Positions 1 through 64,000 of a DNA stretch of 64,000 nt are shown piece after piece. The stretch covers positions 156,306 to 220,305 of the forward strand of contig CACHJT010000001.1 of assembly GCA_902580215.1 (NCBI GenBank), given 5' to 3'. The notes under the pieces were generated by a model, which was not told the origin of the DNA, did not search any database, and saw nothing but the letters and a program-made list of their open reading frames with translations. The stretch's first letter is position 1. The number at the start of each line of letters is the position of its first letter. The stretch comes from an uncultured Candidatus Actinomarina sp. (GTDB lineage Bacteria; Actinomycetota; Acidimicrobiia; Actinomarinales; Actinomarinaceae). The translations under genes and the position numbers were made by a program.

Positions 1-2
1 GG

Positions 3-59
3 CTTACCGAAAAAGAAGTATATGACGAATTTAAACTTACAACAACCTTATTTTTATAA
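3..59 (+). CDS. C-terminal end of an unidentified CDS entering from the left edge (…LTEKEVYDEFKLTTTLFL*), convergent with rpoC
   Basis: Open frame 3 from the window edge to TAA at 57-59, ending just before the rpoC stop codon. Too short to identify. Confidence 0.25.
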   Translation, partial: LTEKEVYDEFKLTTTLFL

Positions 60-64
60 GTTTT

Positions 65-3000
65 TTACTCATCCTCCACTTCGTTTTCATCACCTAACAT
101 AGCTAGCCATTGTGCGGGATTTGGCAAAGCTTCGTCTTCTGAATCCTCAGAAGTTGAAGCCATAAATCCTAATTCAGAAACTTCAGGAGCATCTGGAAGA
201 GAAGGTTTCATGCTTTGATAAGCATTGGAACCAGTTCCAGCAGGAATTAGTGTTCCAATAATAACATTCTCTTTTAAGCCTGAAAGAGAGTCATTACTTC
301 TCTTCATTGCAGCTTCAGTGAGCACTCTTGTAGTTTCTTGGAAAGATGCAGCTGATAACCATGAGTCTGTTGCAAGGCTAGCTTTTGTGATACCCATAAG
401 CTCAGGTCTTCCTTCAGCAGGAACTTTCCCATCTTTGACTAATTCTTGATTAGTCTTTCTAAATAAAGTTGAATCGACAAGTTCATTTGGTAAAAAGTCT
501 GAGTTGTTAGATTTAACAATCCTCACTCTTCTTAACATTTGGCGAACTATCATTTCAACATGCTTGTCATGAACCTCAACTCCTTGATCTCTATAAGTCT
601 TTTGGACTTCATCGACCAAGTATTCTTGACAAGTTCTTACACCATTAATTTGTAAAACTTCTTTTGGATCTTTAGGACCTGTTGTCAAAGACTGTCCAGC
701 TTCAACAGTATCTCCTTGATTGATTAGCATAGTCTGTCTTCTTAAGACTAGTAATTCTACATCTTCTTTTTCATTTCCAATGATTACATTCCTGTTGCCT
801 TCTGGTGTTACTTCTACAGATTTAACTTTTCCTTGTATCGGAGAAAGCACAGATTTACCTTTAGGAGTTCTTGCTTCAAATAATTCTACAATTCTTGGTA
901 ATCCGGATGTAATATCCAAACCTACAACACCACCTGTGTGGAAGGTTCTCATTGTTAATTGTGTTCCAGGTTCACCAATAGACTGTGCTGAAATTATTCC
1001 TACCGCTTCACCAACTTCAACTGGTTTTCCTGTTGCCAAACTAAACCCATAACATAAAGGATCCATAGATTCTGGATTAAGAGAATTAAATGGAGTCAAC
1101 ACATTAACGTCTTCTACGCCAGACTTTGCTATTCCATCAAGGACTTCAGCATCTATATAAGTACCTTTAGTAAGCTTTGTGCCATTTTCCATCTCAACTA
1201 CTTTTTTGTCTACCTTTATGTCTTCAGCTAAAACACGACCGTACAATGTTGAGTGGAGGTATCGACTTAACTTTCCATCAATAACAACTTTTTTATTAGT
1301 ACCGCGCCAATCAATATTCTCATCGCCTAAATCTTTAACTACAATTCCTGCAGCAACATCTACTAACCTTCTTGTTAAATAACCAGAGTCTGCAGTCCTA
1401 AGAGCTGTATCGGCGAGACCTTTTCTAGCACCGTGAGTAGAAATGAAATACTCAAGTACTGACATACCCTCTCTGAAGTTACTTTTAATTGGTCTTTCAA
1501 TTATGTCACCTTTAGGATTTGCAACTAGGCCTCTCATTCCTGCTAATTGTCTTACTTGCATCATATTTCCTCGAGCACCAGATTTAACCATCATGTCTAC
1601 TGGATTGAACTGTTCTGCTTCAAGCTCAGCACTCATAGCATATTGAACTTGGTCTGTAGCTTCGTTCCATATCTCAATAATTTTTTGCTTACGCTCAGTT
1701 TCAGTAATAATGTCATCTAAAAATAATTTTTCAACCTTCTCAGCTTCTGCTTCATATTTTTCTAGTATTTGGTTTTTGCTAGGAGGTGTTTTCACATCGT
1801 TCATGGCAACAGTTAAGCCTGCTTTGGCACCAAATGTAAAGCCTACAGATTTCATTGCGTCTAAAAATATTCTGAGTTCAGCTTTATTGTAACGCTCAAT
1901 AACTTCAGAAATAATTTTTTTCATTTCTGGTTTTCTGACAGAAGCCTGAATATAAGGAAAATCAGTAGGCATAATTGAATTAAAATGTAGTCTTCCAAGC
2001 GTTGTTTTCATCAACTGATTGCCGTCTATTGGTTGATCAGTTAAAAGTTCTGAGAATCTTCCTTTTAATTCAGAGTGCATTTCTGGACTACCAGCTAAAT
2101 CTCCAACTCTTACATTAATTGGTGTTTGCAACCCAATATGACCATTTTCATAAGCAACTTGAGCTTCATTGAAATCAACAAAATTAAACTCTGCAGTTTC
2201 TAAATCTTCATGACATTCAGTAATGTAATAAAGCCCAATAACCATATCTTGGCTTGGTGAAACAATAGGGTTTCCGGAAGCTGGGGACAAAACATTATTC
2301 GTAGATAGCATAAGAACTCTTGCTTCAGCTTGAGCTTCTGCTGAGAGTGGAACATGGACTGCCATTTGGTCTCCATCGAAATCAGCATTAAATGCTTCAC
2401 AAACCAAAGGATGGACCTGAATAGCTTTTCCTTCTACAAGGATTGGTTCAAATGCCTGAATACCAAGCCTGTGTAAAGTAGGTGCTCTGTTTAAAAGTAC
2501 TGGGTGTTCTTCAATTACTTCAGCTAGTACATCCCAGACTTGAGCCCTTGATCTTTCAACCATTCTTTTCGCAGATTTTATATTTTGAGCAAGCCCAAGC
2601 TCAACCAGTCTCTTCATGACGAATGGTTTGAATAACTCTAGCGCCATCATTTTAGGAAGACCGCATTGTTGAAGTTCTAAATGAGGACCAACTACAATTA
2701 CAGATCTTGCTGAGTAATCAACTCTTTTACCAAGTAAGTTCTGACGAAATCTTCCCTGTTTTCCTTTAAGCATATCTGAAAGTGACTTAAGTCCACGTCC
2801 ACCTGCGCCAGCAACAGCACGGCCTCTTCTACCGTTATCAAATAGCGCATCTACAGACTCTTGCAACATTCTTTTTTCATTGCTGATAATTATGTCTGGT
2901 GCTCCAAGCTCAATAAGTTTTTTCAGCCTGTTGTTTCTGTTAATCAATCTTCTGTATAAGTCATTAAGATCTGAAGTAGCAAATCTACCACCATCTAACT

Positions 3001-3979
3001 GAACCATAGGTCTAAGCTCAGGAGGAATAACAGGAACTACTTCAAGTATCATTGCTTCAGGAGGATTTTTTCCATCTGCAAAAGGCTTAATAACTTTCAT
3101 ACGTTGAATAGCTCTTTGGCGTCTTTGAGCTGATTTAGAATCTAAGTCTGTTTCTAATTTTTCCATTTCAGCTTTTAAGTCAACTAGTTGAACTAACTCT
3201 CTTACTGCTTCTGCTCCCATACCACCAGTAAAATACTCATCATATTTGTCAATCATTTCACGCCACAATGTGTCATTTTCTATGAGGGTTTTTGGCTTAA
3301 GTGTCTTTAAAGTAGAGAATGCTTCTTCGATAACTTTAATTTCAGCATCAGACTTAGCTTTTTTTTGTTTTATTTCTTTTTCAACTTCTTTTTTTCTAAT
3401 TTGGATTTCTGGCTCAGGAATTTTTGCATTCTCCATGGCTTTAATTTCAGTATCCATCTGTTTAATTCTTTTTTGTTCCCATTCTTCAAAATCTTCATTA
3501 ACAATCTCTACTTCTGCAACAACTGCTTCTTCAAGCTCCGCTAAATCTTTTGTTCTCTTTTTAGAATCGATGGAAACTACCAAATATGCTGCGAAATAAA
3601 TTACTTTTTCAAGCTCTTTTGGAGACATGTCTAAGAAATAACCTAATCTACTTGGAACTCCCTTAAAGTACCAAATGTGAGTAACTGGTGCAGCGAGTTC
3701 AATATGTCCCATTCTCTCTCTTCTAACTTCACGTCTGGTTACTTCAACACCACATCTTTCACAAACAATTCCTCTATATCTAATTCTTTTATATCTTCCA
3801 CAAGAACATTCCCAATCTTTTGTAGGTCCAAAAATTCTTTCATCAAAAAGACCGTCTTTCTCAGGCTTTAAAGTTCTGTAATTAATTGTTTCTGGTTTTT
3901 TAACTTCACCAAAGGACCAACTCCTCATTTGATCTGAGGTTGCAAGACTGATACTTAACTCATCAAAAACTTTATCCAT
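65..3979 (-). CDS. rpoC: DNA-directed RNA polymerase subunit beta'
   Basis: 1304 aa; [14 protein letters not shown] catalytic motif, N-terminal zinc-binding CxCGRYK…[29 protein letters not shown]. Confidence 0.99.
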
Positions 3980-3981
3980 AT

Positions 3982-6900
3982 TTATACCTCAGCCTCGTCT
4001 TGTTCTGGGCGTGTCATATCAATTCCTAAAGTTTCAGCTGTCTTGACATATTCATCGCTTATATCTTTCATTGAAATTTCCTCACCTGCTGAAAGAATTT
4101 CAACATTCAAACATAAGCTTTGCATTTCTTTTAATAGAACTTTAAAAGACTCTGGTATGCCTGGCTCAGGAATATTATCACCCTTAACTATTGATTCATA
4201 TACCTTTACCCTACCGACAGTATCATCAGATTTAATAGTAAGAAGTTCTTGAAGTGCATAGCTAGCACCATAAGCTTCTAACGCCCAAACTTCCATTTCT
4301 CCGAATCTTTGGCCACCAAATTGAGCTTTACCACCCAATGGTTGCTGAGTAATCATAGAGTAAGGACCAGTTGATCTTGCATGAATTTTTTCATCAACTA
4401 AGTGAATAAGCTTTAATATATATGTGTATCCAACAGTAATTTTTGAATCAAAAGATTCACCAGTTCGACCATCATATAGAGTTGCTTTACCATTTTCATC
4501 AACCATCAAATTTCCATCTCTGTTTGGATTTACATTTCTTAAAATTTCATGTATTTCATCTTCATCTGCCCCATCAAACACCGGCGTTGAGATAAGAGTT
4601 CCAGGCTTTGCACCACTAGATGCTTTTGTTTGGCCTTTGTATTCATTCCAACCCTGGTCGGCTGCCCAACCAAGATGTGTCTCTAAAATTTGTCCCAGAT
4701 TCATTCGGCTAGGAACACCTAGAGGTGAGAGCATAATATCTAGAGGTGTACCATCCTCCATATAAGGCATGTCTTCAATTGGAAGAATTTTTGATATAAC
4801 ACCTTTGTTTCCGTGCCTACCTGATAGCTTGTCGCCAACTTGAATTTTTCTTTGTATTGCGACATATACTCTTACCTTTTGATTGACGCCAGGAGGTAAG
4901 TCCGCTCCATCATCACGCTTTAAAATTTGTACATCTATAACTTTTCCTCTTTCACCATGAGGAACTCTCAAAGAGGTATCTCTAACTTCTCTTGCTTTTT
5001 CACCAAAAATAGCTCTCAAAAGTCTTTCTTCAGGTGTTAACTCGGTTTCTCCCTTTGGAGTAACTTTTCCGACAAGATAATCTCCTGGTGATACTTCGGC
5101 ACCGATTCTAACAATTCCCATTTCATCTAAATCCATTAAAACTTCTTCAGCTACATTAGGAATATCTCTTGTTATTTCCTCTTCACCAAGTTTTGTATCT
5201 CGTGCTTCTATTTCATGTTCAGCTATGTGTACAGAAGTTAAGACATCTTCTTTAACAAGTCTTTCAGATATTACAATTGAATCTTCAAAGTTATAGCCAT
5301 CCCACGGCATATATCCAACAAGTAAATTCTTACCTAGAGCTAACTCTCCACCTTGTGTGCTTGGACCGTCAGCTAATACGTCTCCTGGTTTAACTTTTGT
5401 ACCAACCTTGACAAGTGGTTTTTGATTCCAACTTGTAGCCTGGTTGGATCTTTTGAATTTTAAAACTTCAAATCTATGTTTTTTATTAGTACCTTCTTCT
5501 TTTACTGAGATTTCATCACCAGATACTTCTTCAACAGTTCCAGAAATATTAGATATAAGAGCTTCTCCAGAATCTCTTGCAACATTTTCTTCCATTCCTG
5601 TACCTACATAAGGTGCTTCAGTTTTAACTAATGGAACTGCCTGTCTCTGCATGTTTGATCCCATCAATGCTCTGTTTGCATCATCATGCTCAAGAAATGG
5701 AATAAGAGCTGTAGTGACTGAACAGATTTGTTTAGGACTGACATCCATATAATCTATTTCTTTATCTGAAACGAATGCAACTTCTCCCCCATTTTGTCGA
5801 GAAAGAACTCTCTTATTTTGGAAAGTTCCATCTTCTTTTAAGGGAGCATTAGCCTGAGCAATTGTAAAATTATCCTCTTCAGCAGCAGTTAAGTACACTG
5901 CTTTATTTGTTTTGACAACCCCATTTTCAACTTTCCAATATGGTGTCTCAATAAATCCAAATTTGTTAACGCGACCATATGTAGCAAGGGTACCTATTAG
6001 ACCAATATTTGGTCCTTCTGGTGTCTCAATAGGACACATTCTTCCATAGTGGGAAGGGTGAACGTCTCTAACTTCAAATCCTGCTCTTTCTCTTGACAAA
6101 CCTCCAGGACCCAAAGCTGACAGTCTTCTTCTGTGGGTTAAACCTGCAATTGGATTTGGTTGATCCATGAACTGGCTTAATTGACTTGTACCAAAAAATT
6201 CTTTTAATGATGCTTGAATTGGACGAATGTTAATTAGTGACTGAGGTGTAATCGCTTCCGGTTCCTGGGTTGTCATTCTTTCTCTAACTACTCTTTCTAA
6301 TCTACTAAGACCTACTCTTACTTGATTTTGAACTAATTCACCTACTGTTCTAATTCTTCTATTTCCAAAGTGATCAATGTCATCTAGACGAACAGGAATT
6401 TCTTTACCTTTATTGTTAATAAAGCTATCTTCACCTGCGTGTAGAGCGATGACATATTTAATTGAATCAATCATATCTTCAATTCTTAACATTCCGTCAT
6501 CTTCAGTTGTATAAGACTCAGCATCTTTTTCGCCGTATTGTCTTCCTAGCTTTTGTTCAACTTTGTATCGGCCAACTTTTGTTAAGTCATATCTTTTAGG
6601 AGTGTAAAACATTTGTTTAACCAAGTTTCTAGCAGATTCAACTGTTGCAGGTTCTCCTGGTCTTAACTTTCTATATAAATCAATAAGTGCTGCTTCTCTT
6701 GTTGTGTCAGGATCTCGTTCAATAGTGTTTCTTACGGATGGGTAATCTCCTAATAACTCTATTGCATCTTCTTTATTTTCAATTACATCAAGGGCCATCA
6801 AGAAACCAGTGATGTGTTGTCTTCTTTTTCTATCTACTCTTACACCAAGAGTGTCTCGTTTGTCTGTGTCGAATTCAAGCCATGCACCTCTTCCAGGAAT

Positions 6901-7374
6901 CATTTTTCCAATGAAGACTTCCTTGTCAGATGTTTTATCTATTTCTTGAGAAAAATATACTCCAGGTGATCTGACTAACTGACTAACAATAACTCTTTCT
7001 GTTCCATTAATAATGAAAGTTCCAGTATCTGACATGATTGGAAAATCACCAAGGAAAACTGTTTGTTGTTTTATTTGACCGGTTTCACGATCTAAAAATT
7101 GAGCAGTTACATATAAAGGTTGTGAATAAGTTGAGTCTGTTATCTTACAATCTTCAAGAGTTTTTAATGGCTCTTCGAAATAATGATTTAAGAATTCTAA
7201 AGAAAATCTACCAGAGAAATCTTCAATAGGAGAAATTTCATCTAAAATCTCTTTTAAACCCTCTTCAATAAACCACTTGAAAGAATCTTTTTGTATAATT
7301 AATAAATCTGGAATATCTAGAACTTTAGGAATTTTTGCAAATGAAAGTCTAGAATTCTGAACAGCGGACAACAA
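3982..7374 (-). CDS. rpoB: DNA-directed RNA polymerase subunit beta
   Basis: 1130 aa; [66 protein letters not shown]. Confidence 0.99.
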
Positions 7375-7457
7375 GCCTCCTCAAAAATTAAATAACAGCT
7401 ACCCGAAAGGTAGAGTATATTAGTACTTTTTATTTAAGTAAACAAATAATTAATAAA

Positions 7458-7841
7458 TTATTTGAGTTCTACAGTTGCGCCAGCGCCTTCTAAAGCTTCT
7501 TTTGCTTTATCAGCATCTTCTTTAGAAACACCAGTCAAAATGTCTGATGGAGCACCGTCTACAAGCTCTTTTGCTTCTTTTAGTCCAAGACTAGTAAGGC
7601 CTCTTACTTCCTTAATTACTTGTATTTTTTGTGATCCTGCATCAGAAAGGACTACATCATATGAATCTTTTTCTGCTGCTCCTGCATCATCTCCTCCACC
7701 AGCTGGTGCAGCAGCTACAGCAACAGGGGCTGCGGCAGTAACATCAAATTTTTCTTCAAATGCATCTAAAAACTCTTTTAGTTCTAAGACAGTCATTTCC
7801 TCAAAGACACCAAGCAACTCATCAGTTGTCATTTTTGCCAT
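7458..7841 (-). CDS. rplL: 50S ribosomal protein L7/L12
   Basis: 127 aa; Ala/Gly hinge and [24 protein letters not shown]. Confidence 0.98.
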
Positions 7842-7844
7842 TTG

Positions 7845-8438
7845 CTATTCCTCCTCTTTTTTAACTTCTTCAGAAGCTACTTCTTCTTTAACTGAATCAG
7901 CAGCTTCAGAAACTTCTTCTCCGCTTGCTTTTTTATCTACTAAAGCACTCAATGCATAGCCAGCCTTATTGATTACAGCTTTTGCACCAGCAGCAACCTT
8001 CACCAATGGTGCATTGAAGCCACCAGCAATTTTTGCTAGAAGTACATCTCTAGGTTCAATTTCAGCTAGAACATTAAGTTGGTCTACTGTTAATGGTTCA
8101 GAATCCATCAAACCACCTTTAACTACAAAGGCTTCATTTTCTTTTGAAAATTCTTTTAGGACTTTTGCAGCTTCGACTGGGTCAGATTCAATTACTGCCA
8201 CTCCTGTAGGACCAGAAAAATAATCATTTAAAGAATCTAATCCAATATTTTCTGCGGCTCTTTTAGCTAAAGACATTTTGACTACATTGAATGAGGCACC
8301 AGCATTTTTTAATTCACGCCTTAGCTTTGTTTGCTGGGTAACAGTAAGCCCTCTATACTCTGCAAGCACTAAAGCATTTGCAGATTTGAATAAATCTTCT
8401 AAGTCTTTTACAACTTTTACTTTATCTTCTCGTACCAT
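7845..8438 (-). CDS. rplJ: 50S ribosomal protein L10
   Basis: 197 aa; ANALVLAEYRGLTVTQQTKLRRELKNAGASFNVVKMSLAKRA; sits upstream of rplL. Confidence 0.97.
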   Translation of the reverse strand: MVREDKVKVVKDLEDLFKSANALVLAEYRGLTVTQQTKLRRELKNAGASFNVVKMSLAKRAAENIGLDSLNDYFSGPTGVAVIESDPVEAAKVLKEFSKENEAFVVKGGLMDSEPLTVDQLNVLAEIEPRDVLLAKIAGGFNAPLVKVAAGAKAVINKAGYALSALVDKKASGEEVSEAADSVKEEVASEEVKKEEE

Positions 8439-8525
8439 AAAAAAAGTCCTTCAATACCAAGGACCTGTAAACTTTACCTGCGTTAGATTTACATTTGTTT
8501 ACTAACGGTCTTTGGTTTTAATTGT
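8439..8525 (-). promoter_or_regulatory. Ribosomal protein L10 leader-like 5' UTR of rplJ-rplL
   Basis: Minus-strand ACCAAAGACC (8507-8516) can pair with GGTCCTTGGT (8456-8465); the alternative hairpin GTCCTT/AAGGAC is followed by T7 right before the rplJ ATG. Confidence 0.65.
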
Positions 8526-8568
8526 CAGATTTAAATATAAACCATATCAAAAAATAAATGCAAATTAT

Positions 8569-9255
8569 TTATATGTTTATATCGACACTAATTGATGGAC
8601 CCATAGTTGAAGACATATGTACAGTTTTTATGAATTCGCCTTTAGATGATGAAGGTTTAGCTTTTGTTAAAACAGCAATAACCTCGTCTAAATTTTCAGC
8701 TAACTTAGCTTCATCAAAAGAGACTTTTCCAATAGACAAGTGTACATTGCCTAATTTGTCATTCTTAATTTCAACTTTTCCTTTTTTAAAGTCCTCAACT
8801 GCCTTTGCAACATTAGGAGTTACTGTACCAGTCTTTGGATTGGGCATTAACCCTTGTGGTCCTAAAATTTTACCTAACTGACCAACCTCAGCCATCATTT
8901 CAGGTGTAGAAATAACTATATCTGCATCTAGTTTTTGTTCGGATGCAACTTTAGTAGCAAGCTCTTTACCACCCACAATTTCTGCTCCAGCTGATTCAGC
9001 TTCTGTTAAGGCTTCTCCACCAGCAAATACGGCAATTCGAACATCCTTACCAGTTCCATTTGGTAATGAGACTGTTGTTCTTATGTTCTGTTCAGCATCT
9101 TTTGGATCTATGCCTAATGAGAATGCAACATCTACTGACTCATCAAAGTTTGCAGGAGCGTTGTTTTTACACAAGCTTATTGCTTCTGATTTTGACTGCT
9201 TTTCAGCTGGGATAGCGTCTTTAGCTGATTTGTACTTTTTGCCTATTTTTTTCAT
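8569..9255 (-). CDS. rplA: 50S ribosomal protein L1
   Basis: 228 aa; [32 protein letters not shown]. Confidence 0.98.
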
Positions 9256-9304
9256 TTTTCCTCCTTTGGTTCAAACGACTTTTAGTCTCCCAAAAATAAG
9301 TATT

Positions 9305-9730
9305 CTAGTTTTCTACAGTTACTCCCATAGACCTTGCTGTTCCAGCAATGATAGAAATAGCTGCATCTATATCGTTTGCATTTAAGTCTTCCATTTTTGC
9401 TTCAGCAATATTTTTAAGCTGGTCTCTTGTGATTGAAGCTACTTTTTCTTTATGTGGCTCTGGAGATCCTGAGGTTATGCCGATAGCTTTTTTAATTAAA
9501 TATGAGGCGGGAGCTGTTTTTGTAACAAATGTAAAAGAGTTATCTTCATATATTGTAATTTCAACAGGAACAGTTTCACCTTGCCTGCTAGCAGTATCAT
9601 TGTTAAATGCCTGGACAAAGTCCATAATGTTAACTCCGTACTGACCCAAAGCAGAACCAACTGGAGGTGCTGGCGTAGCGCCGCCGCCGGGAATTTGAAG
9701 TTTTAATAATGCTTTAACTGGTTTTGCCAT
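9305..9730 (-). CDS. rplK: 50S ribosomal protein L11
   Basis: 141 aa; [46 protein letters not shown]. Confidence 0.98.
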
Positions 9731-9738
9731 ATCTTTCC

Positions 9739-10368
9739 TTAATTTTTTACTATATCTGTGAAACCCAATTCAACAGGAGTTTCTCGTCCAAATATATTAA
9801 CTAAAACTGTAACTTTTGATTGATCTAAATTAATTTCTTCAATGATTCCATTGAAGTCAGCAAAAGGCCCAGTAGTTACTCTTACAGTTTCACCAACTTC
9901 AAAATCTGGCTTAAATTTAGGTGATTCTTTCTTTACTTCTTCAACTTCGTTTGAACCTAATATTCTCTCAATTTCTCTTCTTGAAAGGGCTATTGGTCTT
10001 TTGCCAGATCCAACAAAACCAATTATTGAGGGTGTATTTCTAATTTCATACCAAGTTGTATCATCTAAGTCCATTCTTACCAAGACATATCCGGGAAAAG
10101 TTTTCTTTTCTAAATTTACTTTTTTGCCGTTCCTAATTTCTACAACTTCATCTGTAGGAATAACAACATCGTAAACTTTGTCTTCTAAATGGAGGTTTTT
10201 TATTCTAGTTAAGATATTTGTTTTTACTTTTTTTTCATGTCCGGATTGAGCATTAAGCACAAACCATTCACCAGGCATATCATAAGGGTGTACTTGAACT
10301 GAAGTATCTTCAATTTCTACTTCTTCAGTAGACTGATCCTCTTCAGTTGTAGCTGTATCTTCTAACAT
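9739..10368 (-). CDS. nusG: Transcription termination/antitermination protein NusG
   Basis: 209 aa; [47 protein letters not shown] (KOW). Confidence 0.97.
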
Positions 10369-10671
10369 TTATTCTCCGAAAGATAATAGGTTAATCAATG
10401 TATTTTTAAAACTAAAGTCCATTCCAAAAATAAAAAAAGTAAAGAAAGCGATAGTTACAACAGTGACAATAGTAAATGAAGATAATGTCGAATAACTTGG
10501 CCAATTAACTCTTTTTAGCTCAGTCCTAACTTCTCCTAAATAATTTGTAATTCTTCTAAATCTTGAAACTTTTTCGCCTGATTGATGCCTACCAATATTT
10601 CTATCAGCCTTTTTTGCTAAACGCTCTTCGCGTTCAGACATCCTTCTCATTTCTCTGTTCATTTCATTCAT
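10369..10671 (-). CDS. secE: Preprotein translocase subunit SecE (start trimmed to MNEMNREMRR…)
   Basis: Single-TM SecE with YLGEVRTELKRVNWPS; the ORF-track start at 10707 runs into tRNA-Trp, so the in-frame ATG at 10671 is preferred. Confidence 0.92.
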   Translation of the reverse strand: MNEMNREMRRMSEREERLAKKADRNIGRHQSGEKVSRFRRITNYLGEVRTELKRVNWPSYSTLSSFTIVTVVTIAFFTFFIFGMDFSFKNTLINLLSFGE

Positions 10672-10682
10672 AATTACCTCAG

Positions 10683-10756
10683 CAGGGGCGGTGAGACTCG
10701 AACTCACAACCTACGGTTTTGGAGACCGTCGCTCTGCCAATTAGAGCTACACCCCT
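10683..10756 (-). tRNA. tRNA-Trp (CCA anticodon)
   Basis: Cloverleaf AGGGGTG…CGCCCCT acceptor, anticodon loop CTCCAAA, GTTCGAGTC T-loop. Confidence 0.93.
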
Positions 10757-10759
10757 CAG

Positions 10760-11134
10760 TTATTGCTCCTTCTCTAATTTGCTAGATGAGCGCTTGCGTC
10801 CAAATATTAAAAATATAATTGATAATATTCCGAGCAATGTCAATAATATTATTTTTGTGCTCTTACTTGTAGTTGTTTTTACTTTTTTATCTAATGATGA
10901 CATTACCTTCGAAGCAAAGTCTGTTGGTACTTCAACTTCTTTTTTGAATTCATTATCTAATTCCTCTTTAAAAGCTTTATATCTTTTTCCAGAGACTTGA
11001 CATTTAATACACGAAGAGGCATGTGCATTGTTATCGAAACCAAAATATTGATTGCTAAGATAAGAAGACAACATCTTATTTCTAGTTCTTTTACAAAGTA
11101 TATTTGTTTTAAAGTTTGAAAAAATATCTTTCAT
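10760..11134 (-). CDS. Putative membrane-anchored ZAS-type anti-sigma factor
   Basis: Translationally overlaps the ECF sigma gene; HASSCIKC matches the HX3CX2C zinc anti-sigma motif; C-terminal TM IILLTLLGILSIIFLIF. Confidence 0.65.
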   Translation of the reverse strand: MKDIFSNFKTNILCKRTRNKMLSSYLSNQYFGFDNNAHASSCIKCQVSGKRYKAFKEELDNEFKKEVEVPTDFASKVMSSLDKKVKTTTSKSTKIILLTLLGILSIIFLIFGRKRSSSKLEKEQ

Positions 11135-11715
11135 CTCTCTACTTCCTCTAATATCTGTCTTAATTTTTGATGAGCTCTATGCAATCTAACTTTTGCAGCT
11201 GTAACACTTATTCCAAGAAACTCAGCAATCTCTTTGTGTGATCTACCTTCAATGTTTTTCAACTCAACAATTATTCTCTGATCCATTGGAATCTTATCTA
11301 AAGCACTTACTAAGACAGAAGATAGGTCTGAATTAATGGCAACTAGCTCTGGATCTTTTTTTTCGTCAATAACAATTGGCTCATAAGTTTCCTCAATATT
11401 AAGAGTATTATGCTTCTTTGCTTTTTTTCTGAGAGTCCATGCTGTGTTAACGGTAATTCTATAAATCCAGGTACTGAATGTAGAATCTCCGCGAAACTTT
11501 TCAATTGCTTTCCATGCTCTAATAAATGACTCTTGTGCTACATCATTTGCCATTTCTCTGTTGCCGGTTAATTTGTAAGCTAATGAAAAGACTAAATCCT
11601 GATGCCTAACAACTAATTGCTCAAACGCAGATTTATCACCAAACTGTGATTTTTTGACTAACTCTGCATTAGAGATGTCATCACTGTAGTTTTCTATATT
11701 AGAAACGTTTTTCAT
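11131..11715 (-). CDS. ECF RNA polymerase sigma factor (RpoE/SigH-like)
   Basis: 194 aa; region 2 DVAQESFIRAWKAIEKFRGDSTFSTWIYRITVN and region 4 KEIAEFLGISVTAAKVRLHRAHQKLRQ. Confidence 0.93.
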   Translation of the reverse strand: MKNVSNIENYSDDISNAELVKKSQFGDKSAFEQLVVRHQDLVFSLAYKLTGNREMANDVAQESFIRAWKAIEKFRGDSTFSTWIYRITVNTAWTLRKKAKKHNTLNIEETYEPIVIDEKKDPELVAINSDLSSVLVSALDKIPMDQRIIVELKNIEGRSHKEIAEFLGISVTAAKVRLHRAHQKLRQILEEVER

Positions 11716-11752
11716 TACCTAATGTAAGAATAATTATGAAAAAGTGATAAAT

Positions 11753-11914
11753 CTACCTTTTTTCTCTGTGAAGAGTATGCTTTCGCAACCTAGGGCTATA
11801 TTTCATTAGTTCTAGCCTATCTGGTGTGTTTGTTTTATTTTTGGTAGTCACATAATTGTGATCACCAGTTTCTGTACACACCAAAGTAATTGGTGGCCTT
11901 TTGTCAGACGCCAT
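11753..11914 (-). CDS. rpmG: 50S ribosomal protein L33 (missing from the supplied ORF track)
   Basis: 53 aa hand-translated: [53 protein letters not shown]. Confidence 0.95.
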
Positions 11915-11935
11915 TTTTTTCCTTTCTTACTTTTG

Positions 11936-12009
11936 TAGCGGCGGGCAGACTTGAACTGCCGACCTCACGATTATGAGTCGTGCGCTCTTACCAACTGAGC
12001 TACGCCGCC
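11936..12009 (-). tRNA. tRNA-Met (CAT anticodon)
   Basis: GGCGGCG/CGCCGCT acceptor (terminal G-U), anticodon loop CTCATAA, TTCAAGT T-loop. Confidence 0.9.
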
Positions 12010-12031
12010 TTAAGACTTAGTTTAGCCTCTG

Positions 12032-12104
12032 AGCCCTCTTCCGGGATTGAACCGGAGACCTCTTCCTTACCATGGAAGTGCTCTACCAACTGAGCTAAGA
12101 GGGC
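12032..12104 (-). tRNA. tRNA-Thr (GGT anticodon)
   Basis: GCCCTCT/AGAGGGC acceptor, anticodon stem CTTCC/GGAAG with GGT. Confidence 0.92.
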
Positions 12105-12109
12105 TTTAG

Positions 12110-12191
12110 TGCCGAGAGTAGGATTCGAACCTACGAAGGCGTAGCCGGCAGATTTACAGTCTGCTCCCTTTGGCCGCTCGGGCATCTCGGC
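12110..12191 (-). tRNA. tRNA-Tyr (GTA anticodon)
   Basis: GCCGAGA/TCTCGGC acceptor, anticodon loop CTGTAAA, long variable arm (class II). Confidence 0.93.
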
Positions 12192-12270
12192 ATAACAATA
12201 AAGTCTCTATAAAGTTTAGATTATAAATAAAAATTAGTGAGATGAATTTTTAAATGATTAGGATATTTTT

Positions 12271-13248
12271 ATGGACAAAAAAATCCTCAACTTATTAAAT
12301 AAGTGGAAAGAAAACAATTTAATAACAAGCTCTACCTACCAAGAAATTGTAGAATTCGAGAGCAATTCAAGCCCAACACAAAAATCAAAAGTCGCAAAAG
12401 CAATAACCTTAATTGGAAGTCTTTTTTTACTATCGGGATTACTAGGAACTCTTCCTTTAATTTGGGATAATTTAACATACTGGGCACAACTCCTTCTTCT
12501 AGTCGTAACTACAGTTTTTTTAATATATGCGGCAAATTACAGTGAAAAGTTTGAAGATAAAAATATTTTTATTTTTAAATCATCTGAAAGGGTGTCTTCT
12601 GTACTGTTTTTAATTTCAACAATTTCTTTTGGTTCAGTAATAGTATTTTCTTTAAATATAATCAACAACACCACAGGATTCTCATTGTCAGAAGATATTC
12701 AGATATTAATAGTTTCATTTATGGTGTTAATTTATTCTCTCTATATGTATTCAAGAACTAAACAAATTTTTCAGCATGTAGCGCTGTTTTATTCCTCTAT
12801 CTTTTTTCTTGGATCAGTAGGAAATATTATATTTCCTAATATTGAACCCTGGGCAGGTGGCTTATTCCTCATTGCAACAGGACTGATTTGGGGACTTTAT
12901 ACTTTTAATAAAATTTTAGGCCCTAGTTGGCTTGGCTATTTATTAGCAACTTCTACTATTTCAATTGGTTCGATAATTTTGATCGAAAATTTATTTGGAA
13001 ATAATAATCTACTTAAAATAATTTTATTAATTATTGGTTCAGTAATTTTTGTGTGGGCAAGTATACAACTTTCAGAGCAGGTAATTTTCTACATAGGTGG
13101 CTTGGGATTAGTAATTAATCTACCAAGGTTAATAACAGAATTACTTCCGGATAACATCTGGCCGCCACTTATACTTTTCTTAGTTGGTGGAGTACTTGTA
13201 GCTGTAGGTTTGTATTTAAATTCAATTAGAGAAAATCTAAAAAATTAA
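12271..13248 (+). CDS. DUF2157-like polytopic membrane protein
   Basis: 325 aa; N-terminal soluble segment then many TM helices. Confidence 0.6.
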   Translation: MDKKILNLLNKWKENNLITSSTYQEIVEFESNSSPTQKSKVAKAITLIGSLFLLSGLLGTLPLIWDNLTYWAQLLLLVVTTVFLIYAANYSEKFEDKNIFIFKSSERVSSVLFLISTISFGSVIVFSLNIINNTTGFSLSEDIQILIVSFMVLIYSLYMYSRTKQIFQHVALFYSSIFFLGSVGNIIFPNIEPWAGGLFLIATGLIWGLYTFNKILGPSWLGYLLATSTISIGSIILIENLFGNNNLLKIILLIIGSVIFVWASIQLSEQVIFYIGGLGLVINLPRLITELLPDNIWPPLILFLVGGVLVAVGLYLNSIRENLKN

Positions 13249-14003
13249 TGACAAGTAGGTTATTGTTACTCGTTTCAATTTCAATACTTTTAGTTACTAC
13301 TGTTGTTGTAGCTTTATTTGGAATTGTCCCATTACCTGAATATGAAACCTTTCCATCAGGTAAAGGTTTTAATGGAAAGTTAATTTATCATGTTGAGTTT
13401 CAATCGGAAAATATAATTCCTCCAGCACCTGACATCATGGATTCTTGTATTTTTTTTATAGATTTATCTGAAAGCCCAGCACAAGAGAAAGAAGTAGTTT
13501 GCAATAGTGATCTTTACAACATCTCTTATGATATAAGTTTTTATGATGCACAAATACATAATGATGACCAGATTCTGCTTTCATACTGGGACTATCAAGA
13601 AAGTAATGATCGTAAGGTTTTAATTGTTGATATCGAGTCAGGAATAATATCTGAAAGTAAGGATGTTGCTTCCTTAAGCGAAAATAACAGAATGAATGTA
13701 TACGGTGAGAAATTGATTGAGCCTTGGGAAACCACTGATTACAACTCTCGGCTTATTGGTGTATATTATGTAAACAGAATTGACACTATTGAAGTCTACA
13801 ATTCTAGAGCACCATCAAATTACTACTTTGAATCTCTGCACTGGTCTCCTGATGGGGACAATATTGTTGCAGGAGACTCTGAAAATAATTTGATTATATT
13901 TTCTAAGAAAAAACTATTTACTCCAGTAAAAATACCTTTGAGTTATGAAAAAGTTAATGACGAGAGGGTTGAATTAATAAATGTATTAGGTTGGACTAAT
14001 TAG
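13248..14003 (+). CDS. Hypothetical exported/membrane-anchored protein coupled to the upstream gene
   Basis: N-terminal signal anchor; TTAATGA overlap with the previous CDS; weak beta-propeller-like 'HWSPDGDNIVAGDSENNLIIFS'. Confidence 0.6.
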   Translation: MTSRLLLLVSISILLVTTVVVALFGIVPLPEYETFPSGKGFNGKLIYHVEFQSENIIPPAPDIMDSCIFFIDLSESPAQEKEVVCNSDLYNISYDISFYDAQIHNDDQILLSYWDYQESNDRKVLIVDIESGIISESKDVASLSENNRMNVYGEKLIEPWETTDYNSRLIGVYYVNRIDTIEVYNSRAPSNYYFESLHWSPDGDNIVAGDSENNLIIFSKKKLFTPVKIPLSYEKVNDERVELINVLGWTN

Positions 14004-14956
14004 CTAAAATCATTCTTGGGCCTGACCCCAATTTCACTAATTACATGAGCTGCACTTCTATTAGCAATTTCAGCTGAATCTACTAAAGATAGATTTTTTT
14101 GGAGTCCATACAAATAGCCACCAGCAAAGAAATCACCCGCACCAGTTTTATCTACTACATTAGCTTCCGTTGCATCAAAATGATAAGATCGTCCTTTTTC
14201 AATGATCATTACACCACTAGAACCAAGTGTGCAAATTAGTTGTTTGACATTAGGAAATAAATTCAAAAAATTTTCAATGGATTCATCAATATTGTTAAGC
14301 TCAAAAAGAGAATTTAATTCATCTTCATTACAAAATACATAATCAATATCACTCTTGATGAAATCTTTAAAACTTTCCCTGTGCATATCTACACAAAACA
14401 CATCGGATAAGCTTATTGCATTCATTCCACCCGTTTCTTTGTTAAGTTTTGCAGCATAAAGAAACGCTTCCTTACTTGAAGGCTTGTCCCATAGGTATCC
14501 TTCCATATATAATATGTTTGCATCTTTTATTGAATCTACGTTTAAATCATTTACTGAGAGGTATTCACCAGCCCCAAGATAGGTATTCATAGTTCTTTCA
14601 CCATCGGGAGTAATGAAAATAGCACATAACCCAGTCTGGTTGTCCTCTTCTTCAAAAACTGTAAAATCTTTTAATCCTGATTCTTTTAAACTCGATTGGA
14701 ATTGATTACCTAACTTATCATTTGAAATCTTTCCAATAAAACCAACTTCTCCACCTAGTTGAGATATCCAATAGGCAGTATTTGCTGCTGAGCCACCAGC
14801 TTCATAAATTGGGTTCTCCATATTTTGAAGAAGAAAGTTGGAACGTTCCTTATCAACTAAAGTCATTCTTGCTTTGTTTAGACTTAGCTCATTGATCTTA
14901 GATTCTTCTATTTGAGTTAATGAATCTACTAGTGCGTTCCCGATACAAATTATCAC
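14000..14956 (-). CDS. PfkB-family carbohydrate/adenosine kinase
   Basis: 318 aa; AGGSAANTAYWISQLGG and the DKTGAGDFFAGGYLYGL signature. Confidence 0.93.
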   Translation of the reverse strand: MIICIGNALVDSLTQIEESKINELSLNKARMTLVDKERSNFLLQNMENPIYEAGGSAANTAYWISQLGGEVGFIGKISNDKLGNQFQSSLKESGLKDFTVFEEEDNQTGLCAIFITPDGERTMNTYLGAGEYLSVNDLNVDSIKDANILYMEGYLWDKPSSKEAFLYAAKLNKETGGMNAISLSDVFCVDMHRESFKDFIKSDIDYVFCNEDELNSLFELNNIDESIENFLNLFPNVKQLICTLGSSGVMIIEKGRSYHFDATEANVVDKTGAGDFFAGGYLYGLQKNLSLVDSAEIANRSAAHVISEIGVRPKNDFS

Positions 14957-14965
14957 AAAATGATT

Positions 14966-15316
14966 TTAAATGATTTGTCCAGGATTGCCTTCCAAATCAA
15001 CTATTTCTTTTGTAAAATTTTGAAGCTCTTTCATGCCTCCTGAAAGGTTGTAGGATTCAATATCTACAGAATTAACATAGTTTGTCACTCGACCTGACCT
15101 TGCTCCAGACCTACAAACAAAAATATATTTTTTATCAACCATTAACTTGTCAATACTTTCAACAATACTTCCCATAGGAATATGCGTGGCATTTTTGTAA
15201 TGGCCTGCATCCCATTCATCATTTTCTCTTACATCAATGAGTTGATATCCTTGTTGAATTAAATTTTCAAGATCTTCTGGCATTACAGAAGGAATGTTGT
15301 TAATACCTAATACCAC
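14966..15316 (-). CDS. Rhodanese-like domain protein
   Basis: 116 aa; YQLIDVRENDEWDAGHYKNATHIPMG, active-site CRSGARS. Confidence 0.93.
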   Translation of the reverse strand: MVLGINNIPSVMPEDLENLIQQGYQLIDVRENDEWDAGHYKNATHIPMGSIVESIDKLMVDKKYIFVCRSGARSGRVTNYVNSVDIESYNLSGGMKELQNFTKEIVDLEGNPGQII

Positions 15317-16136
15317 TCTGACGCTGCCTTAATCTTCTGACTCTTTCAACTGTAGGTGGATGTGTTGAGAATAGTTTGCTCAAACTATTTCCAGAAAATG
15401 CTTTGAGTGGGTCAGAAATAAATAGCTGACTTACAGCTGGGTTGACATCCATTGGAACTTTTGCATACCTTTCAATTTTTTCTAAAGCAGATGCTAAAGC
15501 TAAAGGATTGCCAGAAATCTCTGCACCAGTTTTGTCCGCACCAAATTCCCTTGTTCTAGAAATTGCCATCCTGATAATTAATGAAGCTATTGGTGCCGCA
15601 ATCATTGCGATAACAATTACTGCTGGATGAGTGTTTCTGTTTCTGTTACCACCACCCCAAAATACCATTCTGGACATAAAAGAAATAGCAGCAGCCAACA
15701 TTGCTGCAATACTTGAAACTAAAATGTCTCTATTTTTAATATGTGATAGTTCATGTGCAAGGACTCCTTCTAATTCATCTCTATTCAAAAGTTTTAAGAT
15801 ACCAGTTGTTACTGCTACTTTTGCATTTTTTGGATTTCTGCCAGTTGCAAAAGCATTTGGTTGATCACTATTAATTACATATAACTCAGGCATTGGCATT
15901 TTTTCTTTCTGTATAAGATGGGATATTATTTGGGTTACTTCTTCGTATTCTCCATCTTTTATTGGTTGAGCTCTTGTTGATTTAATAGCTAAATTACCAG
16001 AAAAAAAGTATATAAAAAAATTAAAAATTACAGCAAAAAAGAGTGCAGAGATTACATCAAAACCTAAAGCAGTTGCTGAAAATAAGACAACCAAAGTCAT
16101 TAACGTTAGTAGTGCTGTAGTTTTTACAAAATTCAT
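15300..16136 (-). CDS. htpX: M48 zinc metalloprotease HtpX
   Basis: 278 aa; HELSHIKNRDILVSSIAA, TREFGADKTGAEISGNPLALASALEKIE, STHPPTVERVRRL. Confidence 0.95.
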   Translation of the reverse strand: MNFVKTTALLTLMTLVVLFSATALGFDVISALFFAVIFNFFIYFFSGNLAIKSTRAQPIKDGEYEEVTQIISHLIQKEKMPMPELYVINSDQPNAFATGRNPKNAKVAVTTGILKLLNRDELEGVLAHELSHIKNRDILVSSIAAMLAAAISFMSRMVFWGGGNRNRNTHPAVIVIAMIAAPIASLIIRMAISRTREFGADKTGAEISGNPLALASALEKIERYAKVPMDVNPAVSQLFISDPLKAFSGNSLSKLFSTHPPTVERVRRLRQRQSGIRY

Positions 16137-16160
16137 GATTTAATTATAAAATTGTCACAA

Positions 16161-17177
16161 TTATATTTTTTTTGCTTCCAAACAATAAAAGCCGCCAAGT
16201 CCATTTGAGTCAATAAGGGCCTTAAGCCCGGACAGTTGACTATTAATTTTTAAATTTTCCATACCTTCAGATAGTAAAAGTTTTTTTTGCAAATTATCAA
16301 AATACTCATCAAAACCATTAGAAATTAAAAAATCTCTCTGTAGTGACAATTTTGATTCATAGCCAAGGGTTTTTAGTTTTTTTATCACAGCAGAAAAATT
16401 AATATCATAAGTAATATCTACATTTCCAGGTTCTAATATTGGATCCACAGAAAGGTGGTGGTCTTTATAAGTCCTAAGTAATGACCTATACTTTCTTTTA
16501 CTTCTATCCGTTTGTTCGTAGCCATAATCAAAAAAAAGAATATTTTTTGGACTTAATTTACTGATAATTTTTTCTAAAAATATATCAATATTTGTTTGAA
16601 TTTCCACGTCTATATTTTCATCAGCCTTTATACGGTTCCATTCAATCCACTCAACAGTCTTTGTTCTTGCCTCAACAAAATCATATGAAAAGATTCCATC
16701 ATTAAAACAAACTATTTTTTCCTGCCATTTTCCATCTTTATATACTGCAATAGAACAAGGAATGTTGTCTAAAACTTCATTTCCAAAAACCAAATCACTA
16801 TTTTTAAAAGTAAGTTCTTCAAGGTTTGAGGCATTTTGGATATTTTTTTGACTCAACTCAGTTCTAGCTGTTGAAGATTTTTCAACAGCAAATTTATTTT
16901 TAATTTTAATTTGTTCAATAAGTGACCCCGTTCCAGAACCAAATTCAGTAATATTTAAATCTAAATTGCTTTTTTGAATCCATTTATTAATAATTTTTCC
17001 AAAATACTCAGAAACTTCTGGAGAAGTAAGAAAATCTCCACTTTTCTTTGATCTAACTTTTTCATTAGTAAAAAACCCATATTTTGAATAAAGAGCTTCC
17101 TCCATATATTCATCAAAAAATATTTTGTTGGTTTTATATTTTTTTAGAAGATAGTTATTAAATTCTTTGAATTCCAA
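16161..17177 (-). CDS. midA: MidA/NDUFAF7-family SAM-dependent methyltransferase (putative complex I assembly factor)
   Basis: 338 aa; MEEALYSKYGFFTN…SGDFLTSPEVSEYFGKII…ITEFGSGTGSLIEQI, FGNEVLDNIP, ILFFDYGYEQTDR; 3 bp after nuoN. Confidence 0.85.
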   Translation of the reverse strand: MEFKEFNNYLLKKYKTNKIFFDEYMEEALYSKYGFFTNEKVRSKKSGDFLTSPEVSEYFGKIINKWIQKSNLDLNITEFGSGTGSLIEQIKIKNKFAVEKSSTARTELSQKNIQNASNLEELTFKNSDLVFGNEVLDNIPCSIAVYKDGKWQEKIVCFNDGIFSYDFVEARTKTVEWIEWNRIKADENIDVEIQTNIDIFLEKIISKLSPKNILFFDYGYEQTDRSKRKYRSLLRTYKDHHLSVDPILEPGNVDITYDINFSAVIKKLKTLGYESKLSLQRDFLISNGFDEYFDNLQKKLLLSEGMENLKINSQLSGLKALIDSNGLGGFYCLEAKKI

Positions 17178-17180
17178 GTT

Positions 17181-18659
17181 TTAATTACCAAAAAAAATCG
17201 AAGAGGCTTCGCCAAGGTAACTGAATATCCCAGGAAAAATACCTGCAAAAAAAGTTATAAGAACTGTAAGGGCTCCTACAACTTTAAGAGGACTTTGAAA
17301 TTCAAATGATTTTTCTTCTTCAGGATTTTTTAGTTCATCCATCCATATAACTTTTGAAATTCTTGCATAGTAAACAAGTGCAATAACCGCATTTATCGCA
17401 CCTACTATAGCTAAGGAAACACCAATTATTTCCCCAGTGCTTAAAAGACTTCTAAAGACCACAAACTTAGCAAACCAACCTCCAAGCGGAGGTATACCTG
17501 CCAAAGAGAAAAAGAAAACAGTTGTTAGAACTCCAGTAAGAGGTGAGTGTTTCGCAATGCCTCCCCATTCATAAAAATTATCTGATTTCGTAAAGTTCGT
17601 TAAAAGATGTACTGATAAAAAGGCTCCTATATTCATAAATGCATAAATAATTAAATAAGTGACGCTTGCAAAAATACCATCTTGATAATTTCCAGTTATT
17701 CCAGATACAGCGAGTGGAGCGATAATAAATCCCGCCTGAGATATTGAGGAATACGCAAGCAACCTAACTGGGTTTGTTTGCTGTAGTGCTACTAAATTTC
17801 CTAGTGTCATTGTGGCACCTGCAACAATTGCTAAAATCACGCCCCAACTTTGGCCAGAACTTTCAAACACCTTCGTCAAAAGTATAATCAGTGCAACAAA
17901 GCCTGTGGCTTTGGAGCTAACTGAAAGATAAGCAGTTATTGGCAGAGGTGCGCCTTCATAAGTGTCTGGAGCCCATGAGTGAAATGGAACAACAGATATT
18001 TTAAATCCAATTCCTGAAATAACTAAAATAGCACTCAATAAAAGTACTGGTGAAGAGCCTAATGAGTTTGCAAGTAAATAGGCAGATATGTCTGCGAGAA
18101 CTAATTGACCAGTTAATCCATAAATTAGTGAGAATCCATACAATATTAGAGAAGCCGAGAGAACGCCTAGTAAGAAGAATTTAATTGCACCTTCATTAGA
18201 TTTTCTGTCTCCCTTTTTCCAACCAGATAATAAAAACATAGGCGTTGATGCTAACTCAATTCCAATAAATATTGTTAGTAGGTCCCTAGACGAACTTACT
18301 ACTAAAGCGCCAAGTAGAGAGCTGAGGAGAAGGTAATAATACTCTCCTTGATAAAACTTATCACTTTCTATGAAGTTTATTGAAAGTAAAAATGTCAAAT
18401 AAGTGATAAGTATAAACAGGCCTTTAAGAATGATTGAAAATTTATCTACTACAAAGCTATTGCCAAAAGTATAAATTGGATCTGAGTAAGTAGCCCACTG
18501 AATTACTAGGGGTGCTAAAGAAGCTAATGTCCCAAAAAGAGCAAAAGCTGCAACATAATATTTTGATTTTCTTGGAAGAATTAAATCTAATATTAAAGTT
18601 CCAACAATAGTGAATATAACTATTAACTCAGTTGAAATTGCAAAGTAGTTTATAGTAAT
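17181..18659 (-). CDS. nuoN: NADH-quinone oxidoreductase subunit N, cluster 1, start corrected to an ATT codon
   Basis: ORF track starts at an internal TTG (18398). The same frame stays open to the nuoM stop and encodes TINYFAISTELIVIFTIVGTLILDLILPRKSKYYVAAFALFGTLASLAPLVIQWATYSDPIYTFGNSFVVDKFSIILKGLFILITY, giving 492 aa (NuoN-2 is 490). Confidence 0.88.
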   Translation of the reverse strand: MTINYFAISTELIVIFTIVGTLILDLILPRKSKYYVAAFALFGTLASLAPLVIQWATYSDPIYTFGNSFVVDKFSIILKGLFILITYLTFLLSINFIESDKFYQGEYYYLLLSSLLGALVVSSSRDLLTIFIGIELASTPMFLLSGWKKGDRKSNEGAIKFFLLGVLSASLILYGFSLIYGLTGQLVLADISAYLLANSLGSSPVLLLSAILVISGIGFKISVVPFHSWAPDTYEGAPLPITAYLSVSSKATGFVALIILLTKVFESSGQSWGVILAIVAGATMTLGNLVALQQTNPVRLLAYSSISQAGFIIAPLAVSGITGNYQDGIFASVTYLIIYAFMNIGAFLSVHLLTNFTKSDNFYEWGGIAKHSPLTGVLTTVFFFSLAGIPPLGGWFAKFVVFRSLLSTGEIIGVSLAIVGAINAVIALVYYARISKVIWMDELKNPEEEKSFEFQSPLKVVGALTVLITFFAGIFPGIFSYLGEASSIFFGN

Positions 18660-18661
18660 TT

Positions 18662-20230
18662 TTATCCTCCAAATGCTTTAGAAAGAAGGCTAACAACAGC
18701 ATCATTAGTTGCTCCAAATATTAGCTTTGGAAATACACCGATAAGAATTGTTAGAATTACCAATGGAATCCATGCAGCTAATTCATAGCCGTCTGCATCA
18801 TGAAGCTCCATTTCATTCCATTCATCAGATGGTTCACCAAGATTAACTCTTTGTAACATCCACAACAAATATCCTGCGGTTAATACTGTTCCAATAGCTC
18901 CAGCGACCATTGATCCTCGAAAAACTGTAACATTTAAACCATCAAGTGGATTAAATGCTCCAAGTAATGCCATAAACTCTCCCCAAAATCCAGCAAGTCC
19001 TGGCAGGCCTAAAGAAGCCATTGCAGTAAACCCTAACAGTGCTCCAGTCTTTGGAAGTAGTTTCATATTTCCACCTAACCTTCCCATATCCCGAGTGTGA
19101 TATGTGTGAGCCATGGATCCTGAAAGGAAAAATAATAAGCCAGTGATCACTCCGTGTGCGACCATACCAATCATTGCAGCATTTATACCAATTGGTGTTA
19201 ATGAAGCTATACCCAACATTACAAAACCCATATGACCAACGGAAGAAAATGCTATTAATCTCTTTAGATCAGTTTGAGCTAAACATGCAAGTGATCCATA
19301 TATAATCCCTATTGCAGACAGAATTGCAATCGCAGGTGCCCAGGCTTTTGCTTGCTCTGGAAGTATTGGTATTGCGATTCTAACAAAACCATAAGATCCT
19401 AATTTCAAGAGTATTGCTGCTAACAATACTGAACCAACTGTAGGAGCTGCCGTGTGTGCATCCGGAAGCCAGGTATGCAAAGGCCACATTGGTACTTTAA
19501 CCGCAAAGCCAAGAAACAAAACTGCAAAAACTAGCATCGCAAATGTTCCTGTAAATGCACCATTAGTTCCAAGCTCAATTAACTCAGGGATGCTAAAAGT
19601 TCTGTTTCCTCTGTAATACAAGCCTAAAAAGCCAAGCAACATAAATGCGGAACCAAATAGAGTAAAAACAAAAAACTTAATACTTGCATATAGTCTTGTT
19701 TCAATTTGATTTTTAAATCCTGCCACAGTTCTTACAGTTTTATCTCCCCAAATTCCAATCATGAAATACATTGGCAGAAGAACTATTTCAAAAAATACGA
19801 AAAACAATATTAAATCAAGTGCAACAAATGTGCCATTCATGCCAGTCTCTAAAACTAGAATTAATGCAAGAAATCCCTTAGGACTTTTTGGTTCTGGTAG
19901 ATGTTCAATTGAGTAAATAATTGCTAAAACTGTAATAAATGTGGACAAAATTAATAAAGGAAGAGATATTCCATCTATCCCAATTTCATAATTTGCGTTG
20001 ATGCTTTTTATCCATGAAATTTTATTACCTAGTTGTAATTTGTCTGCATTAGAAAAATCAAACTGAGGCAGGAGTAAGGCACTTAAAATAAAGGTGACTA
20101 TTGACGATACTAATGCGAAGCCTTTGATTAAAAGCTCTTGGCTTTTTGGTATTGCGGTCAAAATTAATGCACTAATTAAAGGCAGAAAAACTACTGCCGT
20201 CAATCCTGTACCGTTTGTTAATAATTCCAC
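18662..20230 (-). CDS. nuoM: NADH-quinone oxidoreductase subunit M, cluster 1
   Basis: 522 aa; PMWPLHTWLPDAHTAAPTVGSVLLAAILLKLGSYGF, DLKRLIAFSSVGHMGFV. Confidence 0.96.
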   Translation of the reverse strand: MELLTNGTGLTAVVFLPLISALILTAIPKSQELLIKGFALVSSIVTFILSALLLPQFDFSNADKLQLGNKISWIKSINANYEIGIDGISLPLLILSTFITVLAIIYSIEHLPEPKSPKGFLALILVLETGMNGTFVALDLILFFVFFEIVLLPMYFMIGIWGDKTVRTVAGFKNQIETRLYASIKFFVFTLFGSAFMLLGFLGLYYRGNRTFSIPELIELGTNGAFTGTFAMLVFAVLFLGFAVKVPMWPLHTWLPDAHTAAPTVGSVLLAAILLKLGSYGFVRIAIPILPEQAKAWAPAIAILSAIGIIYGSLACLAQTDLKRLIAFSSVGHMGFVMLGIASLTPIGINAAMIGMVAHGVITGLLFFLSGSMAHTYHTRDMGRLGGNMKLLPKTGALLGFTAMASLGLPGLAGFWGEFMALLGAFNPLDGLNVTVFRGSMVAGAIGTVLTAGYLLWMLQRVNLGEPSDEWNEMELHDADGYELAAWIPLVILTILIGVFPKLIFGATNDAVVSLLSKAFGG

Positions 20231-20238
20231 TTTTCCTC

Positions 20239-22254
20239 CTATATAATAAACAAAATTAATAAACTAATCGTCACAACGCCACCTAAAAACAACATTAAAT
20301 ATTGCTGTGTTCTTCCTGTTTGTAGTAATTTAATTTTCCCACCAAAGCTATCAGTTCCTGTGGAAGACATATTCAAAACCTTATCAATTCCATTTTGATC
20401 AATATTGTTATAAACTATTGCACCCATAAATGATGCGAGCTGACCAAAACCATTTACAAATCTATCTATTACATTTGTGTTAAATGCATCAACTGCTTTA
20501 GCCATATTTAATTTGATTGGATCAATAATAAATTTGAAATAGAAATCATCAATGTAGTATTTGTTTTCTAAAACTTTCCAAATTGGTTCGATTTTAATTT
20601 TGTCGTCTCCAGTCTCAGCACTGCCTTGAAGTTGGTATAAATAGTAACCTAGACCTATCCCAAGCAATCCTGCAGTTAAACCAAGTCCTAGTGCAAATAA
20701 ATCGAAGCTTTCTGGGTGATATTCAATAATAGGATTTTTACGAGTAGTTACCCATTTGGTAAAACCTGTATAAACCCCTGGAATATTAACCCATCCAGAA
20801 GCGGCTGCAAATACAGCCAGTACAACTAAAGGGGTTGTCATCATGGAATCTGACTCATGTGGATGCCCATGACCTCTGTACTCTCCTAAGAAAGTAAGAC
20901 AAACTGCTCTAGTCATATAAAAAGCAGTTATGAAAGCACCTAATACAGCTATAAAGAAAAAGGTTGTTTCTCCTTCATGATTAAAAGATGCAAGGATTTC
21001 ATCTTTAGAAAAGAAACCTGCGAATGGTGGTAAACCGGCAAGTGCTACTGTTCCAATAATAAATGTTGAAAAAGTTTTTGGCATAACTTTTCTCAAACCA
21101 CCCATCTCCAACATACTATTACTGTGTACTGCATGGATTACTGATCCAGCCCCTAGAAATAATAGAGCTTTAAAAAATGCATGTGTCCACAAATGAAAGA
21201 GTGCTGCAGTATACGCTCCAGAACCAATTGCGGCAACCATATAACCAAGCTGACTTACAGTTGAATAAGCGAGAACTTTCTTTAGATCATCTTGAACAAT
21301 TGCTATGAGTCCGGCCGTAAGAAGAGTTACTACTCCAAATAACATTACAATGTCTAATGCTTCATTTGCTATTCCTTGATAAAAAGGGAACATTCTAGCT
21401 AATAAGTAGACTCCTGCAGTAACCATTGTTGCAGCATGCATTAGTGCTGAAACTGGAGTTGGGCCTGCCATTGCATCTGGTAGCCAGACATGTAATGGAA
21501 ACTGCGCACTTTTACCCATTGCGCCTATAAATAGCAATACCCCAGCAGCGAATGCTACATTTTTTATTGCTGGATAATCATGCGTTGCTTGATACAAAAT
21601 TTCAGATATCCTCATAGTGCCAGTATTTAAAACCAGAATTATTATTCCAATCATTAAGCCCACATCAGCAATCTTATTTGTAATAAAAGCCTTCATCGCT
21701 GCTGAAGAGTTATCCTTAACTTCCCAGTAATGTCCTATAAGTAAATACGAACAGACTCCAACTAATTCCCAGCCAATTAAAATTTGGATTAATGTAGGTG
21801 AAGAAACTAGTACAAGCATACTTCCTGCAAATAAAGTTAAGGACGTGAAGAAAAATGTATATCTTATTTCACCTTCCATATAATTTGTCGCATAAATAAA
21901 TACAAGAAGCGCAACAAGTCCAACAACAAAGTACATCATGATTGATAGACCATCTACTACCCAACCGAATTCAATATCGAATTGTCCGATATTTCCAACA
22001 TTAATAAAAAATTCATTGGCAACTCCTTCAGTTACATGAAGGTACATTAAAGCTAAGCTATAAATAAAAATTATTCCGATGGTGCCCAATGCGATTTCAG
22101 CACCCTTGAGAGGAAGGCTCTTTCCTGCAAAAGTAATTATTAGTGCAGCTATAAAAGGAAGAACTACAAGAACCCATGCAAATTCAGCAAGTACGCCACC
22201 ATCTGTGTACACGACCTCACCCTCAGCGAACAAATTAATATTTGTTTTTACCAT
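20239..22254 (-). CDS. nuoL: NADH-quinone oxidoreductase subunit L, cluster 1
   Basis: 671 aa; [54 protein letters not shown]. Confidence 0.96.
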   Translation of the reverse strand: MVKTNINLFAEGEVVYTDGGVLAEFAWVLVVLPFIAALIITFAGKSLPLKGAEIALGTIGIIFIYSLALMYLHVTEGVANEFFINVGNIGQFDIEFGWVVDGLSIMMYFVVGLVALLVFIYATNYMEGEIRYTFFFTSLTLFAGSMLVLVSSPTLIQILIGWELVGVCSYLLIGHYWEVKDNSSAAMKAFITNKIADVGLMIGIIILVLNTGTMRISEILYQATHDYPAIKNVAFAAGVLLFIGAMGKSAQFPLHVWLPDAMAGPTPVSALMHAATMVTAGVYLLARMFPFYQGIANEALDIVMLFGVVTLLTAGLIAIVQDDLKKVLAYSTVSQLGYMVAAIGSGAYTAALFHLWTHAFFKALLFLGAGSVIHAVHSNSMLEMGGLRKVMPKTFSTFIIGTVALAGLPPFAGFFSKDEILASFNHEGETTFFFIAVLGAFITAFYMTRAVCLTFLGEYRGHGHPHESDSMMTTPLVVLAVFAAASGWVNIPGVYTGFTKWVTTRKNPIIEYHPESFDLFALGLGLTAGLLGIGLGYYLYQLQGSAETGDDKIKIEPIWKVLENKYYIDDFYFKFIIDPIKLNMAKAVDAFNTNVIDRFVNGFGQLASFMGAIVYNNIDQNGIDKVLNMSSTGTDSFGGKIKLLQTGRTQQYLMLFLGGVVTISLLILFII

Positions 22255-22553
22255 TTCATTAAATCAAATTCGTTAATGTTTGCAGTTTGTCTATTTCTAA
22301 ACAACATGAGTACAATCGCAAGACCAATTCCAACCTCAGCAGCAGCAATTGTAATAATAAAAATTGTGAAAATTTGTCCCTGCATCAATGTGTCTGCAAG
22401 CATGGTGTCAAACATAATAAAATTGATATTGACAGAATTCAAAATTAACTCAATTGACAATAAAACCATTACGGCATTTCTTCTAACTAAGATTCCATAA
22501 ATACCTAAAGAAAATAGAGCAGCTGCAACAACTAATACAGGCTGAACAATCAT
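22248..22553 (-). CDS. nuoK: NADH-quinone oxidoreductase subunit K, cluster 1
   Basis: 101 aa; LLSIELILNSVNINFI, FIITIAAAEVGIGLAIVLMLFR. Confidence 0.95.
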   Translation of the reverse strand: MIVQPVLVVAAALFSLGIYGILVRRNAVMVLLSIELILNSVNINFIMFDTMLADTLMQGQIFTIFIITIAAAEVGIGLAIVLMLFRNRQTANINEFDLMKW

Positions 22554-23068
22554 ACTTGATCCTCATCAATTAATGCTTCGTCTTTCCTAGCAAGCGTTAT
22601 GCCTCCAATTAAAGCTGCGAGTAAAACAAAAGACACTAGTTCAAATGGGAATACAAATCTACTAAGTAGTATTTCACCTAATAGCTCCGTTGAAGAACCG
22701 GATGTTATCGTCACATCGCCATCAAAACCATTAATTAATATATATGAGAATAGAAGAAAAATTGATCCAGCTATTGCTGCTCCCAATTTTTTATTTTTAT
22801 CGTTATCAAGTTCTGCATTTTTGCCAAGGGGAGCACGTGTAATCATAATACCGAACAAGAAAAGAACTATTACTGCTCCAATATAAACGAGAACCAATAC
22901 AAGTGCTACGAACTCTGTTGACAACATTAAAAACAATATTGCCGTTAAAGCTAAAGTAAAAACTAATGAAATAGCTGCATGAATAACGTTTGAGGTTGTA
23001 ACTACCCTTATTGCAGTTGAAAGAAGCGCAAGAAGAACGAAATAAGTTACAATTTCAAAAATTTCCAT
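22550..23068 (-). CDS. nuoJ: NADH-quinone oxidoreductase subunit J, cluster 1
   Basis: 172 aa; VLVYIGAVIVLFLFGIMIT. Confidence 0.94.
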   Translation of the reverse strand: MEIFEIVTYFVLLALLSTAIRVVTTSNVIHAAISLVFTLALTAILFLMLSTEFVALVLVLVYIGAVIVLFLFGIMITRAPLGKNAELDNDKNKKLGAAIAGSIFLLFSYILINGFDGDVTITSGSSTELLGEILLSRFVFPFELVSFVLLAALIGGITLARKDEALIDEDQV

Positions 23069-23070
23069 TT

Positions 23071-23556
23071 TTAGCTTTCTAGACCTTCAGCCTCTGGAAC
23101 AGTTTTTAACCAATCATCCAAACGTTCTTTGTCGTGCAACATGTCGCCCATGTTAAATTCAGAATATTCATATTCTGGTGACCAAAATAATGCATCAAAA
23201 GGACAAACTTCTACACAAATTCCACAGTACATACATAATGCATAATCAATATCGAACCTATCTAGAACGGCTCTACTTCTTTGCCTACCCCCAGGTTTAG
23301 ATGGAGGTTGCAATTCTTTATGGCCCTCAATATAAATACACCAATCTGGGCATTGACGGGCACAAAGCATGCAACTAGTGCATGCTTCTTGATCTAAAGC
23401 GATCACACCCCTTGCTCTTGGTGCAACTTTCTCTTTTTCAAACGGATAGTTTACATTTGGTTTTGAATGGAAAGGAGACAAAGTTTTTAACATATTAACA
23501 ATTACGATTTTTATTCCAATTAAAAATCCGGGCACTTTTGGTTTAAATGTTTTCAT
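23071..23556 (-). CDS. nuoI: NADH-quinone oxidoreductase subunit I, cluster 1
   Basis: 161 aa; two 4Fe-4S motifs CTSCMLCARQCP and CMYCGICVEVCP. Confidence 0.95.
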   Translation of the reverse strand: MKTFKPKVPGFLIGIKIVIVNMLKTLSPFHSKPNVNYPFEKEKVAPRARGVIALDQEACTSCMLCARQCPDWCIYIEGHKELQPPSKPGGRQRSRAVLDRFDIDYALCMYCGICVEVCPFDALFWSPEYEYSEFNMGDMLHDKERLDDWLKTVPEAEGLES

Positions 23557-24527
23557 TAAAATCCAACCTTCATAACTGCAGTTACAAGAATATTAACTAA
23601 AGATGCAGGAATAAGTATCTTCCATGCAAGATTTTGAAGTTGATCTTCTCGGAATCTTGGTTGGGACCATCTTATTGCAACCAAGATAAAACCTAAAATA
23701 GCTGTCTTTGTCAAAAGAACTACTGGTCCATAAAAGTTTACCCATTCAGTTGGAAGGAGTGGTACATGGTAACCACCAAGGAATAATGTTGAAGCAATTG
23801 CACACAAAATAAACATATTCATGTATTCAGAAATATAAAATATAAGAAACCTGATACCAGAGTATTCTGTCATAAAACCCATAGTTAGTTCTGATTCACC
23901 AATTGGCATATCAAACGGTACTCGCATCATTTCAGCTGTTGCGGCAACCATGAAAATTAAGAATCCTACAATCTGCCCTCCAACTACAAAAGGTACTCCC
24001 CATTCAATTTGCTTTTCTACTATTCCAACTAGTGACATAGTCTCAGCTTGAATAACTACTCCAACAACTGCAAGAATTAACGGAAGTTCATAAGCTATAA
24101 GTTGTCCTGCAGCTCTCAAACCACCCATTAGGGAATATTTGTTTGCTGATGACCATCCAGCAGTTAGTACTCCTATAGTTCCCAAAGAGCTGATCGCAAG
24201 TGCAAAGAAAACACCCAATTCTAAATCTGCTACTACCAAAGTTGGGCTCATTGGGACTACTGCAAAAAGTGCGACGCAAGAAACCATAACATAAGCAGGT
24301 GCCCATTTAAACACGGGCCTATCAACTTCTGTAGGGATAATGTCTTCTTTTTGAACAAATTTAAGTATTTCCGCAAGAGGAAATATGAAACCTCTAAGTC
24401 CTACATGTAAAGGACCCGGTCTTCGCTGCATCCATGAGGCACCCTTTACATCCATTATTGTGAATATAATTGCTCCGTTCAAAGCAGCAATCGCAAGAAA
24501 TCCAACCTTGACTAAAACTTCTGTCAT
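23556..24527 (-). CDS. nuoH: NADH-quinone oxidoreductase subunit H, cluster 1
   Basis: 323 aa; RRPGPLHVGLRGFIFPLAEILKF, VPFDMPIGESELTMGFMTEYSGIRF. Confidence 0.95.
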   Translation of the reverse strand: MTEVLVKVGFLAIAALNGAIIFTIMDVKGASWMQRRPGPLHVGLRGFIFPLAEILKFVQKEDIIPTEVDRPVFKWAPAYVMVSCVALFAVVPMSPTLVVADLELGVFFALAISSLGTIGVLTAGWSSANKYSLMGGLRAAGQLIAYELPLILAVVGVVIQAETMSLVGIVEKQIEWGVPFVVGGQIVGFLIFMVAATAEMMRVPFDMPIGESELTMGFMTEYSGIRFLIFYISEYMNMFILCAIASTLFLGGYHVPLLPTEWVNFYGPVVLLTKTAILGFILVAIRWSQPRFREDQLQNLAWKILIPASLVNILVTAVMKVGF

Positions 24528-25720
24528 CTATCTACATCTCCTAGAACAAAGTCTAAACTTCCCATAATTGCAATTAAGTCTGGGAGTAAAGCCCCCTCAA
24601 GCATAATAGGTAAAATAGAAACATTGCTGAACGAAGCTGTACGAACTTTAAGTCTGTAAGGCCCTAACCCGCCGTCTGAGACTATATAGTAACCCATTTC
24701 ACCTTTTGGATTTTCTGCTCTTACATAGGTACGTCCTTGGGGAACTTTGATAACTTTTGGCACCTTTGCTTGTAGTGGGCCAGATGGCATAGAGTCGATT
24801 GCTTGTAAAACAATTTTTGCAGATTCAACCATTTCTTTTACTCTGACATCCCATCTGTCGTAACAATCTCCATTTTCTCCGACTGGAATATCATAATCAA
24901 ATTGATCATATGGCAGGTAATCTGTCTGGGTTCTTAAGTCTGACTTAACTCCTGATGCCCTGAGTATTGGGCCAGAAACACCATAAGCTTCTGCTGTTTC
25001 TGCAGTGAGAACGCCTACATTTTTGGTTCTTTTCTTAAAAACTTCATTTCCACCGATTAAATTTTGAAATTGATCAGCTGCCTGTATAACTTTTTCCATG
25101 GCTACTTTTGTATCTCTATAAAATCCAGCAGGTAAATCTTGAATATTTTTTTTCGAAGTGGGTCCTGCTCCGGCTGCAGGTTTTACTCCTCCAATACGAT
25201 TAAAGTTTGGATGAAATCGTCCTCCAGTTACTGACTCTATTAAATCTAAAACTCGTTCCCTGTCTTCCATCGCATAAAAAATTGGGGTTAGTGCACCAAC
25301 CTCAAGAGCGTATGCACCATTAAAGACGAAATGTGAAGAAATTCTGGCCATCTCAGTAAGAATTAGTCTGATATGCTTCGCTCTTTCAGGTACTTCTATT
25401 TCCATTAATCTTTCAGCTCCAGCAATGAATGGAATCTCATTTGAAAACCCTGCAACCCAATCTATTCGATTTACAAGTGTTGTAATTTGTGGATAGGATC
25501 TTACTTCTGCGAGCTTTTCATATCCGCGATGCATATAGCCCAAAACAGGTTTCACATCATGTACTTTTTCACCATCTACTTTTGCTACCAGTCTTAAAAC
25601 TCCATGAGTAGATGGATGTTGAGGTCCGATGTTAAGTGTCATATCTTCAGTTTCAATTTCAACTGAAACAGAAGCCTCTGAAAAACTGTTCATATTCTGT
25701 GGATCTAAAGCATTAACCAT
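24524..25720 (-). CDS. nuoD: NADH-quinone oxidoreductase subunit D, cluster 1
   Basis: 398 aa; LNIGPQHPSTHGVLRL, GYMHRGYEKL, RIDWVAGF, C-terminal DFVLGDVDR. Confidence 0.96.
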   Translation of the reverse strand: MVNALDPQNMNSFSEASVSVEIETEDMTLNIGPQHPSTHGVLRLVAKVDGEKVHDVKPVLGYMHRGYEKLAEVRSYPQITTLVNRIDWVAGFSNEIPFIAGAERLMEIEVPERAKHIRLILTEMARISSHFVFNGAYALEVGALTPIFYAMEDRERVLDLIESVTGGRFHPNFNRIGGVKPAAGAGPTSKKNIQDLPAGFYRDTKVAMEKVIQAADQFQNLIGGNEVFKKRTKNVGVLTAETAEAYGVSGPILRASGVKSDLRTQTDYLPYDQFDYDIPVGENGDCYDRWDVRVKEMVESAKIVLQAIDSMPSGPLQAKVPKVIKVPQGRTYVRAENPKGEMGYYIVSDGGLGPYRLKVRTASFSNVSILPIMLEGALLPDLIAIMGSLDFVLGDVDR

Positions 25721-26258
25721 CTACTGATCCATCACTTTCTGATTCTTCTGGCATTCCCTCAACATCTACATCTCCCGGCCAAGGTTTAACTTCTCTGCTT
25801 ATTAACTCAAAAGATTTCAGCATAGGATTTCCTTCATATCCATCAGGAAGATAAAGTTTTTCAAGATTTGGATGATTTTCAAAATTTATACCAAACATTT
25901 CGTAAGCTTCTCTTTCATGCCAATTTGCACCAGCGTACACATCAATAAGTGAGTTAATATTTGGCTCTGATTTACTAATACTTGTTGATACAGTAACTAA
26001 GTTAGTATTGTCTAAATCTGACAGGCATGTGATTATTTCAAAACTAGGCGAAACGCTCTCTTTTGGTGCTTCGCCAACAGAAACTTCATTGTCCCAATCT
26101 ATTGCTGAGAGCCAAGAGAAAAATTTTAAATTAAATTCATCTCTAAGTTTTTTATGTACATCAATCCACTCTGTTGAATCAATTTTTATATTGATTGTTT
26201 CAAACTCAAGAGTTGCCTCTTTAAAGCTTTCTTTTATATTGTTAAAAAATTCTTCCAT
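25713..26258 (-). CDS. nuoC: NADH-quinone oxidoreductase subunit C, cluster 1
   Basis: 181 aa; YAGANWHEREAYEMFGINFENHPNLEKLYLPDGYEGNPM. Confidence 0.94.
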   Translation of the reverse strand: MEEFFNNIKESFKEATLEFETINIKIDSTEWIDVHKKLRDEFNLKFFSWLSAIDWDNEVSVGEAPKESVSPSFEIITCLSDLDNTNLVTVSTSISKSEPNINSLIDVYAGANWHEREAYEMFGINFENHPNLEKLYLPDGYEGNPMLKSFELISREVKPWPGDVDVEGMPEESESDGSVDG

Positions 26259-26259
26259 T

Positions 26260-26757
26260 TTAAATTGGCTCAGTTTGAACTTCTAACCACTTCTCTTTCA
26301 TGTCTTCTCCGCGAATTTTTTTCTGTAGAAGAATAATTCCTTCCTGCAATGCCTCAGGTCTTGGTGGACAACCGGGAACATAAACATCGACAGGGATTAA
26401 TTGATCTACTCCCTTGGTGACTGAGTAAGAGTCCCAATAAGGTCCACCACTATTAGAACAAGATCCCATTGAAATAACATATTTTGGCTCTGGCATTTGG
26501 TCATAAAGCCTTTTCACAGAAGGAGCCATTTTATCTGTTACTGTGCCTGCAACAATCATAAAATCCGCCTGACGTGGAGATGCTGGAAGTGGAATAACTC
26601 CTAACCTCATAAAATCATGTCTTGGTCCGCTTACAGCCATAACCTCAATAGCGCAACATGCTAATCCAAATTGAAAGTACCATAGCGAGTATGATCTGGC
26701 CCAGTTGAATACTGAGGATATAGGTTTTGGTAGGCCGAATTTATCTATGACTCCCAT
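26260..26757 (-). CDS. nuoB: NADH-quinone oxidoreductase subunit B, cluster 1
   Basis: 165 aa; [43 protein letters not shown]. Confidence 0.97.
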
Positions 26758-27113
26758 TTTAAGACATCCTTTCTTATTGCGTATATAAGTCCAATTAACA
26801 AAATAAATATAAAAACAAACATTTCAATTAAGCCAAAGTAGCCAAGTTTTTCTAGGTTGATAGCCCATGGAAATATGAAGACCGCTTCGACATCAAATAT
26901 TACGAAAAGCAAGCCAAATATATAATACCTTACGTATGTTTGACTCCATCCAGTTCCAACTGGATCAACACCACATTCATAAGTTTGCAACTTTTCTTCG
27001 TAAGGCTTGTTTGGTCTTAGTACTGAAGCTACTCCAAGAAGCAATACGACAAGAAAGAGGCCAAAACCTAGCACTGCTCCTATGGTCACGTAATCTTGAA
27101 AATAAGAAATCAT
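26745..27113 (-). CDS. nuoA: NADH-quinone oxidoreductase subunit A, cluster 1
   Basis: 122 aa; [40 protein letters not shown]. Confidence 0.95.
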
Positions 27114-27194
27114 AATTTATAGTTTAGTTAAACCTCTAAAAAGTTTAGTTTTTTCTCAAACTTCAGTGTAATTTTTTTGTAAGATTTTTTATAA

Positions 27195-28283
27195 GTGATT
27201 AATAAAAATTTTTTACAAGAACCTAACCTAATAGATCTTTCGAAAGAAATATTTAAAGCAGTAGTTCGTGACAAAGTTGAAATAGATACAAGATTTGAAC
27301 TTTTGTCACAAGACCTTTACGAAGCAGATACTATAAACTTCATACTGGCTGATGGTCTGGGTTATAAAAATCTAAGCAGTACAGATTCTTCATTGAATAA
27401 GAACGTTACTCAATCTATTAATACAACATTTCCTTCATCAACGAACGTTGCCTTATCATCAATATCCTTCATGAAGAATCCAATTGAACATGGTTTGATA
27501 GGATATTACATGTATGACAAATCAAAATATGGCATCATAAATGCTTTAAATTGGAATGAGGATAATAAAAATTTATTATCAAATAATTATTATCAAAAAC
27601 AAAGTTCAATTTGGAAAATTTTTAAAGACAACAAAATTTATGCTTCGAATTTTCAACCTAGAAACTTGGTTGGAAGTCCACTATCAAATTTTTTGTATGA
27701 ACAATCGAATACTATTCCTTATGATGATGCACAAAGTCTTTTAGAGTTGTTATCAGATTCTTCGATTTTAGAAAATAGGTTTAATTTTATCTATTATCCA
27801 TTAATTGACGTTTCAGCCCATATATTTGGAGTGAATTCAGATGAGTGGCAAATTGAAATAACTAAATTTGAAAAATTGGTTAATGAGATTTCAAATATTA
27901 GTAACAAAAAAACAAAAACAATAATTTCTGCTGATCACGGTCTTGTAAATATTAACGATGAATTTCGTCATCATTTGAATTATGGTGATGACCTACAAAT
28001 ATACGGAGACCAACGTTCAGTTTATATAAATGGGGCTAAAGAAAATGTTTTAGAAACTTTTTCTGAAATACCAGGTGTTTTATTGGAGCAACATGATTTG
28101 TCTTATCTTCTAGGAGATCCAATAGATGAATTTTTGCAGTCAATTTATCCTGATTTTTGTTTTTTAGTTGAAGATAAAAATATCGTATATCCAAAACATC
28201 TTTCGGCAAAATTAAAGGGTTACCATGGAGGAATATCCGAAGAGGAGTTAAAAATTCCAATTATTGAATTCTCTAACTTCTAA
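27195..28283 (+). CDS. Alkaline-phosphatase-superfamily / nucleotide pyrophosphatase-like protein (GTG start)
   Basis: 362 aa; FILADGLGYKN, TTFPSSTNVALSSIS, IISADHGLVNIND metal-binding motifs. Confidence 0.75.
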   Translation: MINKNFLQEPNLIDLSKEIFKAVVRDKVEIDTRFELLSQDLYEADTINFILADGLGYKNLSSTDSSLNKNVTQSINTTFPSSTNVALSSISFMKNPIEHGLIGYYMYDKSKYGIINALNWNEDNKNLLSNNYYQKQSSIWKIFKDNKIYASNFQPRNLVGSPLSNFLYEQSNTIPYDDAQSLLELLSDSSILENRFNFIYYPLIDVSAHIFGVNSDEWQIEITKFEKLVNEISNISNKKTKTIISADHGLVNINDEFRHHLNYGDDLQIYGDQRSVYINGAKENVLETFSEIPGVLLEQHDLSYLLGDPIDEFLQSIYPDFCFLVEDKNIVYPKHLSAKLKGYHGGISEEELKIPIIEFSNF

Positions 28284-28295
28284 GTTACTTATACT

Positions 28296-29090
28296 ATGAA
28301 TGTGAAAAATTTAAAAATTTTGCTTCTTCTGTTAACATTTTCTTTTTGTTCCCAGTCGAGTGAAATGACAATGGGAGCTCCTGAGCCGTATTTTGGAGGA
28401 GTAGAAGATATGGCTACTTCTGAAGTAGCTTTCTCAAGAGAATCTTCTTTTTCACAAGGTGACTATATCATTAAGACTGCTTATGCAAGCACAGACGTTA
28501 GTTCATCTAATTTTGAAAATACAATTGATGAAGTAGAACTCTTGGTAAAGAATTTCAATGGAAATATTTCTAATACGTATCTCTCAACAAATTACCAAGG
28601 ACTTAAAAGTTATAACTTAACTATGAATATTCCAGCTGAGGATTTTGAGAGTTTTCTAAAGGCAGTAGAGGATATTTCAAAGTTTACAAACATAAATTTA
28701 AATGCAAATGATGTAACAAAATATGTTCTTGATATAGATTCAAGATTGAAATCATTAAATGATGAGAAGGAAGCACTTGAAGAAATTAAAGCAGAAGCTG
28801 TATCGACATCAGATAAGCTTCAAGTGCAGTCTCAACTTCGTTACATAAATCAAGACATTCAAGTTTTGGAAGGACAAAAAGAATATTATGAAAATTCAGT
28901 ATCGTACTCTTCTTTGACATTAGATATTAGAGAGGGTTCTGGAGTATCACTGTTTTCATGGAATTATTATGTTCAAAGAGCATTAAATTGGATTGAATCA
29001 ATTATTGGTTTTGTAGTATCTTTTGGAATAATTGCAGTTCCGTTGTTGTTGCTAGTATTAGGATTTAGAAAATTTAGATCTAAAAACTAA
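28296..29090 (+). CDS. DUF4349-like lipoprotein
   Basis: 264 aa; lipobox-like LLTFSFC; coiled coil …SRLKSLNDEKEALEEI…QVQSQLRYINQDIQVLEGQ and C-terminal TM. Confidence 0.75.
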   Translation: MNVKNLKILLLLLTFSFCSQSSEMTMGAPEPYFGGVEDMATSEVAFSRESSFSQGDYIIKTAYASTDVSSSNFENTIDEVELLVKNFNGNISNTYLSTNYQGLKSYNLTMNIPAEDFESFLKAVEDISKFTNINLNANDVTKYVLDIDSRLKSLNDEKEALEEIKAEAVSTSDKLQVQSQLRYINQDIQVLEGQKEYYENSVSYSSLTLDIREGSGVSLFSWNYYVQRALNWIESIIGFVVSFGIIAVPLLLLVLGFRKFRSKN

Positions 29091-29161
29091 TGGCGCTTTC
29101 TTATATTGGTTTATTTTTAATAATTATCCTGCTTATATTTTTTGGAAAAAAAATTAAATAA
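29090..29161 (+). CDS. 23-aa single-TM microprotein coupled to the DUF4349-like gene (MALSYIGLFLIIILLIFFGKKIK*)
   Basis: TAATG overlap with the upstream stop; hydrophobic helix ending FGKKIK. Confidence 0.45.
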   Translation: MALSYIGLFLIIILLIFFGKKIK

Positions 29162-29165
29162 GTAT

Positions 29166-29969
29166 TTAATTCGGTTGGTATGTTCCAAAAAAGACTTGCC
29201 ATGCAAGACAAGTCTTAGCAAGCAAGCTTAACCAAATGTAAGCTCTTTCACCGTATAGATAGTCTTTCCATTTACCTACTTGCTTATATTGCAAAATCAT
29301 ATTTATTGAAAAGGTATTAAAGAATAAAAATATACTGACAAAAATCCAAACAACAAATTGTGGAACTCCTTGGGGATTAGAGTCAGTTGCTACCCCATCA
29401 CCTATTAGATTAATAAATATAAAAATCCAAGGGGCAACACCAACTAGGCAACCCATTATGTAGCTTGTCCAATCAACTTTTTCTGTGTACTGATTGTGAA
29501 CTTCCATCATCCATCCAAACCAACACATAGCTGCGTTCATAAAAAATATTCCAGCTAATGCCCAAATATCATAGATGCCAACTAAAAGTGCAATAAGAAC
29601 AATCATGACTGATGCACTTATAGAGTATTCAATCCATCTGACCTTATTTATTCCTTTTGATAAGTCTTCTTTGTACTTTTTATAAAAAGGACCGGAAATT
29701 AAATAGTGAGCGACAGCTGACGCAAGTAAGAAAGTTGCAACTGCTGGACCGAAATTTGTAACTTCTGTCCAAATTTCTAATTCTGGAACAAGAGCAAAGC
29801 TTGATGGATCATTAGGAGAGCCAACTCCAACAAGTTGAGTCAAGGTTATTGGAACAACAAAATCTGAATTAACAACTGTTCCAAGCCAAAATAAAAGCCC
29901 TCCCTGAATAAGATGGACTGTTCCCATAATTAAGTTAAACTTTTTTAATTTTTGAATTTTTGTTTCCAT
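29166..29969 (-). CDS. Heliorhodopsin
   Basis: 267 aa, 7 TM; RWIEYSISASVMIVLIALLVGIYDI (counterion-helix Glu) and GERAYIWLSLLAKTCLAWQVFFGT with candidate retinal-binding Lys (codon 29214-29216). Confidence 0.93.
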   Translation of the reverse strand: METKIQKLKKFNLIMGTVHLIQGGLLFWLGTVVNSDFVVPITLTQLVGVGSPNDPSSFALVPELEIWTEVTNFGPAVATFLLASAVAHYLISGPFYKKYKEDLSKGINKVRWIEYSISASVMIVLIALLVGIYDIWALAGIFFMNAAMCWFGWMMEVHNQYTEKVDWTSYIMGCLVGVAPWIFIFINLIGDGVATDSNPQGVPQFVVWIFVSIFLFFNTFSINMILQYKQVGKWKDYLYGERAYIWLSLLAKTCLAWQVFFGTYQPN

Positions 29970-30022
29970 GCTCCCCCTTTAAATCAGTAAGCTAAGTTTA
30001 GTTTTCTAATTAATATTAAATC

Positions 30023-30217
30023 ATGGATAAACAATTAATTTTTTCAGAAATTGAATCACTAATTTTTGATATGGACACATTAATTAAGTCTCTTGCAAAT
30101 TCTAGGGAATATATAGCAGAGGGAGATTATGCCCGTGCTACTTCAAAGCTTTCGGAACTTGAAATTGAATTACAATCTCTTGCAGGAAGAGTTTCTTATA
30201 TTAAATCAAGCCTTTGA
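30023..30217 (+). CDS. Small helical hypothetical protein
   Basis: 64 aa amphipathic/coiled-coil-like; ATG just after a divergent promoter region; tail overlaps the ABC ATPase end. Confidence 0.5.
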   Translation: MDKQLIFSEIESLIFDMDTLIKSLANSREYIAEGDYARATSKLSELEIELQSLAGRVSYIKSSL

Positions 30218-31231
30218 GGGGAATGTTGTAACCTCTGAAATATTTATATTTACCTTATCGCCAGATTCAAATATTGTATTAGGTAAAGAACGTGCTCTAA
30301 AAACTTCACCTTTACTATTTTGGAATGATATTACCTGATCATGGCCATAGAAGGTACATTCTTTAACCAAGTAACTTCCGTCTGAATCTAAAGTGAGTTC
30401 AATACACTCAGGTCTAATTGATACATCTAAAGCACCATCATAAGCAGATACAAAAGTTCCTAAAGATGTCTCAACTCTACCGTTAACTGAGTAGCCCTTT
30501 AATATATTGGGGTCACCTACAGAGTTCGCCACAGTTTGGCTAACTGGATTTAAATAAATTTCTTGCGGCGTAGCGCTTTGTATAACTGTTCCATTTTCTA
30601 ACACACTAACTACATCGCACACTGACAATGCTTCCTCTTGATCATGAGTTACAATTATCGCAGTAGTCTCCGTTTTTCTTAAGAGATAAACTACTTCGTC
30701 TCTTAATTCCCTGGCCATATGTGCATCTAAGCTTGTAAATGGCTCATCTAGAAGAATTACTTCCGGACCGGGAGCTATCGCCCTTGCAAGTGCAACTCTT
30801 TGTTGTTGACCACCAGATAGTTCTTGAGGATATTTATTTTTATAATTTTCTAAATTACACATTTCTAAAACTTCTTCTAATCTTCCTTCATTTTTTTCAT
30901 TTTTGGAAAGTCCAAAAGATATATTTTTTTCAACATCTAGATGTGGAAATAATGCATAGTCTTGGAAAACCATACCAACATTTCTATCTTCAGGAGGTAC
31001 AAAAACTTCATCGCTTGAAATGATTTGATTTCTCATTTCTATTAAACCAGAGTCTGGTTTTTCAAATCCAGCAATTAATCTTAATGCAGTAGTCTTTCCT
31101 GAGCCTGACATTCCCAACACGCCAACAATTGATCCATTCCAAACGTCCAAATTAAAATCTGACAAAACAGTCTCTTTTTCGTAAGACTTTGTTACTGATC
31201 TTGCTCGTATAATTAAATTTTCAAATGCCAT
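30206..31231 (-). CDS. fbpC: Fe3+-type ABC transporter ATP-binding protein
   Basis: 341 aa; Walker A GMSGSGKTT, LSGGQQQRVALARAIAPGPEVILLDEPFTSLDAH. Confidence 0.9.
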   Translation of the reverse strand: MAFENLIIRARSVTKSYEKETVLSDFNLDVWNGSIVGVLGMSGSGKTTALRLIAGFEKPDSGLIEMRNQIISSDEVFVPPEDRNVGMVFQDYALFPHLDVEKNISFGLSKNEKNEGRLEEVLEMCNLENYKNKYPQELSGGQQQRVALARAIAPGPEVILLDEPFTSLDAHMARELRDEVVYLLRKTETTAIIVTHDQEEALSVCDVVSVLENGTVIQSATPQEIYLNPVSQTVANSVGDPNILKGYSVNGRVETSLGTFVSAYDGALDVSIRPECIELTLDSDGSYLVKECTFYGHDQVISFQNSKGEVFRARSLPNTIFESGDKVNINISEVTTFPSKA

Positions 31232-32787
31232 TAGTTTGTTAAATTTCTAGTACTAAGTATATATGTAGGAAGTGCGCTAATTGCTAACAAAATAAATGCA
31301 GAAAATGCTGCTTGTGTAAATAAAGCTTCAGAAGCGTTAGACCATATGTCAACAGCCATAGTGCTAAAGCCGGTTGGACGCAGTAGTAAGGTTTGCGGTA
31401 ACTCTTTCATTGTTGAAAGAAAAACTAAAGCTGCACCAGCTAATAATCCTTTGTAAATAAGTGGAAATGTAATTTTTATAAATGTTTCCATCTTTGAAAA
31501 ACCAAGGCCAGAACTTGCTTCAATATAGGATAGTTTCACTTGTTCCATTGACGCTTGTCCTCCTCCAACAGCTTGAGGTAAAAAAACTATTAAGTATGAG
31601 ATTATAAGTGTTGTAAAAGTTTGATAAATCGCTGGAACAATTTTAATAGTTATAAACAACATTGAAATTCCTACAGCAATATGAGGAAGCCCATATAAAG
31701 TAAGGGTTACTTTTTCGAATAAATCACCAAATTTTGATCTATATTGAGAAATCATTATAACTATTGGAGTAGCAATAATCATTGCAAATATTGAAGTTAC
31801 AGTAGCTGCTGTTAGTGATCCAACTACGCCTGATAGAACGTTATTAACAGCATTGCCTTGTGACATACCTCGAATTAACCAATAGGAAAGAACACTTATT
31901 GGTATAACTAAACTGAATAAAATAACTAAAGCAAAAAATGCTAAAACTAAAACTTTATTTTTGTGAGACAATTTAGCTTTTACAATTTCTCTTGGTGTTC
32001 CAGAAACTTTAGCTGACCTACTCAATTCACTTCCCCTTTGAGCAAAACTGATTATTAAAGCAATAAATATCAACAAGGTCGAATAGAAAATTACAGGATC
32101 ACCATTTATATTTATTGTGTAATAAGAGTAAATTGCCTTTGTTAATGTTCCATATTTCATTAAAGAAACAGCACCAAAATCAGAAATTACATACAATCCA
32201 ACTAAAAGAGATGAATAAATAATAGGTTTTTTTAATCTTGGTAAAACAACACTTCTATACATCTTTATTTTTTTAACTCCAAGTGACCTAGCAGCATCTT
32301 CAACTGTTGAATCTAAATTTCTAAGTGCACTACTGCAAATTAATTGAACATATGGATAAGTAAACAAAGTAAGTACAATCCAGCTTCCAATAAAACCATC
32401 AATTCCAGATATTTCATTTATCCCAAAAGTTGAAAAAATATCTACAAATAATCCCCTTGGTGAAAATGCTGAAACATATGTTAAAGCACCTATGTAAGAC
32501 GGTATTACTAAAGGTAAAATTGTAAGAGTAAACAATAACTTAGAAGCAGGAATTTCATATCGAACAATAAGAATAGAAATTAATAAACCTAAAAATAGGC
32601 TTGTAAGAATTACTGCAATAAATAAAAATATTGTATTCAAAAATAATGTAAGAACATCCCATGATTGCAAAAATTCAGACAAATTTTTTGAAAAATTTGC
32701 AAAACGCCAAAACATATAAAAAATAGGCATCAAAAATAAAATTAAAATAAAAGTATTTGTTACTATCAGAGGTTTTGGTGCCTTCAC
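31231..32787 (-). CDS. fbpB: Fe3+-type ABC transporter permease (two fused permease halves)
   Basis: 518 aa; two binding-protein-dependent permease EAA-loop regions DAARSLGVKKIKMYRSVVLPRLK and EASSGLGFSKMETFIKITFPLI. Confidence 0.9.
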   Translation of the reverse strand: MKAPKPLIVTNTFILILFLMPIFYMFWRFANFSKNLSEFLQSWDVLTLFLNTIFLFIAVILTSLFLGLLISILIVRYEIPASKLLFTLTILPLVIPSYIGALTYVSAFSPRGLFVDIFSTFGINEISGIDGFIGSWIVLTLFTYPYVQLICSSALRNLDSTVEDAARSLGVKKIKMYRSVVLPRLKKPIIYSSLLVGLYVISDFGAVSLMKYGTLTKAIYSYYTININGDPVIFYSTLLIFIALIISFAQRGSELSRSAKVSGTPREIVKAKLSHKNKVLVLAFFALVILFSLVIPISVLSYWLIRGMSQGNAVNNVLSGVVGSLTAATVTSIFAMIIATPIVIMISQYRSKFGDLFEKVTLTLYGLPHIAVGISMLFITIKIVPAIYQTFTTLIISYLIVFLPQAVGGGQASMEQVKLSYIEASSGLGFSKMETFIKITFPLIYKGLLAGAALVFLSTMKELPQTLLLRPTGFSTMAVDIWSNASEALFTQAAFSAFILLAISALPTYILSTRNLTN

Positions 32788-32826
32788 TCTATTAAGGATA
32801 AATAAAAATTACAGTTATTAAAAGAA

Positions 32827-32862
32827 AAAAATTCTGGCCAGAATTACCTGGCCAGAATTTTT
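32827..32862. terminator. Bidirectional hairpin between the substrate-binding and permease genes
   Basis: 15-bp perfect inverted repeat AAAAATTCTGGCCAG-AATTAC-CTGGCCAGAATTTTT. Confidence 0.8.
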
Positions 32863-32888
32863 GACTCATTTTGATACTAAATGAAGAA

Positions 32889-33989
32889 TCAAAATCCTGC
32901 CTGAGCAATCAACTCTACAGCTTTTTCCTGCCATAGAGATAACGCTGACCAATTTAGGTTTGAAGGAGAGTTCAAACTATTAATGTCTGGAAGCAAAGCA
33001 TTAGGCTTAATACCTGTAACAAGAGGGAACTCGTAAACAGTATTTGTAAATGTTTCTTGAGCCGCTTTTGAATGAAGGAATTCAATAAATGCTAACGCTG
33101 CTGGTTTATTTTGGCTTGAAGACAAAATACCAACACCAGCAGGCATAACCATTGCTCCACATCCTTCATCCAAATATACATTCTTAATTGGCTCATTTCC
33201 GTTTTCAGCCAACACTCGCAATGTGTAATAGTGATTAATCATTCCAATATCTAGCTCACCGGCTGCAGCAGCTGCAACTTGTGGTGAGTTTTTAGGATAT
33301 TCAGCATATCCAAGTCCATTTATGGTGGTTAGCCATTCTAAGACTTTTTCTTCACCGTCCAACTCAACCATACAAGCAACCATTGCTATAAATGAAGAAT
33401 TGGTTGGAGCAAGTCCTAATCGATTTCTAAACTTTTCATCTGCAAGACCATAAATATCATTTGGCAACTCCGAATCTTGAACGTCTCTAGTATCAACAAC
33501 TAGAGCTCTAGATCTACCAGATGTTCCCACCCAGTAATTATTTTTATCTACAGCCCAACCGGGAACATTATCTAAAATATCAGCTGGTAGTCTCTCAAAC
33601 AGGCCTTCTTTGGCGACAATTCCAAGACTTACTGGGTCTTGAGAAAAGAAAACATCAGCAGGACTGATTGCGCCTTCAAGTTTAAGAGTTCCTGCTAACT
33701 CCGCACTTTTAGCATATCTTACCTCGACTGTTACCCCCGAAGTAGATTCAAATTCAGCAATAATTTCTGATACTAAACTTTCTTTTCTTCCGCTATAGAT
33801 GACAAGCGTCCCGCTTACTTCTGCTTCTTCCTCGGTTAGTGCTGCATTAACTGCAGCTTCAATTTCTTCTTGAGAGACTTCTCCAGCTGGACCTTGTTCA
33901 CCAGCCGGACCACGTTCACCAGCTGTAGTAGTACAAGCCGATAAAACTATTGTGAGAGCAACTAAAACTAAACTATATTTTTTATTCAC
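32889..33989 (-). CDS. fbpA: Fe3+-type ABC transporter substrate-binding lipoprotein (start trimmed to GTG at 33989)
   Basis: LVLVALTIVLSAC lipobox; GTLVIYSGRKESLVSEIIAEFESTSGVTVEVRYAKSAELAGTL (FutA/FbpA-like); GAGGT five nt upstream of the GTG. Confidence 0.88.
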   Translation of the reverse strand: MNKKYSLVLVALTIVLSACTTTAGERGPAGEQGPAGEVSQEEIEAAVNAALTEEEAEVSGTLVIYSGRKESLVSEIIAEFESTSGVTVEVRYAKSAELAGTLKLEGAISPADVFFSQDPVSLGIVAKEGLFERLPADILDNVPGWAVDKNNYWVGTSGRSRALVVDTRDVQDSELPNDIYGLADEKFRNRLGLAPTNSSFIAMVACMVELDGEEKVLEWLTTINGLGYAEYPKNSPQVAAAAAGELDIGMINHYYTLRVLAENGNEPIKNVYLDEGCGAMVMPAGVGILSSSQNKPAALAFIEFLHSKAAQETFTNTVYEFPLVTGIKPNALLPDINSLNSPSNLNWSALSLWQEKAVELIAQAGF

Positions 33990-34121
33990 ATTTACCTCAA
34001 ATTTCAAATTTACTTTGTTAATAGTACTTAACATTATAAGTTAATGCTAATTTATTAAAAAAAAATTAAAAATTTATAGAATTCAGATTTAAGTTTAAGA
34101 AATTTAACTGTGTTGAGAAAA

Positions 34122-34259
34122 TTAGTTTACGCTACCTGATTTAGAAAGCCTTTTAAAATTAAACGATCTTAAAATAAACTTTCCCCCATTGCGGACAAAC
34201 CACATAAAGCCAGCAAGTAAGTAAGCGTAAGGACACATCATATTACTGATATTATACAT
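34122..34259 (-). CDS. Possible small protein (MYNISNMMCPYAYLLAGFMWFVRNGGKFILRSFNFKRLSKSGSVN*)
   Basis: 45-aa open frame by hand translation, filling an otherwise empty gap; may start at the internal ATGATG. Confidence 0.3.
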   Translation of the reverse strand: MYNISNMMCPYAYLLAGFMWFVRNGGKFILRSFNFKRLSKSGSVN

Positions 34260-34279
34260 TAAATAGTAAAATATTAATA

Positions 34280-34375
34280 ATGCAAAAAGATCCTAAGATT
34301 GTAAGAAAATATGAACCAGTAATTTGGTTACTTTTTTTTGGATTGACCTTCGCGGTTGGTTGCCCAGCATTTTAG
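34280..34375 (+). CDS. Possible small membrane protein (MQKDPKIVRKYEPVIWLLFFGLTFAVGCPAF*)
   Basis: 31-aa open frame with charged N-terminus and one hydrophobic segment. Confidence 0.35.
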   Translation: MQKDPKIVRKYEPVIWLLFFGLTFAVGCPAF

Positions 34376-34414
34376 AAATATCATTATTTGTTAATTACTG
34401 TTAACATGTAACTA

Positions 34415-35101
34415 ATGAATACTAAAAACCCAAATATTCTCTCTCAAGATGAAATAGAAAGTTTACCAAATTCTTTTTATTCTCATGCTGAAGCAATATA
34501 TCATCTTAATGAAGTTGGTATTGAAGTAAAGCAAACCCGAGTAGCAGAGTGGCTAGGTGTTAGTAGAGCAAACGTTTCTCAAGTTATAGGAAGAATGCAA
34601 AATAATGGTCTTATTGAATTAACAGATGAATTAAAGCTCTCTAAAAAAGGTGCTTATCTAGCAAAAATAATTTCACGCAGACATCGAATAATTGAGAGAT
34701 TTCTTTCAGAAGTCCTTGACTTACCTTGGGACAAAGTTTACAAAGAAACGAAAAAATGGGAAAACATTCTAAGTCCTACTACTGAAGAGGCAATGTTAAA
34801 AATTTTGGGTAATCCAACTACTGGTCCTTTTGGTAACCCAATTCCTTATTCAAACTATAAAGAAGTTCCCATGAAAAATTTATTGGATGTTGATCCAAAT
34901 GAAGATTATGAAATTTTAAAAATTTCAGAAGAGCTTAAAAAAGATAACAATGTAATTGATTTTCTACAGAAAAATCACATGTTGCCTGGAAACAATATTT
35001 TTATTTCTGATACAAACAAGTATTCAATTACTGTCAGTATTACAAAAAATCAATATTTTGGTCTCGATCAGTACATTGCTGAGAGAGTATTTGTCGGTTG
35101 A
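34415..35101 (+). CDS. DtxR/MntR-family metal-dependent transcriptional regulator
   Basis: 228 aa; HTH RVAEWLGVSRANVSQVIGRMQNNGLIEL, dimerisation region RRHRIIERFLSEVLDLPWDKVYKE. Confidence 0.9.
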   Translation: MNTKNPNILSQDEIESLPNSFYSHAEAIYHLNEVGIEVKQTRVAEWLGVSRANVSQVIGRMQNNGLIELTDELKLSKKGAYLAKIISRRHRIIERFLSEVLDLPWDKVYKETKKWENILSPTTEEAMLKILGNPTTGPFGNPIPYSNYKEVPMKNLLDVDPNEDYEILKISEELKKDNNVIDFLQKNHMLPGNNIFISDTNKYSITVSITKNQYFGLDQYIAERVFVG

Positions 35102-35141
35102 TTCAATTTATGATTATACAGAGATTTTTTATAATTGACTT

Positions 35142-35624
35142 ATGAGTAATTTATTGTCAAATATACCTTATGAACTATTTAGTTATATTGGTGGTGGAAT
35201 ATTTTTGTTTATCATCTTATATAAATTTTTCCCAAATTTATTTATTAAGATTCATAAACCAGTCTTTTTCACGATAGGTATATTGTCATTATCTTTAGGA
35301 TACGTTGGAATTGTAATTCCTGGTCTTCCCACAACTGTTTTTATACTGATTGCAGCATGGGCTTTCTCAAAATGTTCAGAAAGATTTACATTTTGGATTG
35401 AAAACCACAGAATTTTTGGTCCAATCATTTTAAATTGGAAAACATACAGAGGTCTTTCAAGAAGGGCTAAGAAGCTAGCCATTTCAATGATTATTCCAAC
35501 TTTTGTATTTACTATCTACTTTGTTTTTTCACTTGTTGGAGACTTAATTTTTGGTGCTTTTGGAATCGCTCTTTGCACATGGTTAGCAACTAGACCAGAG
35601 CCACCTCTTGAAAACGAAGCTTAA
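35142..35624 (+). CDS. DUF454 (YbaN-like) membrane protein
   Basis: 160 aa; LSLGYVGIVIPGLPTTVFILIAAWAFSKCSERF…NHRIFGPIILNW. Confidence 0.88.
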   Translation: MSNLLSNIPYELFSYIGGGIFLFIILYKFFPNLFIKIHKPVFFTIGILSLSLGYVGIVIPGLPTTVFILIAAWAFSKCSERFTFWIENHRIFGPIILNWKTYRGLSRRAKKLAISMIIPTFVFTIYFVFSLVGDLIFGAFGIALCTWLATRPEPPLENEA

Positions 35625-35626
35625 AT

Positions 35627-36229
35627 TTAGTTAGCTTCGGGGATTTGATAGCCTATTGGTGAAACTTTATCTAATTCAAATACATCTCTTGCTTGAGCTT
35701 CGTAATTCAATCCTATAGATATTTGATCTCCTTCAGTAACCCTATTCCCATTTTCATCTAGCCTTGCATTCATGGTTGCTTTTTTGCCAGATTTACAAAT
35801 TGTTTTTATTTCAGTCATCTCATCAGCCCAGGCTAATAAATATACACTTCCTGGAAAAGGTTCTCCACGAAAATCTGTTCTCAATCCATAGCAAAGAACA
35901 GGAATTTTAAGCTTATCTACAACCAAAGACAATTGAAGCACTTGTTTTGGGCTAAGGAACTGTGATTCATCAACAAGTACGCAAGATACTTTTTCCCTCT
36001 GATGTTCATGTGCAGTCCAAACATATAGATCATCATCAGCAGTAAAAATTTCACATTCCCTGTCCAAACCAATTCTTGAAGCAATTTTTCCCTCTCCAAA
36101 TCTGTCATCTAGTTTTGGTGTGAATAAAAGAGTTCTCATATTTCTTTCTTCATAGTTATGTGCAGACTGTAAGAGAGTTGTACTTTTTCCAGCATTCATT
36201 GCTGCATAATAAAAATATAATTTTGCCAT
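35627..36229 (-). CDS. tdk: Thymidine kinase
   Basis: 200 aa; [48 protein letters not shown]. Confidence 0.95.
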
Positions 36230-36261
36230 TTCTTATATATTAGTTATTTAATTTATAGTTG

Positions 36262-37257
36262 CTATCGAACAGCAACTATTCTTCCAACAGTTTTTCTGCT
36301 TCCAATCATGTCAAGATACTCGACAATTTCATCAAATTTAATAGTTTTAAAGACAGGTTCAATTTGTTGATTAGTGTATAAATCAAATATTAACTCCATC
36401 CTTGATTGAAGATATTTTTTATCATCATTTTCGAAACTGATCATGAAAACTCCCATAATTGAAATATTCTTAACAAGTAAATAGCTAAGCGGTTGGGAGG
36501 GAATATTTCCACTTGCAAAGCCTACTATCAGTGCTCGGCCTTCAGAACTAAGCAGCCGTAATCCTTGTTCATATGGTTCGCCTCCAACTTGATCGTAAAA
36601 GATATCCACTGGTCTTTTACCAAATTTTGCTTCCACAGTTTCTCTTAAATCTTCCTCTTGATAATTTATTACTAAATCTGGTCCAAATTGTTTAACCAAC
36701 TCTTTCTTTTTTTCAGAACCTACTGCGGCAATAACTCTTGCGCCAGATATCTTAGCAAGTTGAATAGCTGACAATCCCACTCCACCTGCTGCTGCATTCA
36801 CTAATACCAATTCATTAGGTTTTATTTGAGCTCTTCTGTGCAGTGCAAAGTCTGAAGTAAGATATGACATAAGAATTGCCGCACCTACTTCAAATGAAAT
36901 ATTTTCAGGAAGTTTATAAGTTAGATTTTCGGACACCACACAAACATCACCAAAACTTCCATGTCTTCCAGATCTAAATACAGTGGTTGCTGCTACAACT
37001 CTATCTCCTACTTGAAACTGACTCTCTTCATGGCACTCCTTTACGTATCCTGCAACCTCAAAACCAGGTACAAATGGATGTTTTGGGTTCGATTGGTACA
37101 GCCCACTTGATAATAAAAGATCAGCATAATTTAAAGTTGCTGCTTTGGTTTCTATTATTAACTCTTTATCTTTGATTTTTGGGTAATCCATTGTTGTAAA
37201 TTCAAGATCTGTGAATAAACCCATTTCTTTTTGAACTAATGCTTTGTATTCATTCAT
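36262..37257 (-). CDS. Zinc-less MDR / NADPH:quinone oxidoreductase-like protein
   Basis: 331 aa; NYADLLLSSGLYQ, VNAAAGGVGLSAIQLAKISGARVIAAVGS. Confidence 0.92.
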   Translation of the reverse strand: MNEYKALVQKEMGLFTDLEFTTMDYPKIKDKELIIETKAATLNYADLLLSSGLYQSNPKHPFVPGFEVAGYVKECHEESQFQVGDRVVAATTVFRSGRHGSFGDVCVVSENLTYKLPENISFEVGAAILMSYLTSDFALHRRAQIKPNELVLVNAAAGGVGLSAIQLAKISGARVIAAVGSEKKKELVKQFGPDLVINYQEEDLRETVEAKFGKRPVDIFYDQVGGEPYEQGLRLLSSEGRALIVGFASGNIPSQPLSYLLVKNISIMGVFMISFENDDKKYLQSRMELIFDLYTNQQIEPVFKTIKFDEIVEYLDMIGSRKTVGRIVAVR

Positions 37258-37298
37258 ATCAATATCATAAAAGAATTTATTAATGGTAGTCTTTTTTT

Positions 37299-37679
37299 AT
37301 GGAAGTAATTATTAAATACATACACATGATTGGTTTGTCAGTCTGGCTTGGATCAATGATTCTTTGGGCAGTATTTGCACCTCAGCTTTATAAAATCGAT
37401 CCATCGAAAAAAACTACAGATACTTTAAGAGGCTATTTTAGTTCAGTCTCTTGGACATCATACTTTTTAGCATTAGTGTCCGGATTGACTCTTTACTTTT
37501 TAGAACAAAGCACAACTTCAAATTGGCTACTTGAAGTATCACTTCTTGGGTTAGCTGGTGTTGTTATTGCATTACATAGCTATGCTACAAAACTTAGTGC
37601 TGCATTAAGAGGTGCTTTTAATGGGGTAATGTTAATACTTGCTTTAGTTGTTGTGTACCTAGCAACTATATATATTTAA
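37299..37679 (+). CDS. Small 4-TM membrane protein (CopD/DUF4149-like)
   Basis: 126 aa; four hydrophobic segments, YIHMIGLSVWLGSMILWAVFAPQL. Confidence 0.55.
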   Translation: MEVIIKYIHMIGLSVWLGSMILWAVFAPQLYKIDPSKKTTDTLRGYFSSVSWTSYFLALVSGLTLYFLEQSTTSNWLLEVSLLGLAGVVIALHSYATKLSAALRGAFNGVMLILALVVVYLATIYI

Positions 37680-38221
37680 AAAGAATTAATTAAATCTAAG
37701 TCTTCTTCAGCAATAATTCCGTATCCTCGAGTAAGAATATTTTTGCTATCTTTTTCAATCAAAAACCAATATATTGTTTCATTAGAAGGTATGTCTAAAT
37801 TTGTTAAAAACTGGTCTAGGTCGACATAGGCAGTAATTGTCCTATCTCTGATTCTGTCATCTCTTATTCCCGCTCGCATAATTCCATCTAAATAAACTTC
37901 AAATAATTTTGAACTCTTTTGTACAGTTGGTACTTCAATAATGTTATGTGAATCACCAAATCCATTGTTTTCTAATAAAGATATTGACTCATCTACCAAA
38001 GGCTGGTGCCACTGTTGAAACGCTACAATAATAATTAGATTTTTATCAACAAAATCATCTGGTACAACTTTGTCTCTTTTATTTAAATCTCTTCCATTTA
38101 TCTCTGGAAACTCTCCATATTCAACAGTCACTTCATTCTCCTGTTCTGCTTGACAACTTACAGAAAAAAATAAAATTAATACAAGGAAGCTAGTCTTGAA
38201 CTGGACCAAGGACTGCCTCAA
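37676..38221 (-). CDS. Hypothetical lipoprotein
   Basis: LVLILFFSVSC lipobox; the start may lie inside the annotated overlap with the upstream gene. Confidence 0.6.
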   Translation of the reverse strand: MRQSLVQFKTSFLVLILFFSVSCQAEQENEVTVEYGEFPEINGRDLNKRDKVVPDDFVDKNLIIIVAFQQWHQPLVDESISLLENNGFGDSHNIIEVPTVQKSSKLFEVYLDGIMRAGIRDDRIRDRTITAYVDLDQFLTNLDIPSNETIYWFLIEKDSKNILTRGYGIIAEEDLDLINSF

Positions 38222-38627
38222 GATTTTTAATTTGTTTATCCATTAATTTGTTAAAAATAGGTCCTACAAAGATTCCCAAAACAAAAAAAGGAAATTTGTA
38301 TTTAATGTCTACAGAATAAGTAACTTCAGTACCTTTTGAATTTGCTGATAAAAAGATAGTGTCAACAATTGTAAATATAGAAGTACTAGCTTGTAAAGAG
38401 ACTCTTAAAGGAGGGCCCCATTCAATAATTTCATAATTGTATTCCCTTGGCTTATTGTTGAAATGTGTTTTTACTTTGAAAACTGAACCTTGTCTTAAAG
38501 GTTCTTTTGTAATAAGCTCGCCTTCATCACCTTCAGCCCATTTTTCTAAATTTCTAAAATCTGATAAAAAACCAAAAGCAGAATCTATATCTGTATTCAC
38601 TGTTACTGTTCTTGAAAAATTTGGCAT
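38190..38627 (-). CDS. SRPBCC (polyketide cyclase/START-like) family protein
   Basis: 145 aa; VNTDIDSAFGFLSDFRNLEKWAEGDEGE. Confidence 0.75.
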   Translation of the reverse strand: MPNFSRTVTVNTDIDSAFGFLSDFRNLEKWAEGDEGELITKEPLRQGSVFKVKTHFNNKPREYNYEIIEWGPPLRVSLQASTSIFTIVDTIFLSANSKGTEVTYSVDIKYKFPFFVLGIFVGPIFNKLMDKQIKNLEAVLGPVQD

Positions 38628-38667
38628 AAGTTTATATTAAGTTGATTAAATTTTTGTAGGAAATTGT

Positions 38668-39492
38668 TTATCTAAGATTTAAAGATCTATTTCTAAATCC
38701 TATAAATCCTATTGCCAAAAATATCATTATTTTACCAATGACTAGTAACAAGTCTTCTGCAAATAATCCATCTTGATAAGGGTTACCATATGCTCCAAAA
38801 GATGAAAGGTTATCATCAAACCACTGAAAGAAATCATTTGTTCCAGCTAGTGAGTTAGTTAAATATTCAAATGCCATTAAACCTCCACCAAAAGCCCAAG
38901 CCATTGAAGATTTTCCAGTAAATGCTCCGAGTGCAAATCCAAGAGCACCAAAAGTAACTCCAGCCAAAGCGGCTTGAAGTGTTGCTTTCATAAGTGGAAC
39001 ATAATCAAGTGTTTGACTAAGTTCCATAGTTGCAATTGGAATAAACATAATATTTGTCCATGCAAAAGTGACAAATAAACCGAATAGAACAGCAACAATT
39101 GATTGTGTTAAATACACAGAAGTTCTTGTCATTGGTAAAGCTGCAACAAATTCAAAAGTCCCATCTTCTTCTGCTTTTGAACCTAATTTATTTAAAAGAA
39201 TTATTGTGGCAGTGCCAATTAAAAGTGGAACAAATGGTACTAAGAAATAAGTTGTTACCATTCCTTCTAATGTAAAAACATTGTCCCAATCCGAAATTCC
39301 CAATAAATTCATCATTGTTTCATTTTCTGACATTCCTCTAAAAGCTTCTCTTTGTGTGTCAATAAGCAAACTTTCTACACTTGAGTTTGCAAAAGCTAGT
39401 GGAAGTATTAATAAGTAAACCCCGCCAGAAATTGCCCAATTTAAGATAAACTTTCTTGGGACTGTAATCATATATTTGAAATAGTTAAACAT
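38668..39492 (-). CDS. ABC-2 type transporter permease
   Basis: 274 aa, 6 TM; LGSKAEEDGTFEFVAALPMTRTSVYL; downstream of the ATPase gene. Confidence 0.85.
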   Translation of the reverse strand: MFNYFKYMITVPRKFILNWAISGGVYLLILPLAFANSSVESLLIDTQREAFRGMSENETMMNLLGISDWDNVFTLEGMVTTYFLVPFVPLLIGTATIILLNKLGSKAEEDGTFEFVAALPMTRTSVYLTQSIVAVLFGLFVTFAWTNIMFIPIATMELSQTLDYVPLMKATLQAALAGVTFGALGFALGAFTGKSSMAWAFGGGLMAFEYLTNSLAGTNDFFQWFDDNLSSFGAYGNPYQDGLFAEDLLLVIGKIMIFLAIGFIGFRNRSLNLR

Positions 39493-40223
39493 TATTCCTC
39501 TTTTCTGTCATAGAATGTGAAAAAAGCATCTTCTAAATCTTGACCTTCTTCTTTTGCTTTATTTAAAAATGTCTCATATGTTTCATCATATACTTTTGCA
39601 CCTTCTCTTAAAACAGCCATCGAGTCGGCAACTTTTTCAACCTCAGAAATAATATGTGATGATAAAAGTATTGCTGCACCATCATTAGCAAATTCTTTTA
39701 CAATTTCAAAAAAAGTTCTTTGATGAAAGGGGTCTAGGCCTGAAGTTGGTTCATCTAAAATTAATGCCTTTGGCTTATGCAGTACTGCAAGTATTAAGGC
39801 GACTTTTTGCCTATTACCTTTAGATAATTCTTTGAGAGTTTGATCAACTTCCAATTCAAACTTTTCTGCTAATTCCATTGCATAGTTAGTTGATTGACCT
39901 CTCATGTCTGCACCAAGTTTAAATAGTGACTTAGAATTTAAATTTTGTGGAAGTTGAGGATCTCCAGGTAGATATCCTATTATTTTTTTTGCCTCAACAG
40001 GGTTTTCAATTGTATTAATTCCCTCGACTGAGAGTGTGCCTTCAGAAGGAATTAAAAATCCCATAAGACTTCTCATTGTTGTAGATTTTCCAGCCCCATT
40101 AGGACCAAGAAGCCCTTTAACCTCGCCATTATCAACAGAGATATTGATATCTCCAACACCTTTTCCATTTTTGTATCTCATAGTGAGATTTTTAATTTCT
40201 ATCATTATTCTTATTGTATACAA
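39492..40223 (-). CDS. ABC transporter ATP-binding protein (ABC-2 export type)
   Basis: 243 aa; LLGPNGAGKSTTMRSLMGF, LSKGNRQKVALILAVLHKPKALILDEPTSGLDP. Confidence 0.93.
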   Translation of the reverse strand: MYTIRIMIEIKNLTMRYKNGKGVGDINISVDNGEVKGLLGPNGAGKSTTMRSLMGFLIPSEGTLSVEGINTIENPVEAKKIIGYLPGDPQLPQNLNSKSLFKLGADMRGQSTNYAMELAEKFELEVDQTLKELSKGNRQKVALILAVLHKPKALILDEPTSGLDPFHQRTFFEIVKEFANDGAAILLSSHIISEVEKVADSMAVLREGAKVYDETYETFLNKAKEEGQDLEDAFFTFYDRKEE

Positions 40224-40317
40224 TAAAACTTATAAATTGACCTTACTATTTTCCGATTAATTTCGATAAGTTTAATTATAAGAAACTTATTTTTATGCTT
40301 ATAGTAAATATTTAATC

Positions 40318-40881
40318 ATGGATAAAAGAAAAGTAATAGCTAAAAATCGATATGAAGAAATTCATTATGAACTCCTTGAAGTTGGTGAAAAGCTATTAAA
40401 CACCAAAAGACTTACCCAAATATCCCTAAATTCTATAAAAGAATACACAGATATTTCTAAAACAACTATCTATGAACATTTTCATTCGTTTGAAGAATTT
40501 TTATCTGATGTAATCAAGCATGTTTATGAAAAAAGGAGACAAAGCTATCTTGAAAAATTACAAGATAAACCAAAAGAAAATATAAAAACTATTTTTAAAG
40601 TTTGGACTGAATTTACTTACGATAACTTTACCCTTGGAAGAAACATATATGCAGCTTATATACTTCTTGCTGGCAAATATAATTTTCAGCTGATGGGTGG
40701 TGTTTATAAAGATTTAGATATGGAGTTAGAAAAGTTAGGATTTAGCAATAAAGAAAGAGAAGAGTTTATTGGAAAATTTTATTTCAGCATTGACGAGCTG
40801 ATAATAGATTTGGAAAACGAAAATAAAAACAATATAAATTCAAAAATTAATGACTTGATTTTATATCTGGATAATTACTAA
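40318..40881 (+). CDS. TetR-family transcriptional regulator
   Basis: 187 aa; SLNSIKEYTDISKTTIYEHFHSFEEFLSDV HTH; divergent from the ABC-2 operon. Confidence 0.8.
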   Translation: MDKRKVIAKNRYEEIHYELLEVGEKLLNTKRLTQISLNSIKEYTDISKTTIYEHFHSFEEFLSDVIKHVYEKRRQSYLEKLQDKPKENIKTIFKVWTEFTYDNFTLGRNIYAAYILLAGKYNFQLMGGVYKDLDMELEKLGFSNKEREEFIGKFYFSIDELIIDLENENKNNINSKINDLILYLDNY

Positions 40882-40889
40882 TTATTAAG

Positions 40890-41024
40890 CTATTCATCTA
40901 AATTTTCATTTTTTTGCTTATTTCTTAACCAAGTTAATAGTAAAGCAGGCACTAGAAACATCAACATTTCATCCCAACCACCCTGATGATTAAGTGCAGG
41001 TGGTGGAATTATTTTGGTGTACAT
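40890..41024 (-). CDS. 44-aa single-TM protein coupled to nuoN of cluster 2
   Basis: TAATG overlap with the nuoN stop; MYTKIIPPPALNHQGGWDEMLMFLVPALLLTWLRNKQKNENLDE*. Confidence 0.65.
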   Translation of the reverse strand: MYTKIIPPPALNHQGGWDEMLMFLVPALLLTWLRNKQKNENLDE

Positions 41025-42496
41025 TAGAGATAACCTTCGACCATCCACCGAGTTATATTAACAAGCGTATCTGGAAGTAATCCAAAATATATAGTTAAAG
41101 CAGCCAATGCACCTAGCAGTAGTTTGTCTGAGTTTTTAACTTGTATTTTTTCAACTACATTTTCTGTTTTCTCAACTGCTGCTACCCATATTGGTCGTAA
41201 GTAAAAATAAAATCCCGCAACTGTAGTCAGCATTAAGACTGTTACCAATATATATCTCTCATATGACCAAAGATTGGTAATAAGGATAAACTTTGAGACG
41301 AATCCACTTGTTAATGGTAATCCTGCAAGGCCAAGCATGAATATTGAAAATGTAATTGTTATAAATTTATTTTCCTTAAATAACCCTGAGATATTTGAGA
41401 TTTGAAAGTCCGAACTCAATTGACCGCTTATTATTGAAAAAACTGTAAAGATTCCAATTAATTGAATAATGTAAGTTATTAAATAAAACGTTGATGCACT
41501 TATTCCATAAACTCCTGAAGATATGCCAGAAAGTATAAAGCCTGATTGAATAACTCCACTATAAGCAATTAGTCTTTTCAAATCACTTTGATTTGCAGCA
41601 AATAATGCTCCAGCGAGTACAGACAAGATTACAACCGCACCAAAAAATAAATCAAATTGATCAATAATGAATGTTAAAGAGACTGCAACGAGTCTTGCAA
41701 GGACTATGAATGATGAAACCTTTGCAACAGTTGCCATATATCCTACATATCCAGTAGGAGAACCCTGATATACGTCTGGTGCCCATGCTTGAAAAGGTGC
41801 AGCAGCAACTTTAAATAACAATCCAACAATTATCAATATCAATCCAACAAATGTTGTTAGTGGAACATTATCTGGTCCTATGAAACTAATTGCAATACTA
41901 GTTTCATACACACCAATTATTGATAGTGAGACATAGATTAGCGCAATACCATATACAAATATACACGAAGCAAGTGAACCAAGTAAGAAATATTTCAAAG
42001 CAGCTTCATTACTTAATTGATCTCCTCTGTTAAGTCCAGCTAAAGCGTATAAACTAATTGAACCAATTTCTAAACCTATGAATAACATTATGAAGTTCTC
42101 AGCATCAATCATTAATAAAAATCCAGATGCGGACATTAAAATTAGTATTAAAGCTTCAGTAGTTTTGTCTTCTATTAATTCTGAAGTTTTCCAGAAAGAA
42201 TTAAAAGTAAAAAGCAAAACCATTCCAACAAGTACGTTTCCAACAAGGGCAAACTCATCAAGAAGAATTTTTTCTGTGAAATAAGAAGAGACGCCATCAG
42301 TGAGAAACAAACCGAACTTTAAAAATATTGTAAATAAAGTTAGCAAGATTCCAACAAACGATACATATTTTTTTACGAACATTGGAGTTGAAATGGTAAT
42401 TGTGCAAAATAATAAAACAATAACTGTCAGCAATAGTGCCAATGTAGGTGCAATTACTACGTAATTTATTCCTAATATCTCAGAAACTGTTGTCAT
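41024..42496 (-). CDS. nuoN: NADH-quinone oxidoreductase subunit N, cluster 2
   Basis: 490 aa; FKVAAAPFQAWAPDVYQGSPTGYVGYMATVAK, DLKRLIAYSGVIQSGFI (stop codon at 41024-41026). Confidence 0.95.
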   Translation of the reverse strand: MTTVSEILGINYVVIAPTLALLLTVIVLLFCTITISTPMFVKKYVSFVGILLTLFTIFLKFGLFLTDGVSSYFTEKILLDEFALVGNVLVGMVLLFTFNSFWKTSELIEDKTTEALILILMSASGFLLMIDAENFIMLFIGLEIGSISLYALAGLNRGDQLSNEAALKYFLLGSLASCIFVYGIALIYVSLSIIGVYETSIAISFIGPDNVPLTTFVGLILIIVGLLFKVAAAPFQAWAPDVYQGSPTGYVGYMATVAKVSSFIVLARLVAVSLTFIIDQFDLFFGAVVILSVLAGALFAANQSDLKRLIAYSGVIQSGFILSGISSGVYGISASTFYLITYIIQLIGIFTVFSIISGQLSSDFQISNISGLFKENKFITITFSIFMLGLAGLPLTSGFVSKFILITNLWSYERYILVTVLMLTTVAGFYFYLRPIWVAAVEKTENVVEKIQVKNSDKLLLGALAALTIYFGLLPDTLVNITRWMVEGYL

Positions 42497-43980
42497 TTTA
42501 GGTCCTTAAACATTGCTATAGTATCACTCAAAAAACTTGCCTCTTGAATTACAAAACTCTCAATATAGTTCGGATAAATTCCAATAAATAACATTAATAA
42601 AACTAATGGAGCTATTGACGCTGTTTCACGGGAATTGAGATCACTTAAGCTTTCATTTTCTTCATATTTAATAGGTCCAGTAAACATTCTTTGATATGCC
42701 CATAACATATATATTGCAGCTAAAACTACACCAAATGCTGCAAAGGATGTCAGAATTTTGTAGCTGTTAAAGCTTCCCATAAGAATCATGAACTCTCCGA
42801 CAAAACCATTTAAACCAGGAAGGCCTATCGAGGCGAATGATGTAAATAGAAATATTGCTGCATACCTTGGCATAGATATCTTGACTCCCCCAAAGTCACT
42901 AATTTTTCGAGTATGTCTTCTTTCGTATATAAATCCAACCAGCATAAATAAAGCACCTGCAGTGATACCGTGATTTATCATTTGTATGATTGCTCCCTCA
43001 ATACTTAAAAATCCACCAGCTGAAATTCCAAGCATAACAAATCCCATATGACTAACTGATGAATAAGCAATCAGCTTTTTGATATCGATCTGAGCAATTG
43101 CAACAATAGCACCATAAATAATTCCAATTACAGACAATATTGCAATCAGATTTTTGTAAGCTAAAAAACCTTCTGTAAAAAATGGTATGGAAACTCTTAG
43201 TATTCCATAGGCACCAACTTTTAGAAGCACTCCTGCCAACATTATACTTCCAGCAGTTGGAGCTTCTACGTGTGCATCCGGCAACCAAGTATGTAGTGGA
43301 AATATAGGCACTTTAATTAAAAAGCCAAATGTAAATAATAAAAATAAAGTTTTTGACTGTGACTCAAGCAAACTTAATGAAGACAATGTTTCAAAATCTA
43401 CAGCAAGCCTACCATTAACTCCAAAGCTTAGAACTGCTGTATAAACTGTTCCAATAAAAATAAATACCGAACCAAAAACAGTGTACAGAATGAACTTTAT
43501 AGTTGCGTATCTTCTATTCTCACCTCCCCATATTCCCATCAGGAAATACATAGGGATTAGTAAAGCCTCAAAAAATATAAACAATGAAATTAAATCACCA
43601 CTAATAAATACACCGTTGATTGCAAAATGTAACATTAACAATGATCCAACAAATCCTTTGCTTTCAGAGTGATCTTTGCCAATAGAAAGTAATGAAACAA
43701 ATACTAATAACGAGCTAAGCAATAACAAAAGAGTTGACATTCCAGAGAGTCCGAAATGTAGATTAATTCCATAAGACTGTATCCATTGAAAAGTTGATAA
43801 AATTGTAAATTCTGTTTTTGCATATTCCCCAAATAGCAAATAAACACATTGAGTTAACGTTATTAAAGAAAAGGCAATTCCAATTGGTCTAAATGTCTCT
43901 TTTCTTGAATTTGGAATCAAAAAGATAAGTATTGCACTAAAAAGTGGAACTAACAACAAAGAGAACATAATAGAAATCAT
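42493..43980 (-). CDS. nuoM: NADH-quinone oxidoreductase subunit M, cluster 2
   Basis: 495 aa; PIFPLHTWLPDAHVEAPTAGSIMLAGVLLKVGAYGI. Confidence 0.96.
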   Translation of the reverse strand: MISIMFSLLLVPLFSAILIFLIPNSRKETFRPIGIAFSLITLTQCVYLLFGEYAKTEFTILSTFQWIQSYGINLHFGLSGMSTLLLLLSSLLVFVSLLSIGKDHSESKGFVGSLLMLHFAINGVFISGDLISLFIFFEALLIPMYFLMGIWGGENRRYATIKFILYTVFGSVFIFIGTVYTAVLSFGVNGRLAVDFETLSSLSLLESQSKTLFLLFTFGFLIKVPIFPLHTWLPDAHVEAPTAGSIMLAGVLLKVGAYGILRVSIPFFTEGFLAYKNLIAILSVIGIIYGAIVAIAQIDIKKLIAYSSVSHMGFVMLGISAGGFLSIEGAIIQMINHGITAGALFMLVGFIYERRHTRKISDFGGVKISMPRYAAIFLFTSFASIGLPGLNGFVGEFMILMGSFNSYKILTSFAAFGVVLAAIYMLWAYQRMFTGPIKYEENESLSDLNSRETASIAPLVLLMLFIGIYPNYIESFVIQEASFLSDTIAMFKDLK

Positions 43981-45896
43981 CTTGGCACCAATGGTGTAGC
44001 AATAAACAATGCAATTAGAAGTAGTAAAAATAAACCAAAATAAACGACATAATTTCTCACTAAACCAGTTTGAGTTGTAGATGTAATTTTTGAACTTTTA
44101 TTAAATGCAGTTGATACGAAGTTAACAGATCCATCAATCAACATTCCATCAACAACAACTGCTACTTTACGACTAAGGTTCTTCATGCCGGAGACAAAGA
44201 AAAGATTACCGAATTTATTTAAATACAAAACGTTTGAGGAAAGATCTTTAACTAGGTTGATAGGACTTTCAAGTTTAAATTTTTTCAAGTCAATTCTTTT
44301 ATGAAGCTCCATTCCAAATAAGAGAAAAGCAATAATTAGTCCTGTGAAACCAGCACCAATAGAGAGTACTGCTAACACAACTAATGTAATGCCCTTTGGT
44401 AAATGCGTTACTTCAACATTCTCTAAAGTCACGTGTAAAACTTTTTCAAGACCATGAAAAAATGGTGTATTTATAAAACCAATAAATATAGAAAATATAC
44501 CTAAAAGTAGTAGGGGTCTTGTCATTGCTTTTGGTGCTTCAGCAACATCTGAGTGTTCAAAACCATTATCTTTTTCAAAAATTAGCAACCAATGTCTACC
44601 CATATAGAATGCTGTAAGAAAAGCCGCACCTAATGCTAAAGCCCAAAAAACATAATAGATACCTCCATTTACAAAAACGGAAGCAAGTATTTCATCTTTT
44701 GACCAAAAACCTGCAAGAGGAGGAATGCCTGATATTGCAAGAGTTCCTATTCCCATCATTGATGCAGTAATTGGCATTTTTTTTCTAAGTCCACCCATTT
44801 TTCTAATATCCTGTTCGTGGTGCATAGAGTGAATTACAGCACCAGCACCAAGAAACAAAAGTGCTTTAAAAAATGCATGAGTGACTAGATGAAAAATTGC
44901 AGCGACATATGCACCTGCTCCAATTGCAATAAACATAAATCCGAGCTGAGAAATTGTTGAATATGCCAATACCTTTTTGATATCAAATTGATTTATGGCA
45001 GAAAATGCAGCAAGAAGTGCTGTTATAAGTCCAAAAATTATAATCAATAAGCTAGCTATTTTTGAGTGTTGTAATAAGGGAGATATCCTGACAAGCATAA
45101 ACACTCCCGCAGTAACCATTGTGGCTGCGTGAATAAGAGCGCTTGCAGGAGTTGGACCTTCCATGGCATCTGGAAGCCAACTAAAAAGAGGGAATTGAGC
45201 AGATTTACCAAAAGCACCTAGCAATAAAAAGAGGGATATAGCCGTAATAGTAGACTCAGCTATTCCACTAGTATTTTGTAAAATTTTATAAAAATCAAAC
45301 GTATTAAAAGTATCTAAAATAATCATTAATCCAATTAAAAATCCAAAGTCCCCGACTCTATTTATGACAAACGCTTTATTACCGGCTTTTGCAGCAGCTG
45401 GTTTTTTAGACCAAAATGAAATTAAGAGATATGAACTCAAACCAACTAATTCCCAACCAAAGAACATCACTAAGAAGTTTGATGACATGACTAGAAGTAA
45501 CATTGAAAAAACAAAAAAGTTAAAATACACAAAATAATTACAATGATTTTCGTCCTTTTCCATATAAGAAGTGGAAAAAAGTTGAATTACAAAAGATAGT
45601 CCAGTTACTAAGATCAGCATAATTCCAGATAGTCCATCAAGAGTAAAACCAATGCTTATGTCAGGATTAGAAATCCATTGAAACAACTCAACGTTTACAG
45701 GTTTAAATTTATCAAGCCCTAAGACAATAAATGAATAAGCGGCAATAGCAAATGACAAGAGTGCACTATTTAAAGTAAAAAAGTTTGTAATTAATTCATT
45801 AAATAGTTTTTTGTTTAGAAAAAGGAAGATAGCAGTTAAAAAAGGCAGAAAGATTGGGAGAAGAAAAATTAATTCCAATTTAACCTCTTGATACAT
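43977..45896 (-). CDS. nuoL: NADH-quinone oxidoreductase subunit L, cluster 2
   Basis: 639 aa; [51 protein letters not shown]. Confidence 0.96.
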
Positions 45897-46212
45897 TCAA
45901 TACATCTACTGATGCAGATGACTGCTTTCTAAATATAGAAACAATAATCGCAAGGCCAACTACTACTTCAGCTGCTGCTACTACAAGAACAAAAAATACA
46001 AAGACTTGACCATCAACCTGTCCAAAATGTTTAGATGCAGAAATAAAAGTTAAGTTTACTGCGTTGAGCATTAATTCAATGCACATAAACATAATGAGAG
46101 CATTTTTTCTAATCATCATTCCTAGAAACCCTATTGAAAAGAGAATCGCTGCAAGTGTAAGATACCAGTCGGTAGTTACTTCAAGCATTACTATTTCGTT
46201 TCTTTGTATCAT
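45880..46212 (-). CDS. nuoK: NADH-quinone oxidoreductase subunit K, cluster 2
   Basis: 110 aa; [34 protein letters not shown]. Confidence 0.95.
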
Positions 46213-46756
46213 AAGCTAAAGCTATAGCTGCAGCGGTAGCAACAATGAGAAGTAAAGAAATGATTTCAAATGGAAATATCCACTCTGTAAAAAGTACGCC
46301 TGCAATTAATTGTGGTGTTCCTTCTGTATCAAACTCAACAGGTGGGAACCAGAGATCCCACTTGAAGTCTGAACTTATGGCAACATATGCTAAAAGGGAA
46401 ATAAGAATTAAAAATACTCCACTCACTAAAAATGTTTGACCTTTAATAGAGTCAGTAGTTTGTTCTTTTTTATCTACCCCTATCATCATTATTACAAACA
46501 AAAATAGAGTCATAACTGCTCCTGCGTAAACTAACATTTGTACCATTGCAACAAAAGTCGCATTTAAAGTTATGTAGATTATTGCTAAGGAAACCAGTGT
46601 CATAACTAAACCCATAGCGTTATGTACAGGGTTTTTGGCAAATATAACAATGAGTGCGCCTATGATAATGAGACTTGCTGGAGCAAAGAATAAAAGCGCC
46701 TCAACCAACTTACTCTTCCTCCAATGTCTGTCCTTCTTCAGGAGGTTTCTTTCCAA
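46181..46756 (-). CDS. nuoJ: NADH-quinone oxidoreductase subunit J, cluster 2
   Basis: 191 aa; [23 protein letters not shown]. Confidence 0.93.
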
Positions 46757-47324
46757 CTCCGAGTGAACCTGACCAATTTACTACATTTTGAAAATTTGGA
46801 TTTCCATTAGGAGAAGTTGCTCTCATCCATCCATCAGATGTATTTAAATCATCAAAATTAGTAAGCTTAGTTTGTTCCTCATGAGTGTTAGGGGTTCCAT
46901 CATCTTTTACAACTAATACCTCTTTATCAAATATTGCCTCGGACCTGTTAGCAACACTCATCTCAAAAAGAGAAGTCATAGTGATAGCTTCAGTAGGGCA
47001 GGCTTCCACACATAACGCACAATAAATACACCTGAGCATATTGATTTCATAAATAAATCCATATCTCTCCCCTGGACTAACAGGGTTCTCTTCTGGATTA
47101 TCCTCTCCTCGAACATAAATGCATTGTGCTGGACAAACTCCCGCACACAGCTCACAACCTATACACTTTTCCATGCCGTCTTCATATTTGTTTAAAACAT
47201 GGCGACCGTGAAATCTTTGGGGCTTTTCTCTAAATTCTTTTGGATATTTGTCGGTAACTGATTTTCTAAATAATTCTTTGAACGTTACTTTCAATCCTTT
47301 TATTAAACCAAAACTGTCACTCAT
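46710..47324 (-). CDS. nuoI: NADH-quinone oxidoreductase subunit I, cluster 2
   Basis: 204 aa; CIGCELCAGVCPAQCIYV and CIYCALCVEACPTEAI. Confidence 0.96.
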   Translation of the reverse strand: MSDSFGLIKGLKVTFKELFRKSVTDKYPKEFREKPQRFHGRHVLNKYEDGMEKCIGCELCAGVCPAQCIYVRGEDNPEENPVSPGERYGFIYEINMLRCIYCALCVEACPTEAITMTSLFEMSVANRSEAIFDKEVLVVKDDGTPNTHEEQTKLTNFDDLNTSDGWMRATSPNGNPNFQNVVNWSGSLGVGKKPPEEGQTLEEE

Positions 47325-47327
47325 AAC

Positions 47328-48425
47328 TTAACTCCAAGGTAAACCAAACTCTCTTAATCCTAGAACAATAGCGGACAATATTAGCCAAACTAGAGATGCT
47401 GGTATAAGCCTTTTCCACCCAAGCTCCATCAATTGATCATATCTGAGCCTTGGTAATGTGGCTCTTATCCAAACAAATATGAATAAAAGTGCAAACGTTT
47501 TAACTCCTAACCAAATTATTGGCATAATTGCAGATAATATTGGAGGCAAAATCCCCTCAAAAGTAGGACCAAGCCACCCACCTAGAAAAAAGGTTGCAGT
47601 AATTGCACACATGTTGAACATATTTATATATTCCGCCAAGAAAAACATAGCAAACCTGAATCCAGAGTATTCTGTATGAAACCCTCCAACCAATTCTTGC
47701 TCTGCTTCAACTAAGTCAAAAGGGGCTCTGTTTACTTCAGCAACAGCAGCTATGAAAAATATTCCAAATGCAATAAATTGAGGAAAAATATTCCATTTAG
47801 GAATAAATGAAACAATTGAGCTAAGAATTGGAATCGTTGTTGATAAGTTTCCTGATTGGCTACTAACTATATCTACAAGAGATAGTGAACCAGAATATAG
47901 GATTACTGGTACTAGAGATAATCCCATAGCTGCCTCGTAAGATATCATTTGTGCGGATGCTCTAACACCGCCGAGAAGTGGGTATTTAGATCCAGAAGAC
48001 CACCCGGCTAAAACTACACTATATACAGCAATTGATGACAAAGCTAAGAAATAAAGAACACCTACATTTAAGTCTGCACCAACAAAATCAACAATATAAT
48101 TTTTACCACCAATTTCAATGTTTAAGTCTGGACCTAATGGAATGATCATGAAAATTAAAAATGACGGTACCAATGCAATTATTGGTGCCAACAGATACAT
48201 TGCTCTATCAGCTTTAAGAGGCATAATTTGCTCTTTTAATAATAATTTAATTGCATCTGCTACAGTTTGTAAAATCCCAAAAGGACCAGCTCTATCAGGC
48301 CCTACTCTAGACTGCATTCCAGCAACTAATTTTCTTTCAAGCCATATCAACAATATTGTGTTAGTCAACAAGACAGCCAAAACAATATTTGATTTAATTA
48401 ATGCAATAATTAATTCAGTTGACAT
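47328..48425 (-). CDS. nuoH: NADH-quinone oxidoreductase subunit H, cluster 2
   Basis: 365 aa; RVGPDRAGPFGILQTVADAIKLLLKE, NRAPFDLVEAEQELVGGFHTEYSGFRFAMFFLAEY. Confidence 0.97.
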   Translation of the reverse strand: MSTELIIALIKSNIVLAVLLTNTILLIWLERKLVAGMQSRVGPDRAGPFGILQTVADAIKLLLKEQIMPLKADRAMYLLAPIIALVPSFLIFMIIPLGPDLNIEIGGKNYIVDFVGADLNVGVLYFLALSSIAVYSVVLAGWSSGSKYPLLGGVRASAQMISYEAAMGLSLVPVILYSGSLSLVDIVSSQSGNLSTTIPILSSIVSFIPKWNIFPQFIAFGIFFIAAVAEVNRAPFDLVEAEQELVGGFHTEYSGFRFAMFFLAEYINMFNMCAITATFFLGGWLGPTFEGILPPILSAIMPIIWLGVKTFALLFIFVWIRATLPRLRYDQLMELGWKRLIPASLVWLILSAIVLGLREFGLPWS

Positions 48426-50727
48426 TTAATGCTTCTTTCACCTGACTAGGTATGATCATAATTTCCCTTGAGAAGTCAAACTTATTTAACTCCCTTCTAT
48501 TTGTTGGGATATAAATTAGGTCATTAGGAAAACTTTTATTAACTTCATACCTAACTGCAACTTCAAATTCATCTTGAATTAATATACATTTACTTGAAGT
48601 TAAATTATATTTTTCAACAACACCTTCACTTACTTCAATGTATTTTTTTGAACCTAATAGAGAAATGCTATCAGAATGTCTTTCAGTAGCAGAATCCCCA
48701 TAAAGTTTTTCTCCCGTAAAAAATTTAGCCTCATTTGAATTATTATCAGTAGAAGAAATTTTAGGTTTAGAAACATTTACCATTCCATCTAAATTTGATG
48801 GTTTATCTAAATTATCAAACACTGGACTTAAAGAAGAGTCAAGATTTTCATAAGCTTTTTTATTAAGGCTCTCTAAGCTATTTGTCTCAACTGTTAGTCC
48901 TGCAAAATTCATTAAACTGGTCATAAATTCCCAATCACTAACAGTTTGCCCTGGAGATGGGACAAGTTTATCAATGCGAGAAGTTCTAAATTCAATATTT
49001 GTAAAAGTACCTTCTTTTTCACCCAGTGTTGAGCTCATTGGTATCAAAAAGTTTGCCAGTTCTGAAGTTTCATGATTGAAATTGTCTAATGCTACAACTG
49101 TATCAAGGCCTTCGATAATTGATTTTATTTGATTTGAATATACAGAGCGGCCAACAGGGTCTGCGCCAACAATAAATAATAGGTCTGTGTTTTCTTCCGA
49201 AATTTCATTAACAAAATCATTTAGTCCTTTTACATTTTCTAAAGTTTGAAAGGCTCCATAAGTGTTGCCTTTTGAATAGGCATTTAATACTTTTGAATTT
49301 GAATTTGAATTTAAGAATTCAAATAATTTTGTGACACTTGTATCAGACTGATGTGGCGTTGATTTACCCAAAATTGCTGTAATATTTTTACCTATTACTA
49401 AATCTTTAATTTCTTTCAATTTTGAAATATCTTTTACTATCTCAAAATTTTCTGAGACTGTTTCTTTACCATAAAATACATCTGCGATGTCACTTAAGGT
49501 CTCATTCGTGTGGCCAAAAACAACTAACTTAACTCCATTTTTTACTGCCTGGCGAATTCTTAAATAAAGAACAGGAATTTTTTCTTTCAAATCTTCAGCC
49601 CACACAACTATTGCGTCAGATGAGTTTAAATCGTCAACTTTAGCTAGATCTACATTTTCGCCAAAAAGTCCTGGGTGCAACTTGTCATCATTTAAATAAA
49701 AACTTTTTTCAGATTGAGAAATAATTTCTGAAAATTCTCTAAATGCGACATAGTCTTCGTTTGTTAAATTTGAACCAAGTAAAAAATTAACTTTTGTTTG
49801 TCTGTCTTTTATAACTTCTGAAAGTTCAGAATATACATCCTGAATCTCGATTTCTACTAATTCATTATCAATCTTTTTAAGAGGTGTTTTTAATCTTGAA
49901 TCAGAATTCAAATACTCAAAATTGTATCGTCCTTTATCGCATAACCAGCCTTGATTAACAGCGTCATTATCGACACCAAGAATTCTTAACATCTTATTTT
50001 GTGATGAATTTAATTCTATTGAACAACCCATAGAACAGCCGTTGCAAGTTGATCTAGTAGATTTTAGGTCCCATGGTCTTGCTTTAAATCTATAAGATGT
50101 AGAAGTCAAAGCACCAACTGGGCAAATTTGTACAGTATTACCTGAAAAGTATGACTTAAAAGGTTCATTTGGAAAAGTGTTAACTTCTGTTTTATTTCCT
50201 CTTTGGATAAACTCAATTAACGGATCACCTGAAATTTCATCTGAGAACCGTGTACATCTTGCGCATAAAATACATCTCTCTCGGTCAAGCAATATTATTT
50301 CAGATATATTTATTGGTTTTTCAAAATGTCTTTTTTCCTCAACAAAACGACTCTCTCCTGGGCCATAAGCCATTGTTTGATCTTGAAGCGGACACTCTCC
50401 AGCTTTATCACATATAGGACAATCAAGAGGGTGGTTAATCAATAAAAATTCAAGAACTCCCTCTTGAGCTTTTTTTACGACATCAGATTCTGTATCAACA
50501 ACCATTTCATCACTAACTTCAGTTGTACAAGATGGCACCAACATTTTGCCTCTTGGTGTTTCAACTTCAACTAGACACATTCTGCACATGCCGACGGGAT
50601 CTAAGCGTTTGTGCCAACAAAATCTTGGAATGTGAATTCCAGAGTCTTCACATGCTTCAATTAATAACTTATTAGGATCAGACTCAATATCTATACCGTT
50701 AACATTTAAATTAACTTTTTCACTCAT
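48415..50727 (-). CDS. nuoG: NADH-quinone oxidoreductase subunit G, cluster 2
   Basis: 770 aa; 2Fe-2S/4Fe-4S motifs CRMCLVEVE, CPICDKAGECPLQD, CILCARCTRF, and a CNGCSMGC…C motif consistent with the N7 cluster. Confidence 0.95.
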   Translation of the reverse strand: MSEKVNLNVNGIDIESDPNKLLIEACEDSGIHIPRFCWHKRLDPVGMCRMCLVEVETPRGKMLVPSCTTEVSDEMVVDTESDVVKKAQEGVLEFLLINHPLDCPICDKAGECPLQDQTMAYGPGESRFVEEKRHFEKPINISEIILLDRERCILCARCTRFSDEISGDPLIEFIQRGNKTEVNTFPNEPFKSYFSGNTVQICPVGALTSTSYRFKARPWDLKSTRSTCNGCSMGCSIELNSSQNKMLRILGVDNDAVNQGWLCDKGRYNFEYLNSDSRLKTPLKKIDNELVEIEIQDVYSELSEVIKDRQTKVNFLLGSNLTNEDYVAFREFSEIISQSEKSFYLNDDKLHPGLFGENVDLAKVDDLNSSDAIVVWAEDLKEKIPVLYLRIRQAVKNGVKLVVFGHTNETLSDIADVFYGKETVSENFEIVKDISKLKEIKDLVIGKNITAILGKSTPHQSDTSVTKLFEFLNSNSNSKVLNAYSKGNTYGAFQTLENVKGLNDFVNEISEENTDLLFIVGADPVGRSVYSNQIKSIIEGLDTVVALDNFNHETSELANFLIPMSSTLGEKEGTFTNIEFRTSRIDKLVPSPGQTVSDWEFMTSLMNFAGLTVETNSLESLNKKAYENLDSSLSPVFDNLDKPSNLDGMVNVSKPKISSTDNNSNEAKFFTGEKLYGDSATERHSDSISLLGSKKYIEVSEGVVEKYNLTSSKCILIQDEFEVAVRYEVNKSFPNDLIYIPTNRRELNKFDFSREIMIIPSQVKEALNVN

Positions 50728-52013
50728 AAAAGAACTTTCGTAGGAATTAAACTCTCTACCTCATCTCTAAAATCATTCATTAGTGATGTAATTGGAGAGA
50801 CTGCAGATGGACCAAGGGGGCAAATTGTGGTCATTTTAGGTGGCCATGACAAGCCTGGAGAGATGTTATCGCATACATCAAGTAGTAAATTCATATCAGA
50901 AGTTCTCCCTCTACCACTAGCTATCCTATCTAGTATCATTTCAAGCCACGTTGTTCCTTCACGACATGGAGTACATTGGCCACATGATTCATGTGCAAAA
51001 AAACTAACTATGCTTTTTGCCGCACTTACAAGATTCGTATCTTCATCCATCATTACCACAGCACCTGATCCAAGCATTGAATTGTTATTTGCTACATCAT
51101 CAATTGTCATTTTTATGTCTAGCTGATCTCCTCTAAACCATGGTGCAGAAGCACCTCCAGGTATATAAGCTTTAACTTTTTTATTATTTCTTATACCTCC
51201 ACCAAGTGTTTCTACAAATTCACCAAAAGGACTGCCCATTTCAATTTCATAGTTTCCTGGGTTATTTACATGTCCAGACAAACTAAAAATTCTAGTACCT
51301 GTAGAGCCTTCAACGCCCAACTTGTTGTACTCTTCGCCACCATTCTCAATTATCCAAGGTACAGAGGAAATTGTTTCAACGTTATTTACCAAAGTTGGTT
51401 TCATATATAAACCTTTTACTGCTGGGAAGTAAGGAGGTTTTAGTCTTGGTTCTCCTCTTCTGCCTTCGAGTGAGTTGAGCAGTGCGGTTTCTTCACCACA
51501 TATATATGCCCCTGCTCCTAGATGGACAACTATGTCAAGGTTGATCTCGGAACCGAATATATTCTTTCCCAAATATCCTTTTTGATATGCTTGTTCTACT
51601 GCTTGCTGAACTCTTCTAGCAGGCTTTGCATACTCTCCTCTTATGTATATAAAAGCTTCTTTTATGTTTGCTGAAAAACAAGTAATGATGATGCCCTCAA
51701 TGAGTTGGTGAGGATCTCTTTCCAGTAAAATCCTATCCTTGAATGTACCTGGTTCTGACTCGTCTGCATTTATTACTAAATATCGATCTTCATCTTCAGC
51801 CAAAAATCCCCACTTAACTCCGGTTGGGAATCCTGCACCACCTCTTCCTCTTATATTTGATGCCTTAATTTCTTCTAATATTTTTTCAGGAGAGCTTTCT
51901 AAGATTGTTTTTTTTGCAGTCGAGTACCCATTGTTTTTTTCATAACTATCAATTAGATGGCTATCTTCCGGATTATCTCGCATGTGTTTTGTAAGAAGAA
52001 TGGTTTCTTTCAT
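50724..52013 (-). CDS. nuoF: NADH-quinone oxidoreductase subunit F, cluster 2
   Basis: 429 aa; SNIRGRGGAGFPTGVKWGF, GAGAYICGEETALLNSLEGRRGEPRLKPPYFP, ESCGQCTPCREGT. Confidence 0.97.
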   Translation of the reverse strand: MKETILLTKHMRDNPEDSHLIDSYEKNNGYSTAKKTILESSPEKILEEIKASNIRGRGGAGFPTGVKWGFLAEDEDRYLVINADESEPGTFKDRILLERDPHQLIEGIIITCFSANIKEAFIYIRGEYAKPARRVQQAVEQAYQKGYLGKNIFGSEINLDIVVHLGAGAYICGEETALLNSLEGRRGEPRLKPPYFPAVKGLYMKPTLVNNVETISSVPWIIENGGEEYNKLGVEGSTGTRIFSLSGHVNNPGNYEIEMGSPFGEFVETLGGGIRNNKKVKAYIPGGASAPWFRGDQLDIKMTIDDVANNNSMLGSGAVVMMDEDTNLVSAAKSIVSFFAHESCGQCTPCREGTTWLEMILDRIASGRGRTSDMNLLLDVCDNISPGLSWPPKMTTICPLGPSAVSPITSLMNDFRDEVESLIPTKVLL

Positions 52014-52624
52014 TTTTTTGCCTTAGTTGTCTTTAAAGTTTGAAAGCCTGGAGCAGTGGAGGTAGCACCAGAGTTATCTTGAATAGCCCAATCAAAAGAT
52101 TTTATACCTCCGAAATTTTCTTGCATTTCATCAGCTACAACAACATCTGGTTTTGTATCTTTTAACCATTTGCACAAATTTATAGCATTTTCAGGAGTTA
52201 CACCCTCAACTGTCTCATAATTGACTTGTACTGCTGGAGCTCCACCGCAAGCGCCAATACATTCCACAGCCTCAAAGGTGAATAATTCTTCTTCATCAGT
52301 TTCATTATTATTTAAGCCCGTAAATTCTTGAACTTTATTTATTACTTCACTTGAATTATTGATCTCACATGATATTGATTTACAAACACTTAATAAGTAC
52401 TTTCCAGTAGGTTCTTGTTTATACATTGAGTAAAACGTCGAAACTGATTTCACTTGTACTTCTGTTATACCAACTAATTCACTTATTACAGTTATGGAGT
52501 CATCAGAAATATAGCCATCCTTACTTTGTGCTAAATGCAAAAGAGGACCTAGTGCAGATCTTTTTTGAGGATAGAGCTTAATTATTTTTTTTGCCTGTTT
52601 TAATAATTTATCATCCCAACTCAT
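52010..52624 (-). CDS. nuoE: NADH-quinone oxidoreductase subunit E, cluster 2
   Basis: 204 aa; VSTFYSMYKQEPTGKYLLSVCKSISC, AVECIGACGGAPAVQVN. Confidence 0.95.
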   Translation of the reverse strand: MSWDDKLLKQAKKIIKLYPQKRSALGPLLHLAQSKDGYISDDSITVISELVGITEVQVKSVSTFYSMYKQEPTGKYLLSVCKSISCEINNSSEVINKVQEFTGLNNNETDEEELFTFEAVECIGACGGAPAVQVNYETVEGVTPENAINLCKWLKDTKPDVVVADEMQENFGGIKSFDWAIQDNSGATSTAPGFQTLKTTKAKK

Positions 52625-53997
52625 CTATCCACGTCTCCTATCACGGGATCTAAGGAAGCTATTGCAGCAACAGCATCTGCAATTGGACTATCAGTCATAA
52701 TGACAGGAAGTGCTTGAAGATTACAAAAAGAAGGTCCTCTGACATGCATTCTGTAAGGCTTTGCTGAACCATCGGAAACTATGTAACAACCTAGCTCTCC
52801 TCTAGGTGACTCAACGGCAACATATGCATCGCCTTCTGGAACTTTAAAACCCTCCGTATAAATTTTAAAATGATGAATTAAAGCTTCCATTGATTCATCT
52901 AATCTTTTGCGTGGGGGTGGCGTAATTTTTTTATCTTGTACTTTATACGGGCCTTTTGGCATATTGTTCATTGCTTGTTCAATGATTTTTAGACTTTCAA
53001 AAATTTCTAATACTTTTACTCTCCATCTAGCAAATACGTCTCCTTCATTTAAAGTTGGAATGTCAAATTCATAATTTTCAATTCCCGAGTAAGGTTGAGA
53101 CTTTCTTAAATCCCAAGAATACCCAGAAGCTCTTAAGCTTGGTCCAGTTACGCCATAAGCAAAACACTCCTCTGTAGTGAGGATTCCAACATTTTGTAAC
53201 CTTCCTTTCCAAATAGGATTGTCTAGGAGCATGTCGTCGTAATCTTTTAGCTTTTCAGGTATTATTTTTAAAATTTCTTCAACATCTTTTTGCCACCCAT
53301 CAGGTAAATCTGCTGCTACTCCACCAGGCCTTATATAGTTATGGTTCATTCTTAGCCCTGTTGTTTTTTCAAAGAAATTTAAAATTAACTCTCTTTCTCT
53401 GAAGCCAAAAATCATCATGGATAAAGCTCCTATATCCATTCCGCCAGTAGCAAGAGCAACTAAATGTGACGAAACCCTATTAAGTTCGGTCATCAAAATT
53501 CTTATCGTTTCTGCCCTTTTTGGGACTTCAATACCAATAAGTTTTTCAGTTGTGAGAGAGAAAACTAACTCGTTAAACAATGGGGAAAGGTAATCCATTC
53601 TTGTTGTGTTTGTCGGACCTTGAAAATAATTTAACTCTTCACCAGTTTTTTCCATACCTGTATGTAAATATCCAATAATTGGCTTAACACGTCTTACAAC
53701 CTCTCCTTCAAGCTCTGCCTGAAGTCTCAAAACACCATGGGTTGAAGGGTGTTGAGGTCCCATGTTTACTATCATTCTTTCATCGTCAGATGTATCCTCA
53801 TCAATAACAAAATCATCAACTACTTCGGTTCCTGTCTGAATTTTTATTTGCTTTTCATTTTCGTTTTCAAGCATTTTTTGAGAGCCTTCGTCAGTTGAAG
53901 ATATATTCCAACCACCTTCTTCTGAATTTGTAGCCCAAAAATCTAATTTATTTTTAAAATTACTGAGCTTACTTTTTTTAATTTTATTATTTTTCAC
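52621..53997 (-). CDS. nuoD: NADH-quinone oxidoreductase subunit D, cluster 2
   Basis: 458 aa; VNMGPQHPSTHGVLRL, GYLHTGMEKTGEELNY, RMDYLSP, DPVIGDVDR. Confidence 0.96.
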   Translation of the reverse strand: MKNNKIKKSKLSNFKNKLDFWATNSEEGGWNISSTDEGSQKMLENENEKQIKIQTGTEVVDDFVIDEDTSDDERMIVNMGPQHPSTHGVLRLQAELEGEVVRRVKPIIGYLHTGMEKTGEELNYFQGPTNTTRMDYLSPLFNELVFSLTTEKLIGIEVPKRAETIRILMTELNRVSSHLVALATGGMDIGALSMMIFGFRERELILNFFEKTTGLRMNHNYIRPGGVAADLPDGWQKDVEEILKIIPEKLKDYDDMLLDNPIWKGRLQNVGILTTEECFAYGVTGPSLRASGYSWDLRKSQPYSGIENYEFDIPTLNEGDVFARWRVKVLEIFESLKIIEQAMNNMPKGPYKVQDKKITPPPRKRLDESMEALIHHFKIYTEGFKVPEGDAYVAVESPRGELGCYIVSDGSAKPYRMHVRGPSFCNLQALPVIMTDSPIADAVAAIASLDPVIGDVDR

Positions 53998-54411
53998 TTA
54001 ATCAACCTTTGGCGCATTTTTAAACTGGACTGGTATTCTTCCAGATCCATAATTTTTTCTTAATGGATGCCCTTCCCAATCATCAGGCATTAAGATTCTT
54101 GTTAGGTCTGGATGGTCTTCAAAAACGATACCAAACATGTCATAGGCTTCTCTTTCATAAAAATTTGCACTAGGGTATACGTCAGTTATTGAAGGTATTG
54201 TTAAATCTTCATCATTAACAAATACTTTCACTGTCTTACGTGAATTTTTTGAAGTTGATAAAAATTGAACAACTATTTCAAATCTAGGTTCTTTTTTTCT
54301 AAACCAATCAACTACTGTTAGGTCTACCATCATTTCAAATCCATCTTTTTTTAGGGATTCTATTAGTTCTTTATATTCTTCTGTTGTTGTACTAATAATT
54401 TCAGGGTTCAT
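53998..54411 (-). CDS. nuoC: NADH-quinone oxidoreductase subunit C, cluster 2
   Basis: 137 aa; [36 protein letters not shown]. Confidence 0.95.
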
Positions 54412-54869
54412 CTATTTATCTCTCCATCCATTATTTTGTCGTGTAAAGTTAAAATTCCATGCATAAGCGACTGTGGTCCTGGTGGACATCCGGGAACATA
54501 AATATCAACTGGAACTATGTGGTCTACACCCTGAACTAAAGCATAGTTGTTGAACATTCCACCAGTTGAAGAGCAAGCGCCCATAGCGATTACCCATTTA
54601 GGATCAGCCATTTGATCATAAACTTGTCTTAACACTGGTGCCATTTTTTGAGATACTCTTCCGGCTACAATCATCAAGTCTGCTTGTCGGGGTGATGCTC
54701 TAAAAACTTCCATTCCATATCTTGCTAGATCATATTTAGCACTTCCAGCAGCCATCATTTCTATTGCACAGCATGCAAGTCCAAATGTGACTGGCCACAT
54801 TGATTGAGTTCTTGACCATCTGACAGCTTTATCAATAGTCGTTGTAAAGATATTGTCAGGAGTGTACAT
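54408..54869 (-). CDS. nuoB: NADH-quinone oxidoreductase subunit B, cluster 2
   Basis: 153 aa; [42 protein letters not shown]. Confidence 0.97.
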
Positions 54870-55270
54870 TATGCTACCTCCTGCAATTCTTCTTTGAAGT
54901 ATCTCTCTCTACGTGGAATATTCCAATCTAGTACCCCTTTTTTCCAAACATAGTAAAGAGTCTCTAAAACAAAAAATGTAAATATTGATATGGCAGCTAT
55001 GCCGAACCATCCTAAATCATTGAACCTTGTAGCCCATGCAAATAAAAATATTATTTCAATGTCAAAAACAATATAAAGCATTGCAACCATATAAAACTTT
55101 ACTGGAAACCTTTGAGATGGTTCAACTTCCGGAAAAATCCCACATTCATAGGGTGCAAGTTTTTCAGGCGTTGCTTTTTTTGGCGATAATATATATGAGG
55201 CACCAAGTGAAGCCAAAGCAAAACCAACTGCAACAACCAGCATAACCAGTATCGGAAGCCAATCTAACAT
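54869..55270 (-). CDS. nuoA: NADH-quinone oxidoreductase subunit A, cluster 2
   Basis: 133 aa; [40 protein letters not shown]. Confidence 0.95.
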
Positions 55271-55283
55271 GTTCCCTCCATAT

Positions 55284-55301
55284 TTGTGAAATTTTTCACA
55301 A
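55284..55301. promoter_or_regulatory. Putative Rex operator upstream of the cluster 2 nuo operon
   Basis: TTGTGAAATTTTTCACAA, matching the Rex TTGTGAA-N4-TTCACAA consensus, 14 bp upstream of the nuoA start; rex lies ~1.4 kb away. Confidence 0.8.
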
Positions 55302-55349
55302 GCTATACTCTTATTGTACTACCAATAATATGTTAAATTATTTCGCTAA

Positions 55350-56615
55350 TTAGTTTTTTGAACTAAGTACTAATAGTTTTGTTGGAATTATAAATTTGTA
55401 AGCTATTTTAAAGACTTCTTTTAACGTTAGATAGGCTTCGTCAAATAGTAATTCCACAACAAAGTCAATTGTATCCTGATCATTTGAGGCAACTCTTAAC
55501 AATCTTTTGGTCATAAATGGACTCTGTAAAATTAGTCTTGCTAAGGCACAACTTAAATAGTGTTTTCTGAATCTTTTGCTGAACTCTTTTTCGTATAAGT
55601 GAATTCCATCACTTAATTTTGATGAATGAATTATTTCATGTGTATTTTTAGCTAATAAATAACCAGCTTCCATGCCATAAAATATTCCCTCTCCACTCAT
55701 CGGATTTATCATAGAGCTTGCATCTCCAATTAATGCAATATTTAGATCTTTATTTCGCTTCGGTCTCGATGAAGCAAAAGGAAGTAAATATGATTTTTGT
55801 TTTCTAATATTTTCAACAATTACTCCTCTGCTTTCAAGCTCAGATACAAAATTATCAAGCAGTACATTAATATCTAATTTGTCTTTTTTAAATATGCTTA
55901 CCGGAACGCCTATTCCTATATTTAACAAATTACCCTTGCTAGGAAATGCCCAAGCATATCCCTTGTCTGCTGATACATTTATTTCGAACATTAGCGTCCT
56001 CTCATTGAATATCTCTAGGTAGTTAGGACTATCAATATACGCTCTTATGGCTATGGCTTTATGCCAATCAGAATTCGATTTATAATTTAATTTTTTTCTG
56101 ATTCTTGAATTTGCTCCATCAGCGCCTACAAGAATCTTTGTTAAAAATTCTAAGTTTTCATTTTCATTCTTAATTTGTACATTTAAACTTTTGTCTAAAT
56201 TAGAAGTGAAGTCAACAAAACTATATCCTTCATAAACATCAACTCCGCAATCCTTAGCTAAATCCAATATTCTATTATCTAGGTCTACTCGAGGAATAAC
56301 ATATACAATTGAATCTTCCTTATTTTTTACTTCAGGAATATAATTTTGAATACCAATATTATCTGGACCGTAAAGAGTTGTTGAAACAACTTGCGGCTCA
56401 CCATCTAAAATATGTTCATTGTTAAATCTTTTTAATGCACTTATTACTCCTGGACCAATCGCATCCCCACATGACTTGTCTCTTGGAAATATTGCTTTAT
56501 CAACTAATGCAACTGTTAAGTTAGGGTTTAAGTTCTTATACGAAATAGCAGCATTTGCACCAGCTGGTCCGGCACCAATTATTAAAACATCATAATTTTT
56601 AGGGCTTTTTTCCAT
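55350..56615 (-). CDS. Geranylgeranyl-reductase-like FAD-dependent oxidoreductase
   Basis: 421 aa; DVLIIGAGPAGANAAISY, FPRDKSCGDAI, ALIGDASSMINPMSGEGIFYGMEAG. Confidence 0.88.
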   Translation of the reverse strand: MEKSPKNYDVLIIGAGPAGANAAISYKNLNPNLTVALVDKAIFPRDKSCGDAIGPGVISALKRFNNEHILDGEPQVVSTTLYGPDNIGIQNYIPEVKNKEDSIVYVIPRVDLDNRILDLAKDCGVDVYEGYSFVDFTSNLDKSLNVQIKNENENLEFLTKILVGADGANSRIRKKLNYKSNSDWHKAIAIRAYIDSPNYLEIFNERTLMFEINVSADKGYAWAFPSKGNLLNIGIGVPVSIFKKDKLDINVLLDNFVSELESRGVIVENIRKQKSYLLPFASSRPKRNKDLNIALIGDASSMINPMSGEGIFYGMEAGYLLAKNTHEIIHSSKLSDGIHLYEKEFSKRFRKHYLSCALARLILQSPFMTKRLLRVASNDQDTIDFVVELLFDEAYLTLKEVFKIAYKFIIPTKLLVLSSKN

Positions 56616-56722
56616 ATTTTACTAACTTACATTGTATTTCTATTAATACGAAACTAAATAAAGCTAATAAATAACTTTAAATAATTACATATAATTTCAG
56701 TATCTAATTAGATTGTGCATTA

Positions 56723-57367
56723 GTGAAAGAAAATAAAAAAATACCACCAGCTACGGTAAAGAGATTGCCGCTGTATTTACAGTGTCTAGATCAAGTTAGT
56801 GATGATGATATTGGTATTTCATCAAGTAAGTTAGCTGAACTAGCAAAAGTAAATGATGCTCAAGTTAGAAGAGATTTGTCATATCTTGGTACGCTAGGCA
56901 CAAGAGGTGTTGGTTATGATATCTCTACTCTTAGAAATCAACTTCAGCTTGAACTAGGCCTTGTTGAAGGCTGGAGTGCTGTAATTGTTGGTATTGGTAA
57001 TTTGGGCTCCGCTCTGGCACATTATGGAGGATTTAGAGAAAAAGGTTTTGGAATTGTTGGACTGTTTGATGATGATCCCAAGAAAATTAATAGTCAAGTT
57101 GCAGGTTTAGTAATCAAACCTTTAAGTGATTTAGAAAAGTACTGTGAAAAATTCAATGTAGCAATTGGAATAATTGCGACTCCTGGCGAATATGCTCAAG
57201 GTGTTGCAGATCAATTAATTGGATGTGGAGTAAGATCAATTCTCAACTTTGCACCCGTACTTCTCAAAAATGTACCAGATGTACAAATAAGATCAGTTGA
57301 CCTCTCCCAAGAATTACAAATTTTGAGCTACTACCTAGATAGACCAGTTCTAAAAGCAGTTGACTAG
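56723..57367 (+). CDS. rex: Redox-sensing transcriptional repressor Rex (GTG start)
   Basis: 214 aa; KLAELAKVNDAQVRRDLSYLGTLGTRGVGYDISTL and Rossmann VIVGIGNLGSALAHYGGF. Confidence 0.96.
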   Translation: MKENKKIPPATVKRLPLYLQCLDQVSDDDIGISSSKLAELAKVNDAQVRRDLSYLGTLGTRGVGYDISTLRNQLQLELGLVEGWSAVIVGIGNLGSALAHYGGFREKGFGIVGLFDDDPKKINSQVAGLVIKPLSDLEKYCEKFNVAIGIIATPGEYAQGVADQLIGCGVRSILNFAPVLLKNVPDVQIRSVDLSQELQILSYYLDRPVLKAVD

Positions 57368-57368
57368 A

Positions 57369-58649
57369 CTATTTTTGATACACATATCCTAATACTGCTC
57401 TAATTACCAAACTAACATTTAAACTCAACCAAAGTGTTGATATAGTATTTTCAGTTCTTAAAAGATAGCTGCAAATTAAAAATCCTGAAATTGAAGAAAT
57501 TACCGTTAACAGTGAGAACTCTTTTGACTTATCAAGTCCTAACAATATTCCATCCCAAAGAAATGCAAAACAACCAATAAATAAACTTGCAGCTACCATT
57601 AACTTTAAATTTGTGTTTAGCAATGAATCAAAACTATTAGCAGCAAATAACTGTACAAAATCTTCAAGAAATATCACTGTTGCTACGGTAAGAAAGATCG
57701 AAATTAAAGTTGTTACAGAAATTAGTTCTTTTTGTAATATAGATTTCTGATATTTTTCCTTTTTTGAAATTAATTCAGAAATTAAAGTTTGTGAGGCTAT
57801 TGCAACTGCATCGACAAAAATATATCCAACAGACCAAAGTTGTAAAAGAATATGCTGTAGAGCAATTTCTTCCATTGACATTAATGAAGACCTATTTCTT
57901 AAGTAGGCCATGAAAAGAGTCAAAAATAGTGACCGAATGAGTATATAAACACCAACACTGAAAAATTTCTTTCTCATGCTAACTTTGTCAACATTTTCAC
58001 TTGTTGAGGAAAGGGTGTTTTGGTGCTTTTTTAATACGACAGTTGAATAAATTGACGCACAAAAGAACGCCAGTGAGCTTGCAAAACCAATTCCAGCTGC
58101 ACCAAAACCTAAGAATAAACCAAAAAACAAGCTAAAAACTATATTGAAAGCTGAAACTATAAAAGCACTATAAAAAGTGATCTTCGCTACTTTAAGGCCC
58201 CTTAAAACAGCTGTTGAGTGCATATTTACTAAGTAAAATGGTAATCCAACACACCTAAAAATCAGATAGTCAGATGACAAAACTTTGATCTTGTTGGTTG
58301 GCTCAAATGTAGAAATAAAATAGTCACTACTTAAATAAAGAATTAAGAATGAAATTAAACCTAATAATATAGATACATTTCTTCCAAACTTTATGAAATA
58401 ATTTAATTTATTTACTTCATTTTTAGTATTTAATGATGATACAAGTGGTGTTGTTCCGTACGCTAAAAATATAAACACCCAGATGAAAACAAAATAAATT
58501 GTTTCACCAATCCCAATAGCAGAGAGAGTATCTAGATTTATAATACTTGCTATTTTTGAATCAATTAACCCTACTATTGGTTCCAACGCAAGCCATAGAA
58601 ATATTGGATAAGAATTAATCCATATGTCTTTTCTAACAGAATTAATCAT
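57369..58649 (-). CDS. MATE-family efflux transporter
   Basis: 426 aa, ~12 TM; GLGFGAAGIGFASSLAFF and overall MATE layout. Confidence 0.85.
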   Translation of the reverse strand: MINSVRKDIWINSYPIFLWLALEPIVGLIDSKIASIINLDTLSAIGIGETIYFVFIWVFIFLAYGTTPLVSSLNTKNEVNKLNYFIKFGRNVSILLGLISFLILYLSSDYFISTFEPTNKIKVLSSDYLIFRCVGLPFYLVNMHSTAVLRGLKVAKITFYSAFIVSAFNIVFSLFFGLFLGFGAAGIGFASSLAFFCASIYSTVVLKKHQNTLSSTSENVDKVSMRKKFFSVGVYILIRSLFLTLFMAYLRNRSSLMSMEEIALQHILLQLWSVGYIFVDAVAIASQTLISELISKKEKYQKSILQKELISVTTLISIFLTVATVIFLEDFVQLFAANSFDSLLNTNLKLMVAASLFIGCFAFLWDGILLGLDKSKEFSLLTVISSISGFLICSYLLRTENTISTLWLSLNVSLVIRAVLGYVYQK

Positions 58650-58941
58650 TTAATTTTCTTGCTTTAGTTAGGCCCCATAACATAATTTGTTCATGTGCAT
58701 CAGGTCCTAAATTTTGTGGTGTAATAATTTTCTTCACATCATATTTATTTTTTACAAACTCGTTTAAAAATTGAGTTGGGGTTTGTGATTGGTCGATATA
58801 CGGAAGAGAAAATTCAGAAAATAATTCATTCTCTAATATTTGAAAATCAGATTCTTCTATTTTGACTTTTTCATTTTTTAGGTAAAACTTTAAACCATTA
58901 GTTAAAATCTTTACGAAAGAATTTATATCAATACTACTCAT
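58642..58941 (-). CDS. Hypothetical protein
   Basis: 99 aa; overlaps its neighbours by a few bases (operonic). Confidence 0.55.
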   Translation of the reverse strand: MSSIDINSFVKILTNGLKFYLKNEKVKIEESDFQILENELFSEFSLPYIDQSQTPTQFLNEFVKNKYDVKKIITPQNLGPDAHEQIMLWGLTKARKLND

Positions 58942-59948
58942 GAAAAAACCTGAACAATTATTAGTCCAATCGGTCCTGATACTACTCCAATACCTACCCT
59001 GCGAAATTCATTATCTAAAATAGTATTTCTATGTGAATCTGATTGCATTAAACTTTGATGTCCTGACCTTACAGTAGATGCAATTGCTAAGTTTTCTCCA
59101 ACTGTTGTAAAAGGAAAGCCAACTTTTGAGAGTCTTTCATTTACACTTTCACCATTATTTGGATTCTGATGACACCAAAAACCACCGACATACATTTCAT
59201 ATGCATAAGCTTGAGCAACATTGGATAATATTTGATTTAACTCAAGTCCATCAACATTTTCATTTTGTCTCTCTAGAGAAAGTAAGTTATAAATCTCTAT
59301 AGAAAAATCTTGTCGAGACTGAAGATTGGATTCATTATATCTTGGAATTTCCAGACAACCATCATCATCAACGACTACAGATGATTTCCCGGTTAAATAA
59401 TTAATTCTATTTACAACTTTTAACAAATCTGTGCCGATAATCACTTCTAAAGTTTGTTGAGGAGATCCTTCAGGGCTTACATAGAAATTAACAAGATTTG
59501 ATTCTTTTACCGAATTTTCAAATAAGGTTGGAAGATTTACAATGTTTAGTGCAGTAAAAATTAAAGTCAGAATTAAATTACTTACTAAAAGTGATATGGC
59601 TGCTCCCAAAGCTTTGCTTCCTAAATCTGAAGTCTTTATACGATTATTTAACAAATTTTGTAGAAATGATGCAATAGTCAATATTGATACAAAAATTATT
59701 ATGCCCCCAAATACTTCTGACAACTGTAGATTTGAATTTAACCAACTGCTAATGTATGCACCAATCTCATCTGAATATCGAAAACTTAGGGAAACAGCAA
59801 TTAAAAGTGAAAATAGATAAAATATTTGAAAAACTGCTCCTTTTTTCCATCCTAAATAGAGGAAATAAAGCATGAAAATATACATAAATACGTCCAAATA
59901 CTGTTGATTAGATAAATCAATTAGTAAATTTTCGATTATTTCACTCAT
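58938..59948 (-). CDS. CvpA-like membrane domain fused to a CAP/SCP (YkwD-like) domain
   Basis: 336 aa; N-terminal CvpA-type TM region (GWKKGAVFQIFYLFSLLIAVSLSFRYSDEIGAYI), C-terminal VNERLSKVGFPFTTVGENLAIASTVRSGHQSLMQSDSHRNTILDNEFRRVGIGVV. Confidence 0.82.
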   Translation of the reverse strand: MSEIIENLLIDLSNQQYLDVFMYIFMLYFLYLGWKKGAVFQIFYLFSLLIAVSLSFRYSDEIGAYISSWLNSNLQLSEVFGGIIIFVSILTIASFLQNLLNNRIKTSDLGSKALGAAISLLVSNLILTLIFTALNIVNLPTLFENSVKESNLVNFYVSPEGSPQQTLEVIIGTDLLKVVNRINYLTGKSSVVVDDDGCLEIPRYNESNLQSRQDFSIEIYNLLSLERQNENVDGLELNQILSNVAQAYAYEMYVGGFWCHQNPNNGESVNERLSKVGFPFTTVGENLAIASTVRSGHQSLMQSDSHRNTILDNEFRRVGIGVVSGPIGLIIVQVFS

Positions 59949-60074
59949 TATTATTCATTTTATTTGTAAATTATTTAATTCTGCTATTGAATAGTACTAA
60001 ATATCCGCTATTGTTTAATAATTCCTACAAATTAGTAGGATTTTTTAATTTCAGTGACTGAAAGGAAATTATAT

Positions 60075-61373
60075 ATGAAGAATCGCAAAGCTTTGGCTTT
60101 GATTGCGATTTTAGCACTTGTTGCTGCGGCTTGTGGCGGTAGTGATGGTGGAAGTGATGATGCAGTAGTGGAAGTTGAAACAACTGAAGCACCTGCAACA
60201 ACTGAAGCCCCTACAACTACAGCTGCTCCTGCGCCTGCTGGTGATCCATTAATTTTGGCATCTTTAATGCCATTATCTGGTGACCTTGCATCGTTAGGAC
60301 CTGGTATTGCACTAGGTGCAGCTCTTGCTGTTGAGCAAATCAACGCTGCTGGCGGTATAAACGGACAACCAGTTCAACTTATTGAAGGTGATAGTGGTTG
60401 TGATGGAGCTGTAGCTCTTACAAGTTTAAATGATGTAATTGCCCAAGGTGCTCAAGGTGTTATGGGAGCTGCATGTAGCGGTACCTCACTAGCTATTCTT
60501 GACACAGCAATTGCAGCAGAAGTTGTAATGGTGTCTCCATCAAATACAAGTCCTCAATTTACAAAAATTGATAAAAAAGGATTTTATGCAAGAACTGCTC
60601 CATCAGATCTTCTTCAAGGTGATGTATTAGCATCTCTTTTAGTAGAAGATGGAGTTCAAACAGTTTCTATAATTTCTAGAGCAGACTCTTATGGTAGAGG
60701 TCTTGCTGAGGCTACTGCAGCAGCTTTTGAAGCAGCTGGTGGAACAGTAAAGACTATCGTATACCACGCAACTGATGCTACAGAATTTACTTCTGAAGTA
60801 ACAGCTGTTGGTAAAGGTGCTCCAGATGCTATTGTTGGAATTTTATTCCCAGAAACTGGTTGTGGTGTTCTTCAACCTGCATTCGAACAAGGTCTTCTTG
60901 ACACACCTTGGTACATGACTGACGGTGTTAAAGATGCTGGTCTTGCATCATTGTGTGGTCTTGGAACTGCACTTGATGGATTCAAGGGTACAGCACCAGG
61001 TTCAGCTGCAGGTGAAGCAAAAGATGCATTTGAAGCAGCTTATGCAGGAGTTTCTGCAGATGGCTCACCAACATTCATCTTTGCTCCACAAGCTTATGAT
61101 GCTGTTATGTTAATGGCAATATCAGCTGCTGCTAATGGTGTAACTGGCCCAGAAATTGCTTCTGGTTTAGTTGCTGCATCATCTGGTGGTGAAAAATGTA
61201 TCGGAGTTGCATGTATAGCACTTGCAGCAGACGGTGTTGATGTTGACTATGTTGGCGCATCTGGTGAAATCGAATTAAATGCAGTTGGTGATCCTACTGC
61301 TGCTACATACGATATTTGGACAACAGAGGGTGATACTAACCCAGTTCTAAAATCAGTAGACTTCGGTTCATAA
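60075..61373 (+). CDS. livJ: Branched-chain amino acid-type ABC transporter substrate-binding lipoprotein (start trimmed)
   Basis: LVAAACGG lipobox, TTEAPATTEAPTTTAAPAPAG linker, LMPLSGDLASLGPGIALGAALAVEQINAAGGINGQPVQLIEGDSGCD; AAAGGA upstream of ATG 60075. Confidence 0.92.
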   Translation: MKNRKALALIAILALVAAACGGSDGGSDDAVVEVETTEAPATTEAPTTTAAPAPAGDPLILASLMPLSGDLASLGPGIALGAALAVEQINAAGGINGQPVQLIEGDSGCDGAVALTSLNDVIAQGAQGVMGAACSGTSLAILDTAIAAEVVMVSPSNTSPQFTKIDKKGFYARTAPSDLLQGDVLASLLVEDGVQTVSIISRADSYGRGLAEATAAAFEAAGGTVKTIVYHATDATEFTSEVTAVGKGAPDAIVGILFPETGCGVLQPAFEQGLLDTPWYMTDGVKDAGLASLCGLGTALDGFKGTAPGSAAGEAKDAFEAAYAGVSADGSPTFIFAPQAYDAVMLMAISAAANGVTGPEIASGLVAASSGGEKCIGVACIALAADGVDVDYVGASGEIELNAVGDPTAATYDIWTTEGDTNPVLKSVDFGS

Positions 61374-61389
61374 TCTTTAATTAGATTTA

Positions 61390-61421
61390 AAAAAAGGCCT
61401 GAGAAATCAGGCCTTTTTTTT
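61390..61421. terminator. Bidirectional rho-independent terminator between livJ and livF
   Basis: AAAAAAAGGCCTGA-GAAA-TCAGGCCTTTTTTT; reaches the first base of the livF stop codon. Confidence 0.9.
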
Positions 61422-62158
61422 TATAACTTTCCTAGATATAAATCAATTACTCGAGGGTCATTAAGTAGTTCTTCACCTTTTCCTTGATAAGCATTCCTAC
61501 CCTGATCAAGAACGTAGCCCCTATCGCTGAACGCAAGTGCTCTTTTAGCATTTTGTTCAACTAATAATATTGAGACACCTGAGTCATTTATTTCTTTGAT
61601 AGAATCAAATACTTCGTTTATAGCTACTGGTGATAACCCTGCTGATGGTTCATCAAGCAATAAGAGATTAGGTGAAGTGATTAAAGCCCTAGCTAAAGCA
61701 AGAATTTGACGCTGTCCACCAGATAAGTTTCCAGCTTTATCCTTTTTTCTCTCAGATAACATTGGGAAATTCGTATAAATATTCTTTATTGATTCTTTTT
61801 TATTATTTACACTCCAAGCACCAATTTCTAGATTTTCTTCAATAGTTAAAGAAGGAAATACGTTTGCTACTTGAGGAACATAGCCTATTCCCTCCGTGAC
61901 AATTTTGTGTGTTGAAAGATTAGTTTTTTCAATTCCATTTATATAAAATCTACCTGCAGATACTTTAATTAAACTCATAATTGCTTTTAACAAAGTTGAT
62001 TTACCAGCTCCATTTGGTCCAATGATTGAAACAATTTCACCCTCATGAACAACTAAGTCAACTCCTTGCAGAATATTTAAACCCTTTACATAACCTGCTG
62101 CAATTCCGTTACACTCTAAAATTGTTTTATTCATCAGCTTTTCCAAGATAGGCTTCAA
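61421..62158 (-). CDS. livF: Branched-chain amino acid ABC transporter ATP-binding protein
   Basis: 245 aa; GPNGAGKSTLLKAIMSL, LSGGQRQILALARALITSPNLLLLDEPSAGLSP. Confidence 0.93.
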   Translation of the reverse strand: MKPILEKLMNKTILECNGIAAGYVKGLNILQGVDLVVHEGEIVSIIGPNGAGKSTLLKAIMSLIKVSAGRFYINGIEKTNLSTHKIVTEGIGYVPQVANVFPSLTIEENLEIGAWSVNNKKESIKNIYTNFPMLSERKKDKAGNLSGGQRQILALARALITSPNLLLLDEPSAGLSPVAINEVFDSIKEINDSGVSILLVEQNAKRALAFSDRGYVLDQGRNAYQGKGEELLNDPRVIDLYLGKL

Positions 62159-62897
62159 TTACATTATTATCTGTTCTAATTTCATTAGGTATGCCATCAG
62201 CAATAAGTGAACCCTCGGCTAGTACAACAATTCTCTCAGAAATCTTCATCACGGCTTCAATATTATGTTCGACCATGACTATTGTGATTCCGCTATCAGA
62301 TAATTTTGTAATGAGAGATAAAATATCCTCGGCTAACTTTGGATTGACCCCTGCCAATGGCTCATCTAAAAGCAAAATTTCTGGTTCATTGATTATTGAT
62401 CTTGCCAGTTCTAATAGTTTTTTTTGGCCACCTGATAATTCTCTTGCATAAGAATTTGCCATATGTCCAATATTCAAATCATTCATTATTTCATTAGCTT
62501 TTTCTCTAAGACTGTTTTCATATAATTTCTGAGAATTTAATTTAATAAATGATCTTAAAAAAGAGTCATTTTTTATATTTGAACCAGAAAATAATAGATT
62601 TTCCATAACTGTCATTCTGTCAAAAACTTTTGTAAGCTGAAAAGTTCTAACCATGCCCATTCTCGCAATTTTATAGGGTTGTGCATTTGAAATATCTTTG
62701 TCCTTTAAAAAAATACTCCCACTATCTGCATTTTGAAATCCAGAGATTAAATCGAAAAAGGTAGTCTTACCAGCACCATTTGGACCAATTATCGATGTAA
62801 GCTCACCTTCTTTAAAAGATAAATCTTGGACGTCGACTGCTTTTAAGCCACCGAAAGATTTTTTTAAATTATTTACAGAAATAAGATTATTTGACAT
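62127..62897 (-). CDS. livG: Branched-chain amino acid ABC transporter ATP-binding protein
   Basis: 256 aa; GPNGAGKTTFFDLISGF, MGMVRTFQLTKVFDRMTVMENLL, LSGGQKKLLELAR. Confidence 0.93.
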   Translation of the reverse strand: MSNNLISVNNLKKSFGGLKAVDVQDLSFKEGELTSIIGPNGAGKTTFFDLISGFQNADSGSIFLKDKDISNAQPYKIARMGMVRTFQLTKVFDRMTVMENLLFSGSNIKNDSFLRSFIKLNSQKLYENSLREKANEIMNDLNIGHMANSYARELSGGQKKLLELARSIINEPEILLLDEPLAGVNPKLAEDILSLITKLSDSGITIVMVEHNIEAVMKISERIVVLAEGSLIADGIPNEIRTDNNVIEAYLGKADE

Positions 62898-63951
62898 CTA
62901 AAAGTAGCTCTTCTTTCTTTCCTAATAACCCACTTGGTCTAAATATCATAAGAAACATAATTAAAACTCCGACTAAGAGAAACCTTACACCTGCTAATTG
63001 TTGACCATTTGCATTTTCGAATAATAGATAGGCCAATCTGTCAGTCTCTGAAATAATTACCCAGAATATAATTGATCCAAATATTGGTCCTGTAATTGTA
63101 CCTACTCCGCCCAAAATCATTATTGCCCATACATAAAAAGTTAATAACGGAATAAAGACTGTTGTTTCAAGAGAACCATAATTAAATGCGAGTAGAACAC
63201 CTGATAAACCAGCAATTCCTGCGCCAAGCATAAAGCTTTGAAGTTTTAGCCAAACTGCATTTTTACCCATTGCTCTAACAGCATCTTCGTCTTCTCTTAC
63301 GGCTCTTAATGCACGACCCCAAGGTGAGTTGCTTAAACGCTTAAGTAACAATACAGTAAAAAATATGGAAACCCATGCAGCTAAACATACCCAAGCTTGT
63401 GAAGGTGAAAATCCTAAATTTTCTGAAAAATTATCAATGAATAAAGGTCTGTATTTTTGAAAATTTTCCGTGTAGTTTATTATGCCGTATACGCCGCCTG
63501 TGATTGACTCTAGATCTCTGACTAGTAGTCTAAAAATTTCTGCTGCAGCGATTGTTACAATTGCTAAGTAATCACCCCGTAATCTTATAGCTGGAAGGCC
63601 AAGTAATAATCCAAATAAAGCAGCAGCCATAATGCCTATAATTAATGCTGCAAAAAATGGTAAACCTGTAGTTGTAACTTCACCTTCTCTACCAGCTGCG
63701 TGAGGCATTAAAAGTAAGGTAACATAAGCACCGACTCCCATAAAAGAAGCATGACCAAAATTTAATAGTCCAGTCCATCCAAAATGAACATTTAATCCGA
63801 TAGCACTAAGTCCGTAAATACCCGCGAATGTTAATAAATTTAAAAGAATTCTTAAAGCACCATCTGGGTTAAGGAAAAATACTAGATAAATTGAAAACGC
63901 AGTGACAAATAAAGCAAAAATAAATCTAAATGAAATTTTGGTAGATGTCAC
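62887..63951 (-). CDS. livM: Branched-chain amino acid ABC transporter permease
   Basis: 354 aa; GLNVHFGWTGLLNFGHASFMGVGAY, SPWGRALRAVREDEDAVRAMGKN. Confidence 0.93.
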   Translation of the reverse strand: MTSTKISFRFIFALFVTAFSIYLVFFLNPDGALRILLNLLTFAGIYGLSAIGLNVHFGWTGLLNFGHASFMGVGAYVTLLLMPHAAGREGEVTTTGLPFFAALIIGIMAAALFGLLLGLPAIRLRGDYLAIVTIAAAEIFRLLVRDLESITGGVYGIINYTENFQKYRPLFIDNFSENLGFSPSQAWVCLAAWVSIFFTVLLLKRLSNSPWGRALRAVREDEDAVRAMGKNAVWLKLQSFMLGAGIAGLSGVLLAFNYGSLETTVFIPLLTFYVWAIMILGGVGTITGPIFGSIIFWVIISETDRLAYLLFENANGQQLAGVRFLLVGVLIMFLMIFRPSGLLGKKEELLLDVK

Positions 63952-64000
63952 GAAATTCTTTCTTTCTTTCCAAATATTCCTTGAGGCCTAAACAGTAGAA

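Follow-up and report, generated by a model that had tools for sequence, protein, structure and literature searches.

The window, i.e., the whole 64,000-nucleotide stretch of the Candidatus Actinomarina contig analysed here, carries two nuo clusters transcribed in the same direction (Table 1). Cluster 1 consists of 11 genes, nuoABCDHIJKLMN, and lacks nuoE, nuoF and nuoG, which distinguish the NADH-type 14-subunit enzyme; cluster 2 contains all 14 nuo genes, these three included. nuoN-1, the last gene of cluster 1, is followed by midA, coding for a methyltransferase, and then by a gene for a membrane peptidase. A gene for a heliorhodopsin-like protein is located between the two clusters, as published for Ca. 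Actinomarinales. In the accessible part of that account (PMC7771536), the locus shares with the window one nuo cluster without EFG, a heliorhodopsin gene between two clusters and a high AT content; this part treats F420 use rather than midA or the Arg/Thr switch described below. The EFG-less complex I may use F420 or ferredoxin, a use either proposed in the same account (PMC7771536) or deduced.

Table 1. Features of the window, with positions counted from its first nucleotide
Feature	Positions	Strand	Description	Basis
htpX-like gene	15300..16136	-	M48 membrane peptidase; gene follows midA directly	PF01435 132.8 bits; synteny
midA	16161..17177	-	NDUFAF7/MidA (PF02636, DUF185) SAM-dependent methyltransferase, 338 aa, TTG start	Pfam, phmmer, motifs
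nuo cluster 1	17181..27113	-	11 genes, without EFG	
nuoN-1	17181..18659	-	492 aa, starts with ATT, final nuo gene of the cluster	TIGR01770 373 bits; junction read
nuoM-1	18662..20230	-		ORF and gene order; homologous place in relatives
nuoL-1	20239..22254	-		ORF and gene order; relatives
nuoK-1	22248..22553	-		ORF and gene order; relatives
nuoJ-1	22550..23068	-		ORF and gene order; relatives
nuoI-1	23071..23556	-		annotation search
nuoH-1	23556..24527	-		ORF and gene order; relatives
nuoD-1	24524..25720	-	Arg-type, proposed MidA substrate	PF00346 284 bits in two stretches; PRK12322 445 bits
Arg65 codon of nuoD-1	25526..25528	-	CGC, predicted methylation site	
nuoC-1	25713..26258	-		PF00329
nuoB-1	26260..26757	-	Thr72 at switch position, codon 26542-26544	PF01058
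nuoA-1	26745..27113	-		ORF and gene order; relatives
heliorhodopsin-like gene	29166..29969	-	between the two nuo clusters	
nuo cluster 2	41024..55270	-	all 14 nuo genes	
nuoD-2	52621..53997	-	Thr-type (GYLH-T113-GMEK), without methylatable Arg at the site	PF00346 384 bits
nuoB-2	54408..54869	-	Arg71 at switch position	residue alignment

midA and its junction with nuoN-1

The midA product belongs to the Methyltransf_28 family (PF02636; 85.9 bits at a cut-off of 23.3). A phmmer comparison with PDB sequences ranks 5ztz, a Dictyostelium NDUFAF7 homologue, first (E=1.4e-14), followed by 4f3n (1.2e-13) and 1zkd (1.2e-6). The seven-beta-strand SAM site (E.GxGxG) and the G-D/H-F..TSPE, NE..D..P and DIT motifs are all present (GDFLTSPEVS, EFGSGTGSL, NEVLDNIP, DITYD). 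In an alignment of six MidA proteins from three phyla, it keeps 22 of the 22 invariant columns, the SAM-site glycines and NE..D..P included, and in the tree it forms a long branch. PF02636 was matched once in the whole 996-kb, 87%-complete assembly and no midA follows nuoN-2, so the earlier note was right that cluster 2 has no such gene behind it.

The same note had placed midA 3 bp after the nuoN-1 stop on a shared strand, which the Pfam match and our reading of the junction bear out: the TAA stop codon (17183-17181) is followed by AAC and then by the TTG start, leaving a 3 bp gap and a shared reading frame. Across 20 congeneric genomes the nuoN stop and the midA start are 2-8 bp apart, and midA is under purifying selection, with a median dN/dS of 0.31 over 89 pairs and about 0.13 for the nearest pair. 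Since both the spacing and the gene are conserved in this way, the arrangement is not accidental; the class survey presented below likewise speaks against chance adjacency, which we consider ruled out. midA is probably co-transcribed with the 11-subunit complex I operon.

nuoN-1 itself apparently starts at an ATT codon (18657-18659, AAAATT ACT ATA AAC), located after a GGAGGA within the last codons of nuoM. No ATG, GTG or TTG occurs for 261 bp, and the ATT is conserved in a congener (L108).

Arginine and threonine at the NuoD/NuoB interface

As the earlier note correctly stated, eukaryotic NDUFAF7 acts on Arg85 of NDUFS2, which it dimethylates early, before the 400-kDa intermediate (PMC3829151). 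This residue sits 3.7 A from the iron-sulfur cluster N2 and contributes to the attachment of NDUFS2 to NDUFS7 (PMC8042128). In the window, NuoD-1 has the motif GYMH-R65-GYEK, and Arg65 aligns with NDUFS2 Arg85 (bovine column) and with Arg65 of P. denitrificans. The NDUFS2 Arg85 column is occupied by Thr113 in NuoD-2. The NuoB paralogues are reversed: in the column of Thermus Arg83, NuoB-1 has Thr72 and NuoB-2 has Arg71. The residues of the two NuoD proteins are therefore those given by the earlier note, but NuoD-2 does not represent a simple loss of the arginine, since complex I-2 holds it in the neighbouring NuoB-2 subunit, outside the known target loop of MidA.

Among the 44 nuo clusters that yielded both motifs, the switch is perfect: 28 combine NuoD-Arg with NuoB-Thr, 16 combine NuoD-Thr with NuoB-Arg, and none is mismatched. 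Thermus thermophilus complex I has Thr64 in Nqo4 and Arg83 in Nqo6 (PMC3829151, PMC8042128), the arginine of its NuoB subunit occupying the space of the NDUFS2 arginine (PMC8042128). This is the arrangement of complex I-2 here, whereas the window genome combines both arrangements. Judging from the aligned residues, the swap in the window is the “intersubunit switch” of Yarrowia and Thermus.

Two further differences between the paralogues were observed. The match of NuoD-1 to PF00346 is split in two by a deletion relative to the model; Arg-type NuoD proteins of relatives skip about 32 model positions (169-200), which Thr-type ones retain. NuoB-2 keeps the arginine of VFRASPRQ, a residue hydroxylated in mammalian PSST; the corresponding NuoB-1 stretch, IPLPASPRQ, lacks it.

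Distribution of midA and NuoD types

The class of the host was surveyed in 148 genomes of 36 families, some of them incomplete drafts and many interrelated. midA was found in 121 genomes and Arg-type NuoD in 126; 119 have both, two have midA alone, seven have Arg-type NuoD alone and 20 have neither. Arg-type NuoD is thus present in 119 of the 121 midA-containing genomes (p=7e-17 on raw counts, not corrected for phylogeny). The two midA-only genomes look like assembly artefacts: in one (G040) the contig begins within nuoD and midA follows about 8 kb later, and the other (G104) is 77% complete. So do the seven with Arg-type NuoD alone. Their contigs stop short of the expected midA position in six cases (G025, G077, G089, G021, G039, G115) and also in G109, provided that its spacing equals that of the congener G030; apparent absence of midA from Arg-type genomes of the class was accordingly put down to contig ends.

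In all 93 pairs located on one contig, midA lies downstream of Arg-type nuoD on the same strand, typically at 8.5-9 kb, which is the length of nuoH-N. Both genes are missing from families f21, f11 and f23 and from one of two species of genus g29. As the group with neither gene takes in this species and 11 of the 11 f21 members, the loss is joint. In f10, f37 and parts of f7 and f27 the two genes are unlinked, yet both are kept.

The phylum sample comprised 298 genomes, with NuoD typed by motif patterns, which miss variants. Outside the class, midA occurs with Arg-type NuoD in 61 genomes and with Thr-type NuoD only in five; midA is missing from 35 genomes with Arg-type NuoD and from 41 with the Thr-type only. 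Arg-type NuoD therefore accompanies midA in 61/66 genomes (Fisher p=1e-9, not corrected for phylogeny). Two of the five Thr-only genomes are less than 70% complete, while G233, G339 and G404 are reasonably complete; in G404 MidA belongs to the clade paired with nuoD and its gene adjoins a lone NuoB-Thr gene. Fifteen midA-containing genomes were initially scored as motif-less, but their second NuoD has HRA or HRS. Such variants occur in f43, f77, f80, f81 and f46, often beside midA, so the seeming absence of Arg-type NuoD from midA-containing genomes of f43, f77, f80 and f81 was a miss of the search pattern. Since HRA and HRS accompany midA just as HRG does, the conserved feature is the arginine and not the glycine, and HRG is not required. 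The association of midA with HRG-type NuoD, for which the earlier note had proposed a survey, thus holds in the class, in the phylum and in the joint relocations described below, with the rule restated as Arg.

The converse, that Arg-type NuoD implies MidA, fails. Arg-type NuoD without MidA is common (the 35 genomes above, as well as E. coli), and the arginine therefore does not require the enzyme. In many midA-less Arg-type lineages nuoN is directly followed by htpX, and the NuoD motif of the 35 genomes is mostly GYMHRGFEK. This motif was seen in 20 genomes without midA versus one with it (L131-L134; f45, f60, f74, part of f46); midA-containing genomes mostly have HRGY, HRGA, HRGH or HRA. The residue after the glycine may, judging by these motifs, mark dependence on MidA.

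An htpX-type M48 peptidase gene accompanies the Arg-type nuo operon, either after midA or, in midA-less operons, directly after nuoN (the window, L131, L133, L134, L147, L201-L204, L206), and stays with midA where the latter is unlinked (G013). Its product is a possible quality-control partner.

Several PF02636 matches per genome were found in f69 and f72. Multiple PF02636 genes (up to six matches), or PF02636 together with Thr-type NuoD only, were noted at L111, L112 and L113 and in G321, G301 and G262; the surplus copies are possibly MidA paralogues with another substrate. Given the Thr-only genomes with midA and the multiple matches in f69 and f72, some members of the family probably serve something other than NuoD.

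Joint relocation of nuoD and midA and the role of MidA

In f54 (Streptomyces-like), f66 and f43 the Arg-type operon is nuoA-B(Thr)-C-H-I-J-K-L-M-N-htpX, without nuoD, and the visible operon parts of f63, f83 and f42 likewise lack D between C and H. None of these operons includes midA. Their Arg-type nuoD occupies a separate locus, where midA is 0.4-8 kb distant and no further nuo gene was found close by. In Nonomuraea gerenzanensis, for example, nuoABC-H lies near 1.21 Mb and midA with nuoD(HRG) near 0.47 Mb. Where nuoD is outside the operon, midA sits near it and not near the subunit genes left behind, i.e., the two genes travel together. Because midA accompanies the relocated nuoD, NuoD is better supported as the client of MidA than it would be by the adjacency in the window.

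Beyond the phylum, an EFG-less complex I with HRG occurs together with MidA in Paenibacillus cellulosilyticus (Bacillota). Of 14 control genomes, those of Caulobacter, Synechococcus and Haloferax encode MidA, and all three have NuoD as well; no MidA match was obtained in Thermus (Thermus composti), Deinobacterium or E. coli, each of which has NuoD. In Sinorhizobium, the alphaproteobacterial comparison, midA is part of lgt-midA-pgeF and unlinked to nuo, in contrast to its place beside nuo in the window.

We consider it highly likely that midA codes for a bacterial NDUFAF7-type arginine methyltransferase dedicated to NuoD-1, which dimethylates Arg65 during assembly of the 11-subunit complex I and spares complex I-2. 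We infer the methylation itself as well as its symmetry, timing and effect on assembly: MidA would symmetrically dimethylate Arg65 on freshly synthesized NuoD-1, ahead of its docking on NuoB-1, and dimethyl-Arg65 would then tune or lock the NuoD/NuoB interface beside cluster N2. Complex I-2 would bypass this step, for which it should have no need since its interface arginine is provided by NuoB-2 and NuoD-2 has threonine.

Paracoccus denitrificans is an alphaproteobacterium with a 14-subunit NADH enzyme. In this bacterial complex I the mark has been demonstrated at the aligned residue, which has the number 65 in both proteins: Arg65 of Nqo4 is symmetrically dimethylated, while E. coli NuoCD is not (PMC3750175). 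The operon-linked prokaryotic counterpart proposed by the earlier note is thus supported in part: the linkage is confirmed, but a bacterial counterpart as such is not new. With human NDUFAF7 and Dictyostelium MidA (PMC3829151, PMC9006661) the window enzyme shares the family and, presumably, both the target residue in the corresponding loop of the 49-kDa subunit and the timing of the step, which precedes the NDUFS2-NDUFS7 contact. It differs from them in being bacterial, encoded in a nuo operon and paired with an 11-subunit complex I devoid of the NADH module, in a cell that has a second complex I without the target arginine.

MidA could instead have another protein or DNA as its substrate, and the position of midA after nuoN could be a frozen operon order without functional meaning. 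Wolbachia MidA in E. coli was reported to methylate DNA adenine and cytosine, a result called preliminary by its authors (PMC12455994), and the Sinorhizobium locus and the genomes with several PF02636 genes or with Thr-type NuoD only also fit such a role. We nevertheless regard it as unlikely, as midA follows Arg-type NuoD even in the families where they are unlinked (f10, f37), and a relocated nuoD has midA nearby while the remaining nuo genes do not. Even less probable is an assembly chaperone that binds NuoD-1 and has lost methylation. The divergence of the window protein and the early action of the family in assembly (PMC3829151) would agree with it, but the invariant columns are intact, midA is under purifying selection and it tracks NuoD with a methylatable arginine rather than NuoD in general.

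The correlation with the residue might also be incidental if an Arg-type 11-subunit operon including midA had simply spread vertically. Almost every family of the class has the genes linked, so that one deletion removes both, and the existence of midA-less Arg-type lineages means that history plays a part. This explanation is improbable too, since both genes persist without linkage in f10, f37 and parts of f7 and f27, f54, f63, f66, f83, f43 and f42 differ in gene order and still pair midA with nuoD, and Paenibacillus, from another phylum, has the same combination. Extending the preferred reading, a methyltransferase dedicated to NuoD-1, we find it reasonably probable that nuoD and midA are a dedicated substrate-enzyme pair which moves as a unit in Actinomycetota, and that bacteria with two isoforms methylate only the EFG-less one, as a maturation step set by the NuoD/NuoB Arg/Thr swap.

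Neither the enzyme family nor its target is new, the modification has already been described in a bacterium, and MidA has been assigned a proteobacterial origin (Shahul Hameed 2018, as cited in PMC8042128 and PMC9006661). In the literature available without subscription we found no paper linking midA to a nuo operon or to the Arg/Thr switch; the actinobacterial operon, the discrimination between paralogues and the nuoD-midA pairing look new.

The effect of Arg85 dimethylation is hard to study in mitochondria, where removal of the enzyme disables the sole complex I. Bacteria with two isoforms, of which one has both the target arginine and its dedicated midA, provide a natural internal control, because respiration can go on through the other isoform once midA is deleted. 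Streptomyces-like actinobacteria, in which the nuoD-midA pair is unlinked, would make such a test practical. The Arg/Thr swap, in turn, means that the interface arginine can reside in either subunit.
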